Positions 1 to 49,200 of a stretch of DNA of 49,200 nucleotides are shown piece by piece. The position numbers and the translations under genes are program-made. The notes beneath the pieces were generated by a model. It saw only the letters and a program-made list of their open reading frames with translations. It made no database searches and was not told where the DNA came from. Where the stretch lies: the NCBI GenBank assembly GCA_017533565.1, contig JAFXHU010000001.1, positions 1 through 49,200 on the forward strand, written 5' to 3'. Each line of letters begins with the position of its first letter. Position 1 is the first letter of the stretch. Origin of the DNA: Clostridia bacterium (GTDB lineage Bacteria > Bacillota > Clostridia > Oscillospirales > CAG-272).

Positions 1-388
1 GGGTCTTATCACCGTAACCGTAGTCGGACAAACGAATGCGGGCGCGTATAAGACGGGCGCAAGCTACACCCTCACCGACAGCGCGAACTACACCGTAAGC
101 GGCGCAATCGCGGAGCTTGACTGGTCCATCGCAAAGGTAGTTATCAACCTTGACGAGCTTACCTGGTCGGATCTTGAATTCACCTACGACGGCACCGAAA
201 AGAAGCCTACGCTTAACGTACCCGCAAAGTACGAGGGTCTTATCACCGTAACCGTAGTCGGACAAACGAATGCGGGCGCGTATAAGACGGGCGCAAGCTA
301 CACCCTCACCGACGGCGCGAACTACACCGTAAGCGGCACAATCGCGGAGCTTGACTGGTCTATCGCAAAGGTAGTTATCGACCTTTCG
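1..388 (+). repeat. 234-bp tandem repeat encoding 78-aa MBG units
   Basis: The stretch beginning at 1 recurs at 235, a period of 234 bp or 78 residues. Over the roughly 150 bp where two copies can be compared they differ at only four or five bases, several changing the residue (Ser/Gly, Ala/Thr, Asn/Asp). Such similarity means very recent duplication or ongoing gene conversion. The array continues out of the window to the left, so the copy number is unknown. Confidence 0.9.
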
Positions 389-2755
389 GGCGCAGATTGG
401 ATTGACGAAAGCTTCGTTTATAACGGAAATGCACAGGCACCCGTGCTTAATCTCCCGACGGGACTTCCCGATTTTGTAAAGGTTGCTTACACCTACTACA
501 AGGACGGCAACGAGGTACAGAGCGCAATCAACGCGGGCACCTACACCGCAAAGGTTGTTATCTCGCTTGACTTGACCGTAGCGGGCGTTGAGGATAATTA
601 CGAGCTTCGCCTTCCCACCGAAGCAATTCCCGACGTTACCTTTGAAATTGCAAAGGCTGACTACGATATGTCGGGCATCACCTTCGACGGCTTGACCGTT
701 GACTATAACGGACAGCTTCAGAGCGTATATATTTCGGGACAGCTTCCCGAGTTTATCACCGTAAGCTACACGGGCAACAACGTTAAGTACATCGGTACCT
801 ACACCGTAACCGCAAGCTTCACGGTTAACAGCGAAAATTACAACGATAACATCGACCCGATGACTGCGACGATTACCATTAACTTCGTGGCAAAGACCGA
901 GCACGTATTCGAGGACGATAAGGGCATCGTAGTACAGGTTAACTCCTCAAAGGTTCCCGCCGATAACGATTTCGTTGTAAATAACAATACTCACCTTTAC
1001 ACCAACGTAACTCTTCCCGACGGCAGAGAGGGTGTCGTTATCGTTGCATACGATATCTACTTTGCAAAGGAAGGAACACACCAGCCTATCGAGGACGATT
1101 TCAAGGTTAAAATCCGTATTCCCGAGGGCTACCGCACGGGCAAGACCCTCACCGTCGTATATATCACCGCCGACGGAGAGGTAGAGGAGATAGAGGCAAC
1201 CGTAGAGGGCGATTACGCGGTATTCGATACCACGCACTTCTCGGTTTACGGAATTGTGAGCCTCGGCGACACTATCGCACCCACTCCCGTAAAGGATACC
1301 GACCTTACCTGGATTTGGATTATTCTCGCACTTATTATAATCCTCCTTCTTATCGTGATTATCATTCTCCTTATCAAGCGTCACAAGGATGACGACGACG
1401 GCGAGCCTACCGATGACGAGCCTGTTGTTGCACCCGAGGGCGAGCCTGAAGCAGAGGAGGCTACCGAGGAAGCAGCCGAGGAAGAGCCTGCACCTGCTCC
1501 CGCCACGGAAGAACCCGCACCCGCAGAGGAGGAGCCTGCTCCCGTAGAGGAAGAGCCTGCACCCGCACCTGCGGAGGAAGAGCCTGCTCCCGTAGAGGAA
1601 GAGCCTGCACCCGCACCCGCGGAGGAAGAGCCTGCTCCCGCTACCGAGCCTGCACCTGCTCCCGCACCTGTTGTAATTCCTCTTGGCGAGCCTGACGAGG
1701 ACGGCACGAGAAGCGCTATCGTTGACGGCGTGGTCGTTTACGTACGTTACAGAAGCTCCTTTGAATCCAGACTTATCCAGTCGGATACCGAGATCCAGGA
1801 TTACTACACGATTATAAAGAACACGCTTCTTTCCTACAAGGGCGTGAAGGCAAGAGGAAGCTGGAACTTCGAGTCCTTCAATAAGGGCAGAGTACAGTGT
1901 GCAAAGATTAACGTAAAGGGTCGCGCACTCCTCGTTTACCTCGCTCTCGATCCGAAGGAATACAGCGAGTCGAAGTATCACTTCACCGATGCATCCGACA
2001 AGCCGAAGTTTGAAAGCGTTCCTATGCTTCTCAAGGTTAAGTCGGATAGATCGCTTAAGTACGCGCTTGAGCTTATCGAGGAAATGATGAACAAGCTTGA
2101 AATTCCGCAGGGCGACGTTCCCGGCACCGATTACCATATGCCTTACGAAACCACGGAGGAGCTTGCAAAGCGCGGACTTGTAAAGGTTATCCTTCCCACA
2201 GGTATGAAGCTTGACGAAAACTCCAACATCGTAAGAGTTGACGTCGGAGAGCTTCTTGACGGCTACGAGGCAAAGGAAAAGCCCGCACCCGCTGAAGAGC
2301 CTGCACCTGCACCCGTAGAGGAAGAGCCTGCTCCTGCACCCGTAGAGGAAGAGCCTGCTCCCGCAGAGGAAGAGCCTGCTCCCGCACCTGTTGAGGAGGA
2401 GGTTGCTCCCGCACCCGTTGAAGAACCCGTCCACGTTGACGCCGTAACCGCCGATGAGCTTCTCACCGACGAGGAAGCGGAAGCGCAGATAGAGGTTGTT
2501 CACGCTACCGTAAAGCACACGGGCAAGCTCGTTGAAATCAACGTTGACACCATCTGCGAGAACTTCGAGGACGGCGAAACGGTTGACATCGACGCACTCA
2601 AGGAAAAGAGACTTATCAATAAGAACGCAGGCAGAATTAAGGTTCTCGCTCGCGGCACTATGACAAAGTCGCTTACCGTAATTGCATCTAAATTCTCGCT
2701 CCAGGCGGTTAAGATGATTACCCTTGCGGGCGGAAAAGCCGAGATTGAAGACTGA
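2..2755 (+). CDS. MBG-repeat surface protein with TM anchor and L15-like cytoplasmic tail (5' end missing)
   Basis: The reading frame is open from the window edge, so the N-terminus lies upstream. Order seen: beta-rich MBG/YDG-type repeats (nt 2-900; motifs such as FTYDGTEKKPTL and NAGTYTAKVV), a beta-rich segment (900-1260), one membrane helix (1309-1374, WIWIILALIIILLLIVIIIL) with a basic stop-transfer RHK, then a long tail. The tail has Pro/Ala/Glu repeats (1440-1670), a globular domain (1680-2130, containing SYKGVKARGSW and YLALDPKEY, a domain I have seen attached to many clostridial proteins), more Pro/Ala/Glu repeats (2280-2430) and a final domain (2510-2752). The final domain matches the C-terminal half of ribosomal protein L15 (INVDTI, VDIDALKEKRLI, KVLARGTMTKSLTV, AGGKAEIE). 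By topology the repeats are outside and the tail inside the cell. The MBG repeats suggest an adhesin or surface scaffold role. A clear terminator follows. Confidence 0.85.
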   Translation, partial: GLITVTVVGQTNAGAYKTGASYTLTDSANYTVSGAIAELDWSIAKVVINLDELTWSDLEFTYDGTEKKPTLNVPAKYEGLITVTVVGQTNAGAYKTGASYTLTDGANYTVSGTIAELDWSIAKVVIDLSGADWIDESFVYNGNAQAPVLNLPTGLPDFVKVAYTYYKDGNEVQSAINAGTYTAKVVISLDLTVAGVEDNYELRLPTEAIPDVTFEIAKADYDMSGITFDGLTVDYNGQLQSVYISGQLPEFITVSYTGNNVKYIGTYTVTASFTVNSENYNDNIDPMTATITINFVAKTEHVFEDDKGIVVQVNSSKVPADNDFVVNNNTHLYTNVTLPDGREGVVIVAYDIYFAKEGTHQPIEDDFKVKIRIPEGYRTGKTLTVVYITADGEVEEIEATVEGDYAVFDTTHFSVYGIVSLGDTIAPTPVKDTDLTWIWIILALIIILLLIVIIILLIKRHKDDDDGEPTDDEPVVAPEGEPEAEEATEEAAEEEPAPAPATEEPAPAEEEPAPVEEEPAPAPAEEEPAPVEEEPAPAPAEEEPAPATEPAPAPAPVVIPLGEPDEDGTRSAIVDGVVVYVRYRSSFESRLIQSDTEIQDYYTIIKNTLLSYKGVKARGSWNFESFNKGRVQCAKINVKGRALLVYLALDPKEYSESKYHFTDASDKPKFESVPMLLKVKSDRSLKYALELIEEMMNKLEIPQGDVPGTDYHMPYETTEELAKRGLVKVILPTGMKLDENSNIVRVDVGELLDGYEAKEKPAPAEEPAPAPVEEEPAPAPVEEEPAPAEEEPAPAPVEEEVAPAPVEEPVHVDAVTADELLTDEEAEAQIEVVHATVKHTGKLVEINVDTICENFEDGETVDIDALKEKRLINKNAGRIKVLARGTMTKSLTVIASKFSLQAVKMITLAGGKAEIED

Positions 2756-2786
2756 TTTTGGCATAAACGCAATTAAAAAAAACTAA

Positions 2787-2822
2787 AAAAGGAAGAGGTA
2801 CCCTCGGGTGCCTCTTTCTTAA
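2787..2822 (+). terminator. Rho-independent terminator of the surface-protein gene
   Basis: An 8-bp stem (GAGGTACC / GGTGCCTC, one G-U pair) with a CTCG loop is followed by TTTCTT, about 40 bases after the stop codon. An A-rich tract precedes it. Confidence 0.85.
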
Positions 2823-2830
2823 TTTATAAA

Positions 2831-3310
2831 GCCCTCTCCCCCGAGAATGGTGTCAGAGTTGTGTGATAACTCGTCGGATAAGGTTCTTTGCCTTCTCTTG
2901 TGAGAGAAGGTGTCACCGCAGGTGACGGATGAGTAGTCCCCGCCTTGGCACATAAGAGCCTTGTAGCGCAACCCATTGCTCTGCGTAACATCCCGCTAAC
3001 GCCTCATTCGTCATACTCGCTTCGTTCGTATGCCACCTTCCCCCACCGGGGAAGGCTTACCCCCCCGCACAAAGCTTGTACATCAAGCCTTCTCCTTGGA
3101 GAAGGGGGACCGCTTGCGGTGGATGAGGTTCTTTGCCTTCTCTTGCGAGAGAATGGGGACGAGAGCTGCAAGTAACTCGTCGGATGAGGCGCCCCCGCCT
3201 CGCCCCGCAGAGAGCCAAATCCTGCGTCACCTTGAGCGCAGTCGAAATTTTGCTCCCCCGCGAGCAAAATCAAGGAGCGATTTTTCGCTCCGCAGGGGTC
3301 TTGCCTTGAA
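2831..3310. repeat. Cluster of degenerate palindromic intergenic repeats
   Basis: No gene is supported in this 630-bp gap. It is filled with short units of one recurring type: a hairpin like CTTCTCTTGTGAGAGAAG, a run like GTGTCACCGCAGGTGAC, then CGGATGAGG. Recognisable units lie near 2885-2934, 3003-3060 (opposite orientation), 3090-3130 and 3131-3190, and 3228-3280 holds a CTTGAGCGCAGTCGAA motif. They resemble the REP/MITE-like sequences common between genes of gut Clostridia. Short frames on both strands here are by-products of the GC-rich repeats. Confidence 0.6.
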
Positions 3311-3351
3311 AGATGCGCTAAAAGACAGTCTAACGTCATACCAACTCAAAG

Positions 3352-3379
3352 AAAAAAAGCGGGAGCAAAAGCTCCCGCT
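3352..3379 (-). terminator. Terminator of the 3391-3885 gene
   Basis: A perfect 9-bp stem AGCGGGAGC / GCTCCCGCT with a 4-base loop. Read on the minus strand it is followed by a run of T (the A tract 3352-3357), just past the stop codon of the minus-strand gene. Confidence 0.85.
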
Positions 3380-3390
3380 ATACCTTAAAA

Positions 3391-3885
3391 TCAAAACTCT
3401 GACAAGGCGATTGCAACAATACATAAAACGATAATAAGGCTCGCAATTGCCAAAACAACCGAAAAAACAAACGCCGCAAGATTGTAAAGCGTATATTTGA
3501 TTTTCACCCGCTTTATTAACAACAAAGCAAGATAGGAAATGATAAACAACGGCACCAAAGCATAAATCGAATACCACGAAACAGTGTACAAGATATTTAA
3601 AAATGAATTCAATTCAACGTCACTTGTGTAAATAGCGATTGAAATCGGTACAATCACTGCCGCCAAAACTGTCAAAGCATTAAGCACCGTCAAATAAATT
3701 TTAAAGCCGTCAAGCTTAAAGCTTGCCTTAATATTTGCCTTACACTCCTTTAACACGGCTTTTTGCTCGCTCGGCTCGCAGTCGGAGAGCTTAACCGTCA
3801 ATCCGTCGGAAAGGCTTTTTCTCGCATCCGCATCCGCAACGCGAAAATAAAGCGCATTGTAAAGAAAAAAGTCGATTTTTCTCAT
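3391..3885 (-). CDS. Hypothetical three-TM membrane protein
   Basis: 164 residues, unrecognised family. The first 65 residues are soluble and charged. Three hydrophobic helices follow at about 68-87 (TVLNALTVLAAVIVPISIAI), 107-127 (YSIYALVPLFIISYLALLLI) and 137-162 (AAFVFSVVLAIASLIIVLCI). The start ATG sits behind a good GGAGGA ribosome site, with a consensus promoter and a strong terminator, so this is a single-gene transcription unit. Codon use is more AT-rich than the neighbouring housekeeping genes. No function is suggested. Confidence 0.75.
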   Translation of the reverse strand: MRKIDFFLYNALYFRVADADARKSLSDGLTVKLSDCEPSEQKAVLKECKANIKASFKLDGFKIYLTVLNALTVLAAVIVPISIAIYTSDVELNSFLNILYTVSWYSIYALVPLFIISYLALLLIKRVKIKYTLYNLAAFVFSVVLAIASLIIVLCIVAIALSEF

Positions 3886-3916
3886 AAAGTCCTCCCGAAT
3901 TATGATTTACGTAAAA

Positions 3917-3945
3917 ATTATAACAAAAAATCGGCTTTTCGTCAA
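3917..3945 (-). promoter_or_regulatory. Sigma-A promoter of the 3391-3885 gene
   Basis: On the minus strand: TTGACG, 17-bp spacer, TATAAT. It lies about 35 bp upstream of the start codon. Confidence 0.8.
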
Positions 3946-4100
3946 TGCTTTTCACCGTATCACCCTACGCGAGTTACCGATAGGGGTATTGGTTTTTTTA
4001 ATACACGGCTACCGAAATGCCCGCAATGCAACCGTGTAATATAGCGAAAGTCTAAAAAACAACCGCAAAGCACCGATACGGCAGGGAAGGCTTCGCAAAA

Positions 4101-4129
4101 CAAAAAGGGGAAAGCTTCGCTCTCCCCTT
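4101..4129 (-). terminator. Terminator of the 4134-4988 gene
   Basis: An 11-bp stem (AAGGGGAGAGC / GCTTTCCCCTT on the minus strand, one mismatch) with a 3-base loop and a T5 run, directly after the stop codon. Confidence 0.85.
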
Positions 4130-4133
4130 GCGC

Positions 4134-4988
4134 TTATTTGACTCTTACGGTGTATGCTCCGCCGCACACGCTCGCGTAAACGAGGTCGTTTTCAAGCTCC
4201 AAATCCCCGCCTGAAAAAAGCTCGCGCACCTCGGAGGGCGAAAGCTCCAGCTCGTGCAACACCCTTGTAAGCTGCTTTTTTATATTGCGGCTGCGGTGAG
4301 TTGAAATATGCACCCCGTCGCGCAAAATATTCGTTTCAAATTCGCCGCCCGCGGTCCTTTGCGACCGAATTTCAAGACCGCCCGAAAGCTCGATTTCCTC
4401 AAAATCAAGCTCCAAAACCGTCCTTTTAAGCTCAATACGGTATTCGTCGCGCCCCTCCGCGGTTTTGTGTATGCTGACTCTGCATTCGGGGTAATCGCCG
4501 TTAAAATCCGCACCCGAAACAATCTTTTCAATCTCGTCGGTCGGCACTTCAAAATACGAAAGCGTATCCGCCACGGTGCAAAGACCGCCCTGTGTCCGTC
4601 CGCGATATGTGCAAATCTCGTCGGGGTTTGTGGTCTGGTCGCGCATCCAGTCAAGCTCGGGCAGCCCCGCCTCGGCATAAACGTAAACCCTTACCCTGTT
4701 TTGCTCCATCGGGACGAGCCGTATGCTGTTTCCCGCGGAAAGGGTGGTAAAATCGCGGCGCGAAAAGCGCCCTACGTCGCGGACCCTGCATCTTGAAATG
4801 CTTACCGCGCGGTAAAGGAATATATTTGAAAAAATAATCGCCGCCACCATCGCCGCCATAAGCGGGTAGAGCCGCGCCATTCCCTCGGCATACGGGTTGT
4901 AAATTATTGCAAGCACGAGGATAATTACAAACGGCACCTCGGTAAGATACATATAAAACGGCGTTGAAAAAAAGGAAATTCGCTTCAT
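4134..4988 (-). CDS. Hypothetical protein with two N-terminal TM helices
   Basis: 284 residues. A TTG start 12 bases further upstream would add four residues, but the ribosome site GGAGGGG lies inside that extension, so the ATG at 4988 (MKRISFFSTPFY) is preferred. Two membrane helices (about 14-31 and 40-60) precede a roughly 220-residue cytoplasmic domain of alternating strands and charged loops, with no motif I recognise. The layout resembles membrane-tethered PH-like proteins, but that is only a guess. It is a single-gene unit with its own promoter and terminator. Confidence 0.7.
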   Translation of the reverse strand: MKRISFFSTPFYMYLTEVPFVIILVLAIIYNPYAEGMARLYPLMAAMVAAIIFSNIFLYRAVSISRCRVRDVGRFSRRDFTTLSAGNSIRLVPMEQNRVRVYVYAEAGLPELDWMRDQTTNPDEICTYRGRTQGGLCTVADTLSYFEVPTDEIEKIVSGADFNGDYPECRVSIHKTAEGRDEYRIELKRTVLELDFEEIELSGGLEIRSQRTAGGEFETNILRDGVHISTHRSRNIKKQLTRVLHELELSPSEVRELFSGGDLELENDLVYASVCGGAYTVRVK

Positions 4989-5013
4989 TTTCCCCTCCAA
5001 AAAAATCTACTCT

Positions 5014-5042
5014 ATTATAGCATATCCGTCTTAACTTTGCAA
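5014..5042 (-). promoter_or_regulatory. Sigma-A promoter of the 4134-4988 gene
   Basis: Minus strand: TTGCAA, 17-bp spacer ending in the extended -10 TGC, then TATAAT, about 26 bp before the start codon. Confidence 0.8.
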
Positions 5043-5124
5043 GAGGGGGACACGGGTAAATTTCGCGGCCCAAAAATCTTTACATTCTTGACACAAAGGA
5101 TACGGGGAGATGTAATAAGAATGT

Positions 5125-5158
5125 AAAAAAACAAAGCCCGTGAAAATCACAGGGCTTT
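5125..5158 (-). terminator. Terminator of the XRE regulator gene
   Basis: Hairpin AAAGCCC-GTGA / TCAC-GGGCTTT, followed on the minus strand by a T-rich run (the A tract 5125-5131). Confidence 0.8.
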
Positions 5159-5180
5159 GAAAAATTAAAATCCGATGCCT

Positions 5181-5789
5181 TTATTTTTTTAAAATCTTTT
5201 TGCACCAGGTGCGCTTATTGCATTTGGGGCACTTTAAATAACGGGTTGTTCCCGCGTGCATTGCATTAAGCGCCTGCGAGTAGGTAGGTATAATTTCCTC
5301 ACCGCAATTCTTGCACTTATATGCACCAACACTTACCTCAAGCTTTAATGCATAGAAGCAGGGAATCAGAAATACAACCACAATCCCGATAACTGCAACC
5401 GCCTGCCATATTCCCTCGGGAATTACAAATGCCGCAATCGCACACCCTGCCAAAAGACCGATTATGGATACAGTCATAATTGCCCACATCGCACTCCAAA
5501 TTGTCTTGTTTTTTCTCTCCAATTCCTTTGCCATTTCAAGCAAAAGCTCTTCGTTCCTTTTCTCGTTGTTTTCCATATTGATTTTCTCCCCGTTTAATAA
5601 ATCGTTTACACTGATGCAAAGAATGTCGCAAAGCTCAAGCATAATGGAGGTATCCGGCATTGCAATGCCTCTTTCCCACTTTGACACCGCCTTGTCGGTG
5701 ATGCCGAGCCTATCGGCAAGCTGCATCTGCGTCAAGCCTCTTTCCTTTCTTTGCTCTTGAATGAATTTTCCTATTTTTATTTGATCCAT
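5181..5789 (-). CDS. XRE-family regulator with TM pair and C-terminal zinc ribbon
   Basis: 202 residues from the ATG (MDQIKIGKF) that sits 6 bases after AGGAGG; an in-frame ATG 18 bases earlier overlaps the region before that site and is rejected. Residues 4-58 form a classic XRE helix-turn-helix (LTQMQLADRLGITDKAVSKWERG). After a charged linker there are two membrane helices (about 95-118 and 124-145). The end has two CxxC knuckles (CKNCGEE and CPKCNKR) that should bind zinc. Membrane-bound XRE proteins of this build are common in Firmicutes and usually act as local or autoregulated repressors. Repeats suitable for an operator lie just upstream of the promoter region. Confidence 0.85.
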   Translation of the reverse strand: MDQIKIGKFIQEQRKERGLTQMQLADRLGITDKAVSKWERGIAMPDTSIMLELCDILCISVNDLLNGEKINMENNEKRNEELLLEMAKELERKNKTIWSAMWAIMTVSIIGLLAGCAIAAFVIPEGIWQAVAVIGIVVVFLIPCFYALKLEVSVGAYKCKNCGEEIIPTYSQALNAMHAGTTRYLKCPKCNKRTWCKKILKK

Positions 5790-5833
5790 CGTAGCCTCCT
5801 TTCGCATACAGTATAACCGATATCGCGGAAAAA

Positions 5834-5876
5834 GTACACCTACCGTTGGTTTACCGGGGAAAAATAAACCCTACGG
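5834..5876 (-). promoter_or_regulatory. Possible operator repeats upstream of the XRE gene
   Basis: Two related blocks, GTACACCTACCG (5834-5845) and TAAACCCTACGG (5865-5876), lie upstream of a TATACT-like -10 at about 5810-5815 (minus strand). They could bind the XRE protein itself. The -35 is poor and the repeats are imperfect. Confidence 0.35.
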
Positions 5877-5922
5877 AGAAAAAATTTAATCAAAGCCTTT
5901 GCTTTTTTCTATAAATCGCGCC

Positions 5923-6573
5923 TTATTTAAGCCGTGCAAGCCTCGCGGTGTTTGCGATAACGATCAGGGTAGCTTCGGAGTCAAGCAGCTCCTCGGGGTT
6001 TACGTCAACGCTGACCCTGCCGTGCCTTTTGAGCGCGACGATATTTATGCCGTATTTTTTACGTAAATTAAGCTCGATAAGGTTTTTGCCGCACCACTCC
6101 GCCTTCACTCCGATTTCAACAATCGACACGTCCTGCGAAAGCGAAAGCATATCCACAAAGCCCGAGCTTAACAGATTTTTCGCAAGGCGTATTCCCGACT
6201 CGTTCTCGGGGAAAACCACCTGATCCGCGCCAACGCGAAGCAAAATTCTCTGGTGCATTTCGTTTGCGCATTTCGCGATAACCGTCTTGACGCCCGCCTC
6301 CTTCGATAGGGTGATTGCCATAACGCTCGCCTCGAGGTTGCCCGCCATACATACGATAACCGTGTCGATATTTCCGATACCGAGCCGTTCTATAACCTCC
6401 GCATCGGTTACGTCGGCGCATTTACAAACGGGAAGGTACGCCGCCGCGTCGTTGACGATTTTTTGATCGGTATCGACGGCAATAACCTCCATACCGTTTT
6501 CTACAAGCTCCCTTGCCACGGCTGCGCCGTATCTTCCAAGTCCAAAGACCGCATAGGTTTTGTTGATTTTCAT
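5923..6573 (-). CDS. ktrA: Potassium uptake regulatory subunit KtrA/TrkA
   Basis: 216 residues: an N-terminal RCK_N Rossmann domain with the GxGxxG nucleotide loop (GLGRYG, residues 11-16) and acidic VDTD at the end of the second strand, followed by an RCK_C/TrkA_C domain from about residue 135. In this family the ring binds ATP/ADP, often c-di-AMP in Firmicutes, and gates the partner channel. The ribosome site AAGGAG is 6-7 bases before ATG. The gene starts 12 bp after the stop of the channel gene and is cotranscribed with it. Length and motifs are normal. Confidence 0.93.
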   Translation of the reverse strand: MKINKTYAVFGLGRYGAAVARELVENGMEVIAVDTDQKIVNDAAAYLPVCKCADVTDAEVIERLGIGNIDTVIVCMAGNLEASVMAITLSKEAGVKTVIAKCANEMHQRILLRVGADQVVFPENESGIRLAKNLLSSGFVDMLSLSQDVSIVEIGVKAEWCGKNLIELNLRKKYGINIVALKRHGRVSVDVNPEELLDSEATLIVIANTARLARLK

Positions 6574-6585
6574 AGCAATTCTCCT

Positions 6586-7947
6586 TTATCCAATGCTGAT
6601 ATCCTCGGTCGGCTCGGATATCAGGTTTTGTGCTTCGCTCTTGCTTCCGAGTGCAATTGCAAGCGAAATCGGCCCGACTCTGCCGAAATACATCGTAACG
6701 GTAATTATAAGCTTACCAAATGTGCCAAGGCTCGGCGTAAGATTTCGTGAAAGTCCTACCGTTGCCGTCGCACTTACCGCCTCGTAAACCGCATCGACGG
6801 CAGACGCCTCGCCCGTAGCCAAAAGCAAAACGGTTGAAATTACGCAAATCGAAAGAAAGGCAACCGAGGCGGCAACCGCCTTTTTAACCGAGTCCTCCGA
6901 AATGCGGCGGGAAAACAGCGTCGCGCTGTTCTTGTTTTTTATAGTCGCAAGCGCCGAGCAGAAAAGCACGGCAACGGTCACGGTTTTCATACCTCCCGCA
7001 GTTCCGACGGGAGAGCCGCCCACCGCCATAAGAATAACCGAAACCGCCGCGGAGGCGTCCGTAAGATTTTCCTGTGCAACCGTGGCAAAGCCCGCCGTCC
7101 TCGTCGTAACCGACTGGAAAAACGAAACCTGTATTTTATCGAACAGCGACATATCCCCGATTGTAAGCGGATTATTGTACTCGAAAATGAAAATCAGCAC
7201 CCCGCCGATAAGGATAAGAGCCGCGGTAACCGAAATTGCAATCTTGCTTTGAAGCGAAAGGTGCTTAAGCACCCACTTTCTCCCCTGCGAGCGCATTTTT
7301 AAAATGCGAAGTATATCCCACCAAACGATGTAGCCGATGCCTCCGAGAATTATAAGAGTGGAGGTAACCGCGTTTACAAGCGGGTTTGTCGCATAGCTGC
7401 AAAGGCTGTCCTCTGCGATAATGTCGATTCCCGCGTTGCAAAAGGCGGAAACCGAATTAAATACCGATATCCAAATGCCCCTCGCGCCGAAATCGGGAAT
7501 GAAAACGAGCATATAAAGAATTGCGCCGATGCCCTCGACCGCCAGCGTGCCGAAAAGCACCTTCTTTACGAATTTCGTAAGACCCGCCATTGTGTTAAGG
7601 TTGAACGCATCCTGAATGAGAAGGCGGTCGCCGATGCCCATTTTCTTGTTTAAGAGGAGCATAAGCCCCGACATTATCGTAATAATACCGAGTCCGCCGA
7701 TTTGTATTAAAAGAAGGATTACGACCTGCCCGAAAATGCTCCAGGTGCTAACCGTCGGCAGGGTCACAAGCCCCGTTACGCAGGTTGACGTCGTTGCCGT
7801 AAACAGGGCGTCGAGATAGGGTACTGCCTCGCCGCTTGCCGAGCTAAAGGGCAGAGCAAGAAGCGCGCTTCCAACAAGAATGGTTACAAGGAAGCTTAAC
7901 AGTATAATTTGTGTTGTTGAAGGTGTGAATTTCTTTTTTTTGACCAT
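6586..7947 (-). CDS. ktrB: Potassium transporter KtrB/TrkH family
   Basis: 453 residues, an integral membrane protein made of four M1-P-M2 units. The four pore loops are visible: TTSTCVTGL (about 52-60), SAFCNAGID, TTRTAGFAT and GGSPVGTAGGMKT, each with the conserved filter glycine. It forms the K+ (possibly Na+-coupled) pore that KtrA gates at the cytoplasmic face. The start ATG follows AGAGGG. It heads a two-gene operon with ktrA and has a consensus promoter. I see no clear c-di-AMP riboswitch in the short leader. Confidence 0.93.
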   Translation of the reverse strand: MVKKKKFTPSTTQIILLSFLVTILVGSALLALPFSSASGEAVPYLDALFTATTSTCVTGLVTLPTVSTWSIFGQVVILLLIQIGGLGIITIMSGLMLLLNKKMGIGDRLLIQDAFNLNTMAGLTKFVKKVLFGTLAVEGIGAILYMLVFIPDFGARGIWISVFNSVSAFCNAGIDIIAEDSLCSYATNPLVNAVTSTLIILGGIGYIVWWDILRILKMRSQGRKWVLKHLSLQSKIAISVTAALILIGGVLIFIFEYNNPLTIGDMSLFDKIQVSFFQSVTTRTAGFATVAQENLTDASAAVSVILMAVGGSPVGTAGGMKTVTVAVLFCSALATIKNKNSATLFSRRISEDSVKKAVAASVAFLSICVISTVLLLATGEASAVDAVYEAVSATATVGLSRNLTPSLGTFGKLIITVTMYFGRVGPISLAIALGSKSEAQNLISEPTEDISIG

Positions 7948-8025
7948 AAAGCTTTCCCTCTAAAAAAGCATAAAGGAACCAAACACTTCACAGACAGCCG
8001 GCTCCTCACATTTATTCGTATATAT

Positions 8026-8054
8026 ATTATAGCACGTTCCTTTCCGCTTGTCAA
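8026..8054 (-). promoter_or_regulatory. Sigma-A promoter of the ktrBA operon
   Basis: Minus strand: TTGACA, exactly 17 bp, TATAAT, about 78 bp upstream of the ktrB start. Confidence 0.88.
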
Positions 8055-8159
8055 GAAAAAAGAAAACGTCGGGCAATGGCGGAAAATAAAAGCAAGCCGC
8101 AATGCTCCAAAACGCCTCGGATAACCAAAAGGATACCACCCACCAAGCAAAAAGATAAC

Positions 8160-8227
8160 GGCACCCACCAAAATGATGGATGCCATAGAACCACAGGGGT
8201 GGTTTCTGATTATCTCTTAGAGAACTG
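8160..8227. repeat. 68-bp direct repeat, outer copy (copy of rpsI 3' end and terminator)
   Basis: Matches 8348-8415 at 67 of 68 positions. Read on the minus strand it reproduces the last codons and stop of rpsI, the 6-bp AACCAC/GTGGTT hairpin and the rpsI terminator stem. It has no rpsI body in front of it. It may be a tandem duplication or a leftover attachment site. Confidence 0.9.
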
Positions 8228-8233
8228 TTCGAG

Positions 8234-8268
8234 CGTTAAAAAAACAGTCTAAATGACTGTTTTTAGCG
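8234..8268. terminator. Bidirectional hairpin between the rpsI-end repeats
   Basis: AAAACAGTC / GACTGTTTT stem (9 bp), 5-base loop, A and T runs on both sides, so it could stop transcription in either direction. The flanks (CGTTAAA / TTTAGCG) extend the symmetry imperfectly. Confidence 0.55.
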
Positions 8269-8343
8269 AGAACGCCGAAGCTGTGCTTTGGCGGCCTCGG
8301 AACGAGGCGGGATAATCAAAATCCACCCCATAGCTATAAAAGA

Positions 8344-8372
8344 GAAAGGCACCCACCAAAATGATGGATGCC
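8344..8372 (-). terminator. Terminator of rplM-rpsI
   Basis: On the minus strand, GGCATCCATCA pairs with TGGTGGGTGCC (11 bp, three G-U) across a 3-base loop, followed by TTTCTCTTTT. It lies 26 bp after the rpsI stop. Confidence 0.8.
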
Positions 8373-8415
8373 ATAGAACCACAGGGGTGGTTTCTGATTA
8401 TCTCTTCGAGAACTG
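8348..8415. repeat. 68-bp direct repeat, inner copy (overlaps rpsI stop)
   Basis: The copy in its natural place: 8398-8415 are the last six codons of rpsI (stop included) and 8348-8397 its 3' untranslated region. The 120-bp stretch between the copies (8228-8347) has no gene. It holds an inverted repeat and a block (GATAATCAAAATCCACCCC) that resembles sequence just outside the outer copy. Confidence 0.9.
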
Positions 8416-8799
8416 AGGAGCGCGGCGAGCAGCCTTCAAGCCGTACTTCTTTCTTTCCTTCATACGAGGGTCACGAGTGAGGAAGCCTGCCTTCTTAAGA
8501 AGGGGCTTATAGCTTTCGTCAGCGGTAAGGAGTGCGCGAGCAACGCCGTGACGGATAGCACCCGCCTGACCGGAGAAGCCGCCGCCCTTTACGTTAGCGA
8601 CGATATCGAACTTACCAACGGTTTCGGTAACACCGAAGGGCTGGTTTACAATAAGCTTAAGGGTCTCAAGACCAAAGTAATCGTCAATATCTCTGCCGTT
8701 GATGGTGATAGCACCGGTACCGGGGTAAAGACGAACTCTTGCAACGGACTTCTTTCTTCTGCCCGTGCCGTAAAAATAGGGTTTTGCACTGGTATACAT
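8398..8799 (-). CDS. rpsI: 30S ribosomal protein S9
   Basis: 133 residues including the usual core ([13 protein letters not shown] near the N-terminus, [19 protein letters not shown] in the middle) and the strictly conserved basic end ([13 protein letters not shown]), whose C-terminal Arg reaches the P-site tRNA. It is the second gene of the standard rplM-rpsI operon, 18 bp after rplM. The start ATG follows GGAGG. Its last six codons lie inside a duplicated 68-bp segment. Confidence 0.97.
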
Positions 8800-8817
8800 T
8801 CTTCTTATCCTCCCTTA

Positions 8818-9243
8818 TCAGTCAAGTACGATGGGCTTCTGTGCAGCCTGCTCGTGATTTTCGCCTGCGTAAACGTGAAGGCGGGTGAACGCCTTTCTGC
8901 CAAGAGAGTTGTGGGGAAGCATACCCTTTACTGCAAGCTCCATTGCCATCTCGGGACGGTTAGCCATAAGGGTCTTGTACTGAACCTCCTTAAGACCGCC
9001 GATGTAACCGGAATGGTGACGGTAGTACTTCTGCTCAAGCTTCTTACCGGTGAGAACCGCCTTGGAAGCGTTGATGATGATAACGAACTCACCGCAATCT
9101 GCATGAGGGGTGAACTCGGGTCTGTGTTTGCCGCGAAGAATGTTAGCGGCCTTTACCGCGGTCTTGCCAAGAGGCTGACCGGCAGCGTCGATAACGAACC
9201 ATCTGCGCTCGATGTTGTTCGCGTTAGCCATAAAAGTGGACAT
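8818..9243 (-). CDS. rplM: 50S ribosomal protein L13
   Basis: 141 residues starting MSTFMANANNIERRW at 9243. The frame is open for 65 more codons upstream, but these run through the leader and promoter, and GGAGG precedes 9243 at normal distance. Family hallmarks: WFVIDAAGQPLGKTA, RGKHRPEFTPH, NASKAVLTGKK, MLPHNSLGRKAFTRLHVYAG. L13 initiates 50S assembly and in Firmicutes the operon is often autoregulated through its leader. Confidence 0.97.
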   Translation of the reverse strand: MSTFMANANNIERRWFVIDAAGQPLGKTAVKAANILRGKHRPEFTPHADCGEFVIIINASKAVLTGKKLEQKYYRHHSGYIGGLKEVQYKTLMANRPEMAMELAVKGMLPHNSLGRKAFTRLHVYAGENHEQAAQKPIVLD

Positions 9244-9267
9244 TTCTTTATTCCTCCGTTTTGATTT

Positions 9268-9284
9268 GTGCGCCCGTGGCACAC
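9268..9284 (-). promoter_or_regulatory. Leader hairpin of rplM (possible L13 autoregulatory element)
   Basis: In the short 5' leader, GTGTGCC pairs with GGCGCAC across an ACG loop. L13 leaders with regulatory hairpins are known in low-GC Gram-positives; whether this is one cannot be decided by eye. Confidence 0.35.
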
Positions 9285-9304
9285 GTCTTTTTTCAAGCCC
9301 GTTA

Positions 9305-9333
9305 ATTATAGCACAAGCACCCGTCTTTGTCAA
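9305..9333 (-). promoter_or_regulatory. Sigma-A promoter of rplM-rpsI
   Basis: Minus strand: perfect TTGACA, 17 bp ending in TGC, perfect TATAAT, as expected for a ribosomal protein operon. Confidence 0.92.
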
Positions 9334-9534
9334 TGGGTTTTTGAAAACTTTTTTTCGTAAAAATGATTTAGAAAACGAAAGCTCGTTTTTTCTCCCGTTT
9401 TCTCGCGTTTGCTCGTTTTTTCGCAATCGCAAAATCAAAAATTTTTTGAAAATTTTTCACGGCGCACACCGCTTTTTGCCGAATTTATATTCATTTTCGC
9501 TAATTTCCCGCCTCTTTCTTTGTCCGTTACGACG

Positions 9535-9572
9535 AAGCCACTCCCACCAAAAAGGGGAGTGGCTTTTCGTTT
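9535..9572 (+). terminator. Hairpin in the gap upstream of rplM
   Basis: An 11-bp perfect stem AAGCCACTCCC / GGGAGTGGCTT with a 9-base loop, followed on the plus strand by TTTTCGTTT. No plus-strand gene precedes it. The rest of the gap 9334-9534 is AT-rich with repeated CTCGTTTTTT tracts, and I see no gene in it. Confidence 0.55.
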
Positions 9573-9591
9573 ATAAATCCTAATTTTCGCC

Positions 9592-9637
9592 CCAAAAAAC
9601 GGGGAAGGGCGCGCCCCGTAGCTCGGTACGGTGCGCC
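9592..9637 (-). terminator. Probable terminator of the Mrr operon
   Basis: Directly after the stop of the 9639 gene: a GC-rich imperfect stem (GGCGCACCGTA against TACGGGGCGCGCC), then on the minus strand CTTCCCCG and a T6 run (9594-9599). Confidence 0.6.
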
Positions 9638-9638
9638 G

Positions 9639-9848
9639 TCAAATCTGCTTGTTTACGCTCTTGTATTCGTCGTAGCGGCGGTAGTATTTGCACCCGCGCG
9701 TATTTCCGCCGAGAAAATCCACCATCTCGTCCTCGTCGAGCGAAAGGGTACAGGAATACTCGTCGGTAAGCTCGTCGTAATCGTAGAATTGACAGTCCTC
9801 GCAGGTGGCGTTGCCCACCCTCGTATATTTTGAAAAATCAAGTGCCAT
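9639..9848 (-). CDS. Small four-cysteine protein (DUF6472-like)
   Basis: 69 acidic residues with C16xxC19, C33 and C53 (ATCEDCQFYDYDE, YSCTLSLDEDEM, RGCKYYRRYDEY). It looks like the short clostridial family I remember as DUF6472, of unknown function; four spaced cysteines suggest one bound metal. It is the last gene of a four-gene operon and starts 8 bp after the preceding stop, with AGGTGG as ribosome site. Confidence 0.75.
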   Translation of the reverse strand: MALDFSKYTRVGNATCEDCQFYDYDELTDEYSCTLSLDEDEMVDFLGGNTRGCKYYRRYDEYKSVNKQI

Positions 9849-9856
9849 AAAACCAC

Positions 9857-10354
9857 CTACGCCGAAAGGGTTGCCACAACGAATAAAATAACGATGCCGA
9901 TAACCGCAAGCGAAAGCCCTATCGCCGAGATAAGCCGTTGCTTTTTCTGATCGGCACGAAGCTTTTCGAGAAGCCTGCCGTATTCCGCCTCCGCCTCGCT
10001 TGCAAGCACGCTTACTCCCTTTGATAGGCTGTCAAAGCCCGAAAGCCTTTCAACCGTTTCCTCCACCATATCCGAAAAGGAGGACAAATCCCTCTCGAGC
10101 AGGCTGTCGTCCACCGCGCCGCCGCGAATTTCCGCCCCGACCGAAAGGCAATACTCGTCGCCCCTTGCCGTATCCTCCGCGGAAATAACCACCGAAACTG
10201 TGACGAATTTCGCCCGCTTGGGGCTTTCAACCGTTTGCAAAAGCGCACTCATATAGCTGCATTCAACGCTCGCCGAAAGTCCGATTTCGCGTATTTTCTC
10301 CGCCGCAAGCTCCGCCGCCGCGGTCATTTTCTCTATCGCAAGTCCGCTTTGCAT
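9857..10354 (-). CDS. Tail-anchored hypothetical protein, paralogue-like partner of 10358-10843
   Basis: 165 residues. An N-terminal helix, a beta-rich middle (TVSVVISAEDTARGDEYCL), a long acidic helical stretch (about 85-138) and one C-terminal membrane helix (LISAIGLSLAVIGIVILFVV) ending at the last residues. The build repeats that of the next gene upstream, suggesting a diverged pair, though identity is low by eye. It starts 3 bp after the neighbour's stop, so translation is coupled. No recognised family. Confidence 0.7.
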   Translation of the reverse strand: MQSGLAIEKMTAAAELAAEKIREIGLSASVECSYMSALLQTVESPKRAKFVTVSVVISAEDTARGDEYCLSVGAEIRGGAVDDSLLERDLSSFSDMVEETVERLSGFDSLSKGVSVLASEAEAEYGRLLEKLRADQKKQRLISAIGLSLAVIGIVILFVVATLSA

Positions 10355-10357
10355 AGC

Positions 10358-10843
10358 CTACCTCAAAACGAGCTTCATCGCAATGCAAATTGCCGCAACC
10401 ACGAGAATTACCGCCGTCGCACCTATCGCAATCCAAAGCCTGTCGGAGGTTTCGCGGTTAATTCTTTCAAGCTCCGCAGCATAAGCGGCGTCAAGCTCCG
10501 CATCTATCCTCTTTCCGACCTCCAAAATTGTGGCGGTCTTATCCTCGGAGTCCTTAAGCGCGGCGGCAATTTCCGAAAGATTTTTGCGAAAGCTCTCGAT
10601 TTGCCCGTCAAGCTCCTCCTTGTCAACCGTATCGTCGTCGTTTATATCTACCTCGAGCGAGATGTATATCCTGTCCTCATCGCTCATTCCCTCCGTGCCG
10701 AGCATTACCGCGCCAAAGGTATAGGAGGACTCCTCCGACCCCTCGACCTCTGCGGAATATTCGATGCCCTCTATGCCCGAAAGCAGCTCTCTTGCCCATT
10801 GCATCTCGCCCTCGAGCGCGATTTTTAATTCGTTTACCGTCAT
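10358..10843 (-). CDS. Tail-anchored hypothetical protein
   Basis: 161 residues with the same plan as the downstream gene: N-terminal helix, beta strands (RIYISLEVDINDDDTVDK), a helical acidic segment and a C-terminal membrane helix (LWIAIGATAVILVVAAICIA) followed by a basic KLVLR. The bulk would face the cytoplasm. It lies 54 bp downstream of the Mrr-like nuclease gene with no terminator between. No recognised family. Confidence 0.7.
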   Translation of the reverse strand: MTVNELKIALEGEMQWARELLSGIEGIEYSAEVEGSEESSYTFGAVMLGTEGMSDEDRIYISLEVDINDDDTVDKEELDGQIESFRKNLSEIAAALKDSEDKTATILEVGKRIDAELDAAYAAELERINRETSDRLWIAIGATAVILVVAAICIAMKLVLR

Positions 10844-10897
10844 TCTTCTTTTCCTTTTTATTCCTTTAAAGTTTTTTCTTTTCGTTAAGTCCCTCGC

Positions 10898-11860
10898 TCA
10901 AAGCGTTTTTCCGTCGATACAGTATTTTCCGTGTCTTTTTTTGATACCGTATTGACACTCTATTGCCATTTCGAAAATCTTTTCGCCGTTTACGCCGACA
11001 CAGTTGTCAATGCTCTCGAGAAACGCGCTTGCCGACGGGTGAAAATCCGACGTAGTGGCGTAAATCCCGCGCGACCCCTGTGCCGCGCAAACCGCCCCGT
11101 AAAAGCCTCTTACCGAGGTTTCCACCACAAGCTCGTTGCGGTTTTTCGCCTGTATCATAATCTCCTCGCGAAAGCCGAGCGCATCAACCGTCCGTATTAT
11201 TCCGTCGATGCCGCCGTCCGCCGCCCCTCCCGTGGTAAACGCCTCGGTGACCGTCTTTCCGTTTTTGGAAAGGTACTTTGACAAAAGGGTGACTATGTAA
11301 TGCTCGAAAAACTCTCCGCCCTTTGAATGAAGTCGGGTGATGAAATCCGCCTTCAGCGAGAGAATGGAGGAAATATCGTCAACGCTCGCCATTTTTTCGG
11401 GAGCTATCAAATACCGTCCCTCCGAAAGCGTAATAACGCCAAGGGTTGTAAGCCGCTTTAATACCTGTCCAATAAGGCTGTAAAGCGTTTGGTCGTCCTT
11501 TTGCGTTGCGGTCCTGTCTGTGCCGAAAAATCTCTCAAGACGGGAGCGTATCGCCGCCCGTGTAAGCGGACCCTCCCGCAAAAGATTTATAATCTCTCTT
11601 TCACAGTTTTCCGCACGGAGTGCGACGGGTCGGGTGGTATTCAAAACGAGATTGTCCTTTGCCACCGAAACGACGCCGTTTTCCTGCATCTCGGTGATAA
11701 CCGCACCAACCTCTCCGCGAAGGCGCGACCTGTCGGCGGGGCAGGTGTCCTCCTTACAGATTTTTCCCACCGTCCTGTCGATAAGCTCGCCGCGCGATGT
11801 CGTACCGCGCTCTATCTCGTCGATAATCAGCCTGTATATTCTCTTGTGATTAACCTGCAT
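10898..11860 (-). CDS. Mrr-like restriction endonuclease (PD-(D/E)xK)
   Basis: 320 residues. The start is the ATG of MQVNHKRIYRL, 6 bases after GGAGG; an upstream in-frame start would cover the promoter. The N-terminal half carries winged-helix-like segments (ERGTTSRGELIDRTVGKI, REGPLTRAAIRSRLERFF). The C-terminal third fits the Mrr catalytic core: a helix with Glu (GGEFFEHYIVTLL), then DGGIDGII, then MIQAKN (the D...QxK pattern), and a strand GSRGIYATTSDFHPSA. Mrr enzymes cut methylated or foreign DNA, or act in stress response. No methyltransferase is near, fitting a stand-alone modification-dependent nuclease. Confidence 0.8.
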   Translation of the reverse strand: MQVNHKRIYRLIIDEIERGTTSRGELIDRTVGKICKEDTCPADRSRLRGEVGAVITEMQENGVVSVAKDNLVLNTTRPVALRAENCEREIINLLREGPLTRAAIRSRLERFFGTDRTATQKDDQTLYSLIGQVLKRLTTLGVITLSEGRYLIAPEKMASVDDISSILSLKADFITRLHSKGGEFFEHYIVTLLSKYLSKNGKTVTEAFTTGGAADGGIDGIIRTVDALGFREEIMIQAKNRNELVVETSVRGFYGAVCAAQGSRGIYATTSDFHPSASAFLESIDNCVGVNGEKIFEMAIECQYGIKKRHGKYCIDGKTL

Positions 11861-11915
11861 AGCGCACCTCCGAAAAAGCCTTTTGACAAAGGGGCGAAAA
11901 TATACCTCTACCATA

Positions 11916-11944
11916 ATAATAGCATATTATTTTGAAAAGTTCAA
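11916..11944 (-). promoter_or_regulatory. Sigma-A promoter of the Mrr operon
   Basis: Minus strand: TTGAAC, 17 bp ending TGC, TATTAT, 55 bp before the start codon. Confidence 0.75.
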
Positions 11945-11960
11945 TAATAATTTTAAAATT

Positions 11961-12060
11961 CTCCCGCGCCCTCCCGCGCCGCACCCTGCAAAGCCTTCGC
12001 ACCTTCCAACGCCCGCCCGTGCCGCACCCTGCAAATCCTCCGCGCCCTCCCGCGCCTGCC
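11961..12060. repeat. GC-rich imperfect direct repeats
   Basis: The gap 11945-12070 has no gene. It contains CTCCCGCGCC three times and a longer unit GCCGCACCCTGCAAA twice (11979 and 12021), each followed by CCT(T/C)CGC. Low-complexity C-rich DNA, function unknown. Confidence 0.65.
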
Positions 12061-12070
12061 GCCTTACGAA

Positions 12071-12096
12071 AAAGGGGCGGGGAAAAGTCCCCGCCC
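12071..12096 (-). terminator. Terminator of the ABC exporter operon
   Basis: GGGCGGGG / CCCCGCCC perfect 8-bp stem, 6-base loop. On the minus strand a T-run (CTTTTTC) follows. Confidence 0.85.
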
Positions 12097-12139
12097 GAAG
12101 CCTCGGCGTAATACCGCCGTTTCCGTCGCATTGCCGTAT

Positions 12140-13912
12140 TTATTTTGCAAACTGACTGTTGAAAAGCTCAAAGTAGAAGCCGCCGCGCGCCAAAAGCTCC
12201 TCGTGCGTGCCCGTTTCGACGATATTTCCGTCGCGCATCACGAGAATGAGGTCGGAGTCCATAACAGTCGAAAGCCTGTGCGCCACGACGAAGCTCGTGC
12301 GCCCACGCATCATCTCGGAGAATGCCTTTTGAATACGGATTTCGGTGCGCGTGTCGATGGAGGAGGTCGCCTCGTCGAGTATAAGCATCGGAGGCAGACA
12401 GAGCATTACCCTCGTTATGCAGATAAGCTGCTTTTGCCCCTGCGAAAGCTCCTCGCCGCCCTCTCCGATGCGGGTGTCGTACCCGTTTTTGAGCCTCTTT
12501 ATGAAGCTGTGCGCGTGTGCTGCCCTCGCCGCCGCGATAACCTCCTCGTCGGTGGCGTCGGGCTTGCCCATTTTGATGTTATCCCTGACGCTCGCGGGCG
12601 AAAGCCAGGTGTCCTGAAGCACCATTCCGTAATTTTTTCGCAGCGAATGGCGCGTAATATCGCGAATGTCCGTGCCGTCAACCGAAATACCGCCGCCCGT
12701 AACGTCGTAAAATCTCATTAAAAGGTTAATAAGCGTCGTCTTTCCACAGCCCGTCGGACCGACGATGGCAACCCGCTTTCCGCGCGTTACCTCAAGCGAA
12801 ATCCCCTCAATAAGCGGTATTTCGGGAGTATAGGAAAAGCTAACGTCCGAAAGGCTTACGTCACCCTCCGCAACTCCAAGCACCACCGCATCCGCCCCGT
12901 CGGGAATTTCGCACGGCTCGTCGATAATCTCGAGAATCCTGCCCGCCGAGGCAAGCGCGTTTTGAAACTCGGTAACAACTCCCGAAATCTCGTTAAACGG
13001 CTTCGTGTACTGATTTGCGTAGGAGAGCAGAGCCGCTAACTCTCCCACCGTAAGCAGTGCCGCGCCCGCACCGTTATCCGTAAGCACGAGCAAAGCTCCG
13101 ACGAGAGCCACCGCCGCGTAAACGAGCGAGTTTACAAACCTCGTAAGCGGGTTGGTAAGCGAGGAGAAGAATATCGCCTTAAGCGACCGCGCCTGAAGAC
13201 TGCCGTTAAGCTCGTCGAATTTCGCCTGCGACTCGTCCTCGTGCGAAAACGCCTTGACAATCTTCTGGTTGGAAAGCATCTCGTTGACGTGGGAGGTCGT
13301 TTTCGCCTCCGCCTCCGCGCGAAGCTTGAACATATTGAAGGTGCGGGAGGCAATAAATTTTGCCACCAAAAGCGAAATCGGGGTAAGAACGAATACCACG
13401 AGCGCAACCGCCCAGTTGAGGTATATCATAATTCCGAGGGTTATCACTATCGTAAGAATACCCGAAAGCAGCTGCGTAAAGCCGAGCAAAAGACCGTCGG
13501 CAAGCTGCTCCGCATCGTTGATAATCCTGTTTACCGTGTCGCCCGTGCGGTGCGAATCGTGGTAGGAAAGGGGAAGCCTTTCAAGCCTCTCAAACGCATC
13601 GTTGCGAATGTCGCGTACCACGCCGAGCGCGATACGGTTGTTAAGCGTGGAGCATATCCATTGCGAAAGCGCCGCCCCGCCGACGAGGATTGCCGCAAAA
13701 ATCAAAATTTCAAGTATTGCATCGAGCTTTACCTCGCCGGCCCCCGTGATAAGATCGATTGCATCACCGACAAGCACGGGAATATAAAGCGAAAGTGCAA
13801 CCGTAATTACGGTAAAAATTGCCGAAACGGGCAAAAGAAGCCTGTATTTTCCTATGTATTTAAGAGCGCGGCGAAGAACGCGAGCGCCCCCTCTGCCGTT
13901 TTTCTTACTCAT
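12140..13912 (-). CDS. ABC exporter subunit with canonical ATPase site
   Basis: 590 residues. The start is the ATG of MSKKNGRGG at 13912, overlapping the previous stop by 8 bp. An N-terminal six-helix exporter membrane domain (about 20-330) is fused to a nucleotide-binding domain. Walker A is GPTGCGKTT (about 380), Q-loop MVLQDTWL, signature LSQGQKQ, Walker B MLILDEATSSID, switch AHRLST. The catalytic Glu and His are intact. With the upstream gene it should form a heterodimeric multidrug or lipid-type exporter in the cytoplasmic membrane, and this subunit supplies the hydrolysing site. Confidence 0.92.
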   Translation of the reverse strand: MSKKNGRGGARVLRRALKYIGKYRLLLPVSAIFTVITVALSLYIPVLVGDAIDLITGAGEVKLDAILEILIFAAILVGGAALSQWICSTLNNRIALGVVRDIRNDAFERLERLPLSYHDSHRTGDTVNRIINDAEQLADGLLLGFTQLLSGILTIVITLGIMIYLNWAVALVVFVLTPISLLVAKFIASRTFNMFKLRAEAEAKTTSHVNEMLSNQKIVKAFSHEDESQAKFDELNGSLQARSLKAIFFSSLTNPLTRFVNSLVYAAVALVGALLVLTDNGAGAALLTVGELAALLSYANQYTKPFNEISGVVTEFQNALASAGRILEIIDEPCEIPDGADAVVLGVAEGDVSLSDVSFSYTPEIPLIEGISLEVTRGKRVAIVGPTGCGKTTLINLLMRFYDVTGGGISVDGTDIRDITRHSLRKNYGMVLQDTWLSPASVRDNIKMGKPDATDEEVIAAARAAHAHSFIKRLKNGYDTRIGEGGEELSQGQKQLICITRVMLCLPPMLILDEATSSIDTRTEIRIQKAFSEMMRGRTSFVVAHRLSTVMDSDLILVMRDGNIVETGTHEELLARGGFYFELFNSQFAK

Positions 13913-15632
13913 TTTCGCTACCCCCCTTCTTGAACTGGGTGTAGTAAATCTCGCGGTAAAGCTCGCATTTTTCCATAAGCTCCGCGTGCGTGCCGATACC
14001 AACCGCCGCACCGTCGTCAAGCAGAATGATTTTGTCCGCATTCATTACGCTGGAGGCTCTTTGCGATACGATAAAGACCGTCATTTTGCCCTTCATATCG
14101 GCAATTGCCCGACGTAAAGCCGCATCGGTTGCAAAGTCAAGCGCCGAAGCCGAGTCGTCAAGCACCAAAATTCTCGGATTTCCAACGAGCGCGCGAGCAA
14201 TCGTAAGCCTTTGCCTTTGACCGCCCGAAAGGTTTCTTCCGCCCTCCTCGATAACCGCGTCAAGACCGCCCTTTTTGTCAAGCACGTCGGACGCCTGCGC
14301 GATTTTTACCGCCTCCATAATTTCCTCGTCGGAGGCATTCGGGTCGCGCCATTTGAGGTTGTCGCGAACGGTGCCGCTGAAAAGCACCGCCCTTTGCGGA
14401 CACATACCTATCATTTCGCGAAGCGCGCGCGGGTCGTAATCGCAAACGTTGACCCCATCGACGAGGACCTCGCCCGCCTCCGCCCTGTAAAACGCGGGAA
14501 TAAGGTTGACGAGCGTTGATTTTCCCGAGCCTGTACCGCCGATAATGCCGACGGTTTCGCCCCATTTCGCACTAAAGCTTATATTCTCGAGCGCAGCCTC
14601 GGGCGCGCCCGCATATCTTGCATACACACCGCGAAGCTCCACCGCATACTCCGAGCCTACGCCGCATACCGCCTTACCGTCGGTGTCGGTTGACTCCACG
14701 TCCAGCACGTCGGCAATTCTCGTCGCGGAGGCAAGAGCCTTCGATATCGAAATTATAAGATTTGCAAGCTTTATAAGCTCTACGAGAATTTGCGACATAT
14801 AGTTATAAAGCGCAAGCACCTGTCCTTGCGAAAGGTTGCCGAGATTTACCTCCACCGCGCCCGCATAAATAAGCACCAAAATCGCCGCGTTTATAAGCAG
14901 GAAGGTAAGCGGATTCATAAGCGCGGAAATGCGTCCTACCCGCTTTGAAACGGTGGTAAGCAGCTGGTTTTCCTCGCGAAATTCGGCAATCTCGTCCTCC
15001 TCCTTGCCAAAGGCGCGAATAACCCTCACACCGTCAAGGTTTTCCCTCGCGGTGCAAAGAAGGGCGTCGGTTTTGCCCTGTACCCTTTTGTACATCGGCA
15101 TCGTAAGAAGCATAATTCCGAATACGACGATAGAGAGCAGGGGAATTACCGCAACGAAGGTAAGTGCCGATTTGAAATCAATCGTAAAAGCCATAATTGC
15201 CGCGCCGAAAACCACGAAGGGCGAGCGCAAAAGCAATCGGAGCGCAAGGTTAAGACCGTTTTGCACCTTTGTGGAGTCCGCGCTCATTCGCGTTATCATC
15301 GTGGACGTGCCGATGCGGTCGATGTCGGAGTAGGAAAGAGAGCCGAGCTTTGCAAAAAGCGCGCTTCTTATTCTGCCGACGAAGCCAACCGATGCACGCG
15401 CGCAAAAAAACTGCGCCGTTACCGAAAAGGCAAGACCGATAAGACCCATAAGAGCGAGAAGGAGCGCCATTTTGAGAATATAGCCCCTGTCCCCCTCGGC
15501 AATACCGCGGTCAACGATAGTCGCAATTACAAGCGGAACGATAAGCTCAAGGGTCGCCTCGCAAAGCTTGAAAAGCGGACCAAGCACCGAATCCCGCCAA
15601 TGCGGCTTCAGATATCTTAAAAGTCGTTTCAT
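13905..15632 (-). CDS. ABC exporter subunit with degenerate ATPase site
   Basis: 575 residues, same build as its partner: membrane domain 15-300, Walker A GGTGSGKST (about 365), signature LSGGQRQ. Walker B reads LVLDDSASALD, so the catalytic Glu is Asp, and the switch motif is VSQRASS, so the switch His is Gln. This is the pattern of asymmetric heterodimeric exporters such as TM287/288, LmrCD and BmrCD, where one composite site binds ATP without efficient hydrolysis. The start ATG follows AGAGGT; the gene is first in the operon. Confidence 0.92.
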   Translation of the reverse strand: MKRLLRYLKPHWRDSVLGPLFKLCEATLELIVPLVIATIVDRGIAEGDRGYILKMALLLALMGLIGLAFSVTAQFFCARASVGFVGRIRSALFAKLGSLSYSDIDRIGTSTMITRMSADSTKVQNGLNLALRLLLRSPFVVFGAAIMAFTIDFKSALTFVAVIPLLSIVVFGIMLLTMPMYKRVQGKTDALLCTARENLDGVRVIRAFGKEEDEIAEFREENQLLTTVSKRVGRISALMNPLTFLLINAAILVLIYAGAVEVNLGNLSQGQVLALYNYMSQILVELIKLANLIISISKALASATRIADVLDVESTDTDGKAVCGVGSEYAVELRGVYARYAGAPEAALENISFSAKWGETVGIIGGTGSGKSTLVNLIPAFYRAEAGEVLVDGVNVCDYDPRALREMIGMCPQRAVLFSGTVRDNLKWRDPNASDEEIMEAVKIAQASDVLDKKGGLDAVIEEGGRNLSGGQRQRLTIARALVGNPRILVLDDSASALDFATDAALRRAIADMKGKMTVFIVSQRASSVMNADKIILLDDGAAVGIGTHAELMEKCELYREIYYTQFKKGGSENE

Positions 15633-15685
15633 AAAACAAAACCTCTTGTCGGCACAAAGCCGAAGCAGAAATATTTATCCATATA

Positions 15686-15714
15686 ATTCTATCATATATA
15701 AAAAAATAAATCAA
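15686..15714 (-). promoter_or_regulatory. Probable promoter of the ABC exporter operon
   Basis: Minus strand: TTGATT, 17 bp, TAGAAT, about 54 bp upstream of the first gene in an otherwise AT-rich stretch. Confidence 0.6.
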
Positions 15715-15782
15715 GTACCAAAAACGAATATAAATGCGTGATAACAAACCGAGCGCCAAAGTGCAAGACGCGGCTGCTGTAA

Positions 15783-15820
15783 AAAACACCCCACCCGAAA
15801 TTTAACACGGGTGGGGGTGT
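15783..15820 (-). terminator. Terminator downstream of thrS-galM
   Basis: Stem ACACCCCACCCG / CGGGTGGGGGTGT (one bulge) with an 11-base loop, then a T6 run on the minus strand. Its right arm and loop (AAATTTAACACGGG) match, reversed, the 19-bp repeats that flank the TIR gene at 45200 and 46239. Confidence 0.8.
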
Positions 15821-15845
15821 AAACCTAATAAATGTAAATAACTAT

Positions 15846-16712
15846 TTACTTTTTGGGGATAACGGCGTATCTGTAAATTTCGCTTTCGCCGCCCGAAAGA
15901 CGGCTCATAGCCCTCGTGTCGAAATTTTCGGGTGTCAGTCCGTCCGCGGGAACACCACTCCACGGCTCAAGGCAAAGGTATCTTGCCTCGCTTACGGGAG
16001 CCTTCCAAATGCAGAAATAGGGGAGGTTTGTCGAGTATAAAAGCTGTACCCCGTGTCTTTCCCCATCACTGATAAGCGTTACGTCATTCGGCGCATTCTC
16101 GATAATGAGGGTGTCGTTTTCGTATATTTCCTGCTCGTTAAGGTAATACCTTCCGCTTTGAAGCGGAAAATCCACGCTTTCGGGATTAACAAACGGACCG
16201 TTTTGAAGCGAATGTCTTTTAAGAGGACCGTCCACACCGAAATTGATGTAAAAGCTTGAAATATCCTCCCCGCCGCCAAGGTTGAATGCGGGATGCCAGC
16301 CGAACATATACGGCATAACCCCCTCGCCGAGGTTTTCAACCGTAAAGGCTACGTTCAGCATAGAAAGCGTAAGAAAATAGCGCGCGGTAAGCTTGAAATT
16401 GAACGGATATACGGCAAGAGTTTCCTCACTTGCCGAAAGCGAAAGGGTTATTTCGTCCTTGGAGGCATTTTCAACCTTAAACTCGCTTTTTCTTGCAAAG
16501 CCGTGCTTCGGCATTTTGTATTCTACGCCGCCTACCGTGTACCCGTCACCGAGTAGAGAGCCGCAAACGGGGAAAAGCAGGGGGGCGTGACCGCGCCACG
16601 CCTCGCCAGACCATACGTATTCAAAGCCGTCGTTACCGAGAATTGACACAACCTCCGCGCCGAGGGTGTCAACCGTTACGGTAAGATATTTGTTTTTTAT
16701 TACGTATCTCAT
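15846..16712 (-). CDS. Aldose 1-epimerase (galactose mutarotase-like, LacX/YeaD type)
   Basis: 288 residues of the beta-sandwich mutarotase superfamily. It interconverts alpha and beta anomers of a hexose or hexose phosphate. Visible active-site features: KHGFAR (His near 71), FGWHPAF (His near 140) and CLEPWSG near the end, which carries the probable catalytic Glu. It starts 1 bp after the thrS stop with only a weak GAAG ribosome site, so translation is probably coupled to thrS. Pairing with thrS has no metabolic logic I can see. The exact sugar is unknown. Confidence 0.85.
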   Translation of the reverse strand: MRYVIKNKYLTVTVDTLGAEVVSILGNDGFEYVWSGEAWRGHAPLLFPVCGSLLGDGYTVGGVEYKMPKHGFARKSEFKVENASKDEITLSLSASEETLAVYPFNFKLTARYFLTLSMLNVAFTVENLGEGVMPYMFGWHPAFNLGGGEDISSFYINFGVDGPLKRHSLQNGPFVNPESVDFPLQSGRYYLNEQEIYENDTLIIENAPNDVTLISDGERHGVQLLYSTNLPYFCIWKAPVSEARYLCLEPWSGVPADGLTPENFDTRAMSRLSGGESEIYRYAVIPKK

Positions 16713-16713
16713 A

Positions 16714-18657
16714 TCAATGCTTCTTCGTTTCTATCTCGTAAACGAGCTTTTGGATAAACTCGTCGATGGTGAATTTGCCGCCCTCGCCCTCGGTGCGCGC
16801 TCTTACGGTTACGCTGCCCGAGCTCATCTCGTCCTCTCCGACGACAACCATATAGGGAACCTTTGAAAGCTGTGCCTCGCGAATACGGTAGCCGAGCTTC
16901 TCGTTCCTGTCGTCAAGCTCCGCACGAATGCCGCAAGCCTTCAGCCTGTTTACAACCTCCGCGCCGTAGTCTGCGAAATCGTTTACGACGGGGATAACGG
17001 TAACCTGCACGGGCGAAAGCCAAAGCGGAAGCGCACCCGCATACTTTTCGAGAATGAGCGCGAGCGTCCTCTCGTAGCAGCCCATAGAGGTGCGGTGAAT
17101 GATGTAGGGCGTCTTTTGCGTGTTATCTCTGTCGGTGTATTCCATACCGAACTTCTTTGCAAGGAGCATATCAACCTGAATGGTAACGATGGTGTCCTCC
17201 TTGCCGAAAACGTTCTTGTACTGAATGTCAAGCTTCGGACCGTAGAACGCCGCCTCGTCGATACCGATAACGTAATTCTCTCTGCCGAGTGTCGCGTCGA
17301 GAAGCTCGCCCATTATCCTCTGCGCCTCGTCCCATTGCTCGGGAGTGCCCTCGTACTTGTCGGTGCGCTTGGGGTCCCACTGGGAGAAGCGGAAGGTACA
17401 GCCCTCCCAAAGTCCGAGCGTTTCAAGACAGTACTTTGCAAGCTCAAAGCAGCCCTTGAACTCCTCTGCAAGCTGCTCGGGACGGAGAACGAGGTGCCCC
17501 TCGGAAATTGTGAACTGGCGCACGCGGATAAGACCGTGCATCTCGCCCGAATCCTCGTTTCTGAAAAGCGTGGAGGTTTCGCCGAAGCGCATCGGAAGCT
17601 CGCGGTAGGAGCGCTTTTTGTTAAGGTAAACCTGGTACTGGAAGGGGCAGGTCATAGGACGGAGCGCAAAGCATTCCTTCGTATAATCGTCGGGGTCGCC
17701 CATAACAAACATACCGTCGAGATAATGGTCCCAGTGACCCGAAATCTTGTAAAGCTCGCGCTTTGCCATAAGCGGTGTCTTTGTGAGAAGATAGCCGCGC
17801 TTTTGCTCCTCGTCCTCAATCCACCTTTGAAGAAGCTGAATTACCCTCGCGCCCTTCGGCAAAAGAATGGGAAGACCCTGACCGATTGAGTCAACGGTGG
17901 TGAAATATTCAAGCTCGCGTCCGATTTTGTTGTGGTCGCGCTTGAGTGCCTCCTCCTGTGCCGTAACGTAAGCGTTAAGCTCGTCCTTCGTGGGGAAGGC
18001 GATGCCGTAAACTCTCTGGAGCATCTTGTTATTTTGGTCGCCCTTGTAATACGCGCCCGTGCATTGCGTAAGCTTGAACGCCTTTATCATACCCGTTGAA
18101 CGGAGGTGCGGTCCCGCACAAAGGTCAACGTACTCGCCCTGACGGTAGAAGGAAATTACCGCCCCGTCCTCCAGCTCCTCTATTCTCTCAACCTTGTACG
18201 GCTCGTCGAGGCTCTTCATAAGCGCGATTGCCTCCTCCTTCGGAAGCGTAAATCTCTCGATAAGGAGGTTTTCCTTTACGATTTTCTTCATCTCCGCCTC
18301 GATATTTTTGAGAATATCGGGGGTAAAGGAAATCTCCGAATCGAAATCCTGGAAATATCCGTTATCGGTTGCGGGTCCTATCGTCTGCTTCGTGGAGGGG
18401 TAAAGACGCTTGACTGCCTGTGCCATAACGTGTGCCGCGGTGTGTCTGAAAATGCGCGCGCCCTCCTCGTCGCGGAAGGTAAGGAGCTTTACCTCGCTCT
18501 CTCCCTCGACAATATGCGAAAGCTCGGTGGAAACGCCGTCAACGACGCACGCCAAAACCTCGCGCGATATGATTTCGAGAGCCTTTGCCGCCTCGTAAAC
18601 CGAAACGCCGCCCTCGCACTCGTAAAGCTCGCCGCTTGTAAATTTAATTTTTGCCAT
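16714..18657 (-). CDS. thrS: Threonyl-tRNA synthetase
   Basis: 647 residues from MAKIKFTSGE. AGGAG lies 7 bases before this ATG, so the six-residue-longer start is rejected. Order: TGS domain (1-60), SAD editing-type domain with HTAAHVMAQAV (about 73-83), class II catalytic core and anticodon domain at the end. Zinc ligands sit in RPMTCPFQ, SEGH and YIIHRTSMG. Motif 2 is FRNEDSGEMHG, and motif 3 is the clostridial form SMGCYERTLALILEKYAG. It charges tRNA-Thr in the cytoplasm and is controlled by the upstream T-box. Confidence 0.97.
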   Translation of the reverse strand: MAKIKFTSGELYECEGGVSVYEAAKALEIISREVLACVVDGVSTELSHIVEGESEVKLLTFRDEEGARIFRHTAAHVMAQAVKRLYPSTKQTIGPATDNGYFQDFDSEISFTPDILKNIEAEMKKIVKENLLIERFTLPKEEAIALMKSLDEPYKVERIEELEDGAVISFYRQGEYVDLCAGPHLRSTGMIKAFKLTQCTGAYYKGDQNNKMLQRVYGIAFPTKDELNAYVTAQEEALKRDHNKIGRELEYFTTVDSIGQGLPILLPKGARVIQLLQRWIEDEEQKRGYLLTKTPLMAKRELYKISGHWDHYLDGMFVMGDPDDYTKECFALRPMTCPFQYQVYLNKKRSYRELPMRFGETSTLFRNEDSGEMHGLIRVRQFTISEGHLVLRPEQLAEEFKGCFELAKYCLETLGLWEGCTFRFSQWDPKRTDKYEGTPEQWDEAQRIMGELLDATLGRENYVIGIDEAAFYGPKLDIQYKNVFGKEDTIVTIQVDMLLAKKFGMEYTDRDNTQKTPYIIHRTSMGCYERTLALILEKYAGALPLWLSPVQVTVIPVVNDFADYGAEVVNRLKACGIRAELDDRNEKLGYRIREAQLSKVPYMVVVGEDEMSSGSVTVRARTEGEGGKFTIDEFIQKLVYEIETKKH

Positions 18658-18781
18658 AATATTCTCCTTTGCCAAAAGGCATATTTAATAATCTTCTTAA
18701 CCCTGAAAACGGGAACGCTTAACCCCGAAAACGGCAGTCCCTGAAATTCTTACTCAAAGTGGACGCAAATCCCCAAAAAAC

Positions 18782-19019
18782 AAAAATCCCCAACCCAAAA
18801 GGCATACTACCTGCCTTCGGGGTGAGGGTACGCAAAGCGTAATCCCGCACGGTTCCACCCGAGCGTTTTACTCATTCTATTCGGTTTTCATACCGTATTC
18901 TGCTTTTGCTTTAAAACACAGTACCGTATGCACGGGCGGTACCAAAGCAACCTCTTTCACCGCGCTCTCACCTGCCGCGACTCTCTGTAAACGACCCTTT
19001 GCCTTGACTTGTTCCGTTA
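18782..19019 (-). ncRNA. T-box riboswitch of thrS
   Basis: Between promoter and gene, the minus strand carries the T-box sequence GGGTGGAACCGTGCG (18860-18846), close to the consensus AGGGTGGNACCGCG. A strong terminator follows at once (arms CCCTCACCCCGAAGGCA and TGCCTTTTGGGTTGGGG, then ATTTTTG, 18829-18782). Upstream are an AGAGAG element typical of stem I and a GGTACCG stretch in which ACC could be the Thr specifier. Uncharged tRNA-Thr should pair with the T-box bulge and favour antitermination. No gene lies in 18658-19160 apart from this leader; 18658-18781 shows only a short CTTAACCC-type repeat. Confidence 0.88.
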
Positions 19020-19024
19020 AGAGC

Positions 19025-19053
19025 ATATTAGCACAAACTCCCCCGCTTGTCAA
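19025..19053 (-). promoter_or_regulatory. Promoter of the thrS T-box transcript
   Basis: Minus strand: TTGACA, 17 bp ending TGC, TAATAT. Confidence 0.85.
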
Positions 19054-19101
19054 GCGGTAAAACAAAAAAATCGCCCCAAAAATGAAAAACCCTCCCCACC
19101 G

Positions 19102-19130
19102 TTGACAAAATCTGCAAAATATGCTATAAT
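19102..19130 (+). promoter_or_regulatory. Promoter at the left edge of the Rhs island
   Basis: TTGACA, 17 bp ending TGC, TATAAT on the plus strand. The block CACCGTTGACAAAATC recurs at 20542, so the whole unit is duplicated. Confidence 0.88.
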
Positions 19131-19161
19131 AAATACATAAATCCCTCTGCGGAGGAAAAAT

Positions 19162-19206
19162 ATGAAAAGAAACCGTAACCGACAGGAAAAATATACCTTC
19201 TATTAG
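19162..19206 (+). CDS. 14-residue leader-type ORF
   Basis: ATG behind a good ribosome site (GGAGGAAAAAT) encodes MKRNRNRQEKYTFY and stops 3 bp before a terminator stem. The position between a perfect promoter and a terminator suggests an attenuator leader peptide or a small expressed RNA. The second copy of this unit (20545-20650) lacks an obvious ORF, which weakens the case. Confidence 0.4.
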   Translation: MKRNRNRQEKYTFY

Positions 19207-19208
19207 AT

Positions 19209-19244
19209 AAAGCGACCTCTTATGGGGTCGCTTTGCGCTTTTTT
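19209..19244 (+). terminator. Terminator after the leader ORF
   Basis: AAAGCGACC / GGTCGCTTT perfect 9-bp stem, then GCGCTTTTTT. The same stem recurs at 20618, and a related one at 24779. Confidence 0.85.
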
Positions 19245-19257
19245 AAAAAACGGTTAA

Positions 19258-19650
19258 AATTTCAGCTACGACGCGTGGGGCAAATGCACCGCCTACTATT
19301 ACAATGGCGGAGCAAGCACAAGCGCGACGAAAAACAATCTCCGCTACCGCGGCTACTACTACGATACCGACCTCGGGCTTTACTATCTGCAAAGCAGGTA
19401 TTACGATGCGAATACTTGTAGATTTATAAGCCCCGATGCAATAATGTCGGGCGCAAACGGAAGCCTTCACGGACTTAACCTCTACGTCTATTGCTTCAAC
19501 AATCCCATTAATATGACCGATAGCCAAGGTGATTGGCCAACTTGGAATGAGTTTTGGAACGAGGCAAAAAGAATTGTTAATGGGGTTATATCACAACGCT
19601 TTATCACCATTTCCTGTAATAATATACGATATGGCAAAGGAGCTTACACC
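19258..19650 (+). pseudogene. Rhs core C-terminal fragment A with short tip
   Basis: The open frame begins after a TAA at 19255 with no start codon and encodes the end of an Rhs repeat-associated core: SYDAWGKCTAYYYNGG, YYDTDLGLYYLQSRYYD, CRFISPDA, then LNLYVYCFNNPINMTDSQGDWP. Rhs cores form shells around a variable C-terminal toxin. Here only about 35 residues of tip remain, and they read in frame straight into the lipoprotein gene at 19651. About 160 bp (19265-19425) are nearly identical to 22052-22212. The N-terminal shell is absent, so this is a remnant or silent cassette. Confidence 0.75.
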
Positions 19651-20529
19651 ATGATTAAACGTATATGTGCTTTGATACTTTTGATATGCGTGCTTCTATT
19701 GACCTCTTGCGGGAAACAACAAGAAAAATGGGAAGGCGTAGCAAGGCAAGAATTATCAATATATACACCGAGCAATAATGTTGCACTTGTTATTGACAAC
19801 AAAACTTTTTATCTTAATAATTTTACGCTTGAAATTGATAATATGTCAGAAAAAGAGTATAGTTATAATTCGTACTATTTAGACGGCAGTGTCTTGTATT
19901 TTTCAACATCGTTAATGCATGGATTTGATTCTTATATGATTTCTTTATATTCGTGTGATTTAATCACGGGAGATTTGAATGTGGTTTTTCGCCGTGATGG
20001 ATACGATATGGGGGAAACGTATGTCAGCAAGGATAAGTTTTATATCAAGCATTTTACAAAATCAAACAGTGATAATAAAAATGTAACGGTTATAGACCTA
20101 TATAACATAAAAAGTGGTGATTATACAAGAATTGACAATGGTCCAAATGCAACTCTTGATATGTTTAAAGTCAACGTTGAAAAAGAAATGCGATATAGTG
20201 TTGAACTTTTAAGCAACAAAAATCAAAAGTATTTCAATATAGTAGATACCGAAACAAATTTGACAAAAATTGTTGATAATGAGTTTATGCTCCGCACTCC
20301 ATTCTCGGATATTTTTTCAAAATACGGTTACGCACCAAGAATGATAGATGTTGTTGAAGGGCATATTTTGATGGCTTTCTATTTGTCTTTTGGTAATTTT
20401 ATCGCATATAACAACACGTATGTAGTGTTTGAGTATGATTTTGAAAACGAAACACTTGAATATCAATTGCTTGCATTTCCCTATGATACCGTTAATTTGA
20501 AATTCCTGTATATTAATGGCGATAGTTAG
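19651..20529 (+). CDS. Lipoprotein of the Rhs island, possible immunity protein
   Basis: 292 residues. The ATG follows AGGAG by 8 bases, a more credible start than the upstream in-frame codons inside Rhs fragment A. It has a lipoprotein signal (MIKRICALILLICVLLLTSC, lipobox LTSC). The mature part has repeated strand motifs (YYLDGSVLYFS, DLITGDLNVVF, DLYNIKSGDYTRI) suggesting a beta-propeller-like fold. Base composition is AT-rich, unlike the host genes nearby. Position directly after an Rhs tip suggests an exported immunity or neutralising protein; that is inference. The family is unrecognised. Confidence 0.7.
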   Translation: MIKRICALILLICVLLLTSCGKQQEKWEGVARQELSIYTPSNNVALVIDNKTFYLNNFTLEIDNMSEKEYSYNSYYLDGSVLYFSTSLMHGFDSYMISLYSCDLITGDLNVVFRRDGYDMGETYVSKDKFYIKHFTKSNSDNKNVTVIDLYNIKSGDYTRIDNGPNATLDMFKVNVEKEMRYSVELLSNKNQKYFNIVDTETNLTKIVDNEFMLRTPFSDIFSKYGYAPRMIDVVEGHILMAFYLSFGNFIAYNNTYVVFEYDFENETLEYQLLAFPYDTVNLKFLYINGDS

Positions 20530-20544
20530 ATTACGCCCACACCG

Positions 20545-20573
20545 TTGACAAAATCAGCGCGGTGTGCTAAAAT
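20545..20573 (+). promoter_or_regulatory. Second island promoter
   Basis: TTGACA, 17 bp ending TGC, TAAAAT. Shares its upstream block with the promoter at 19102. Confidence 0.8.
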
Positions 20574-20617
20574 AAAAGTGTAAAGGCCCGCTAAAGGCAT
20601 AATTTAACAATATATCC

Positions 20618-20650
20618 AAAGCGACCTTTCGGGGTCGCTTTGCGGTTTTT
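20618..20650 (+). terminator. Second island terminator
   Basis: AAAGCGACC / GGTCGCTTT stem followed by GCGGTTTTT. With the promoter at 20545 it would define a transcript of about 70 nt. Confidence 0.8.
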
Positions 20651-20651
20651 A

Positions 20652-20819
20652 AAAGCAATTTCTTCTCGCGATTACTACTCTTCACCTTGGGAGAGAACGG
20701 CTGATTGGTTAGGTGGGGTAAATAGAGAAAACTATAAGCACAATTCTCTCGTTTGGGGCATAGCAGAAAATATTTTAGGACCTATCGTTATACCATTTTA
20801 CTATTGGTTTGGTTATTGA
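20652..20819 (+). pseudogene. Toxin-tail remnant B (YYSSPWE type)
   Basis: No start codon; the frame enters from the terminator and encodes DYYSSPWERTADWLGGVNR followed by a hydrophobic end (ILGPIVIPFYYWFGY). The motif YYSSPWE..AD..GGVNR recurs in remnant E at 23490, so both are ends of one toxin-domain family. It stops 10 bp before the lipoprotein gene at 20830, the usual toxin-immunity spacing. Confidence 0.6.
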
Positions 20820-20829
20820 GGTTTGAACT

Positions 20830-21249
20830 ATGAAAAAAACACTTTGTATAATCATTATTTTGACATGTTTTTTTATAGTGAGATGCGACAGTAAAACATA
20901 TCATTGGAGTTTTTATCAATCGCAATCCGAAATTATTAATTTGTCTATAATAGATGCGAACAATCCTTTTGAATTTACCACACTTAAAGAGATTTCAATG
21001 AGCTTAAAAAATACTTTGATTTCCGATATAGAAAAGCTTGAATACAAAAAGTATGGACCGAATTTGCACACAACACACGGTGTTTGCATACTGATTGAAT
21101 TTAAAAACGGAGAATACGACATCATATCACATTATGAGCCAATGCATGTGATGTGGGATTCAGAAAGCGGGAATTTAGATGCAAAAATTTCGTGGTTAAA
21201 ATGTGATAAAAAACAGTTTGACGCTTTGATTGACAAGTATATGCAGTAA
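20830..21249 (+). CDS. Single-domain immunity-like lipoprotein
   Basis: 139 residues. Lipoprotein-like signal (MKKTLCIIIILTCFFIVRC). The mature domain has the pattern I-I-L-x-I, a helix ending IEKLEY, an IEFKNGEYDI strand and a final KKQFDALIDKYMQ helix. The same order appears twice in the protein at 23658 (IEYRNP, NGDYELF, LLERYK), so they are one family. It follows toxin-tail B and precedes tail C. Predicted to sit outside the membrane and protect against a YYSSPWE-type toxin; not recognised as a named family. Confidence 0.7.
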   Translation: MKKTLCIIIILTCFFIVRCDSKTYHWSFYQSQSEIINLSIIDANNPFEFTTLKEISMSLKNTLISDIEKLEYKKYGPNLHTTHGVCILIEFKNGEYDIISHYEPMHVMWDSESGNLDAKISWLKCDKKQFDALIDKYMQ

Positions 21250-21258
21250 TTTGATTAA

Positions 21259-21432
21259 TCATTCAAATGCGGATTGTATGTAATATCTTTTTCAATTTTG
21301 GACATCAATCTCAAAAACGGTGAGTTAAAATATACCACAGGTTCTTCTGCACATATTTTATTTGGTGTTCATTATAGTGCAGGATTTAGTATCACAGAAT
21401 TTATACGTGGAGTGATAGATATATGGAAATGA
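21259..21432 (+). pseudogene. Toxin-tail remnant C
   Basis: Open frame without start codon encoding FKCGLYVISFSILDINLKN, then GSSAHILFGVHYSAGFSITE and a terminal IRGVIDIWK. The stop TGA lies inside the first codons of the next gene (10-bp overlap), as in coupled toxin-immunity pairs. The sequence differs from tails B and E. Probably the last 50-odd residues of another Rhs tip whose upstream part has been lost. Confidence 0.5.
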
Positions 21433-21809
21433 AATTTATCAAAAAATATTACAATGCGCTAATACTTGACAGTGCATATATCCTCCTTATGAATTTGCCG
21501 TTGACAATTATAAGCGCGATATGGCCGGACAATATCATAATAAGATGGATATTCATTTCATATTTCGTAGCTTCCGGTATTTTATACTATGCACTTTTCC
21601 AGATTTACAAAAAAGCAACCCCCGGCATGAAAATGTCAGGCTTAATAATCGTTAACAAGGACGGAAGTGTTCCCACTAAAAAAGCAATATTGAAAAGATT
21701 TTTGTATGCTTTTCCTTGGAGTATGGTATTTATTGTAAGCATTTTGACAGATTACGATCTTCAAAAGTGGGAAAAAAGAGTACTTGGAACTATATTGACA
21801 GAGAAATAA
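21423..21809 (+). CDS. RDD-family membrane protein
   Basis: 128 residues, about three membrane helices. The C-terminal half has the RDD signature KATPGMKMSGLIIVNKDG followed by KKAILKRFLYAF; the N-terminal half has the first helix NALILDSAYILLMNL. RDD proteins are small membrane proteins, some linked to ion transport. In this setting it directly follows, and overlaps, a toxin tail, so it may serve as a membrane immunity protein; that is inference. Confidence 0.75.
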   Translation: MEMKFIKKYYNALILDSAYILLMNLPLTIISAIWPDNIIIRWIFISYFVASGILYYALFQIYKKATPGMKMSGLIIVNKDGSVPTKKAILKRFLYAFPWSMVFIVSILTDYDLQKWEKRVLGTILTEK

Positions 21810-21820
21810 TTACCGCGTGG

Positions 21821-22726
21821 GTGACGCACTACGACACTCTTGGAAATCCGTTAACCTATTACGACGGCACGACTTGTACTTGGCAAGGAAGACAGCTTGT
21901 AGGTGCGGTAAAGGGAACGAATACAATGTCCTTTACTTACAACGATAACGGTCTTCGTACGTCTAAAACGGTAAACGGCGTTACAACGGAGTATTATTGG
22001 AACGGAAATTTGCTTGCCGCGGAAAAGTCACCGTATTATTTGATTATATACAACTACGACGCGTGGGGCAAATGCACTGCAAGCTATTACAACGGCGGGG
22101 CAAGCACAAGCGCGACGAAAAACAATCTCTGCTACCGTAGCTACTACTACGATACCGACCTCGGGCTTTACTATCTGCAAAGCAGGTATTACGATGCGAA
22201 TACTTGTAGATTTATAAACGCCGACAGCTATATCTCCACCGGTCAGGGAATCCTCGGTTATAATATGTTTGCTTATTGCGGAAATAATCCGGTGAATTAC
22301 GTCGATTATGCGGGCGACATACCCGGAATGGTTATGGCTTCGCTATATGAAAATAGCAGTGGTACACGTTCGGATTTTTCAATTATTAACAAAAAGTGGG
22401 AAAAAGCATTATTTGCGGCAAACAATGCGCATATTGAGGTTTTTGGCGAGCACAAAATAACATTTGATAGAGTTTTGATAGAAGATTTTGATGCAATTAC
22501 TCTTGATATATTCTTTTACCTTATATATCAACGCAGTTTAGATATGGCAAGAAATACGGAAAATTCCACGCAAGATTTGATGACACTTGATCATATTAGG
22601 TGGGAAACTATGTGGCATTTGGCTGTATCATTTTTACCGAATACAGACGAAATTAATTTGAATTTTTCTGAAACAAAATTTGGAATGATAAAGCGTGGAT
22701 TTAAAGCAATTTTGGGAGGGAGGTAA
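21821..22726 (+). CDS. Rhs core C-terminal fragment D with complete tip domain
   Basis: The frame reads in from the RDD gene; Rhs homology begins at THYDTLGNPLTYYDG near 21824 and no ribosome site supports any start. It covers the last Rhs repeats (FTYNDNGLRTSKTVNG, YYWNGNLLAAEK) and the core end (YYDTDLGLYYLQSRYYD, MFAYCGNNPVNYVDYAGD). An AT-rich tip of about 135 residues follows (IINKKWEKALFAANNAHIEVF, DAITLDIFFYLIYQRS, TLDHIRWETMWHL), unrecognised by me, with DHIRW as a possible catalytic or structural motif. The stop is 2 bp before the next ATG. It is probably an orphan Rhs-CT cassette that becomes active only after recombination with a full Rhs gene. Confidence 0.7.
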   Translation: MTHYDTLGNPLTYYDGTTCTWQGRQLVGAVKGTNTMSFTYNDNGLRTSKTVNGVTTEYYWNGNLLAAEKSPYYLIIYNYDAWGKCTASYYNGGASTSATKNNLCYRSYYYDTDLGLYYLQSRYYDANTCRFINADSYISTGQGILGYNMFAYCGNNPVNYVDYAGDIPGMVMASLYENSSGTRSDFSIINKKWEKALFAANNAHIEVFGEHKITFDRVLIEDFDAITLDIFFYLIYQRSLDMARNTENSTQDLMTLDHIRWETMWHLAVSFLPNTDEINLNFSETKFGMIKRGFKAILGGR

Positions 22727-22728
22727 TA

Positions 22729-23433
22729 ATGTATAATACTTTCAAAATATACCCGAATTCCCGATTTAAAAAGTGCTTAATCGCGTTTGCAATAGTAATA
22801 GTATCGCTTATTCTGCTTGCAGGTATTGCTATAACTATTATACTGATAACAACACCCGACTATCCGGTTCTCACAAATTCAATAAATGATTACAGTGCGA
22901 AGGGTTATTACTTTGATAATAGGATTTTTATGCCTACGCTCCCCGAAAATGCGGAGGTTATATCATATTACAGCTACAACCACTGGAACGAGGATTACGA
23001 CCAATATCTTGAATTGAAATTTAACACCAAAGAGGAAATGGAAGAATACTTGAACGTCTTGTTTGACTACTCGCAATCTTATATAGAGCAAGTAGGTTTC
23101 CAAATGTGTCCCGAAAATAACGATTGGTTTGTGCGCGAAACAAATCCGTATAACTCGTCATTTGTGGACTGTTACAGCAAAGCAGAGCATTATTGGCGTG
23201 GAGAGCAAGCCTATACCGGATATCGTGTAGATGGTTATATCAGATGTCGATATAACGTTATATCTTATTCGTATGATTGCTTGACGGTAATTCAATCAAG
23301 CTGTGAAGGCGGATTTGAACGCAAGGACAATAAGAATTATACACCTAAATTTTTAGAGCGCTTTGGAATTACCTACGGTTCTGTGTCACACGAAATTGCC
23401 ATTGAATTTGATTTCAGTAACAAAGACAAATAA
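22729..23433 (+). CDS. TM-anchored protein paired with Rhs tip D, probable immunity
   Basis: 234 residues. A basic N-terminus and one membrane helix (about 17-42, IAFAIVIVSLILLAGIAITI) anchor an extracytoplasmic domain rich in aromatic residues (SYYSYNHWNEDYDQYLELKF, four Cys). A GGAGGT ribosome site overlaps the end of the Rhs fragment and the gap is 2 bp, a tightly coupled toxin-immunity layout. Family not recognised. An anchored outward-facing domain suggests the toxin acts in the cell envelope. Confidence 0.7.
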   Translation: MYNTFKIYPNSRFKKCLIAFAIVIVSLILLAGIAITIILITTPDYPVLTNSINDYSAKGYYFDNRIFMPTLPENAEVISYYSYNHWNEDYDQYLELKFNTKEEMEEYLNVLFDYSQSYIEQVGFQMCPENNDWFVRETNPYNSSFVDCYSKAEHYWRGEQAYTGYRVDGYIRCRYNVISYSYDCLTVIQSSCEGGFERKDNKNYTPKFLERFGITYGSVSHEIAIEFDFSNKDK

Positions 23434-23435
23434 TT

Positions 23436-23648
23436 GGATTTGCTTTACTATCTGTAACGGCATATTATTTAGATTTAGATGGAGCTTTGCCATACGATTA
23501 TTATTCTTCTCCATGGGAGTCGCAAGCGGATGAGTACGGAGGGGTGAATCGAGGAGTATTTTCCGATCCATGGACTGAAAGCGATGGATATTTTATTCAA
23601 CTATCAAAGAAATTGTTTATTCATAGTTTAAAAAAGATATTCGGGTAG
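23436..23648 (+). pseudogene. Toxin-tail remnant E (YYSSPWE type)
   Basis: Open frame without start: GFALLSVTAYYLDLDGALPY, then DYYSSPWESQADEYGGVNR and a tail ending KKLFIHSLKKIFG. It shares DYYSSPWE..AD..GGVNR with remnant B. The frame differs from the preceding gene and begins right at its stop, so it was joined there by recombination. The stop TAG lies 9 bp before the next gene's ATG. Confidence 0.6.
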
Positions 23649-23657
23649 GAGATGGTA

Positions 23658-24470
23658 ATGAAAATAATCAAGAAATTTACATGCGCTTTTGTCATATTTT
23701 CTCTATTGTTTACGGTTTCTTGTGTTAAAAAAGATTTTTCGCTTTTATACGGAGAGGAGCAAATTCTATTCATTGAAATAGTAGAAGAACGATTTGATTA
23801 CTTGAGCAACGAACATTCGCAAAAGACGTTAATACAAATACAAGATTTTAAAAAATTCATACAAGAGTTAGAAAAAATTGAATACCGTAACCCGAGCGTT
23901 ATCGGTGAACAAAAACAATTTTTGGGTGCTACTTTTTTGGCAGTAAAAGTTTTTTATAGTAACGGAGATTACGAACTGTTTTCATCAACCACAAAATTGA
24001 CGTACAAAAAATCCGATAACAGCGGCTATAAATATGCTGCTATGGGTTATTTTGACAGTAAACAATTTTATGTTTTTTTGAATTTGTATTTATCAACAGT
24101 CAACAATCCTACATTTCCTTTTCTACATAGCGAAGATATGATAAGCAGTATTGAAATAGTCGATTCGTATTATTTGAAAGGAACGGGGCAAGTTCAAAAC
24201 GTTCACTCAAAAATTCAAGACGTTGGTGTGTTTTTGTCCGACCTGAACTCTATTTCTTATTCGTGTGCTACGAATAATTTTGGGGAATACAGATATGTTG
24301 AGCAAGGAGTGAAGGCTATCAAAATCGGTTACGTTAACGGGGATTACGAGCTGTTTACGAATGATACGAGAGATATTTTTATTTCTCACACAAATTCATA
24401 TTGCGGAAATTGTTACATCGGACAGTTCGACACCGTTGGCTTTAACGCCTTGCTTGAAAGGTACAAATAA
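23658..24470 (+). CDS. Two-domain immunity-like lipoprotein
   Basis: 270 residues. Two in-frame ATGs are present; the second, 6 bases after AGGAG, is chosen because the first abuts the ribosome site. Lipobox FTVSC. The mature part is a tandem duplication: each half runs I-E-I-V, a helix, IEYRNP or ISYSCA, a strand with NGDYELF (exact in both halves) and an end FDSKQFY or FDTVGFNALLERYK. One copy of this domain forms the protein at 20830. It directly follows toxin-tail E. Probably an exported immunity protein for the YYSSPWE toxin family. Confidence 0.72.
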   Translation: MKIIKKFTCAFVIFSLLFTVSCVKKDFSLLYGEEQILFIEIVEERFDYLSNEHSQKTLIQIQDFKKFIQELEKIEYRNPSVIGEQKQFLGATFLAVKVFYSNGDYELFSSTTKLTYKKSDNSGYKYAAMGYFDSKQFYVFLNLYLSTVNNPTFPFLHSEDMISSIEIVDSYYLKGTGQVQNVHSKIQDVGVFLSDLNSISYSCATNNFGEYRYVEQGVKAIKIGYVNGDYELFTNDTRDIFISHTNSYCGNCYIGQFDTVGFNALLERYK

Positions 24471-24473
24471 TAA

Positions 24474-24989
24474 ATGAAACGGGTGGTAATTATTAAAAAG
24501 GTTTTGTTTTACGCCATCCTTGCTTTTTGGTGTATATTTATTGTGAGCTGTATTATTGTTGGAAAAGAAAGTTCAATTGTATTATCAATTTATGCTATAT
24601 TTTTGCAATTTGAAATTAAAAACGCTTTTAAACCCATAAAAAACAGTTGGTTAATAACACCCAAAAGATGGTTTTACCCGAATCACTTAAAGTACTACCG
24701 TATTTTGATGATTATATTTTTGCTTTTATCGCTTCGATTGCGGTTTTATCATTCTTTATATAGCAATGCTTCCATTCCGCGACCCCGAAAAATCGGGGTC
24801 GCTTTATATGCAAAATACGAAAACCCCCTTGCTTTGCAAGGGGGCAATTTTTTCGGGAATTTACGCCTGCATTGGCGTTTTGGGAGCTTCTCGATTACAC
24901 GTCCCAATTATACTTTGGCTTTGACGCGGAAATTTTCTCCTCGGGCGGCTTCTTTTCGGGCGGGTACTTGTATTTCGCACTCGAAATAG
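24474..24989 (+). CDS. Small membrane protein whose 3' end runs through a terminator
   Basis: Up to about residue 105 this is a plausible small membrane protein (VLFYAILAFWCIFIVSCIIV, LMIIFLLLSLRLRF). After that the frame passes through a GC-rich terminator hairpin (24779-24802) and into the 3' end of the convergent VirD4-type gene. The last 65 residues are therefore not credible coding sequence, and the original stop was probably lost. The ribosome site is weak (GAAAGG, about 12 bases). Likely a truncated island gene. Confidence 0.4.
   Translation: MKRVVIIKKVLFYAILAFWCIFIVSCIIVGKESSIVLSIYAIFLQFEIKNAFKPIKNSWLITPKRWFYPNHLKYYRILMIIFLLLSLRLRFYHSLYSNASIPRPRKIGVALYAKYENPLALQGGNFFGNLRLHWRFGSFSITRPNYTLALTRKFSPRAASFRAGTCISHSK
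24779..24806 (+). terminator. Island terminator
   Basis: GCGACCCCGA / TCGGGGTCGC perfect 10-bp stem with an AAAA loop, then TTTAT. Related to the GCGACC stems at 19209 and 20618. Confidence 0.75.
24824..24851. terminator. Bidirectional terminator at the end of the Rhs island
   Basis: CCCCCTTGC / GCAAGGGGG perfect 9-bp stem with a 3-base loop. A T6 run follows on the plus strand and TTTT on the minus strand, so it can serve the island and the convergent VirD4-type gene. Confidence 0.8.
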
Positions 24990-26721
24990 GCTCGTTGTTA
25001 TACGGAGCAAACAGGTCAAGTCCGTCCGATTTTGCATACGGGAAATCGCCGTTTTCGGTCATAATATAGCTTCTGATATACTGTGCCATAATGACGGGTG
25101 TGTAAATACGCTTTATGTACATTTCACCGGGGCGAATGATGTCAAGCACCGTCGGGGGAACGAGAGGCACCTCTATAATATCGTTCACCTCGTTGTCAAG
25201 CTCCGCACGAAGCGAGGGCACGTATATCTTTCCGCACTCGGTTGAAAACGTCTCTCTTGTCTTTATGTTCTGCGAGCCGAGGAATATCTGTGCGTTACAG
25301 TTGTCGCGAATGATAATCGCGGTGTCGGGACTGTAAACGAGGTCAAGCTGTGCATAGGACTGAAGCACGAGATGGAACCAGATATTTCTTGAACGCGAGG
25401 TCGCAATCTTGTTCTCAAAGTCCTTGATTTTCGGAACGTTACCGAACTCGTCAAGAAGGAAATGCATCGGGCGCGTCATTTCGCCGTTCTCCGCCTTTTC
25501 AAGCATAATCTTGTAAACCCAGTCTATGAAAAGACCCGCAATCTTAAAATCGCTCTTTTCGTAATCTCTCGTGATAACGAAGATAGCAAACGGCTTTCCG
25601 TCGTCGATATCGAGGTCAACCGTGTTGCCCGTCGTCATTGAAAGAATATGCCCCTGGAACCAATCCGAAATAGCGCCGTCGAAAACACCGCAGTAGGATT
25701 TCATCGTGTTGGATGCGTTTGCAAGAGCCGTACACATAAGACGGAGCGTGTCCTCGCTTCTGCCCTGTGTCATCGGATGCTCGTAAAGCGTTTCGTCACC
25801 CGCCAAAATCGGGGTCTTAAGCGCCATATAAATATCGCGAATGGTCTTAAAGGTCATATTGTCGGCGGTAAAGTTCATCTCGGGGTTCATCGCGTCCTCG
25901 AGCATCATATGCAAAAGACCGCGGAGCAGGTCCTGCGCTCCGTATTCCCAGGAGGGGTCCTTTGTTGACTGTACCTGAATCATCATATTCGTGAACTGGT
26001 TGATAAGGTCGTCAACCCTCGCTGCAACCGCGTCCTTCTCACCCTGAATATAAAGGTCAACCGCGCGCCTGTCGGGGAATGCCATTCCGCGGTATGCGTA
26101 ATACTCGTCGCCGAATGCCGACGGGGGTGCCATTCTCGTAAGGGTTGGCGAAAGCTGTCCCGTCTTTTTCGTTACGCCCTTTCCGATTGTCTTGAGCTTC
26201 ATCTGCTCGTCGTAAAGCTCGATAAGCGGATTCCACCTGTCGCTTCTTTTTATGTTCTTAAAGTTAAGAACGTAAAGGCGGTAGCCCTGGTCGGCAAGGT
26301 GCTGTGCATTCCTGTCAAAAAGCTCGCCCTTCGGGTCGGTTACGAAAAGGTTCGGCTTGTTCTTCTGCTTTGCAATTGCGCGAAGCTGCGGCTCGACACA
26401 GCCCGTCGTCTTACCCGAGCCTGTGCCTCCGATATAAAGCTCATGCGAGTTGGGAAGATAGTAAAAGCGAAGCCTTGCGCCCTCCCTCTCCTTTTCGGTA
26501 AGCGTTGCGTATCTCTCCTGTGAGCAGGAGCTGCCGTCCTTTAAAAGATAGTCGGAGGAGAAGGGAAAGCCCTTTATCTCTCTTTCCTCAAGCTCGTCGT
26601 AAAAGTAGCGCTCTACCTTGTGCGATGCTCCAACCTCGTCAAAGCGAAGCTTTCCCGAGCCGCCGTAAATCTTGTCTATGTAATTTTGCGTGCGCTGCTC
26701 GCGATAGGATAATCTTTTCAT
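24895..26721 (-). CDS. VirD4/TraG-type coupling ATPase, isolated
   Basis: 608 residues. Walker A GGTGSGKTT (98-106), the type IV coupling motif VTDPKGELFD shortly after, Walker B HFLLDEFGNVPKI and a sensor-like LQSYAQLDLVY. Such hexameric ATPases bring DNA or protein substrates to a type IV secretion channel. Unlike classical members it has no N-terminal membrane helix. No relaxase, VirB4, VirB6 or other conjugation gene is in the window. A GGAGG site precedes the ATG, 9 bp after the upstream gene's stop. Base use matches the host, so it has been resident a long time or came from a relative. Confidence 0.85.
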   Translation of the reverse strand: MKRLSYREQRTQNYIDKIYGGSGKLRFDEVGASHKVERYFYDELEEREIKGFPFSSDYLLKDGSSCSQERYATLTEKEREGARLRFYYLPNSHELYIGGTGSGKTTGCVEPQLRAIAKQKNKPNLFVTDPKGELFDRNAQHLADQGYRLYVLNFKNIKRSDRWNPLIELYDEQMKLKTIGKGVTKKTGQLSPTLTRMAPPSAFGDEYYAYRGMAFPDRRAVDLYIQGEKDAVAARVDDLINQFTNMMIQVQSTKDPSWEYGAQDLLRGLLHMMLEDAMNPEMNFTADNMTFKTIRDIYMALKTPILAGDETLYEHPMTQGRSEDTLRLMCTALANASNTMKSYCGVFDGAISDWFQGHILSMTTGNTVDLDIDDGKPFAIFVITRDYEKSDFKIAGLFIDWVYKIMLEKAENGEMTRPMHFLLDEFGNVPKIKDFENKIATSRSRNIWFHLVLQSYAQLDLVYSPDTAIIIRDNCNAQIFLGSQNIKTRETFSTECGKIYVPSLRAELDNEVNDIIEVPLVPPTVLDIIRPGEMYIKRIYTPVIMAQYIRSYIMTENGDFPYAKSDGLDLFAPYNNEPISSAKYKYPPEKKPPEEKISASKPKYNWDV

Positions 26722-26730
26722 TTATACCTC

Positions 26731-27636
26731 CTACGCACCAAAGCCGATTTTTGCCGACTTTGCCGCTTCCGTAATGCTGTTGGTGCGCTTTTTCCAAACC
26801 TTGCGGTCGTATTCGTCAATGTAGGTCATCTTCTCCGCAAACGGAATATCCGACATAATTACCTCGAGGAAGGAAAAGTCGATCTTCGGATTGTTAAGCG
26901 AATAAACGACGTCGTATTTTATCGACGAGGTGTAAACGTAAAGAAGGCAAGCCTCGTCGGAGTAGCTGCTCTTAACCCCGTCGTCAAGGACGGTGATACC
27001 TCCCGCAAGATAGGTGGTAAGAAGCTCCGCGTATTCGCCGAAATATCCGCAGCGCGCGTCCTTTGCCTCCCTCGCAACGTAGGCGAGGAAAATCGCGGAG
27101 GGAATATCTCCCCAAAGCGCGCATTGAAGAAGCTTTCTTTCCGCCGCCGCAACGTCCCTTTCACAGCCGATGCCGAGCGCGAAGAAAATTCCCGCCATTC
27201 TCGTTGAAAGAAGGTCGCCCGTCACCGAATGCTCGAGTAGGCGTCTAAAGCGCATCTGCGGCTGATAAACGCAGTAATGAGTGTAATCCACCCAGCCGCA
27301 AGCCTCGAGATACGTGTGCCGCCTCATATTTTCAAGAAGGGCGATTATCTCGTTTTTAACCTCGGCGTATCTGTCGAAATCGGTGTATTCGCCGTCAAAG
27401 CTCTTTGCCGCGTCGAATGCGGTAAAGTCCTGCACCGTGCTTATTGTCGTGAGGTCGTAAAGGATGACCTCCTTTGCTTTATCAATATACCCGTCGGAAG
27501 CACCGTATGCGCCGCCTACGAAGTCGATAACTCTGCCCGCATCGGCAACCGCGTCGCTCGAATAGGTATTCGTCATTACCGACGTAGCGAGAAGCATATT
27601 GTAAAACACCTCGTACCTGTCGAAAAGTCTTACCAT
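26731..27636 (-). CDS. Helical-repeat protein cotranscribed with the VirD4-type ATPase
   Basis: 301 residues from ATG (MVRLFDRYEVF), 5 bases after GGAGG; a TTG start 12 bases upstream overlaps that site. All-helical by appearance, with a central stretch resembling one or two Sel1/TPR-like repeats (MAGIFFALGIGCERD, AERKLLQCALWGDIPSAIFL). No membrane segment. It probably works with the ATPase, for example as an adaptor, but this is judged only from the operon. Family unrecognised. Confidence 0.65.
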   Translation of the reverse strand: MVRLFDRYEVFYNMLLATSVMTNTYSSDAVADAGRVIDFVGGAYGASDGYIDKAKEVILYDLTTISTVQDFTAFDAAKSFDGEYTDFDRYAEVKNEIIALLENMRRHTYLEACGWVDYTHYCVYQPQMRFRRLLEHSVTGDLLSTRMAGIFFALGIGCERDVAAAERKLLQCALWGDIPSAIFLAYVAREAKDARCGYFGEYAELLTTYLAGGITVLDDGVKSSYSDEACLLYVYTSSIKYDVVYSLNNPKIDFSFLEVIMSDIPFAEKMTYIDEYDRKVWKKRTNSITEAAKSAKIGFGA

Positions 27637-27652
27637 TTTATCCTCCAAAATA

Positions 27653-28507
27653 TTAATTACCGTTAAGAATTTTGTAAAGCTCGGATTTCGTCATTCCGCG
27701 CTCCCTTGCAGCGCGCTTTATCGCATCCATACGCGACATACCCTCTGCCTCGTATTTCGCCACGTGCTCCTCGGGAGAGAGGGAGGTGTCAACCGTGCTT
27801 TCTAAAGCTCCGCCCTCTACGACAAGCACGTATTCGCCCCTCGGCTCGCGCTCCGTGTAATATCTAACAGCCTCGCCGACGGTTATTCGCAACGCCTCCT
27901 CGTTTATTTTCGTAAGCTCGCGGCAGAGCGAAATTCTCCGTCCCTCGCCAAACGCCTCGCACATATCCGAAAGGGTGGCGCGAAGCTTGTGCGGGGCTTC
28001 GTAAAATATCATAGTGCGCTCCTCGTTTTTGAGTGCCGAAAGCCGTTCTTGTCTTTCACTCCTTACCGCGGGTAAAAAGCCCTCGAAGCAAAAGCGCAAG
28101 GATGGAAGAGCCGAAAGCGCAAGCGCGCTTACCGCCGCACAGCAGCCGGGGACGATCCTTACGGTAACGCCCGCCTCCGCACAAAGCGCGACGATATCCT
28201 CCCCGGGGTCGGAGATTACGGGCATACCCGCGTCGGTGACGAGTGCCGCCGACTCACCCGAAAGAAGCCTTGCAACGATTTTCGGACCGCACTCCCGTCG
28301 GTTATGCTCGTGATAGCTTAAAAGCTCGTTTTTTATGCCGTAGCAGGAAAGCAACCGTGCCGTATTTCTCGTGTCCTCCGCCGCAATAAAATCCACCGCG
28401 GAAAGCACCTTTTTCGCCCTCTCGGTAATGTCGGCAAGGTTTCCAATCGGCGTTGCATCAAGATAAAGGACGCCGCCCTCCACTTTGTTTTTCTCGTTAT
28501 TTTCCAT
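27653..28507 (-). CDS. rsmI: 16S rRNA (cytidine1402-2'-O)-methyltransferase
   Basis: 284 residues from the ATG of MENNEKNKVEGG; a TTG 15 bases earlier is less likely. Tetrapyrrole-methylase fold with YLDATPIGNLADITERA near the start, AAEDTRNTARLL, SYHEHNRRE, TDAGMPVISDPG and FYEAPHKL. It uses SAM to methylate the ribose of C1402 in the decoding centre. It follows trmN6 by 1 bp, as yabC follows yabB in Bacillus. Confidence 0.95.
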   Translation of the reverse strand: MENNEKNKVEGGVLYLDATPIGNLADITERAKKVLSAVDFIAAEDTRNTARLLSCYGIKNELLSYHEHNRRECGPKIVARLLSGESAALVTDAGMPVISDPGEDIVALCAEAGVTVRIVPGCCAAVSALALSALPSLRFCFEGFLPAVRSERQERLSALKNEERTMIFYEAPHKLRATLSDMCEAFGEGRRISLCRELTKINEEALRITVGEAVRYYTEREPRGEYVLVVEGGALESTVDTSLSPEEHVAKYEAEGMSRMDAIKRAARERGMTKSELYKILNGN

Positions 28508-28508
28508 C

Positions 28509-29261
28509 TTAATTCTTCCCAAAGCCCTTTGGAAAGGCTCCGTTTTCCATAATATAATTCATATCGCGGGAATATTCGGCGTTGTCCCCGTCGCGGTAGA
28601 TAAAGAGCGTGCGGGTAAGCTTCATTCCGCTTTTTCCCCCGCGCCTTCCTTCGATAAGCACCATCGACGGCACTGCGGACGGATTTGCCGCAACGAGCGT
28701 CATTCGCTTTGGCTCTATCCCCGCCTCTCTGTACGCGGCAATAAGGTCGGCAAGCCTGTCGGGACGATATACCGTAGCCATATAGCCGCCGTATTTGAGC
28801 ATCCTTGCCCCCGCCCGTACAAAATCGTAAATGCTGCCGTTTATTTCGTGACGCGCAATATTCTTTTTATCGCTGTCACAGGCTCGACCGCCCCCCGCCT
28901 TCATATACGGCGGGTTTGAAAATACGATATCGCATTCCCCCTCGGGTACGAAGTCGCGCACGTCCGCGTGTACCGAGAAAAGCCTGTCCGAAAGGCGGTT
29001 ATGCTCCGCATTTCTTCGTATAAGATCGGCGTATTCGCCCTGTACCTCCACGGCGGTGATTTTTTCAATCCTTCCCCTTGTCAAAAGGAGCATAGATATA
29101 ATTCCGCTTCCGCCGCCAAGCTCTATTCCGTATTTGTGCCTGCCCTCTATATACCCCGCAAGCAAAAGGGCGTCCGTGCCGAAGGTCAATCCCTCGGTGT
29201 CCTGTATAAGCTCAAGGTCGTCGTTGACAAAATCAACCCTCTCGCCTTCACGTAATTCCAT
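28509..29261 (-). CDS. tRNA1(Val) (adenine37-N6)-methyltransferase family (YabB/TrmN6)
   Basis: 250 residues starting MELREGERVDF behind AGGAG. Class I SAM methyltransferase: motif I GIELGGGSGIISMLL, an acidic EVQGEYADL, and the N6-adenine catalytic motif SNPPYMK. The N-terminal DLELIQDTEGLTFGTDALLLA is typical of YabB/YfiC proteins that modify A37 of tRNA. It lies upstream of rsmI with almost no gap and downstream of the ferredoxin. Confidence 0.88.
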   Translation of the reverse strand: MELREGERVDFVNDDLELIQDTEGLTFGTDALLLAGYIEGRHKYGIELGGGSGIISMLLLTRGRIEKITAVEVQGEYADLIRRNAEHNRLSDRLFSVHADVRDFVPEGECDIVFSNPPYMKAGGGRACDSDKKNIARHEINGSIYDFVRAGARMLKYGGYMATVYRPDRLADLIAAYREAGIEPKRMTLVAANPSAVPSMVLIEGRRGGKSGMKLTRTLFIYRDGDNAEYSRDMNYIMENGAFPKGFGKN

Positions 29262-29317
29262 ATTAACTCCTATCAAATCACCCGCAAGTAGCCGCACCTC
29301 CCGCGCGCATATAAAGA

Positions 29318-29360
29318 ATAAACCGCGCCTTCGGGTGCCGAGCGGCAGGAAAGCGCGGTT
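29318..29360 (-). terminator. Hairpin between ferredoxin and trmN6
   Basis: AACCGCGC / GCGCGGTT outer stem with an inner TGCCG / CGGCA stem. On the minus strand it is followed by TATTCTTTAT. It could end the ferredoxin message or attenuate the trmN6-rsmI segment. Confidence 0.55.
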
Positions 29361-29378
29361 GCTCGCGTTATGCGAAAA

Positions 29379-29549
29379 TTATTCCTCTGCGGGAGCGCCA
29401 ACGGGGCAAGCATCTGCGCAAGAGCCGCAGGAGATGCACTCGTCGGAGTTGATTACGAACTTGCCGTCGCCCTCGGAGATAGCGCCGGTGGGGCAAGCAT
29501 CTGCACATGCGCCGCAAGCGATGCACTCATCGGAAATCTTGTATGCCAT
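29379..29549 (-). CDS. 2[4Fe-4S] ferredoxin, 56 aa
   Basis: A short gene (MAYKISDECIACGACADA at the start). It contains two complete CxxCxxCxxxCP motifs, CIACGACADACP and CISCGSCADACP, each binding a 4Fe-4S cluster with one ligand swapped between halves, exactly the clostridial ferredoxin plan. It is a low-potential electron carrier in the cytoplasm, for example for pyruvate:ferredoxin oxidoreductase or hydrogenase. AGGAGG lies 10 bases before ATG, with its own promoter and a hairpin after the stop. Its place inside the ricT-trmN6 block is an insertion relative to Bacillus. Confidence 0.95.
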   Translation of the reverse strand: MAYKISDECIACGACADACPTGAISEGDGKFVINSDECISCGSCADACPVGAPAEE

Positions 29550-29584
29550 AGTATAAGGTCCTCCTATGTAATATTGTTATTTAT

Positions 29585-29612
29585 ATTTTATCACATTGCG
29601 TGAAAAAATCAA
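29585..29612 (-). promoter_or_regulatory. Promoter of the ferredoxin gene
   Basis: Minus strand: TTGATT, 16 bp ending TGTGA, TAAAAT, about 36 bp before the ATG. Confidence 0.7.
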
Positions 29613-29675
29613 TAGAAAAATTGAATTTTGTGAAAAATTTATATAGGCTTTGTATATTTTGCGAAAAACGGGAAA

Positions 29676-30596
29676 TTATTCCTCGCCCTCGCCGTCCTCG
29701 TCCTCGTCATTCGCGCTCTTTCCGCGGCGAAGCAGCTTAACCTCGCGGCAGGCGTAAATCCTTACGGTGTCCTTGTCCGTGCCGTTAAGCCTTACGCGCA
29801 CCTCCTCCATAAGCGGCTTTGCCTCGATTACCGTGCCCTCGCCGTCGGGTGTTGAAACGGTAGAGCCGACCGACGGAGTCCTCCGCCACGCCTCCTCGTA
29901 AACCTCATGCTCGTAGCGAAGACAGCACATAAGCCTTCCGCACGCGCCCGATACCTTTGCCGAGTTGAGCGAAAAGTTTTGCTCCTTTGCCATCTTTATC
30001 GACACCTGCACGAAATCCGAAAGGAAGCCCGAGCAGCAATATTTCCTTCCGCAAACGGCAAGACCGCCCATCATCTTCGCCTCGTCGCGAATACCGATTT
30101 GACGAAGCTCGATACGGGTGTGGAAGGTTGAAGCCAAATCCTTTACAAGCTCTCTGAAATCCACCCTCGATTCGCAGGTGAAATAGAAAATCAGCTTTGA
30201 ATTGTCAAAGGTGTATTCCACCTCAACGAGGCTCATTTCAAGCCCGTGCGCCGCAATCTTTTTCTTGCAGATAAGCGCCGCGTCAAGCTCTAACTCGCGG
30301 TTTCTCGCATCGCGCTCGAGGTCGTCCTCCGTCGCAACGCGGATTATTTTTTTAAGCGGAGGAATTATATCGGACGGGTCAACCGTCTTGTTTGCAATCT
30401 TTACCGTGCCAATCTCAACTCCGCGCGCGGTATCGACGATAACTCGCTCTCCGACCGAAAGGCTCTTGCCGCTTGGGGAGAAGTAGTAAATCTTTCCCGC
30501 CTCCCGAAAATTGATGCCGACTATCTCAACGGGCACACCGGGTGTAAGCTCCACGCCCTCCGCGGGTGCTGCCTGATTTTTCTTTTTATCCGTCAT
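29676..30596 (-). CDS. ricT: PSP1-domain protein RicT (YaaT)
   Basis: 306 residues. The PSP1 C-terminal domain spans about 60-240, with the conserved cysteine pairs GRKYCCSGF and GRLMCCLRYE that in Bacillus bind a 4Fe-4S cluster in the RicA-RicF-RicT complex. That complex helps RNase Y process mRNA and affects sporulation and competence. The C-terminal tail is acidic (NDEDEDGEGEE). The gene directly follows holB, as yaaT does in B. subtilis. RicA and RicF are not in the window. Confidence 0.9.
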   Translation of the reverse strand: MTDKKKNQAAPAEGVELTPGVPVEIVGINFREAGKIYYFSPSGKSLSVGERVIVDTARGVEIGTVKIANKTVDPSDIIPPLKKIIRVATEDDLERDARNRELELDAALICKKKIAAHGLEMSLVEVEYTFDNSKLIFYFTCESRVDFRELVKDLASTFHTRIELRQIGIRDEAKMMGGLAVCGRKYCCSGFLSDFVQVSIKMAKEQNFSLNSAKVSGACGRLMCCLRYEHEVYEEAWRRTPSVGSTVSTPDGEGTVIEAKPLMEEVRVRLNGTDKDTVRIYACREVKLLRRGKSANDEDEDGEGEE

Positions 30597-30655
30597 TTTT
30601 GAAGTTCCTTTTCCTGTTTTTACCTACGGTAAAGCGGATAAATCCGCCCGCACCG

Positions 30656-31696
30656 TCAATTTTTCAAAAGATGTATTCTTCCCGCCATCGCGGTGACGAG
30701 TGCTGTCACGTTTCCGTTCTTGTTACAGTCGTCGTGTGCCGCCATAACTATCTCGAATACCGAAATAAGGCGGTTGATTTTAAACGGCTCCGCCTCCGCC
30801 CTCGCCTCGGCTGCGGTTGGGAAAAATACCGTCGGCGGATTGTCCGCCCGCTTTACGGCAATCATATCGCGAAGCACCCTTACGGCAAGCTCCAGCTGCT
30901 CGGAAAGCTCCGCGCGCTTCGTCGGGAATGCGTCGGTTGCCTCCTTAAGCTCGGCAAAGCCCGCCCTCGGCGCACAGGCTCTTACGAAGGCAATCGCCCT
31001 CTCGCGCATCTCTCTTGCGCCCTCCGCCTCCCTCGGGTCTATGAGGGAAAGCGCACGCCCGATGCTTCCGTCCGCCGCCATAACGGCAGCGTCAAATGCC
31101 GCCCTGTCGGAGAGGTAAAGCCTCTCTGCCGCCTCGCTGTTTTTGCGAATATAATCCGAAATCCGATCCGGCGTAAACCTTGAAAGCGCAATATACTGCG
31201 TCCTCGATTTCACGGTGGTAAGTATTCGGTCCGTCCCGCTTGCAAGAAGGAGGATAACCACGTTTTTCGGCGGCTCCTCAAGCATGATAAGCAGGGCGTT
31301 TTGCGCCTCTGGCGTAAGCCTTTCGGCATCGTCGATGATATAAACCTTTTTCTCTGCCTCGGTTGCCGAAAGAAACATATCCTCGCGCAGGGTCTTTACC
31401 TCCGCAACGCCGACGGTTGCCCTGTCCGACGAGCGCGAAAGCTCCTTTACGTCAACGTGCGCCCCCGAAATTATCTTTCTGCAGGAGTCACAGCCGAGGC
31501 AGGGAAGCGCATACCCCTCCGTCCGCCGTCTTTCGCAGTTGAGAGCCGCGGCAATCAGCCTTGTCAGCGTGCGCTTTCCCGCGCCCCCGTCACCGTCGAT
31601 GAGGAAGGCGTGCGGACTTCTGTCCGCTAAAATCGCGCCGCCTATTCGGTTTTTTATTTCCTCGTTTCCGAGAAAGGTGGGAAATAAAGCCTTCAT
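30656..31696 (-). CDS. holB: DNA polymerase III subunit delta'
   Basis: 346 residues from ATG (MKALFPTFLGNEEI), a short distance after GGAGGG; in-frame upstream codons overlap the promoter and are rejected. AAA+ clamp-loader fold: P-loop GDGGAGKRT (34-42), four-cysteine zinc module (NCERRRTEGYALPCLGCDSC), Walker B YIIDDAERL. The usual SRC sensor reads KSRT. It loads the beta clamp with tau/gamma and delta. First gene of the holB-ricT unit, divergent from metG. Confidence 0.93.
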   Translation of the reverse strand: MKALFPTFLGNEEIKNRIGGAILADRSPHAFLIDGDGGAGKRTLTRLIAAALNCERRRTEGYALPCLGCDSCRKIISGAHVDVKELSRSSDRATVGVAEVKTLREDMFLSATEAEKKVYIIDDAERLTPEAQNALLIMLEEPPKNVVILLLASGTDRILTTVKSRTQYIALSRFTPDRISDYIRKNSEAAERLYLSDRAAFDAAVMAADGSIGRALSLIDPREAEGAREMRERAIAFVRACAPRAGFAELKEATDAFPTKRAELSEQLELAVRVLRDMIAVKRADNPPTVFFPTAAEARAEAEPFKINRLISVFEIVMAAHDDCNKNGNVTALVTAMAGRIHLLKN

Positions 31697-31725
31697 ACGC
31701 CCTCCGTCAACACTTAACGATTGTA

Positions 31726-31754
31726 ATTTTATCACACCGAGGCGCGAAAGTCAA
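31726..31754 (-). promoter_or_regulatory. Promoter of holB-ricT
   Basis: Minus strand: TTGACT, 17 bp ending TGTGA, TAAAAT. Confidence 0.8.
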
Positions 31755-31845
31755 CCGAAAACTGCTCCCAAATCAAGAAAATTGTTATTTTAAAGGAAAA
31801 ATATGCGCCAAAATGCCCCGCCTGAAAATAAATGCGCCAAAAACC

Positions 31846-31874
31846 TTGCATTTTCTCTTTCACTGTGGTAAAAT
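31846..31874 (+). promoter_or_regulatory. Promoter of metG-tatD-radical SAM operon
   Basis: TTGCAT, 17 bp, TAAAAT, about 80 bp before the metG start. I see no T-box sequence in the short leader. Confidence 0.75.
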
Positions 31875-31956
31875 ATTAAATTGAAATAAAACGCGCACTT
31901 TCCGCCGTCGGCTCATTCGTCGGGGGACGGGATTTTGCGACGGGAGGTTTAAAACT

Positions 31957-33894
31957 ATGGAAAAATTCTATCTCACAACCGCGATTGCCTACGCCTCGCG
32001 AAAGCCTCACTTCGGCAACACCTACGAAATCATTATGTCCGACGCCTTCGCAAGGTTTCAAAAGCGTCTTGGAAAGGACGTATTCCTCTGCACGGGCACC
32101 GACGAGCATGGACAAAAGATTGAAAACCTCGCAAAGGAGGCGGGAATTACTCCAAAGGAATACGTTGACCGCGTTGCGGGCGAAATAAAGGGTATTTGGG
32201 ATTTGATGGGCGTGGAGTACGACCACTTTATCCGCACCACCGACGGCTACCACGAAAGGGTGGTACAAAAAATCTTTAAGAAATTTTACGAAAAGGGCGA
32301 TATTTACAAGGGCTTTTACGAGGGCTGGTATTGCACGCCCTGCGAGTCCTTCTTCACCGCGACGCAGGCTGCCGACGGCAAATGCCCCGACTGCGGCAGA
32401 GAGGTGTCACAGGCGCGCGAGGAGGCGTATTTCTTCAGAATGAGCACATACGCCGACCGCCTTATCAAGCATATCGAGGACAACCCCGAGTTTATCGAGC
32501 CTGAAAGCCGCAAGAAGGAGATGGTTAACAACTTCTTGAAGGCGGGACTGCAGGACCTTTGCGTTTCGCGCACCTCGTTTAAATGGGGAATACCCGTTGA
32601 TTTCGACGAAAAGCACGTGGTTTACGTATGGCTCGACGCGCTTACCAACTATATAACCGCGCTCGGCTACGACCCCGACCTCTCATACGGGGAGCAGTCC
32701 GAGAAATTCAAAAAATACTGGCCCGCCGACGTGCATATCATCGGAAAGGATATACTTCGCTTCCACACCATTTACTGGCCCATCTTCCTTATGGCGCTTG
32801 ATTTGCCGCTTCCGAAGAAGGTTTTCGGTCATCCGTGGTTTAACTTCGGAAACGACAAGATGTCGAAGTCGAAGGGGAACGTGGTTTACGCCGACGAGCT
32901 TGCCGGGGTATTCGGCGTCGATGCGGTAAGATACTACGCGCTCTCCGAGATGCCCTATGCCACCGACGGCTCTATCACCTACGAAAGCGTTATCGCAAGG
33001 TACAACAACGACCTCGCAAATAACCTCGGCAACCTTGTAAGCCGTACGCACGCAATGACGAAGAAGTATTTCGACGGCATTGTACCCGCCCCCAACGCTG
33101 CCGACCCGCTTGACGGAGAGCTTATTGCCGCTGTGAAAAACGGAGTTGACACCTCGCTTGAGCTTATGGGAGCATACCGCGTTGCCGACTCGCTGGAGGC
33201 AATCTTCACGATGCTCAAGCGCGCCAATAAATACATCGACGAAACTATGCCCTGGGTGCTTGCGAAATCCGAGGAAACGCGTCCGCGCCTTGCAACCGTA
33301 ATTTACAATCTTCTCGAGGTTATAAGGACTGCGGCTGTGCTTCTCGTGCCCTATATCCCGAATACCGCGCGCAGTATTTTTGCACAGCTTAATACCGACG
33401 TCACCGAGCTTGCGAGCGTTTCCGCCTTTGGCGGACTTGAAAGCGGAAAGCCGCTTGGCGAGGCGTTTACCCTTTTCGCAAGAATTGACGAAAAGAAATT
33501 CCTCGAGGAAATGGAGGCGAGGATAAAGGCGGCACAGGAGGCGAATAAGCCTATTCCCGAGCCGCAGCACGAGCCTGAAATCGGCATCGACGCATTTTCC
33601 GCCGTGGAGCTTCGCGTTGCCGAAATCATCGCGGCAGAGCCTATCCCGAAGGCAAAGAAGCTGCTTAAGCTGCAGCTTGACCTCGGCTACGAAAGGCGGC
33701 AGGTTGTGTCGGGCATCGCGAAATTCTACACCCCCGACGAGCTTATCGGCAAAAAGATTTGCCTCGTTGCCAATTTGAAGCCCGTGAAGCTCTGCGGAGT
33801 AGATAGCTTCGGTATGATTTTGGCAAGCGGCGAGGAGGAGATAAAGGTCGTATTCCTTGACCCCACCGCGAAAAACGGTGACAGAATACACTAA
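31957..33894 (+). CDS. metG: Methionyl-tRNA synthetase with C-terminal tRNA-binding domain
   Basis: 645 residues. The class I signature reads PHFGN in place of HIGH, and KMSKS is intact (FGNDKMSKSKGN). A two-CxxC zinc knuckle (CTPCESFF, CPDCGREV) and the anticodon-binding helical domain follow. A C-terminal EMAP-like tRNA-binding domain begins about residue 543 (FSAVELRVAEIIAAEPIPKA, VVSGIAKFYTPDELIGK), which also mediates dimerisation. It supplies Met-tRNA for initiation and elongation. GGGAGG is the ribosome site. First gene of the operon. Confidence 0.97.
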   Translation: MEKFYLTTAIAYASRKPHFGNTYEIIMSDAFARFQKRLGKDVFLCTGTDEHGQKIENLAKEAGITPKEYVDRVAGEIKGIWDLMGVEYDHFIRTTDGYHERVVQKIFKKFYEKGDIYKGFYEGWYCTPCESFFTATQAADGKCPDCGREVSQAREEAYFFRMSTYADRLIKHIEDNPEFIEPESRKKEMVNNFLKAGLQDLCVSRTSFKWGIPVDFDEKHVVYVWLDALTNYITALGYDPDLSYGEQSEKFKKYWPADVHIIGKDILRFHTIYWPIFLMALDLPLPKKVFGHPWFNFGNDKMSKSKGNVVYADELAGVFGVDAVRYYALSEMPYATDGSITYESVIARYNNDLANNLGNLVSRTHAMTKKYFDGIVPAPNAADPLDGELIAAVKNGVDTSLELMGAYRVADSLEAIFTMLKRANKYIDETMPWVLAKSEETRPRLATVIYNLLEVIRTAAVLLVPYIPNTARSIFAQLNTDVTELASVSAFGGLESGKPLGEAFTLFARIDEKKFLEEMEARIKAAQEANKPIPEPQHEPEIGIDAFSAVELRVAEIIAAEPIPKAKKLLKLQLDLGYERRQVVSGIAKFYTPDELIGKKICLVANLKPVKLCGVDSFGMILASGEEEIKVVFLDPTAKNGDRIH

Positions 33895-33957
33895 ACGAAA
33901 GTTACCTTCGCATCTTCACCGATGGTAAAATCACCGCAAAAAAACGGAGAAACACCA

Positions 33958-34743
33958 ATGAAATACTTTGATACTCACGCTCATTATTATGACGAGAGGT
34001 TTTCGGAGGAATTAAACGGGAGCGTCGATGAGCTTATCGACGCTCTTTGCTCGGAAACGCTCTCCTGCGTTGTAAATATCGGCACCTCGCCCGAAACCTC
34101 CCGCCTCGCCATAGAGCAGGCAAAGCGCCACGAAAAAATGTACACCGCCGTCGGGATACACCCCTCGGATACGCGCTTTCTTTCGGATATGAAAGCGGAG
34201 CTTTGCGAAATTGAAAAAATGCTTCTCGACCCCGCATCACGTGCGGTTGCAATCGGTGAAATCGGACTTGATTACCACTATCCCGACACCGATAGGGAAA
34301 GGCAGATGCGCTACTTTACCGCCCAAATGGAAATGGCAGAGAGGCTCGGAATGCCCGTCGTCATTCACGACAGGGAGGCACACGGAGATATAATGGAGGT
34401 TATCCGCAAATTTCCCCGCGTAAGCGGAATATTGCACAGCTTTTCGGGAAGCGCGGAGATGGCGCGGGAGCTTGTCGCCCTCGGCTACTATATCTCCTTT
34501 TCGGGCACGCTCACCTTTACCAACGCAAAAAAGCCGCGGGAGGTTGCGTCGCAAATCCCACGCGACAGAATACTTATCGAAACCGATTGCCCATACCTTG
34601 CACCGCACCCGAGACGCGGCACGCTCAACCATTCGGGCAACCTCGTTTATACCAATGCGGCCCTTGCGGGCGTGCTTGGAATTTCGGAGGAGGAGTGCGC
34701 GGCACTTACAAGCGAAAACGGAAGGCGGGCGTTTGGATTATGA
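33958..34743 (+). CDS. tatD: TatD-family metal-dependent DNase
   Basis: 261 residues starting MKYFDTHAHYYDERF, behind GGAGA. Metal-binding motifs in order: DTHAH (HxH), IGEIGLDYHY (Glu), VVIHDREAHG (His), GILHSFSG (His) and ETDCPYLAPHP (Asp). The TIM-barrel nuclease removes 3' deoxynucleotides, with roles in DNA repair and degradation. Position after metG matches yabD after metS. Its stop overlaps the next ATG (ATGA). Confidence 0.95.
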   Translation: MKYFDTHAHYYDERFSEELNGSVDELIDALCSETLSCVVNIGTSPETSRLAIEQAKRHEKMYTAVGIHPSDTRFLSDMKAELCEIEKMLLDPASRAVAIGEIGLDYHYPDTDRERQMRYFTAQMEMAERLGMPVVIHDREAHGDIMEVIRKFPRVSGILHSFSGSAEMARELVALGYYISFSGTLTFTNAKKPREVASQIPRDRILIETDCPYLAPHPRRGTLNHSGNLVYTNAALAGVLGISEEECAALTSENGRRAFGL

Positions 34744-35366
34744 AAAGAGCTATGACCGTCTTTTACGAGGTTGACGGCTCTATATACGTCAACCTTACCA
34801 ACAGGTGCAACAACAATTGCGAGTTTTGCATCCGAAAAAACGGTGACGGAGCTTACGGCTCCGACCCGCTGTGGCTAAAGCGCGAGCCTACCGAAGCCGA
34901 GGCACTCGCTATGCTTGAGGAGCTTGACCTCTCGCAATATAGAGAGCTTGTTTTTTGCGGCTACGGAGAGCCGTCGGTGCGCCTTGAGCTTTGTCAAAAA
35001 ATCGCAAGCGCGGCAAGGGAGCTTTGCCCGAAAATCAAAACGAGAATAAATACAAACGGTATGTCCGACCTCTGCTTCGGCGAAAATACCGCACCGAAAT
35101 ATGCAAATTACTTTGATACCGTGTCGATAAGCCTTAACGCCCCAAATGCGACGAAATACGACGAAATATGCCACCCCGTGTATAAATTATCCGCATTTCC
35201 CGCGATTTTGAGCTTTGCACAAAATGTAAAGAATTATGTACATAATACCGTCTTTACCGTTGTCGGCGACCTTCTTTCCGACGGGGAGATTTGCGAATGT
35301 CGAAAAATTGCCGAGGAGCTCGGTATTCCCCTTCGCGTAAGGAGCTATATCGCACCCGAGAATTGA
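34740..35366 (+). CDS. TatD-linked radical SAM protein
   Basis: 208 residues from the ATG overlapping the tatD stop; a second ATG 12 bases on (MTVFYEVDG) is possible. The radical SAM cluster motif CNNNCEFC is followed by GYGEPSVR (the GGE-type SAM site) and RINTNGMSDL. It lacks a SPASM or other C-terminal cluster domain. This small family is known to sit next to tatD in Firmicutes, and its reaction is unknown to me. The coupling suggests a shared process involving nucleic acid. Confidence 0.88.
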   Translation: MKRAMTVFYEVDGSIYVNLTNRCNNNCEFCIRKNGDGAYGSDPLWLKREPTEAEALAMLEELDLSQYRELVFCGYGEPSVRLELCQKIASAARELCPKIKTRINTNGMSDLCFGENTAPKYANYFDTVSISLNAPNATKYDEICHPVYKLSAFPAILSFAQNVKNYVHNTVFTVVGDLLSDGEICECRKIAEELGIPLRVRSYIAPEN

Positions 35367-35484
35367 TTTTTACCGCGTGACAGCGCAAAAAAGCACGGTT
35401 TTGTATTAGCCTTGCGCTGCGTAGCACCGGTTTCTCTTTCTTTTATATCGCACGAAAAAGCACCTATTTTTATTAAAACAAGGA

Positions 35485-35517
35485 TAAATCCGCCCTCAAG
35501 CCGAGGGCGGATTTTTT
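35485..35517. terminator. Shared bidirectional terminator, overlapping a stop codon
   Basis: AAATCCGCCCTC / GAGGGCGGATTT perfect 12-bp stem, 5-base loop, T7 run on the plus strand. It ends the metG operon. On the minus strand the last codons and TGA of the LysM protein gene lie inside the hairpin. Confidence 0.9.
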
Positions 35518-36680
35518 TCACCGAGGCAATTTAAACCCGCCGCGGCGGTGCTCATATTCATCGGTCGGTGCGTCATTGCATAGAGCGCGAAAAGCTCGGG
35601 AAACGGCACTCGCGCAAGGTCCGCCGAAAAGCCGAGAAAGCCGCACTCAACAGCAAGCCGTATTCTCTCAAGCGTGTTTTCTACGCTCTCGCACACCGCC
35701 AACCGCCTGCCGCGCCTGACCGTTATCATTCGGCTTTTATCCTCCTTCGAAAGCTCCGTGCCACGCAAGTCAAGACTGCCGAAAATCTCGTCGCGGCTGA
35801 TAAACTCACCGCCCGAAAGCGCAAAGGCGGGAAGCTCCAAAAGCATATTCGATACGTCGCCGACCTCTGCGGTGCTTTCTATAATTCTCACCTCGAAATC
35901 CTCGAAGGACGGTATGGGCGAAAGCTCCGCCTTGTCAAGCGTCATTACCGCCGTGTCGGCGTAATCCGCGTATTCGCATTTTTTGCCTAACTCGCCCTCT
36001 ACCGAAAGGGATAGCCCCGCCTCGAGTGCCGCCCGCCTTACCGAAAGCGTAAGCTCCGCCGCCTCCCCCTTCAGCCGCGACACACCTCCGAGCGCAAGCC
36101 CCGAAAAGCCGCGAGAGGCAGCAAGCATAACCGCACCCCGTGCAAAGTCCTCCCAAGCCGTGCGCGGCATATCCTCAAGGTAAATACGCAAAATCGGGCA
36201 TACTCCCGTCTGCCGCGCCATATCCGCAAAGCGCATAAGCGTCCCGTCACTCCGTATTCTCGCTCCCGACGCGCGCGCCGCCGCCACGGTCAGGGTGTTA
36301 AGGTAGGGCAACGCCCTTTTTACCCGTTCCCTCGTAATTCCGCCGTAAATCTGTCCGTTTACCGCCGCCACGCCGATTTTCGGCTCTGCAAGCTTAAGCA
36401 CCACGTACTGTGACGGATAAAGCCGCCCCGAAAGCCAAATTTCGGGATTAAGCGCGTAAATTTCCTCGGTCTTTACACCAAATCTGTGTGAAATTGCCTC
36501 GGGAGTGTCACCGACCTTCGCAACCGCCGTCCGCGACGGAAGCGGAATAATTACCTCTCGCCCATTGCAAAGCGGTCGCCCTCCCACCCCCGATACGGTC
36601 ATTAAATAATGCGGTGAAATGCAATACTCCGCCGCGATTTCGTAAATACTCTCGCCCTCTTTCGCCTGTCTTACCTTCAT
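35496..36680 (-). CDS. LysM protein with degenerate GH18-like barrel (YaaH/SleL-like)
   Basis: 394 residues from ATG (MKVRQAKEGESIY), behind GGAGG. Two LysM domains (about 2-48, ESIYEIAAEYCISPHYL, and 50-97, TPEAISHRFGVKTEEIYALNP) should bind peptidoglycan or spore cortex. A TIM-barrel-like region with the layout of SleL/YaaH glycosidases follows. Where those enzymes have DxxDxDxE, this protein reads FSGLALGGVSRL, so the catalytic Glu is absent. No signal peptide, as in many coat proteins. Probably a spore-envelope protein that binds but does not cleave; that role is inference. Confidence 0.75.
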   Translation of the reverse strand: MKVRQAKEGESIYEIAAEYCISPHYLMTVSGVGGRPLCNGREVIIPLPSRTAVAKVGDTPEAISHRFGVKTEEIYALNPEIWLSGRLYPSQYVVLKLAEPKIGVAAVNGQIYGGITRERVKRALPYLNTLTVAAARASGARIRSDGTLMRFADMARQTGVCPILRIYLEDMPRTAWEDFARGAVMLAASRGFSGLALGGVSRLKGEAAELTLSVRRAALEAGLSLSVEGELGKKCEYADYADTAVMTLDKAELSPIPSFEDFEVRIIESTAEVGDVSNMLLELPAFALSGGEFISRDEIFGSLDLRGTELSKEDKSRMITVRRGRRLAVCESVENTLERIRLAVECGFLGFSADLARVPFPELFALYAMTHRPMNMSTAAAGLNCLGEKNPPSA

Positions 36681-36889
36681 TAAAGCCCTCCGTTTTTCTT
36701 CGTGAAATACAGTCCCTCGCCGTAGTATATTCAACCTCGCCCGCCCTCGTTACCGCGGTAGAATAGCATATTTGCCCTGTAAAAAAAGGTCGCATCGCGC
36801 GGGTAGGGAAAATTTTCCCCCGTATAGCCGAAAAATCCCCTTCGCACCCCAAAAATATATAAATAAATATGAAAGTTCACCGTTTGTAC

Positions 36890-36918
36890 TTGAAAAATCC
36901 ACGACCTTATGTTAAAAT
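36890..36918 (+). promoter_or_regulatory. Promoter of the pqqD-peptidase pair
   Basis: TTGAAA, 17 bp, TAAAAT, about 26 bp before the pqqD-like start codon. The rest of 36681-36889 shows no gene. Confidence 0.75.
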
Positions 36919-36944
36919 ATAGAAAAAACCGTAAGAGGTGGAAT

Positions 36945-37214
36945 ATGAAAATAAAAAACGGATTTGTGCTTGAGCCTGTCGGCGGAGCGTATATTGCAAT
37001 CGCCGTGGGAAAGGAAACGAACAATTCCAACGCGCTTATACGAATGAATTCGAGCGGAGCGTTTCTTTGGAATCTTCTCTCGGAGGGGGAGCATACCGAA
37101 AAAAGCCTTCTTGACGCAATGCTCGCCGAATATGACGTTTCGGAGGAAATTGCCGCGCGCGATATTGCCGCCTTTATTAAAAAGCTTTCGGATGCGGGAC
37201 TTCTTGAACAATGA
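36945..37214 (+). CDS. PqqD-family protein
   Basis: 89 residues, ATG behind AGAGGTGG. PqqD fold: MKIKNGFVLEPVGGAYIAI, then MNSSGAFLWNLLSEG and DIAAFIKKLSDAGLLEQ. PqqD proteins bind the leader of a RiPP precursor and present it to a modifying enzyme; in Clostridia stand-alone copies often accompany peptide-processing genes. The stop overlaps the next start (ATGA), so this and the peptidase are made together. No precursor peptide or maturase is found in the window. Confidence 0.88.
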   Translation: MKIKNGFVLEPVGGAYIAIAVGKETNNSNALIRMNSSGAFLWNLLSEGEHTEKSLLDAMLAEYDVSEEIAARDIAAFIKKLSDAGLLEQ

Positions 37215-37660
37215 TTAGCTCAACCACTATTTTGGAGGAGCTGGAGCGACACGGCTACTGTGCAAGCACCACGCGCGGACGGAGTATGGAGCCTCTTTTC
37301 CGCACGGGTCGGGATATGGTCGTTATCAAAAAGGCTTCGGGCGAATGTAAAAAATACGACGTGGTTTTGTACCGCTATCCGTCGGGAAAATACGTTTTGC
37401 ACCGAATTATCCGCGTAAGGGAGAATGAATATATAATCCGCGGGGATAATACCTACGTAAAGGAGCATATACCGAAGGAGAAAATTCTCGGCGTCCTCGA
37501 GCGCTTTAACCGAAAGGGCAAAAGCCATACGGTGGAGGAAAAATCCTTTAAAATCTACTCACGGCTTTGGAATTTTATCTATCCCGTTCGCTTCGTTTTT
37601 TACCTTTTTTACCGATGTGCGGCGAAGGCTTACCGCCTTCTTTTTAAGAAAAAAAGATAA
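37211..37660 (+). CDS. S24/S26-type signal peptidase-like protein
   Basis: 149 residues. The catalytic Ser is in GRSMEPLF (Ser25), and YVLHRIIRV puts His64 where bacterial enzymes have Lys, so it is the Ser-His (ER/archaeal) type. RGDNTYVKEHIP is the conserved box after it. A hydrophobic segment near the C-terminus (WNFIYPVRFVFYLFYRC) could anchor it. It overlaps the PqqD gene by 4 bp. The pair suggests removal of a leader from a modified or exported peptide. Substrate unknown. Confidence 0.85.
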   Translation: MISSTTILEELERHGYCASTTRGRSMEPLFRTGRDMVVIKKASGECKKYDVVLYRYPSGKYVLHRIIRVRENEYIIRGDNTYVKEHIPKEKILGVLERFNRKGKSHTVEEKSFKIYSRLWNFIYPVRFVFYLFYRCAAKAYRLLFKKKR

Positions 37661-37663
37661 CCT

Positions 37664-37684
37664 CTACCCCTATGGGGTAGTCTG
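37664..37684 (+). terminator. Weak hairpin after the peptidase gene
   Basis: CTACCCC / GGGGTAG perfect 7-bp stem with a 3-base loop, but only TCTGATTT after it. It could be a weak terminator or a boundary before the protease gene. Confidence 0.4.
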
Positions 37685-37708
37685 ATTTAAAAGTTGAGGC
37701 ATAAGGCT

Positions 37709-38506
37709 ATGAAAAAAATAATACCCGTTTTACTTATTGCGGCATTGCTTCTCTCGCTTCTCACCTCCTGTCTTGCCACCGAAAAAATGAGCGAGTACGT
37801 CGGGAGTATGCTCGGCTCGGTAAGCACCGATAATACCACCGAGCTTATTAACGAGGTCGCGCGAAACGCCGTCCTTTCGGGCGTAATTGTTAACGCAACC
37901 CGCTATCTGGGACTTCAAAAAACCGAGATACAGGGAAGCGGAGTTATCTTTAATTACTCGGACGGAATGTTTTACGTGCTTACGAACTTCCACGTCGCTT
38001 ATAACGACGTTTCCAACGGAAGGAACGGAACCTATACCGTAACCGACGCCTTTGATAACAATCATATCGCAACCCTTCTTACGGGGTCGGAGGAGCTTGA
38101 CCTTGCCGTTATGCGCTTTGCGGTGGACGAGGAGGATCGCGAAAGACTGCGAGTTGCACCCCTCGCGATAGTAAACGCAAGCATCGCGACACAGGTTGTT
38201 GCCGTCGGAAATCCGGGCGGGCTTCACAATTCCGTAACCGTCGGCAGCATCATATCCTACAAGGATATTGACCTTGACGTCCTCTCCGTGCCCGTCATTT
38301 ACCATACCGCACCGCTTGACCACGGCTCGTCGGGCGGCGGAATTTTCAATGCAAAGGGCGAGCTTGTCGGAATTAACTACGCAATCGGCGAAAGCGAGGA
38401 CGGGACGGCGAAAATCTCCTTTGCCGTGCCTATCGAAACGGTAATCGGCTTTTTGACCGAAAAGGACCTTTTGCCGCTTGAAAGCATCGTACAGCCAAAC
38501 GGCTAA
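37709..38506 (+). CDS. Lipoprotein trypsin-like serine protease
   Basis: 265 residues from ATG (MKKIIPVLLIAALLL); a TTG start five codons upstream is unlikely. Lipobox LLTSC gives a membrane-anchored exported protein. The chymotrypsin-fold triad is complete: His in TNFHVAYND, Asp in EELDLAVMRF, Ser in HGSSGGGIFN. It resembles the protease half of HtrA/DegP but has no PDZ domain. Probably an envelope protease; substrate unknown. It is followed by a strong terminator. Confidence 0.85.
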   Translation: MKKIIPVLLIAALLLSLLTSCLATEKMSEYVGSMLGSVSTDNTTELINEVARNAVLSGVIVNATRYLGLQKTEIQGSGVIFNYSDGMFYVLTNFHVAYNDVSNGRNGTYTVTDAFDNNHIATLLTGSEELDLAVMRFAVDEEDRERLRVAPLAIVNASIATQVVAVGNPGGLHNSVTVGSIISYKDIDLDVLSVPVIYHTAPLDHGSSGGGIFNAKGELVGINYAIGESEDGTAKISFAVPIETVIGFLTEKDLLPLESIVQPNG

Positions 38507-38515
38507 TATTACCTG

Positions 38516-38547
38516 AAAATCCTCCACGCGGAGGATTTTCTTTTTTG
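38516..38547 (+). terminator. Terminator of the lipoprotein protease gene
   Basis: AAAATCCTCC / GGAGGATTTT perfect 10-bp stem with a 4-base loop, then CTTTTTT. Confidence 0.9.
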
Positions 38548-38665
38548 CGTCCGTATTTGCTTTTTATTTCATATCCCCTTTGTCTGCTTTTTTCGCCTCG
38601 TCTTGAAGTTTTTCGCCGCGCTTCGTCTTTTTGCTCTTCTGCGGTATTTTCTTTTTACTTTTGTA

Positions 38666-38694
38666 TTGACAAGGACGGGCAAACGTGCTAAAAT
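38666..38694 (+). promoter_or_regulatory. Promoter of the cad-type metal operon
   Basis: TTGACA, 17 bp ending TGC, TAAAAT. Directly followed by an operator-like inverted repeat. Confidence 0.85.
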
Positions 38695-38702
38695 AAAACG
38701 GA

Positions 38703-38724
38703 CGGTTGAGCAACCGTTCAACCG
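38703..38724 (+). promoter_or_regulatory. ArsR/CadC-type operator
   Basis: CGGTTGA and TCAACCG form a perfect 7-bp inverted repeat with an 8-bp spacer, placed over the expected transcription start. TGA(N8)TCA half-sites are typical of ArsR/SmtB repressors, so the operon is likely derepressed by metal. Confidence 0.7.
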
Positions 38725-38747
38725 AAAACCCGAAAAGGAGGGAAAAT

Positions 38748-39110
38748 ATGAGAAAGCTTGACAGTATTCCAACCTGCGAATGCGATGAAATTCACGGGGA
38801 AAGGGTGCAAAGATGTCGGGAGAAAATGCCCGAAACCGAAACGCTCTACGACCTTGCCGACTTTTTCAAAATCCTCGGGGACAGCACCCGTATGGGCATA
38901 CTCTTTGCCATTGACGGCGGACCGCTTTGCGTGTGCGATATTGCCGAGGCACTCGGTATGACTAAATCCGCCGTATCCCACCAGCTGAAGGGGCTTCGCG
39001 CCGCCGACCTCGTCCGTTACAAAAAGGTCGGTAAAAACGTGTATTACGAGCTTGCCGACGGGCACGTGCGCGATATAATCGAAAAGGCGCTCGAGCATAT
39101 TGCCGAGTAG
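38748..39110 (+). CDS. ArsR/SmtB-family metal repressor, CadC-like
   Basis: 120 residues, ATG after GGAGGG. A winged helix runs from about 31 to 115 (FKILGDSTRMGILFAI, MTKSAVSHQLKGLRAADLV, YKKVGKNVYYEL). C10 and C12 in the N-terminal arm with C61 and C63 in LCVCD reproduce the CadC alpha3N soft-metal site, which senses Cd(II), Pb(II) or Zn(II). It should repress its own operon, which continues with an HMA protein and a P1B-ATPase. Confidence 0.92.
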   Translation: MRKLDSIPTCECDEIHGERVQRCREKMPETETLYDLADFFKILGDSTRMGILFAIDGGPLCVCDIAEALGMTKSAVSHQLKGLRAADLVRYKKVGKNVYYELADGHVRDIIEKALEHIAE

Positions 39111-39186
39111 CCGAAGCGGCGCGAAAACGCAACTTTAAAGCTAACGCAAAAATATAACAAAACAAAGACCGTAAAGGAGCAAACCT

Positions 39187-39399
39187 ATGAAATTCAGGTA
39201 TAATATCACGGGACTTGACTGTCCGAACTGCGCTGCAAAGCTTGCGGCATCTATGGAAAAAATAGACGGCGTTGAAAGCGCGAAAATCAATTTTCTAACC
39301 GAAAAGCTCACCGTGGAGTCAAGCCTTGACGGCGACACCCTCTTACCCCTGCTTGAAAAATGCGCCTCCGCCTTTGAGGACGGAATTGAGATTGAATAA
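39187..39399 (+). CDS. Stand-alone HMA metal-binding protein
   Basis: 70 residues of one heavy-metal-associated domain: ferredoxin-like fold with GLDCPNCAAKL, where C12 and C15 bind the metal, and VESAKINFLTEKLTV. GGAG precedes the ATG. It lies between the repressor and an ATPase that lacks its own N-terminal HMA, so this protein probably acts as the detached metal-binding domain or chaperone for the pump. Confidence 0.92.
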   Translation: MKFRYNITGLDCPNCAAKLAASMEKIDGVESAKINFLTEKLTVESSLDGDTLLPLLEKCASAFEDGIEIE

Positions 39400-39429
39400 G
39401 CAAAAAAAGTTATATAAAAACAGATTAAA

Positions 39430-41286
39430 ATGAATAGAAAAAAACTTAAAAAAAGGCTTAAAAGGCTCTATAAAAGCGAGCCGCTTCGCATTCTCGTCGG
39501 GCTTTGCTTCTTTATCCCCGCGCTCATTCTCGAGCATCTCGGATTTGAGGCAATCTCGCTCGGACTTTTTATTGCGGCGCTCCTTCTTTCGGGTGCTACC
39601 GTCTTTATCTCCGCCTTTCGCGGAATACTCCGCGGTGACGTTTTCGACGAAAAGCTCTTGATGTCGGTTGCCGCCGTCGGTGCAATGATAATCGGAGAGG
39701 CGGAGGAGGGCGTTGCCGTAATGCTTTTCTTCCTCGTCGGAGAGTGGTTTGAGCATATTGCCGTCCGACGCTCCCGCAATTCGATTCGCTCGCTTATGGA
39801 TATACGCCCTGATACCGCCACCGTCCTTGCTGACGGAGCCGAAAGCGTGCTTGATGCGGAGGATGTTGCCGTCGGCTCGGTTATCCTCATTCGCTCGGGA
39901 GAGCGAGTGCCTATCGACTGTGCGGTGATTTCGGGCGAATGCGACCTTGACAATTCCGCCCTCACGGGTGAAAGCCTCCCGATTTCGGTAAAAATCGGTG
40001 ACGAATTATCCTCGGGCGCGGTTGTCCTCGGTGGCGCAGTTACCGCAAAAACCCTCCGCACCGCCGACAGCTCCGCCGCCGCGCGTATTCTTGACCTCGT
40101 TGAAAATGCACAGGAGCGTAAAAGCCGTGCCGAAAGCTTTATAACCCGCTTTTCCCGCGTCTATACGCCCATCGTTTTCTCGCTCGCGCTCCTGATGGCG
40201 GTGCTTCCGCCGATTTTCGGCTGGCTTGACCTTACCGACTCGCTTTACCGCGCGCTCTCCTTCTTGGTTGTTTCCTGCCCCTGCGCGCTCGTAATTTCCG
40301 TGCCGATGGCGTTTTTCGGAGGCATCGGAAACGCCGCCTCCCACGGCATTTTATATAAGGGCGGAAACGTATTCGCCCCCCTTTCAAACATTTCGGAGGT
40401 CGTTTTCGATAAAACGGGCACGCTTACGGAGGGAAGGCTGATTGTCGATAAAATCACCCCCGCCGACTGTGCGCCCGAGAAGCTGCTCTCGCTTGCAGCC
40501 TCTGCCGAATACGCCTCAATCCACCCGATTGCCCGCGCGCTGAAGTCGGCGGCTACGGAAATTTACCCCGCCGAGGAAATCACCGAATTTTCGGGGAAGG
40601 GAATTATCGCGCGCGTTAACGGCATATCCGTTGCGGTCGGTAACTCCTACCTTATGGCACAGCTTGGCTTCTCCGTCCCAAATGCCGACGGCGTTTACGT
40701 CGCGCTTGACGGTAAATACGCGGGAAGCATCGGCTTTGCCGACGAAATAAAGGCGGAGGCTCCCGCCGCACTTGAAAGGCTTCGCAGGCTTGGTGTAAAA
40801 AGGCTCTCGATGCTCTCGGGTGACAGGCGTGAAAACGCGGAAAGAGTCGGAGCGGCTCTTTCGCTTGACGAAATAAACGCCGAATTACTCCCCGACGGAA
40901 AGCTCTCGCTTCTTGAAAAAAAGATAGCCGAAAATCGCGGCTCGGTGGTTTACGTCGGCGACGGAATAAACGACGCGCCCTGCCTTGCGCGTGCCGACGT
41001 CGGTATTGCAATGGGAAGCCTCGGCGCGGACAGCGCAATAGAGGCGGCGGACGCCGTAATTATGTCGGATAATCTTTCGCGCCTTCCCGACGCGGTGAAA
41101 ATTGCCCGCAAAACCGAAAGAATTGCAAAGCAAAATATCGTCCTCGCAATCGGTATAAAGGCACTCGTCCTCCTTCTCGTTTCGCTTGATATTTCGGGAA
41201 TGTGGATGGCGGTTTTTGCCGACGTGGGCGTTGCCGTGCTTGCAATTTTAAATTCCTTCCGCGCGCTTATCGGAAAGAGGAAATAA
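39430..41286 (+). CDS. cadA: P1B-type heavy-metal exporting ATPase (Cd/Zn/Pb type)
   Basis: 618 residues. The membrane metal site is SCPCALVIS (Cys283 and Cys285). The actuator has TGES (179-182), phosphorylation is at D327KTGT, nucleotide-site SIHPIA and hinge GDGINDAP. The CPC motif together with a CadC-like repressor points to export of Zn(II), Cd(II) or Pb(II). No HMA domain is fused at the N-terminus, only a basic stretch; a separate HMA protein is encoded just upstream. The ribosome site is poor, so translation may depend on the upstream gene. Confidence 0.93.
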   Translation: MNRKKLKKRLKRLYKSEPLRILVGLCFFIPALILEHLGFEAISLGLFIAALLLSGATVFISAFRGILRGDVFDEKLLMSVAAVGAMIIGEAEEGVAVMLFFLVGEWFEHIAVRRSRNSIRSLMDIRPDTATVLADGAESVLDAEDVAVGSVILIRSGERVPIDCAVISGECDLDNSALTGESLPISVKIGDELSSGAVVLGGAVTAKTLRTADSSAAARILDLVENAQERKSRAESFITRFSRVYTPIVFSLALLMAVLPPIFGWLDLTDSLYRALSFLVVSCPCALVISVPMAFFGGIGNAASHGILYKGGNVFAPLSNISEVVFDKTGTLTEGRLIVDKITPADCAPEKLLSLAASAEYASIHPIARALKSAATEIYPAEEITEFSGKGIIARVNGISVAVGNSYLMAQLGFSVPNADGVYVALDGKYAGSIGFADEIKAEAPAALERLRRLGVKRLSMLSGDRRENAERVGAALSLDEINAELLPDGKLSLLEKKIAENRGSVVYVGDGINDAPCLARADVGIAMGSLGADSAIEAADAVIMSDNLSRLPDAVKIARKTERIAKQNIVLAIGIKALVLLLVSLDISGMWMAVFADVGVAVLAILNSFRALIGKRK

Positions 41287-41302
41287 AAAAATATACCAAA
41301 AC

Positions 41303-41339
41303 ATAAAAAAGACGAGGCTTAAAATCCTCGTCTTTTTTC
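41303..41339 (+). terminator. Terminator of the metal operon
   Basis: AAAAGACGAGG / CCTCGTCTTTT perfect 11-bp stem, then more T. Between this and smpB (41340-41445) there is no gene, only an inverted repeat CGGGATA / TATCCCG with AACACGGG. Confidence 0.9.
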
Positions 41340-41445
41340 TAACAATTATTTACATTTTGTGACAAAACAATCTTGAAAATTTGTGTTTTTTTAACACGGG
41401 ATAGGGGGCAAGCTTTTTACCTCCGCCTGTTATCCCGCGCCGCGG

Positions 41446-41910
41446 TCAATATTTATCCTTCATTGCGCGCTCAATATCCCTGTCCGCGTCGCGCCTTGCG
41501 ATTGACTCACGCTTGTCGTAAAGCTTTTTACCCTTGCAAAGACCGAGAGCCATTTTAACCCGCGACCCCTTGAAATAGAGCGAAAGCGGCACAAGCGTAT
41601 AGCCCTCGCGGCTTACAAGACCCGTAAGCTTCATAATCTCGCTCTTGTGAAGCAAAAGCTTCTTCGGGCGAAGCGGGTCACGGTTGAAAATGTTACCCTG
41701 CTCGTATGGGGAAATATGTACTCCGAGGGCAAACATCTCGCCCCCGTCGATTTCGCAATAGGAATCCTTTAAATTACAGCCGCCCGCGCGAAGCGACTTT
41801 ACCTCCGTGCCGAAAAGCTCGATGCCCGCCTCGTAAACCTCTACGACGAAATAATCGTGCCGCGCCTTTCGGTTTTCGGCAATTATGCGCGTGTCCTTTT
41901 TATCTGCCAT
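41446..41910 (-). CDS. smpB: SsrA-binding protein SmpB
   Basis: 154 residues from the ATG of MADKKDTRIIAENRKARHDY, 5 bases after AGAGGT; the longer frame runs into the promoter and is not used. Hallmarks: GIELFGTEVKSLRAG, NLKDSYCEIDGGE, PLRPKKLLLHKSEI and the basic tail KGKKLYDKRESIARRDADRD. It binds tmRNA and delivers it to stalled ribosomes. The ssrA gene itself is not next to it here. Confidence 0.96.
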   Translation of the reverse strand: MADKKDTRIIAENRKARHDYFVVEVYEAGIELFGTEVKSLRAGGCNLKDSYCEIDGGEMFALGVHISPYEQGNIFNRDPLRPKKLLLHKSEIMKLTGLVSREGYTLVPLSLYFKGSRVKMALGLCKGKKLYDKRESIARRDADRDIERAMKDKY

Positions 41911-42010
41911 TTTTACCTCTTTTTGCGTTTGACGCCGACAAAACCCGTTTTTTGCCCTTTTAAATGCAGCTTTTCGTCGGTTTTGCCGCCCTCTTTGCCG
42001 TGTTATCCGT

Positions 42011-42039
42011 ATTTTACCATAAATTAACGCAAAAATCAA
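42011..42039 (-). promoter_or_regulatory. Promoter of smpB
   Basis: Minus strand: TTGATT, 17 bp, TAAAAT, about 100 bp before the ATG. Confidence 0.75.
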
Positions 42040-42092
42040 TACTATTTCGCACGCCGCCCCTTGCTTTGCATTAAAATTTTAAAATCCAAAGC

Positions 42093-42182
42093 CTCGCTTA
42101 CCTTGAAAGCTCGGCAACAAGCTCCAAAATTTCATATTCCGCCGTCTCGCTTACCTTGAAAGCTCGGCAACAAGCTCCAAAA
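42093..42182. repeat. 37-bp direct repeat duplicating the spoIIR 3' end
   Basis: 42093-42129 and 42146-42182 are identical over 37 bp, spaced by 16 bp. The right copy is the genuine end of spoIIR (LELVAELSR then stop). The left copy is an extra, now untranslated, end. A recent tandem duplication. Confidence 0.92.
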
Positions 42183-42753
42183 GCTTGAATTTCACGGCAT
42201 ATTTGCCCCCGTAAACGAGCGCGCTTTCCTCCTTCGTGTAGCTGACCGCCGCCCCCGTTGCAACCTCGCGGCACATCGGAGGAAACATCACGCACCACCA
42301 GTTTTCGCCCTCGCCTCCGCCAAGCTCTATTACGAGCGAGGTATATTTCCCCGCGGGCAGGCTAAACTCCCCGTAATCCCGCGTTTCAAACCATTCCTCG
42401 GTGAGTCTTACCTCACACCCGTAGTCACAGCCAAGCTCCGAAAGCCACCCGTCAACCGAAAGCCTTATATCCTCAACACTCGCCGAAATCAGCGAAACAG
42501 CCTCGTTTTTGTTACACGGGGTGGGGTTAACCGAAAAATTGTCGAGAACTTTGTCGCGAATTTCAAGCTTTACCCGCTGGTCCTCTTCGCTGTCGGAGCG
42601 CGCCCTGATATGTAGCCTCACGGTGTCCGTGTAAATAGCCGCCTCCGCCTCCGTCGGTATAAGCGCAATAACAAGCGTCATCGCAAGCAAAAACACCGTA
42701 ACGCTCAAAAACGCGCCGTCCTTAAAGCCCTTTTTCTCATTTTTTATCCGCAT
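42151..42753 (-). CDS. spoIIR: Stage II sporulation protein R
   Basis: 200 residues. An N-terminal signal or anchor helix (AFLSVTVFLLAMTLVIALIP) is followed by the SpoIIR domain: TVRLHIRARSDSEEDQRVKL and GEGENWWCVMFPPMC. Made in the forespore under sigma-F and exported to the intermembrane space, it triggers SpoIIGA processing of pro-sigma-E. It supports the host being an endospore former. A local oddity: VNPTPCNKNE is encoded by a 17-bp sequence also found beside the TIR gene. The 3' end has been duplicated. Confidence 0.9.
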   Translation of the reverse strand: MRIKNEKKGFKDGAFLSVTVFLLAMTLVIALIPTEAEAAIYTDTVRLHIRARSDSEEDQRVKLEIRDKVLDNFSVNPTPCNKNEAVSLISASVEDIRLSVDGWLSELGCDYGCEVRLTEEWFETRDYGEFSLPAGKYTSLVIELGGGEGENWWCVMFPPMCREVATGAAVSYTKEESALVYGGKYAVKFKLLELVAELSR

Positions 42754-42873
42754 TTTTTCATTCCTTCCGTAAAAAACGGTCCTTCTATCTTGATTTTGAC
42801 TCCATTATGCCCGCATTTTTCGTTTTTATACACAAAGACTGCTAAACAATATGACGAAAAGGACGTTCCCGCC

Positions 42874-42903
42874 TTGACATCGCGCGCGCGGATATGCTAA
42901 AAT
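42874..42903 (+). promoter_or_regulatory. Promoter of the GH88 gene
   Basis: TTGACA, 18-bp spacer ending TGC, TAAAAT, about 37 bp before the start. Confidence 0.8.
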
Positions 42904-42939
42904 AAACCCGTAAAACTTTATATTTAAGGAGAAAGCGAA

Positions 42940-44124
42940 ATGATTCCTAACATTCCCGAAATTCTTGACAAGGAAAAGTATTCCGACTTTGACCTTCCAA
43001 AGGAAAGGCTTGAATACGCCCTTGCCGAGGCACTTAAAAAAATCGACTATTGCATCGAGTGCGTTGGCGATAAATTCCCCCACGAATTCAGCACGAATAA
43101 CGTCTATCCCACCGTTGAAAACGTTGCGGGATGGGGTAACGGCTTCTGGTCGGGCATACTTTGGCACGCCTACGAGCTTACCGGAAACGAAAAGTACAAA
43201 AACGTCGTTCTTTCCCAAATCCCCTCTTGGACAAAGAGAATTGAGGAAAAAATCGGCGTAAACCACCACGATATGGGCTTCCTTTTCAGCCTTTCCTGTG
43301 TTGCCGCATACAAGCTTGACGGCAACGAGGAGGCAAAGGCGGCGGCTGTAAAGGCGGCTGACCACCTTATCACAAGATACCAGGAAAAGGGACAGTTTAT
43401 CCAGGCGTGGGGTAACGTTGACGACCCGAAGTCCTACCGCCTTATCATCGACTGCCTTCTCAACATTCCGCTTCTTTATTGGGCAAGCGAGGTTACGGGC
43501 GACCCCAAATACGAAACCATTGCGTGGAATCACTTTAACTCCACCGTGGAGGTTTGCTGCCGTCCCGACGCTTCCACCTATCACACCTACTACTTTGACC
43601 CCAAAACGGGCGAGCCTCTTGAGGGCAAAACGCACCAGGGCGCGTTTGACGACTCCGCTTGGGCGCGCGGACAGTCCTGGGGCATCTACGGTCCGATGCT
43701 GACCTACGTTTATAAAAAGAGTGACAAGGCACTCCAAACCACGAAGGCAACCATCAACTACTTCCTTAACAATCTCCCGAGCGACTATATCGCATATTGG
43801 GACCTCTGCTTTAAGGACGGCTCCACCGAGCCTCGCGACACCTCCTCAAACGCAATCTGCCTTTGCGGTATGCTTGAAATTATAAAGCACATGGAGGAAA
43901 CCGACCCGCTTCGCGCAATCTACGTAAACGCATCGAAGCGTATTATGAACGCGCTTATCGACAATATCTCCGCCCCCGTTGCGGAGTCTAACGGCCTCCT
44001 CCTTCACCAGACCTACGCCCTCCCGCAGGGTATCGGAATCGACGAGCATAACATCTGGGGCGACTATTTCTACTTCGAGGCGTTGCACAGAATGCTCAAC
44101 CCCGAGTGGAAATTGTATTGGTAA
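42940..44124 (+). CDS. GH88 unsaturated glucuronyl hydrolase
   Basis: 394 residues, no signal peptide, so cytoplasmic. An alpha6/alpha6-barrel hydrolase: NHHDMGFLFS (Asp111) and IIDCLLNIPLLYW (Asp171) match the two essential aspartates of Bacillus UGL, and DDSAWARGQSWGIYG is the GH88 signature. The enzyme hydrates the 4,5-double bond of unsaturated uronic acids released by polysaccharide lyases from glycosaminoglycans or similar polymers. No lyase or transporter is adjacent, so its substrate comes from elsewhere. AAGGAG site, own promoter and terminator. Confidence 0.92.
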   Translation: MIPNIPEILDKEKYSDFDLPKERLEYALAEALKKIDYCIECVGDKFPHEFSTNNVYPTVENVAGWGNGFWSGILWHAYELTGNEKYKNVVLSQIPSWTKRIEEKIGVNHHDMGFLFSLSCVAAYKLDGNEEAKAAAVKAADHLITRYQEKGQFIQAWGNVDDPKSYRLIIDCLLNIPLLYWASEVTGDPKYETIAWNHFNSTVEVCCRPDASTYHTYYFDPKTGEPLEGKTHQGAFDDSAWARGQSWGIYGPMLTYVYKKSDKALQTTKATINYFLNNLPSDYIAYWDLCFKDGSTEPRDTSSNAICLCGMLEIIKHMEETDPLRAIYVNASKRIMNALIDNISAPVAESNGLLLHQTYALPQGIGIDEHNIWGDYFYFEALHRMLNPEWKLYW

Positions 44125-44160
44125 GCCATCGCGGTTGTTAAAGCCATATTCGTTATACAA

Positions 44161-44191
44161 AAAAAGCACCGCCCATCAGCGGTGTTTTTTT
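44161..44191 (+). terminator. Terminator of the GH88 gene
   Basis: CACCGC / GCGGTG stem with a 6-base loop, then T7. Confidence 0.85.
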
Positions 44192-44203
44192 ACGTTAAAA
44201 TTA

Positions 44204-44232
44204 TAGACAAACCACGAAAAATATGTTAAAAT
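44204..44232 (+). promoter_or_regulatory. Promoter of the SPOUT methyltransferase gene
   Basis: TAGACA, 17 bp, TAAAAT, 50 bp before the ATG. Confidence 0.65.
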
Positions 44233-44281
44233 AAAATATAGCTTCACTCTAACAGAGTATATTAAGTAAAAGGAAGCCCAA

Positions 44282-45115
44282 ATGAGAGAAATTATACGAA
44301 TTACCGATTTTGGCGACCCGCGGATCGACCCTTACGTAAGGCTGACGGGCGCACAGCTTCGCAATAGATTAGAGGCGGAGAAGGGCATTTTCATTGCCGA
44401 AAGCCCCACGGTTATCGGCATTGCGCTGGAGGCGGGCTATACACCCGTATCCTTGCTTACCGAGGACCGACTTCTCGGCGGCGAGGTTGAAAAAATCATC
44501 GCAAAGCTGCCCGAGGACACGCCCGTCTATACCGCAAGCCGCGAGCTTTTACGCACAATGACGGGATTTGAATTAACCCGCGGCGCGCTTGCCGCCTTCT
44601 ACCGTCCGAAAATGCCGACGGTGCGGGAGCTTATCGCGGGCGGAAGCCGTATTGCCGTCCTCGAGGAAATAGCCGACAGCACTAATATAGGTGCCGTCTT
44701 TCGCTCCGCCGCCGCGCTTGGAGTTGACGCCGTCTTGATTACCCCCACCTGCTGCGACCCGCTGTGCCGCCGCGCCCTGCGCGTAAGTATGGGCACGGTG
44801 CTTCAAGTCCCGTGGACAAGGGTAGGGAGCTGCCCCGACGATTGGCCGCGCGAAATGGACACCCTCCACGAAATGGGCTACAAAACCGTCGCAATGGCAC
44901 TCTCGCGCGACACTGTGAGAATTGACGACCCGCGCTTGAGGGCGGAAAAGCGTCTTGCCATAATCCTCGGCACGGAGGGGACGGGACTTAAATCCGAAAC
45001 CATCTGTCGCGCAAGCTATACCGCGAAAATCCCTATGGCACACGGAGTTGACAGCCTTAACGTTGCCGCCGCGGGCGCGGTTGCATTCTTTGCGCTCTGC
45101 TCCCGCGTTGACTGA
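44282..45115 (+). CDS. TrmH/SpoU-family RNA 2'-O-methyltransferase
   Basis: 277 residues, ATG after AAGGA. N-terminal substrate-binding region (RLEAEKGIFIAESPTVI) then a SPOUT knot domain with motif 1 DSTNIGAVFRSAAALG, motif 2 LAIILGTEGTGL and motif 3 IPMAHGVDSLNVAAAGAVA. It methylates a ribose in rRNA or tRNA with SAM; the exact site cannot be told from sequence. A single-gene unit with its own promoter. Confidence 0.92.
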   Translation: MREIIRITDFGDPRIDPYVRLTGAQLRNRLEAEKGIFIAESPTVIGIALEAGYTPVSLLTEDRLLGGEVEKIIAKLPEDTPVYTASRELLRTMTGFELTRGALAAFYRPKMPTVRELIAGGSRIAVLEEIADSTNIGAVFRSAAALGVDAVLITPTCCDPLCRRALRVSMGTVLQVPWTRVGSCPDDWPREMDTLHEMGYKTVAMALSRDTVRIDDPRLRAEKRLAIILGTEGTGLKSETICRASYTAKIPMAHGVDSLNVAAAGAVAFFALCSRVD

Positions 45116-45141
45116 TTTTTTATAAATCAAGGGGGGCAAAA

Positions 45142-45180
45142 ATGGGTATTAACGGCTCTGACACGATTGCCGTTGATTAG
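45142..45180 (+). CDS. Possible 12-residue ORF before the TIR gene
   Basis: ATG follows AAGGGGGG at normal spacing and encodes MGINGSDTIAVD. It may be a leader peptide, or chance. The only support is the good ribosome site. Confidence 0.2.
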   Translation: MGINGSDTIAVD

Positions 45181-45199
45181 CACCTTTTAACCGTTTAAC

Positions 45200-45218
45200 C
45201 CCACCCCGTGTTAAATTT
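45200..45218. repeat. 19-bp direct repeat, left of the TIR gene
   Basis: CCCACCCCGTGTTAAATTT, identical to 46239-46257. Together they bracket the TIR gene. Related sequences occur at 15799 (inverted), 41390 and, as a 17-bp match TTAACCCCACCCCGTGT (45195-45211), inside spoIIR at 42514-42530. Confidence 0.9.
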
Positions 45219-45240
45219 TAAAGAAAAAAAGGATTGAAAA

Positions 45241-46233
45241 ATGTCAAAAAATCTTGGAATAACCGCCGTAGGCGAGGGGATTTACTACTTTATAAGCTAT
45301 AATTCGGATGACGAAAAAAGAGTAAGCCAAATCGTAAAGGTCTTGGAGCAATACAGCCTCCCGATGTGGTACGATAACGGGCTAAAGGTCGGGGACGAGT
45401 GGGAACGCGAAATTGCCGACCGCATACAGGGAAGCGAGGCGGTAATCCTCTTTCTTACCGAGGGGATTTTCAAAAAGGATAGCTCCTACGTGCAAAAGGA
45501 ATTTACGATGGCAACCCGCTTTTTTAACAAAAGGGTTTACGTAGTCCTCCTTGATAAAATTGAAAACGCAAATATCCCGAACAAATATCTTTCCTTTTAT
45601 ATCGACCTATGCAATATGCAGGCAATCGACGCCGCGAATTTTTCGGACGCGCACTCCCTCGCCTCGCGAATGATGACGGAGCTTGGCTACGAGCCAAATC
45701 CCGAGGAATATATCGAAAGGCTGAAGGAAAAGTACGAGGGGCTTAATGATGACGAAAAGCTGCAGCTTGCGGGCGAGTTTTTCGAGCTTTGGTCGGCGAA
45801 AAGGGAGCTTGCCGCGCGTGCGAAAATGATTGCCGAGCTGTATTTGCACAATTCTCTCAATACCGTGGGTGACGAGTTCTCGCTTAACGGTAAAATCGGC
45901 ATCGGTCTTTCTATTTACCGCGCCGAAACGAAAACCTGCTTCCATACGCATACGGGCTACGATGCCGAAAATATGTATATAACCCGCGACGGAGCAACCG
46001 TCTTTACCGTCGGCGGAAGATTTGAGCCTACACAGCTTTTGATGTATTACGATTCGGATTCCGATACGCTTTTCGTGCTGTTTGACTTCGTCCCCCACGA
46101 GCAGGTGCGCGCCGAGGTAGAGGCGGACAGGTCCGGAAGGGATTATATCGCCCGCCACGCCATTGCCATCGTAGCCATCGAGGAGGCAAGCTCCAACCCG
46201 CGCGGAAGCATCGTTGAATACGGGTTAAGATAA
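45241..46233 (+). CDS. TIR-domain protein with unknown C-terminal domain
   Basis: 330 residues, ATG after AAGGA. Residues about 13-150 form a TIR domain: YYFISYNSDDEKR, LPMWYDNGLKVGDEWEREI (the WYD...G motif), SEAVILFLTEGIF and SSYVQKEFTMA, where Glu87 sits at the NADase catalytic position. After a helical linker (EEYIERLKEKYEGL) comes a beta-rich domain of about 130 residues (IGLSIYRAETKTCFHTHTGY, VFTVGGRFEPTQLLMYYDSD) I do not recognise. Bacterial TIR proteins often deplete NAD in antiphage defence, but many others signal. No partner gene is adjacent. Confidence 0.85.
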   Translation: MSKNLGITAVGEGIYYFISYNSDDEKRVSQIVKVLEQYSLPMWYDNGLKVGDEWEREIADRIQGSEAVILFLTEGIFKKDSSYVQKEFTMATRFFNKRVYVVLLDKIENANIPNKYLSFYIDLCNMQAIDAANFSDAHSLASRMMTELGYEPNPEEYIERLKEKYEGLNDDEKLQLAGEFFELWSAKRELAARAKMIAELYLHNSLNTVGDEFSLNGKIGIGLSIYRAETKTCFHTHTGYDAENMYITRDGATVFTVGGRFEPTQLLMYYDSDSDTLFVLFDFVPHEQVRAEVEADRSGRDYIARHAIAIVAIEEASSNPRGSIVEYGLR

Positions 46234-46238
46234 AAGCT

Positions 46239-46257
46239 CCCACCCCGTGTTAAATTT
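46239..46257. repeat. 19-bp direct repeat, right of the TIR gene
   Basis: Exact copy of 45200-45218, starting 5 bp after the TIR stop codon. Confidence 0.9.
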
Positions 46258-46286
46258 ACATAGCCTTATCCACCTAATTTTATAGC

Positions 46287-46332
46287 AAAAAAGCCGCCAT
46301 TCGGAATTCCCGAATGGCGGCAGCTCTTTTTA
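46287..46332. terminator. Bidirectional terminator between TIR and ABC operons
   Basis: GCCGCCATTCG / CGAATGGCGGC perfect 11-bp stem with a GAATTCC loop. T-run on the plus side (CTTTTTAAA) and a T6 run on the minus side. Confidence 0.9.
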
Positions 46333-46349
46333 AATACGTAAACCTTTAT

Positions 46350-46697
46350 TTACAAAATCATTGCAAAAATTATCGCTCCCGAAATAAGCCATACTGCCGA
46401 AATGCCGATTATAACGTAATCGACAAATTCAAATTCATTACGCTTTTTGATAAATTTCAAAGCGAAAACCGTAATCGGCGCAAGAGGTAGCAAAAGTCCG
46501 AAAATCGATGCCAAAATAATAAGAAGCGCACGCGCACCCTCGGGTGAAAGCTTTATAAGCGCGAGTTCCTCCGTGACGATTTCCTCCGCCTCGTTTGACT
46601 CCACCGAAACCGATGCGGCACTCGCACCTACGGCGAAAAGCGAAAGCATTACCGAGAGTAAAAGCAAAAGAGCAACGAGTCTTAATCTGTTTTTCAT
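46350..46697 (-). CDS. Small exported/membrane protein of the ABC operon
   Basis: 115 residues. Signal peptide (LRLVALLLLLSVMLSLFAVGASA), a short acidic outer segment and two membrane helices (ALLIILASIFGLLLPLAPIT, VDYVIIGISAVWLISGAIIF). Ribosome site AGGGGG; it starts 12 bp after the permease stop. It may be an accessory subunit of the transporter. Not a family I can name. Confidence 0.7.
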   Translation of the reverse strand: MKNRLRLVALLLLLSVMLSLFAVGASAASVSVESNEAEEIVTEELALIKLSPEGARALLIILASIFGLLLPLAPITVFALKFIKKRNEFEFVDYVIIGISAVWLISGAIIFAMIL

Positions 46698-46709
46698 TTT
46701 TCTACCCCC

Positions 46710-47576
46710 TTATGCAAGATTGAGATTTCCGCGAAGCCTGCTTACCGCAAACTTGTAGAAGAAGGAGGCGATAAGCGCGAGCGCGCAAACGTAAAACAGT
46801 AGAATACCAAGCACCAGCCAAAGAACCTGCGTTTCGGGCACAAGCACCTCGGGCACTACCGAGATTGCCGAAATACCGAGGCTTAAAACGCCCTCTACGA
46901 CGAGCCATACCGTCTGGATAAGCAGTTGAATACCGTAGTAAACCGCCACCGAGGTAAGGATTTTATGCTTTTTCGCAAGAATAGAGCCAAAGGTCACGGT
47001 GCAGAAAAGCAAAAGCGTTTCATGCACGAAGGCAACGAGAACGTAGGCTAAACCAACCACCGCGTAGGCGCAAATCCAAAAGGCAAGACGGTCGTTCATA
47101 ATCGACTTTATCGCGGCAAAGGGTACCGAAAAGGAGTCGAGTAAAACCGAAAGCGCGCTTCCTCCGTACTCCCCGCCGGGAGCAATCGCGAGCATTACCG
47201 TAACCGCGATAACCGTAACAAGGAAGGTAGCCGTGTTAAAAATAAACGCCGAAAGCAGCTTTGAATTAAAGAGCGTGGACCTTTTTACGGGAAGGGTAAA
47301 GGTCAAATACCCCTCGTCGGTGAAGAAGTTTTTGTAAAAGCGTATCATAATGAGCGCGACGGTGACAACTCCGTACGCCGCAACCGCGATTACCGAAAGA
47401 ACGATGCCGAGAAGGTAAAGGGGAATGAACGCCATTTGCGACTGCTGTCCCGTTGCGGCGTTAAGACCGCGGAAGCAAAGTCCTCCGACAATGCTTAAAA
47501 CGAGGACGGTCGCGGTAATTATAGACCAAATCTTTAAAATTGCATTAAGGTCGTGCTTTAATACCTTGCGGAACAT
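46710..47576 (-). CDS. ABC-2-type transporter permease
   Basis: 288 residues with about six or seven membrane helices. The cytoplasmic segment FFTDEGYLTFTLPVKRS after the second or third helix is the hallmark of Firmicutes permeases of this type, the likely contact to the ATPase. It overlaps the ATPase gene by 19 bp and has GGAGG before the ATG. With the upstream ATPase it probably exports a peptide, drug or cell-wall-active compound; the substrate is unknown. Confidence 0.85.
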   Translation of the reverse strand: MFRKVLKHDLNAILKIWSIITATVLVLSIVGGLCFRGLNAATGQQSQMAFIPLYLLGIVLSVIAVAAYGVVTVALIMIRFYKNFFTDEGYLTFTLPVKRSTLFNSKLLSAFIFNTATFLVTVIAVTVMLAIAPGGEYGGSALSVLLDSFSVPFAAIKSIMNDRLAFWICAYAVVGLAYVLVAFVHETLLLFCTVTFGSILAKKHKILTSVAVYYGIQLLIQTVWLVVEGVLSLGISAISVVPEVLVPETQVLWLVLGILLFYVCALALIASFFYKFAVSRLRGNLNLA

Positions 47577-48283
47577 CTGAACACCTCCCTGAAAAGCTGG
47601 TCGATAGACCTTCCCGTAACCTCGCGAACCCTCTCCGCATTGCCCGCGCGAAGTATCTCTCCGCCGTACGCCATAAAGGCAAATTCATCAAGCACAGGCT
47701 CGATATCCGCAATAAGGTGGGTCGTAATGATAACCGAAGCGTCGGGGTTAAAGTTACCGATTATCGTGTTGAGTATGTATTCGCGCGAGGCGGGGTCAAC
47801 TCCGCCGATAGGCTCGTCGAGCATATAAAGCCTCGTCCTTCGTGACATAACCATAATAAGCTGCGTCTTTTCCTTCATACCCTTTGAAAGGGCGGCAAGC
47901 CTCCTGTCAAGCGGAATATCAAGGTCCTTCAGCATTTTTTCCGCTACCGAAGGGTCGAAATCCTCGTAAAAATCGGCAAAAAAATCAATAAGCTGGTAAA
48001 CCTTCATCGAGGAGTTGAAATACGTCCGCTCGGGAAGGTAGGAGATAAGTCGGTTGCTTTCCTCCGTCCTCGGCTCTCCGCATATTTCGATACTGCCCGA
48101 ATCGGGAGTGAGAATGCCCGCAACCAGCTTTAAAAAGGTTGACTTTCCGCAGCCGTTTGGACCGAGAAGACCGAGAATGCGGCCCGCGGGAACCGAAATG
48201 TTAAAGTCCTTTAAAACGGGTGCGGCATTGCCGTAGCTTTTTACGAGATGCTTGCACTGTAAAATCGGGGAATTATCGTTCAT
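47558..48283 (-). CDS. ABC transporter ATP-binding protein
   Basis: 241 residues. Walker A GPNGCGKST, Q-loop region SYLPERTYF, signature LSKGMKEK, Walker B LYMLDEPIGGVD, switch TTHLI. The DEPIGGVDP form and ALSKGMKEKTQLI are typical of YtrB/EcsA-like ATPases paired with GntR regulators. The ATG overlaps the TGA of the regulator gene by 4 bp, and AGGAGG lies upstream. Confidence 0.92.
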   Translation of the reverse strand: MNDNSPILQCKHLVKSYGNAAPVLKDFNISVPAGRILGLLGPNGCGKSTFLKLVAGILTPDSGSIEICGEPRTEESNRLISYLPERTYFNSSMKVYQLIDFFADFYEDFDPSVAEKMLKDLDIPLDRRLAALSKGMKEKTQLIMVMSRRTRLYMLDEPIGGVDPASREYILNTIIGNFNPDASVIITTHLIADIEPVLDEFAFMAYGGEILRAGNAERVREVTGRSIDQLFREVFRCSARY

Positions 48284-48642
48284 TTTCCTATTTCCTCCTT
48301 AATCATTTGAAGAAGCGCGTCCTCCGAAATTCCGAGAAGCCGAGCCTCCTTTACTACGCCCGCGACAAAGGAAAGCGATACACGCTCCCGTGCCTCGGCG
48401 ATTTTTTCCGTGTCATCCGTAACCGTGCGCCCCGCCGTCCCGAGTGTTATGAGAAGTCCCTCATCCTCCAAAATAACGAGTGCCTTTTGCACGGTGTTGG
48501 GGTTGACCGCGGCGTCCGCCGCAATCTGTCTTACCGTCGGAAAATCCTCTCCCGCGCGGTATTCTCCGCGCAAAATATCCTTACGAAGCCTGTCTGAAAT
48601 CTGAACCGTAAGAGGAATTCCGTCTTGAAATTTCCACGCCAC
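48280..48642 (-). CDS. GntR-family (YtrA-like) repressor
   Basis: 120 residues with a GTG start at 48642, 8 bases after AGGAGG; the longer frame covers the promoter and is rejected. An N-terminal winged helix (VQISDRLRKDILRGEY, FPTVRQIAADAAVNPNTVQKALVILEDEGLL) is followed by a short helical dimerisation tail, as in YtrA. Such regulators respond to cell-wall antibiotics or related stress and repress the linked ABC genes. It is first in the four-gene operon, with an operator over the -10. Confidence 0.9.
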   Translation of the reverse strand: MAWKFQDGIPLTVQISDRLRKDILRGEYRAGEDFPTVRQIAADAAVNPNTVQKALVILEDEGLLITLGTAGRTVTDDTEKIAEARERVSLSFVAGVVKEARLLGISEDALLQMIKEEIGK

Positions 48643-48730
48643 GCGCGTCACCTCCTTTTGGTAGCAAGGTGCAGCCGTGTCCCGCCGAATTAACGCCCCA
48701 AAAGCGCAGGGCAGAGAGGTAATAAGCACC

Positions 48731-48772
48731 TTGTACTACTCTAATAATACAACATACAATCCGAAATGTCAA
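48731..48772 (-). promoter_or_regulatory. Promoter and operator of the GntR-ABC operon
   Basis: Minus strand: TTGACA, 17 bp, TATTAT (48772-48744). The inverted repeat TTGTACTA-6-TAATACAA (48731-48752, one mismatch) overlaps the -10, so repressor binding would block RNA polymerase. Confidence 0.78.
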
Positions 48773-48841
48773 TACGTTGCAGAAATATTGCACCGAATAA
48801 TTATTTTGAATATTTATTTTTGTGTTTTTCCGCATTTTCGC

Positions 48842-48869
48842 TTGACTTTTTTACCGAATTTGATATAAT
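48842..48869 (+). promoter_or_regulatory. Promoter of the structured RNA
   Basis: TTGACT, 16-bp spacer, perfect TATAAT. No coding gene follows before the window end. Confidence 0.75.
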
Positions 48870-48875
48870 ATATTG

Positions 48876-49020
48876 TACGAAAAGTTAAAAAGCGCGTAAC
48901 AAAGCAAAACGTCCTCGCCGCAAACACCCTCGGGTAAAAAGCAATAACACAGAGCCGAAGGCTTGCGCAGGTGAAGCGGCGACTATGCGACCGGACGGGG
49001 ATGCAAGCGAAGCGCGCTAC
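48876..49020 (+). ncRNA. Candidate structured non-coding RNA
   Basis: Downstream of a good promoter, with no plausible ORF. Nested pairings are visible: AGCGCG (48891) with CGCGCT (49013), GTCC (48911) with GGAC (48993), TCGCCGC (48915) with GCGGCGA (48976), and inner hairpins ACC-CTCG-GGT (48926) and AGCC-GAA-GGCT (48953). GCTTGC (48961) can also pair with GCAAGC (49003), a possible pseudoknot. It does not look like tmRNA, RNase P or 6S RNA to me. Family unknown; the raiA-type RNAs of Clostridia are one candidate to test. Confidence 0.5.
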
Positions 49021-49059
49021 CGAAATATAAAAATAGCTAAATTTTTAACAACTAAATAA

Positions 49060-49102
49060 CGGGGTGTGGCGCGCGATGTTTGGGAGCATGCAGGCACTTT
49101 CC
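49060..49102 (+). pseudogene. tRNA-Pro(TGG)-like remnant
   Basis: CGGGGTGTGGCGC matches the start of bacterial tRNA-Pro, and TTTGGGAGCATGCAGG resembles its anticodon loop (TGG) and the stretch after it. The D-loop part is missing (about 11 bases short) and no T-arm or 3' acceptor is found. Probably a broken tRNA or chance similarity. The remainder to 49200 is AT-rich, without a gene; an inverted repeat AAACAT / ATGTTT and a TTGACA lie at the very edge. Confidence 0.25.
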
Positions 49103-49200
49103 GCTTCTTGATTTTTCAAATGCTCGAAAGCCCTTGAAAACATTGACTTTTTTGGGCGTTTGCCTTTTAAAAAAAACATCGACAAAATGTTTTGACAACA

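What the first reader, a model, noticed from the sequence alone, without database searches (positions are those of the whole stretch)
19080..24890. Mosaic array of Rhs C-terminal cassettes with immunity genes, no full Rhs gene
The island holds two Rhs core ends (19258 and 21821) nearly identical over about 160 bp but with different tips, plus three isolated toxin-tail remnants. Each is followed within 0-10 bp by a different small exported or membrane protein. Cores have host-like GC, whereas tips and immunity-like genes are AT-rich. This looks like a store of silent toxin-immunity modules in a Gram-positive, able to recombine into a full Rhs gene through the shared core end. Orphan rhs/cdi cassettes are known in Gram-negatives; this arrangement, mostly with envelope-facing immunity proteins, may be less described.
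Basis: partly seen in the sequence, partly recalled or inferred. Interest (0 to 1): 0.72.

Follow-up and report, generated by a model that had tools for sequence, protein, structure and literature searches.

The report
Decaying Rhs toxin–immunity gene island
A gut Clostridia genome carries a row of mostly intact genes that look like protection against neighbours' toxins, beside broken pieces of Rhs toxin genes and with rhs-type promoters at its start, so it looks more like a kept shield than a store of weapons.

Summary
Window 19,094-24,806 is an AT-rich chromosomal island with two truncated Rhs core ends (174 nt, 93% identical), four or five tips or tip remnants, and six downstream ORFs for exported- or membrane-type proteins. 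One full-length rhs (1,782 aa) and a third orphan lie on contig C13 of the same MAG. Core ends are mosaic: cassette 1 matches cassette 3 at 70/70 sites left of the tip junction, but main rhs at 90/96 and cassette 3 at 49/93 to the right, so tips have been exchanged at the core end. The 'silent toxin store' reading is only partly right: all tips but one are truncated, two keeping just the tail of an HExGH zincin-like toxin without that motif, and the first two units have near-consensus promoters. Relatives show similar orphan arrays, promoters at the truncation point (12 of 76 units, two of them from this genome; 0.4 expected) and mostly membrane or exported following genes (87 of 130). I read it as an rhs locus decaying into an immunity-expression array: a new variant of the known orphan-Rhs/polyimmunity theme. 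Expression and protection are untested.

The parts
19094..19250 (+). rhs-type leader 1: promoter-like TTGACA-17-TATAAT (19102-19130), mini-ORF MKRNRNRQEKYTFY*, terminator-like hairpin (19208-19235)
   Evidence: 19102-19245 is 89% identical to the sequence just upstream of the full rhs on C13; promoter 12/12 and hairpin; RNA fold z -3.6
19263..19530 (+). Rhs core end 1 (truncated, no delivery body)
   Evidence: TIGR03696 over cut-off; 88% identical to main rhs over 285 nt; mosaic
19531..19650 (+). tip 1 remnant: first 40 aa only, runs in frame into the next ORF
   Evidence: no homologue in the fetched loci
19651..20529 (+). immunity-like lipoprotein 1 (292 aa)
   Evidence: lipobox by rule; 26% identical to the lipoprotein after the C13 orphan, E 1e-5
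20537..20654 (+). rhs-type leader 2: promoter-like TTGACA-17-TAAAAT (20545-20573) and terminator-like hairpin (20617-20642), no mini-ORF
   Evidence: repeats D3 and D4
20655..20819 (+). tip 2 remnant: C-terminal tail of an HExGH zincin-like toxin, HExGH part missing
   Evidence: profile match E 3e-8 to positions 118-166 of 171 only; alignment
20830..21249 (+). immunity-like lipoprotein 2 (139 aa)
   Evidence: phmmer in the local set: L121 9e-5, lipoprotein 5 0.002, L150 0.005 and 0.016; the L150 5413 lipoprotein follows an HExGH tip
21250..21432 (+). possible tip 2b remnant (about 57 aa), unproven
   Evidence: open frame only; no homologue found
21423..21809 (+). RDD-family membrane protein, immunity-like by position
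   Evidence: Pfam RDD 2e-9, over cut-off
21821..22315 (+). Rhs core end 3 (truncated)
   Evidence: TIGR03696 4.7e-16; 97% over 242 nt and 90% over 176 nt to main rhs with internal deletions
22316..22726 (+). tip 3: the only tip of near-complete length (136 aa)
   Evidence: related to the 145-aa tip in G044/L083, E 8e-7
22729..23433 (+). immunity-like membrane-anchored protein 4 (234 aa)
   Evidence: related to the ORF directly after the L083 tip, E 4e-26
23434..23648 (+). tip 4 remnant: C-terminal tail of an HExGH zincin-like toxin
   Evidence: profile E 1e-6, positions 116-144 of 171 only
23652..24470 (+). immunity-like lipoprotein 5 (272 aa), two copies of the lipoprotein-2 domain
   Evidence: two matches to the lipoprotein-2 profile, 4.5e-8 and 1.7e-5; lipoprotein 5 was not a seed; phmmer to the lipoprotein after the L148 HExGH tip 0.003
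24474..24770 (+). membrane-protein-like ORF 6, possibly truncated at its 3' end
   Evidence: hydropathy rule; the ORF runs into the hairpin
24775..24806 (+). 3' terminator-like hairpin GCGACCCCGAAAAATCGGGGTCGC
   Evidence: three places in the genome at up to 2 mismatches: here and on both sides of the C13 orphan

Best explanation
The island is a former rhs locus (or tandem rhs loci) that lost its delivery bodies through deletions joining the rhs promoter/leader to the 3' end of the gene, and is decaying into an immunity-expression array. Each unit was once core end + toxin tip + cognate immunity gene. Recombination at the shared core end swapped tips (shown by mosaicism). Later deletions removed most toxin domains but spared the immunity genes, whose ribosome-binding sites lie in the last codons of the tips (read by eye). 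Two promoters (19102, 20545) probably transcribe the row up to the hairpin at 24779. Most toxin fragments lack a good start signal, so mainly exported lipoproteins and membrane proteins would be made; these would protect the cell surface against kin or competitors whose full Rhs proteins carry the same tips, among them an HExGH zincin-like peptidase. Shown: anatomy, mosaicism, pairing with homologous toxin-immunity pairs for some units, promoter-like sequences. Inferred: expression, envelope action of the toxins, protection, selection.
For: Full rhs with the same leader and core ends in the same genome. Mosaic core end of cassette 1: max-chi 0 of 20,000 permutations against cassette 3 and 33 of 20,000 against the C13 orphan. 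Pairing: tip 3 (E 8e-7) and the gene after it (E 4e-26) recur in the same order in L083; tip 4 and lipoprotein 5 both point to the L148 pair (8e-6 and 0.003). The five intact HExGH tips found by motif (L096, L133, L142, L148, L160) are each followed by a protein with a lipobox, and L133 carries its tip on at least 1,372 aa of Rhs. Promoter matches 12/12 at 19102 and 11/12 at 20545. Over the fetched loci, promoters of at least 11/12 lie at the truncation junction in 12 of 76 orphan units (109 before dropping edge, short-upstream and duplicate units); shuffles predict 0.4, the reverse strand gives 1, matched places inside full rhs genes 2.1%. Without this genome: 10 of 73. A strong SD plus start in the Rhs frame: 5 of 36 short orphans against 7 of 13 full genes. 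L150 is a partly parallel island: two short HExGH tip frames and four lipoproteins of the lipoprotein-2 family.
Against: No expression data. The leaders contain terminator-like hairpins that could stop transcription. Promoter-like sites over 18,900-25,000 as a whole are no more frequent than in shuffles (27 against 24.2, sd 5.9), and one 11/12 site lies inside the lipoprotein-1 ORF (19793). The junction rate (12/76) is about that of ordinary genes with an upstream gap (29/228), 64 of 76 units lack such a promoter, and the class sample shows none (0 of 28). With a looser SD rule the start-signal contrast shrinks (14 of 36 against 10 of 13). Retention: 4 of 5 tips truncated against 0 of 6 following genes gives p 0.015, but counting ORF 6 as truncated gives 0.08, and adding the C13 orphan, whose lipoprotein ORF has an in-frame TGA, gives 0.29: not significant. 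In the fetched loci units with tips under 100 aa are followed by a soluble protein in 9 of 14 cases. Lipoprotein-2 relatives also follow a non-HExGH tip in L121, and the profile was seeded with L121, L148 and L150, so those matches are by construction. The broken L150 tips keep HExGH. Window immunity genes are rare in relatives: lipoprotein 1 in none of the 68 other genus genomes, lipoprotein 5 weakly in 2 other genomes of the 146 searched in the family.
Confidence: 0.55

Rival explanations
1. Silent cassette store: the units are kept chiefly as toxin-tip donors that recombine into the full rhs through the core end.
For: Shared core ends of 88-97% identity with the full gene and mosaic junctions. 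Tip 3 is near full length. In G044 five orphans share one promoter-core junction but carry different tips or tip remnants. In the fetched loci most tips are of full length (126 of 149 at least 100 aa).
Against: In the window all tips but tip 3 are truncated, and the two zincin-like remnants lack HExGH. The first two units have near-consensus promoter sites.
Confidence: 0.22
2. Neutral wreckage: repeated tip displacement left dead fragments with no present function; the following ORFs survive by chance or recency.
For: In-frame stop in the C13 orphan's lipoprotein ORF, possible truncation of ORF 6, 23 of 149 core ends in the fetched loci with tips under 100 aa, retention contrast not significant when these are counted.
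Against: Five following ORFs undisrupted over 128-292 codons next to mostly truncated tips; promoter- and terminator-like sites at the unit ends; a partly parallel island in L150.
Confidence: 0.2
3. Assembly artefact: the MAG assembler joined repeats from different rhs copies.
For: It is a MAG, 77% complete, 39 contigs, and the copies are similar.
Against: The longest exact stretches shared between copies are 64-110 nt, or under 20, shorter than the largest k-mers usual in metagenome assembly (recalled, not from a call); similar arrays occur in other assemblies.
Confidence: 0.03

Closest known systems
Orphan rhs-CT/rhsI and cdiA-CT/cdiI modules of Gram-negatives (PMC3150448, PMC3967940; passages seen)
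   Same: Core-end fragment plus different tip plus immunity gene; toxin fragment lacking initiation signals; orphan immunity expressed in E. coli EC93. Recombination of the Salmonella orphan into the main gene is cited in passages of PMC5361080 and PMC9484751.
   Different: [quoted passage not shown] Here the array is on another contig with rhs-type promoters of its own, tips are mostly truncated and the following genes are envelope-type.
Salmonella rhs orphan with internal promoters (PMC7043789; passages seen)
   Same: Promoters within the rhs reading frames drive main and orphan C-terminal transcripts.
   Different: There functional toxin is reported and acts as a toxin-antitoxin pair; here tips are mostly truncated and nothing was measured.
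Polyimmunity loci and proteins (PMC3482391, section 38 read in full)
   Same: Co-oriented row of different immunity genes; lipoprotein 5 is a two-domain immunity-like protein.
   Different: Polyimmunity loci are said never to be interrupted by toxin genes or cassettes; here remnants and one near-complete tip lie between the genes. That survey names few non-cytoplasmic immunity proteins (two two-TM families, some LD-peptidase immunities, one lipoprotein, Imm65).
Vibrio cholerae T6SS immunity arrays formed by effector displacement (PMC5361080; passages seen)
   Same: Old immunity genes kept after the effector was replaced.
   Different: Another secretion system; here the delivery gene at the locus is gone as well.
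S. aureus TspA/TsaI and streptococcal TelC/TipC arrays (PMC9484751; passages seen)
   Same: Gram-positive, membrane or lipoprotein immunity in multi-copy arrays, tspA fragments inside the tsaI array.
   Different: T7SS toxins; paralogous immunity copies rather than several unrelated families; no Rhs core ends.
Streptococcus suis WapA orphans (PMC12704120; passages seen)
   Same: Gram-positive Rhs/WapA with truncated duplications carrying different toxin/immunity pairs.
   Different: They lie at the full wapA locus.

Membership tests
Rhs orphan toxin-immunity cassette | Truncated Rhs core end recognised by the Rhs_assc_core profile | tested here: met
Rhs orphan toxin-immunity cassette | Core end shared with a full-length rhs of the same genome, followed by a different tip | tested here: met
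   no match between main tip and window tips, apart from the first residues after the core in cassette 1
Rhs orphan toxin-immunity cassette | Tip followed at once by its cognate immunity gene | tested here: inconclusive
   Pairing recurs elsewhere for tip 3/protein 4 (strong) and for the HExGH tails/lipoproteins 2 and 5 (weaker); not shown for lipoprotein 1, the RDD protein and ORF 6
Rhs orphan toxin-immunity cassette | Toxin fragment lacks translation initiation | tested here: inconclusive
   Crude SD rule over short orphans: 5 of 36 against 7 of 13 full genes, or 14 of 36 against 10 of 13 when looser
[quoted passage not shown]
   Island on C1; full rhs on C13; a draft assembly, but different genes flank the two
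Rhs orphan toxin-immunity cassette | Tip is toxic and immunity protein neutralises it | not testable with these tools
   needs expression assays
Polyimmunity locus | Four or more co-oriented immunity genes | tested here: inconclusive
   Six co-oriented ORFs in immunity position, three of them with a pairing elsewhere
Polyimmunity locus | No intervening toxin genes or cassettes | tested here: not met
   Two core ends, one near-complete tip and tip remnants; therefore not filed as a polyimmunity locus
HExxH zincin (metallopeptidase) toxin | HExxH motif plus a later conserved glutamate (third ligand, recalled) | tested here: not met
   Window remnants keep the invariant PWExxA segment but not HExGH; five intact relatives have both; no significant Pfam, NCBIfam or PDB sequence match; fold not predicted

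The most novel reading that the evidence does not exclude
In gut Clostridia, orphan Rhs cassettes are not silent stores but self-contained immunity transcription units: a near-consensus sigma-A-type promoter sits where the Rhs body is missing, the toxin tip is transcribed without being translated (or is eroded), and a mostly envelope-facing immunity protein is made. Such units scatter over the chromosome, exchange tips through the core end and mature into polyimmunity loci; the window is an intermediate. It would imply that many Rhs toxins of this clade act at the target cell surface.
Probability: 0.35. Interest if true: 0.62.

Novelty: new variant of a known kind. Interest (0 to 1): 0.45.

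Why it matters
It looks like an intermediate between two described locus types, orphan toxin cassettes and polyimmunity arrays, and suggests how the second may arise: promoter kept, delivery body and toxin deleted, immunity retained. It also marks a group of gut Clostridia in which most genes next to Rhs tips encode membrane or exported proteins by a simple rule (87 of 130), unlike the mostly cytoplasmic immunity described in 2012. That makes a testable prediction: many of their Rhs toxins act on the envelope.

Tried and rejected
Leader mini-ORF as a conserved regulator: the RNRQEKYT codon pattern was found in none of the other 68 genus genomes nor of the other 393 order genomes, and by eye the sequences upstream of 16 other full Rhs frames show no similar leader, though some have other short ORFs. 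So it is species-level; attenuation remains a guess.

Mobile island: no tRNA and no Rfam hit in the window; flanks are thrS (named by eye) and a T4SS coupling-protein-like gene, then ORFs that look like housekeeping genes (by eye). Not supported; recombinase genes were not searched for by family.

GCGACC..GGTCGC hairpins as recombination sites: with AA/TT flanks they occur at 4 places in the genome, 3 of them at rhs leaders, and the 3' hairpin brackets the C13 orphan. Suggestive only; they also read as terminators.

Homology of protein 4 to L150 ORFs: suspected by eye, not supported. Tip 2b to the main-tip family: no match. Class-level replication of promoter capping: 0 of 28 at 11/12 (set B; only 2 of them short orphans). 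In set A the middle group (61-1000 aa of core left) has 7 of 49 at 11/12, so the effect is not confined to short orphans.

The exported-protein rule is a hydropathy threshold, not SignalP, and its control ORFs may include further immunity genes. 19 of 149 core ends had no usable next ORF and were left out; three loci from other phyla (L166, L171, L172) were left out of that count. No Gram-negative control was made.

Literature: searches. None of the listings that I saw named orphan Rhs cassettes with a promoter at the truncation in Clostridia; the library holds only open-licence PMC papers.

Full report
Setting. The window is bases 1-49,200 of contig C1 of a 1.71-Mb MAG, 39 contigs, 77% complete. 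Of 68 named loci found with the Rhs core end most are labelled Clostridia, Oscillospiraceae or related, and 32 carry a ruminant gut site in the title. The host is very probably a gut Clostridia bacterium; its own name was not given.

What is there. Between thrS (minus strand, named by eye) and a T4SS coupling-protein-like gene (24,895-26,721, minus; PF02534 4e-32) lies an AT-rich block. In order on the plus strand: leader 1; core end 1 with a 40-aa tip start that runs in frame into a lipoprotein ORF; leader 2; tip-2 tail; lipoprotein 2; a short ORF that may be another tail; an RDD membrane protein; core end 3 with a 136-aa tip; a membrane-anchored protein; tip-4 tail; lipoprotein 5; ORF 6; a terminator-like hairpin. 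GC is 0.46-0.49 in the core ends, 0.29-0.39 in tips and following genes, and 0.50-0.54 in the two flanking genes.

The rest of the genome. The core-end protein finds five matches at four loci: two in the window, one full rhs at C13:26,602-31,950 (1,782 aa, apparent signal peptide, followed by a protein with a hydrophobic N-terminus), and one orphan at C13:59,567-60,325 after metK (named by eye). The full gene is preceded by a 144-nt leader 89% identical to window 19,102-19,245: promoter-like site, Shine-Dalgarno, a 14-codon mini-ORF and a hairpin. The longest exact match between leader 1 and the main copy is 87 nt. Window leader 2 and the C13 orphan have related promoter regions but no mini-ORF. 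The simplest reading of leader 1 is an internal deletion that joined the rhs leader to the rhs 3' end.

Recombination. Aligning the four core ends shows patchwork. In the 70 nt before the tip junction cassette 1 equals cassette 3 at 70/70 and the C13 orphan at 69/70, but main rhs at only 58/70. After the junction it equals main rhs at 90/96, and cassette 3 and the C13 orphan at 49/93 each. The maximum-chi-square statistic was reached in 0 of 20,000 permutations for cassette 3 against main, and in 33 of 20,000 for the C13 orphan against main (only cassette 1 was tested).

Toxins and immunity. Tip 3 is related to a tip in G044/L083 (E 8e-7), and the gene after it to the gene after that tip (E 4e-26), so they travel as a pair. 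Tips 2 and 4 match only the C-terminal third of a zincin-like family (profile positions 118-166 and 116-144 of 171). Five intact members (L096, L133, L142, L148, L160) share invariant H-E-x-G-H and PWExxA. Each is followed by a protein with a lipobox (read by eye), and in L133 the tip sits on at least 1,372 aa of Rhs. No Pfam, NCBIfam or PDB sequence match was significant, so 'zincin-like' rests on the motif. Lipoprotein 5 holds two copies of the lipoprotein-2 domain. Their outside relatives are weaker: phmmer 9e-5 (L121), 0.003 (L148), 0.005 and 0.016 (L150); the profile was seeded with three of these, so its strong scores for them are by construction. The L148 and L150 (5413) lipoproteins follow HExGH tips, the L121 one another tip. 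L150 is a partly parallel island: two short HExGH tip frames (98 and 115 aa, motif kept) and four lipoproteins of this family.

Distribution. Lipoprotein 1 has no match in the 68 other genus genomes; lipoprotein 5 has weak ones in 2 other genomes of the 146 searched in the family. Rhs core ends occur in 29 of 69 genus genomes, 28 over the cut-off, often as arrays of short frames (8 matches in G044, 7 over the cut-off; 3 on one contig of G046), and in 89 of 293 genomes sampled from the class. One search lists 151 core ends in the fetched loci; in the 149 median tip length is 176 aa and 23 tips are under 100 aa. The ORF directly after the tip is exported or membrane by the hydropathy rule in 87 of 130 cases, against 125 of 306 other ORFs of the same loci (Fisher p 7e-7); in the class sample it is 16 of 31. 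After tips under 100 aa, however, 9 of 14 are soluble. A 2012 survey says that all but few immunity proteins are cytoplasmic and names a single lipoprotein and a few TM or secreted exceptions (PMC3482391 section 38).

Promoters at the truncation. In G044 five orphans share a TTGACA-17-TATACT element that ends at the Rhs junction, with five different tips or remnants of which one (185 aa) is of full length. Anchored on the start of Rhs homology, promoter-like sites of at least 11/12 lie within -170..+30 in 12 of 76 units (109 before dropping edge, short-upstream and duplicate units); shuffles predict 0.4 and the reverse strand gives 1. Perfect 12/12 sites: 6, with 0.04 expected. At matched positions inside full rhs genes the rates are 2.1% and 0.1%. 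Two of the 12 are from this genome; without it, 10 of 73. Cassette 3 of the window has none. Ordinary genes with an upstream gap have 29 of 228 and 9 of 228, so orphans are equipped about like ordinary genes. In a core-anchored count 10 of 36 short orphans, 7 of 49 middle ones and 0 of 21 full genes reach 11/12; the class sample has 0 of 28. A strong SD with a start codon is found for 5 of 36 short orphan frames, 2 of them before the core (one of these inside a -35 box), against 7 of 13 full genes; with a looser rule 14 of 36 against 10 of 13. In the window itself promoter-like sites as a whole are not enriched (27 against 24.2 in shuffles), terminator-like ones are (11 against 4.5, sd 2.1).

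Reading. The island is best seen as a relic rhs locus in which delivery body and toxins are being lost while surface-type immunity genes and promoters remain. Shown: anatomy, shared leader and core, mosaicism, homologous pairs for some units, promoter-like sites. Inferred: transcription, surface action, protection, selection. The retention contrast is suggestive only: p 0.015 becomes 0.08 if ORF 6 counts as truncated and 0.29 with the C13 orphan added.

Against known systems. Orphan modules (PMC3150448, PMC3967940), orphan promoters in Salmonella (PMC7043789), immunity arrays by displacement in Vibrio (PMC5361080), lipoprotein or membrane immunity arrays in Gram-positives (PMC9484751) and WapA orphans (PMC12704120) are each known; of these I saw passages. 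The combination here (Rhs, separate locus with rhs-type leaders, eroded tips between envelope-type genes) is a variant. It fails the 'never interrupted by toxin genes or cassettes' criterion of polyimmunity loci, so it is not filed there.

Limits. One MAG, no strains, no expression data, no structure prediction, no Gram-negative control (one search failed). E-values of script searches are for small local sets.

Noticed in passing
window 668-2755 (+): ORF of 695 aa with a hydrophobic segment, Pro/Glu-rich repeats and a C-terminal segment matching ribosomal protein L15/L27A (PF00828, 1.5e-14): an odd fusion.
   Followed up: partly
window 45241-46233 (+): TIR-domain protein (PF13676, 1.1e-15; weak PADLOC TIR/ThsB-like hits), possibly defence-related.
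   Followed up: no
window 19160-19235; C13 leader of the full rhs: Mini-ORF MKRNRNRQEKYTFY* ending just before a terminator-like hairpin, identical in two copies; its codon pattern was found in none of the other 393 order genomes searched. Looks like a leader-peptide attenuator.
   Followed up: partly
G000 C13:59345-59368 and 61188-61211; window 24779-24802: The same 24-nt hairpin, with no other copy in the genome at up to 2 mismatches, brackets the C13 orphan and ends the window island.
   Followed up: partly
L083 (G044:C5:1-20000): Array of eight core-end matches; five share one promoter-core junction but carry different tips or tip remnants and different downstream genes.
   Followed up: partly
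L172, frame 177-6894: A Bacteroidetes Rhs-like protein also carries the HEYGH tip motif (profile E 3e-6), so the toxin family may cross phyla.
   Followed up: no
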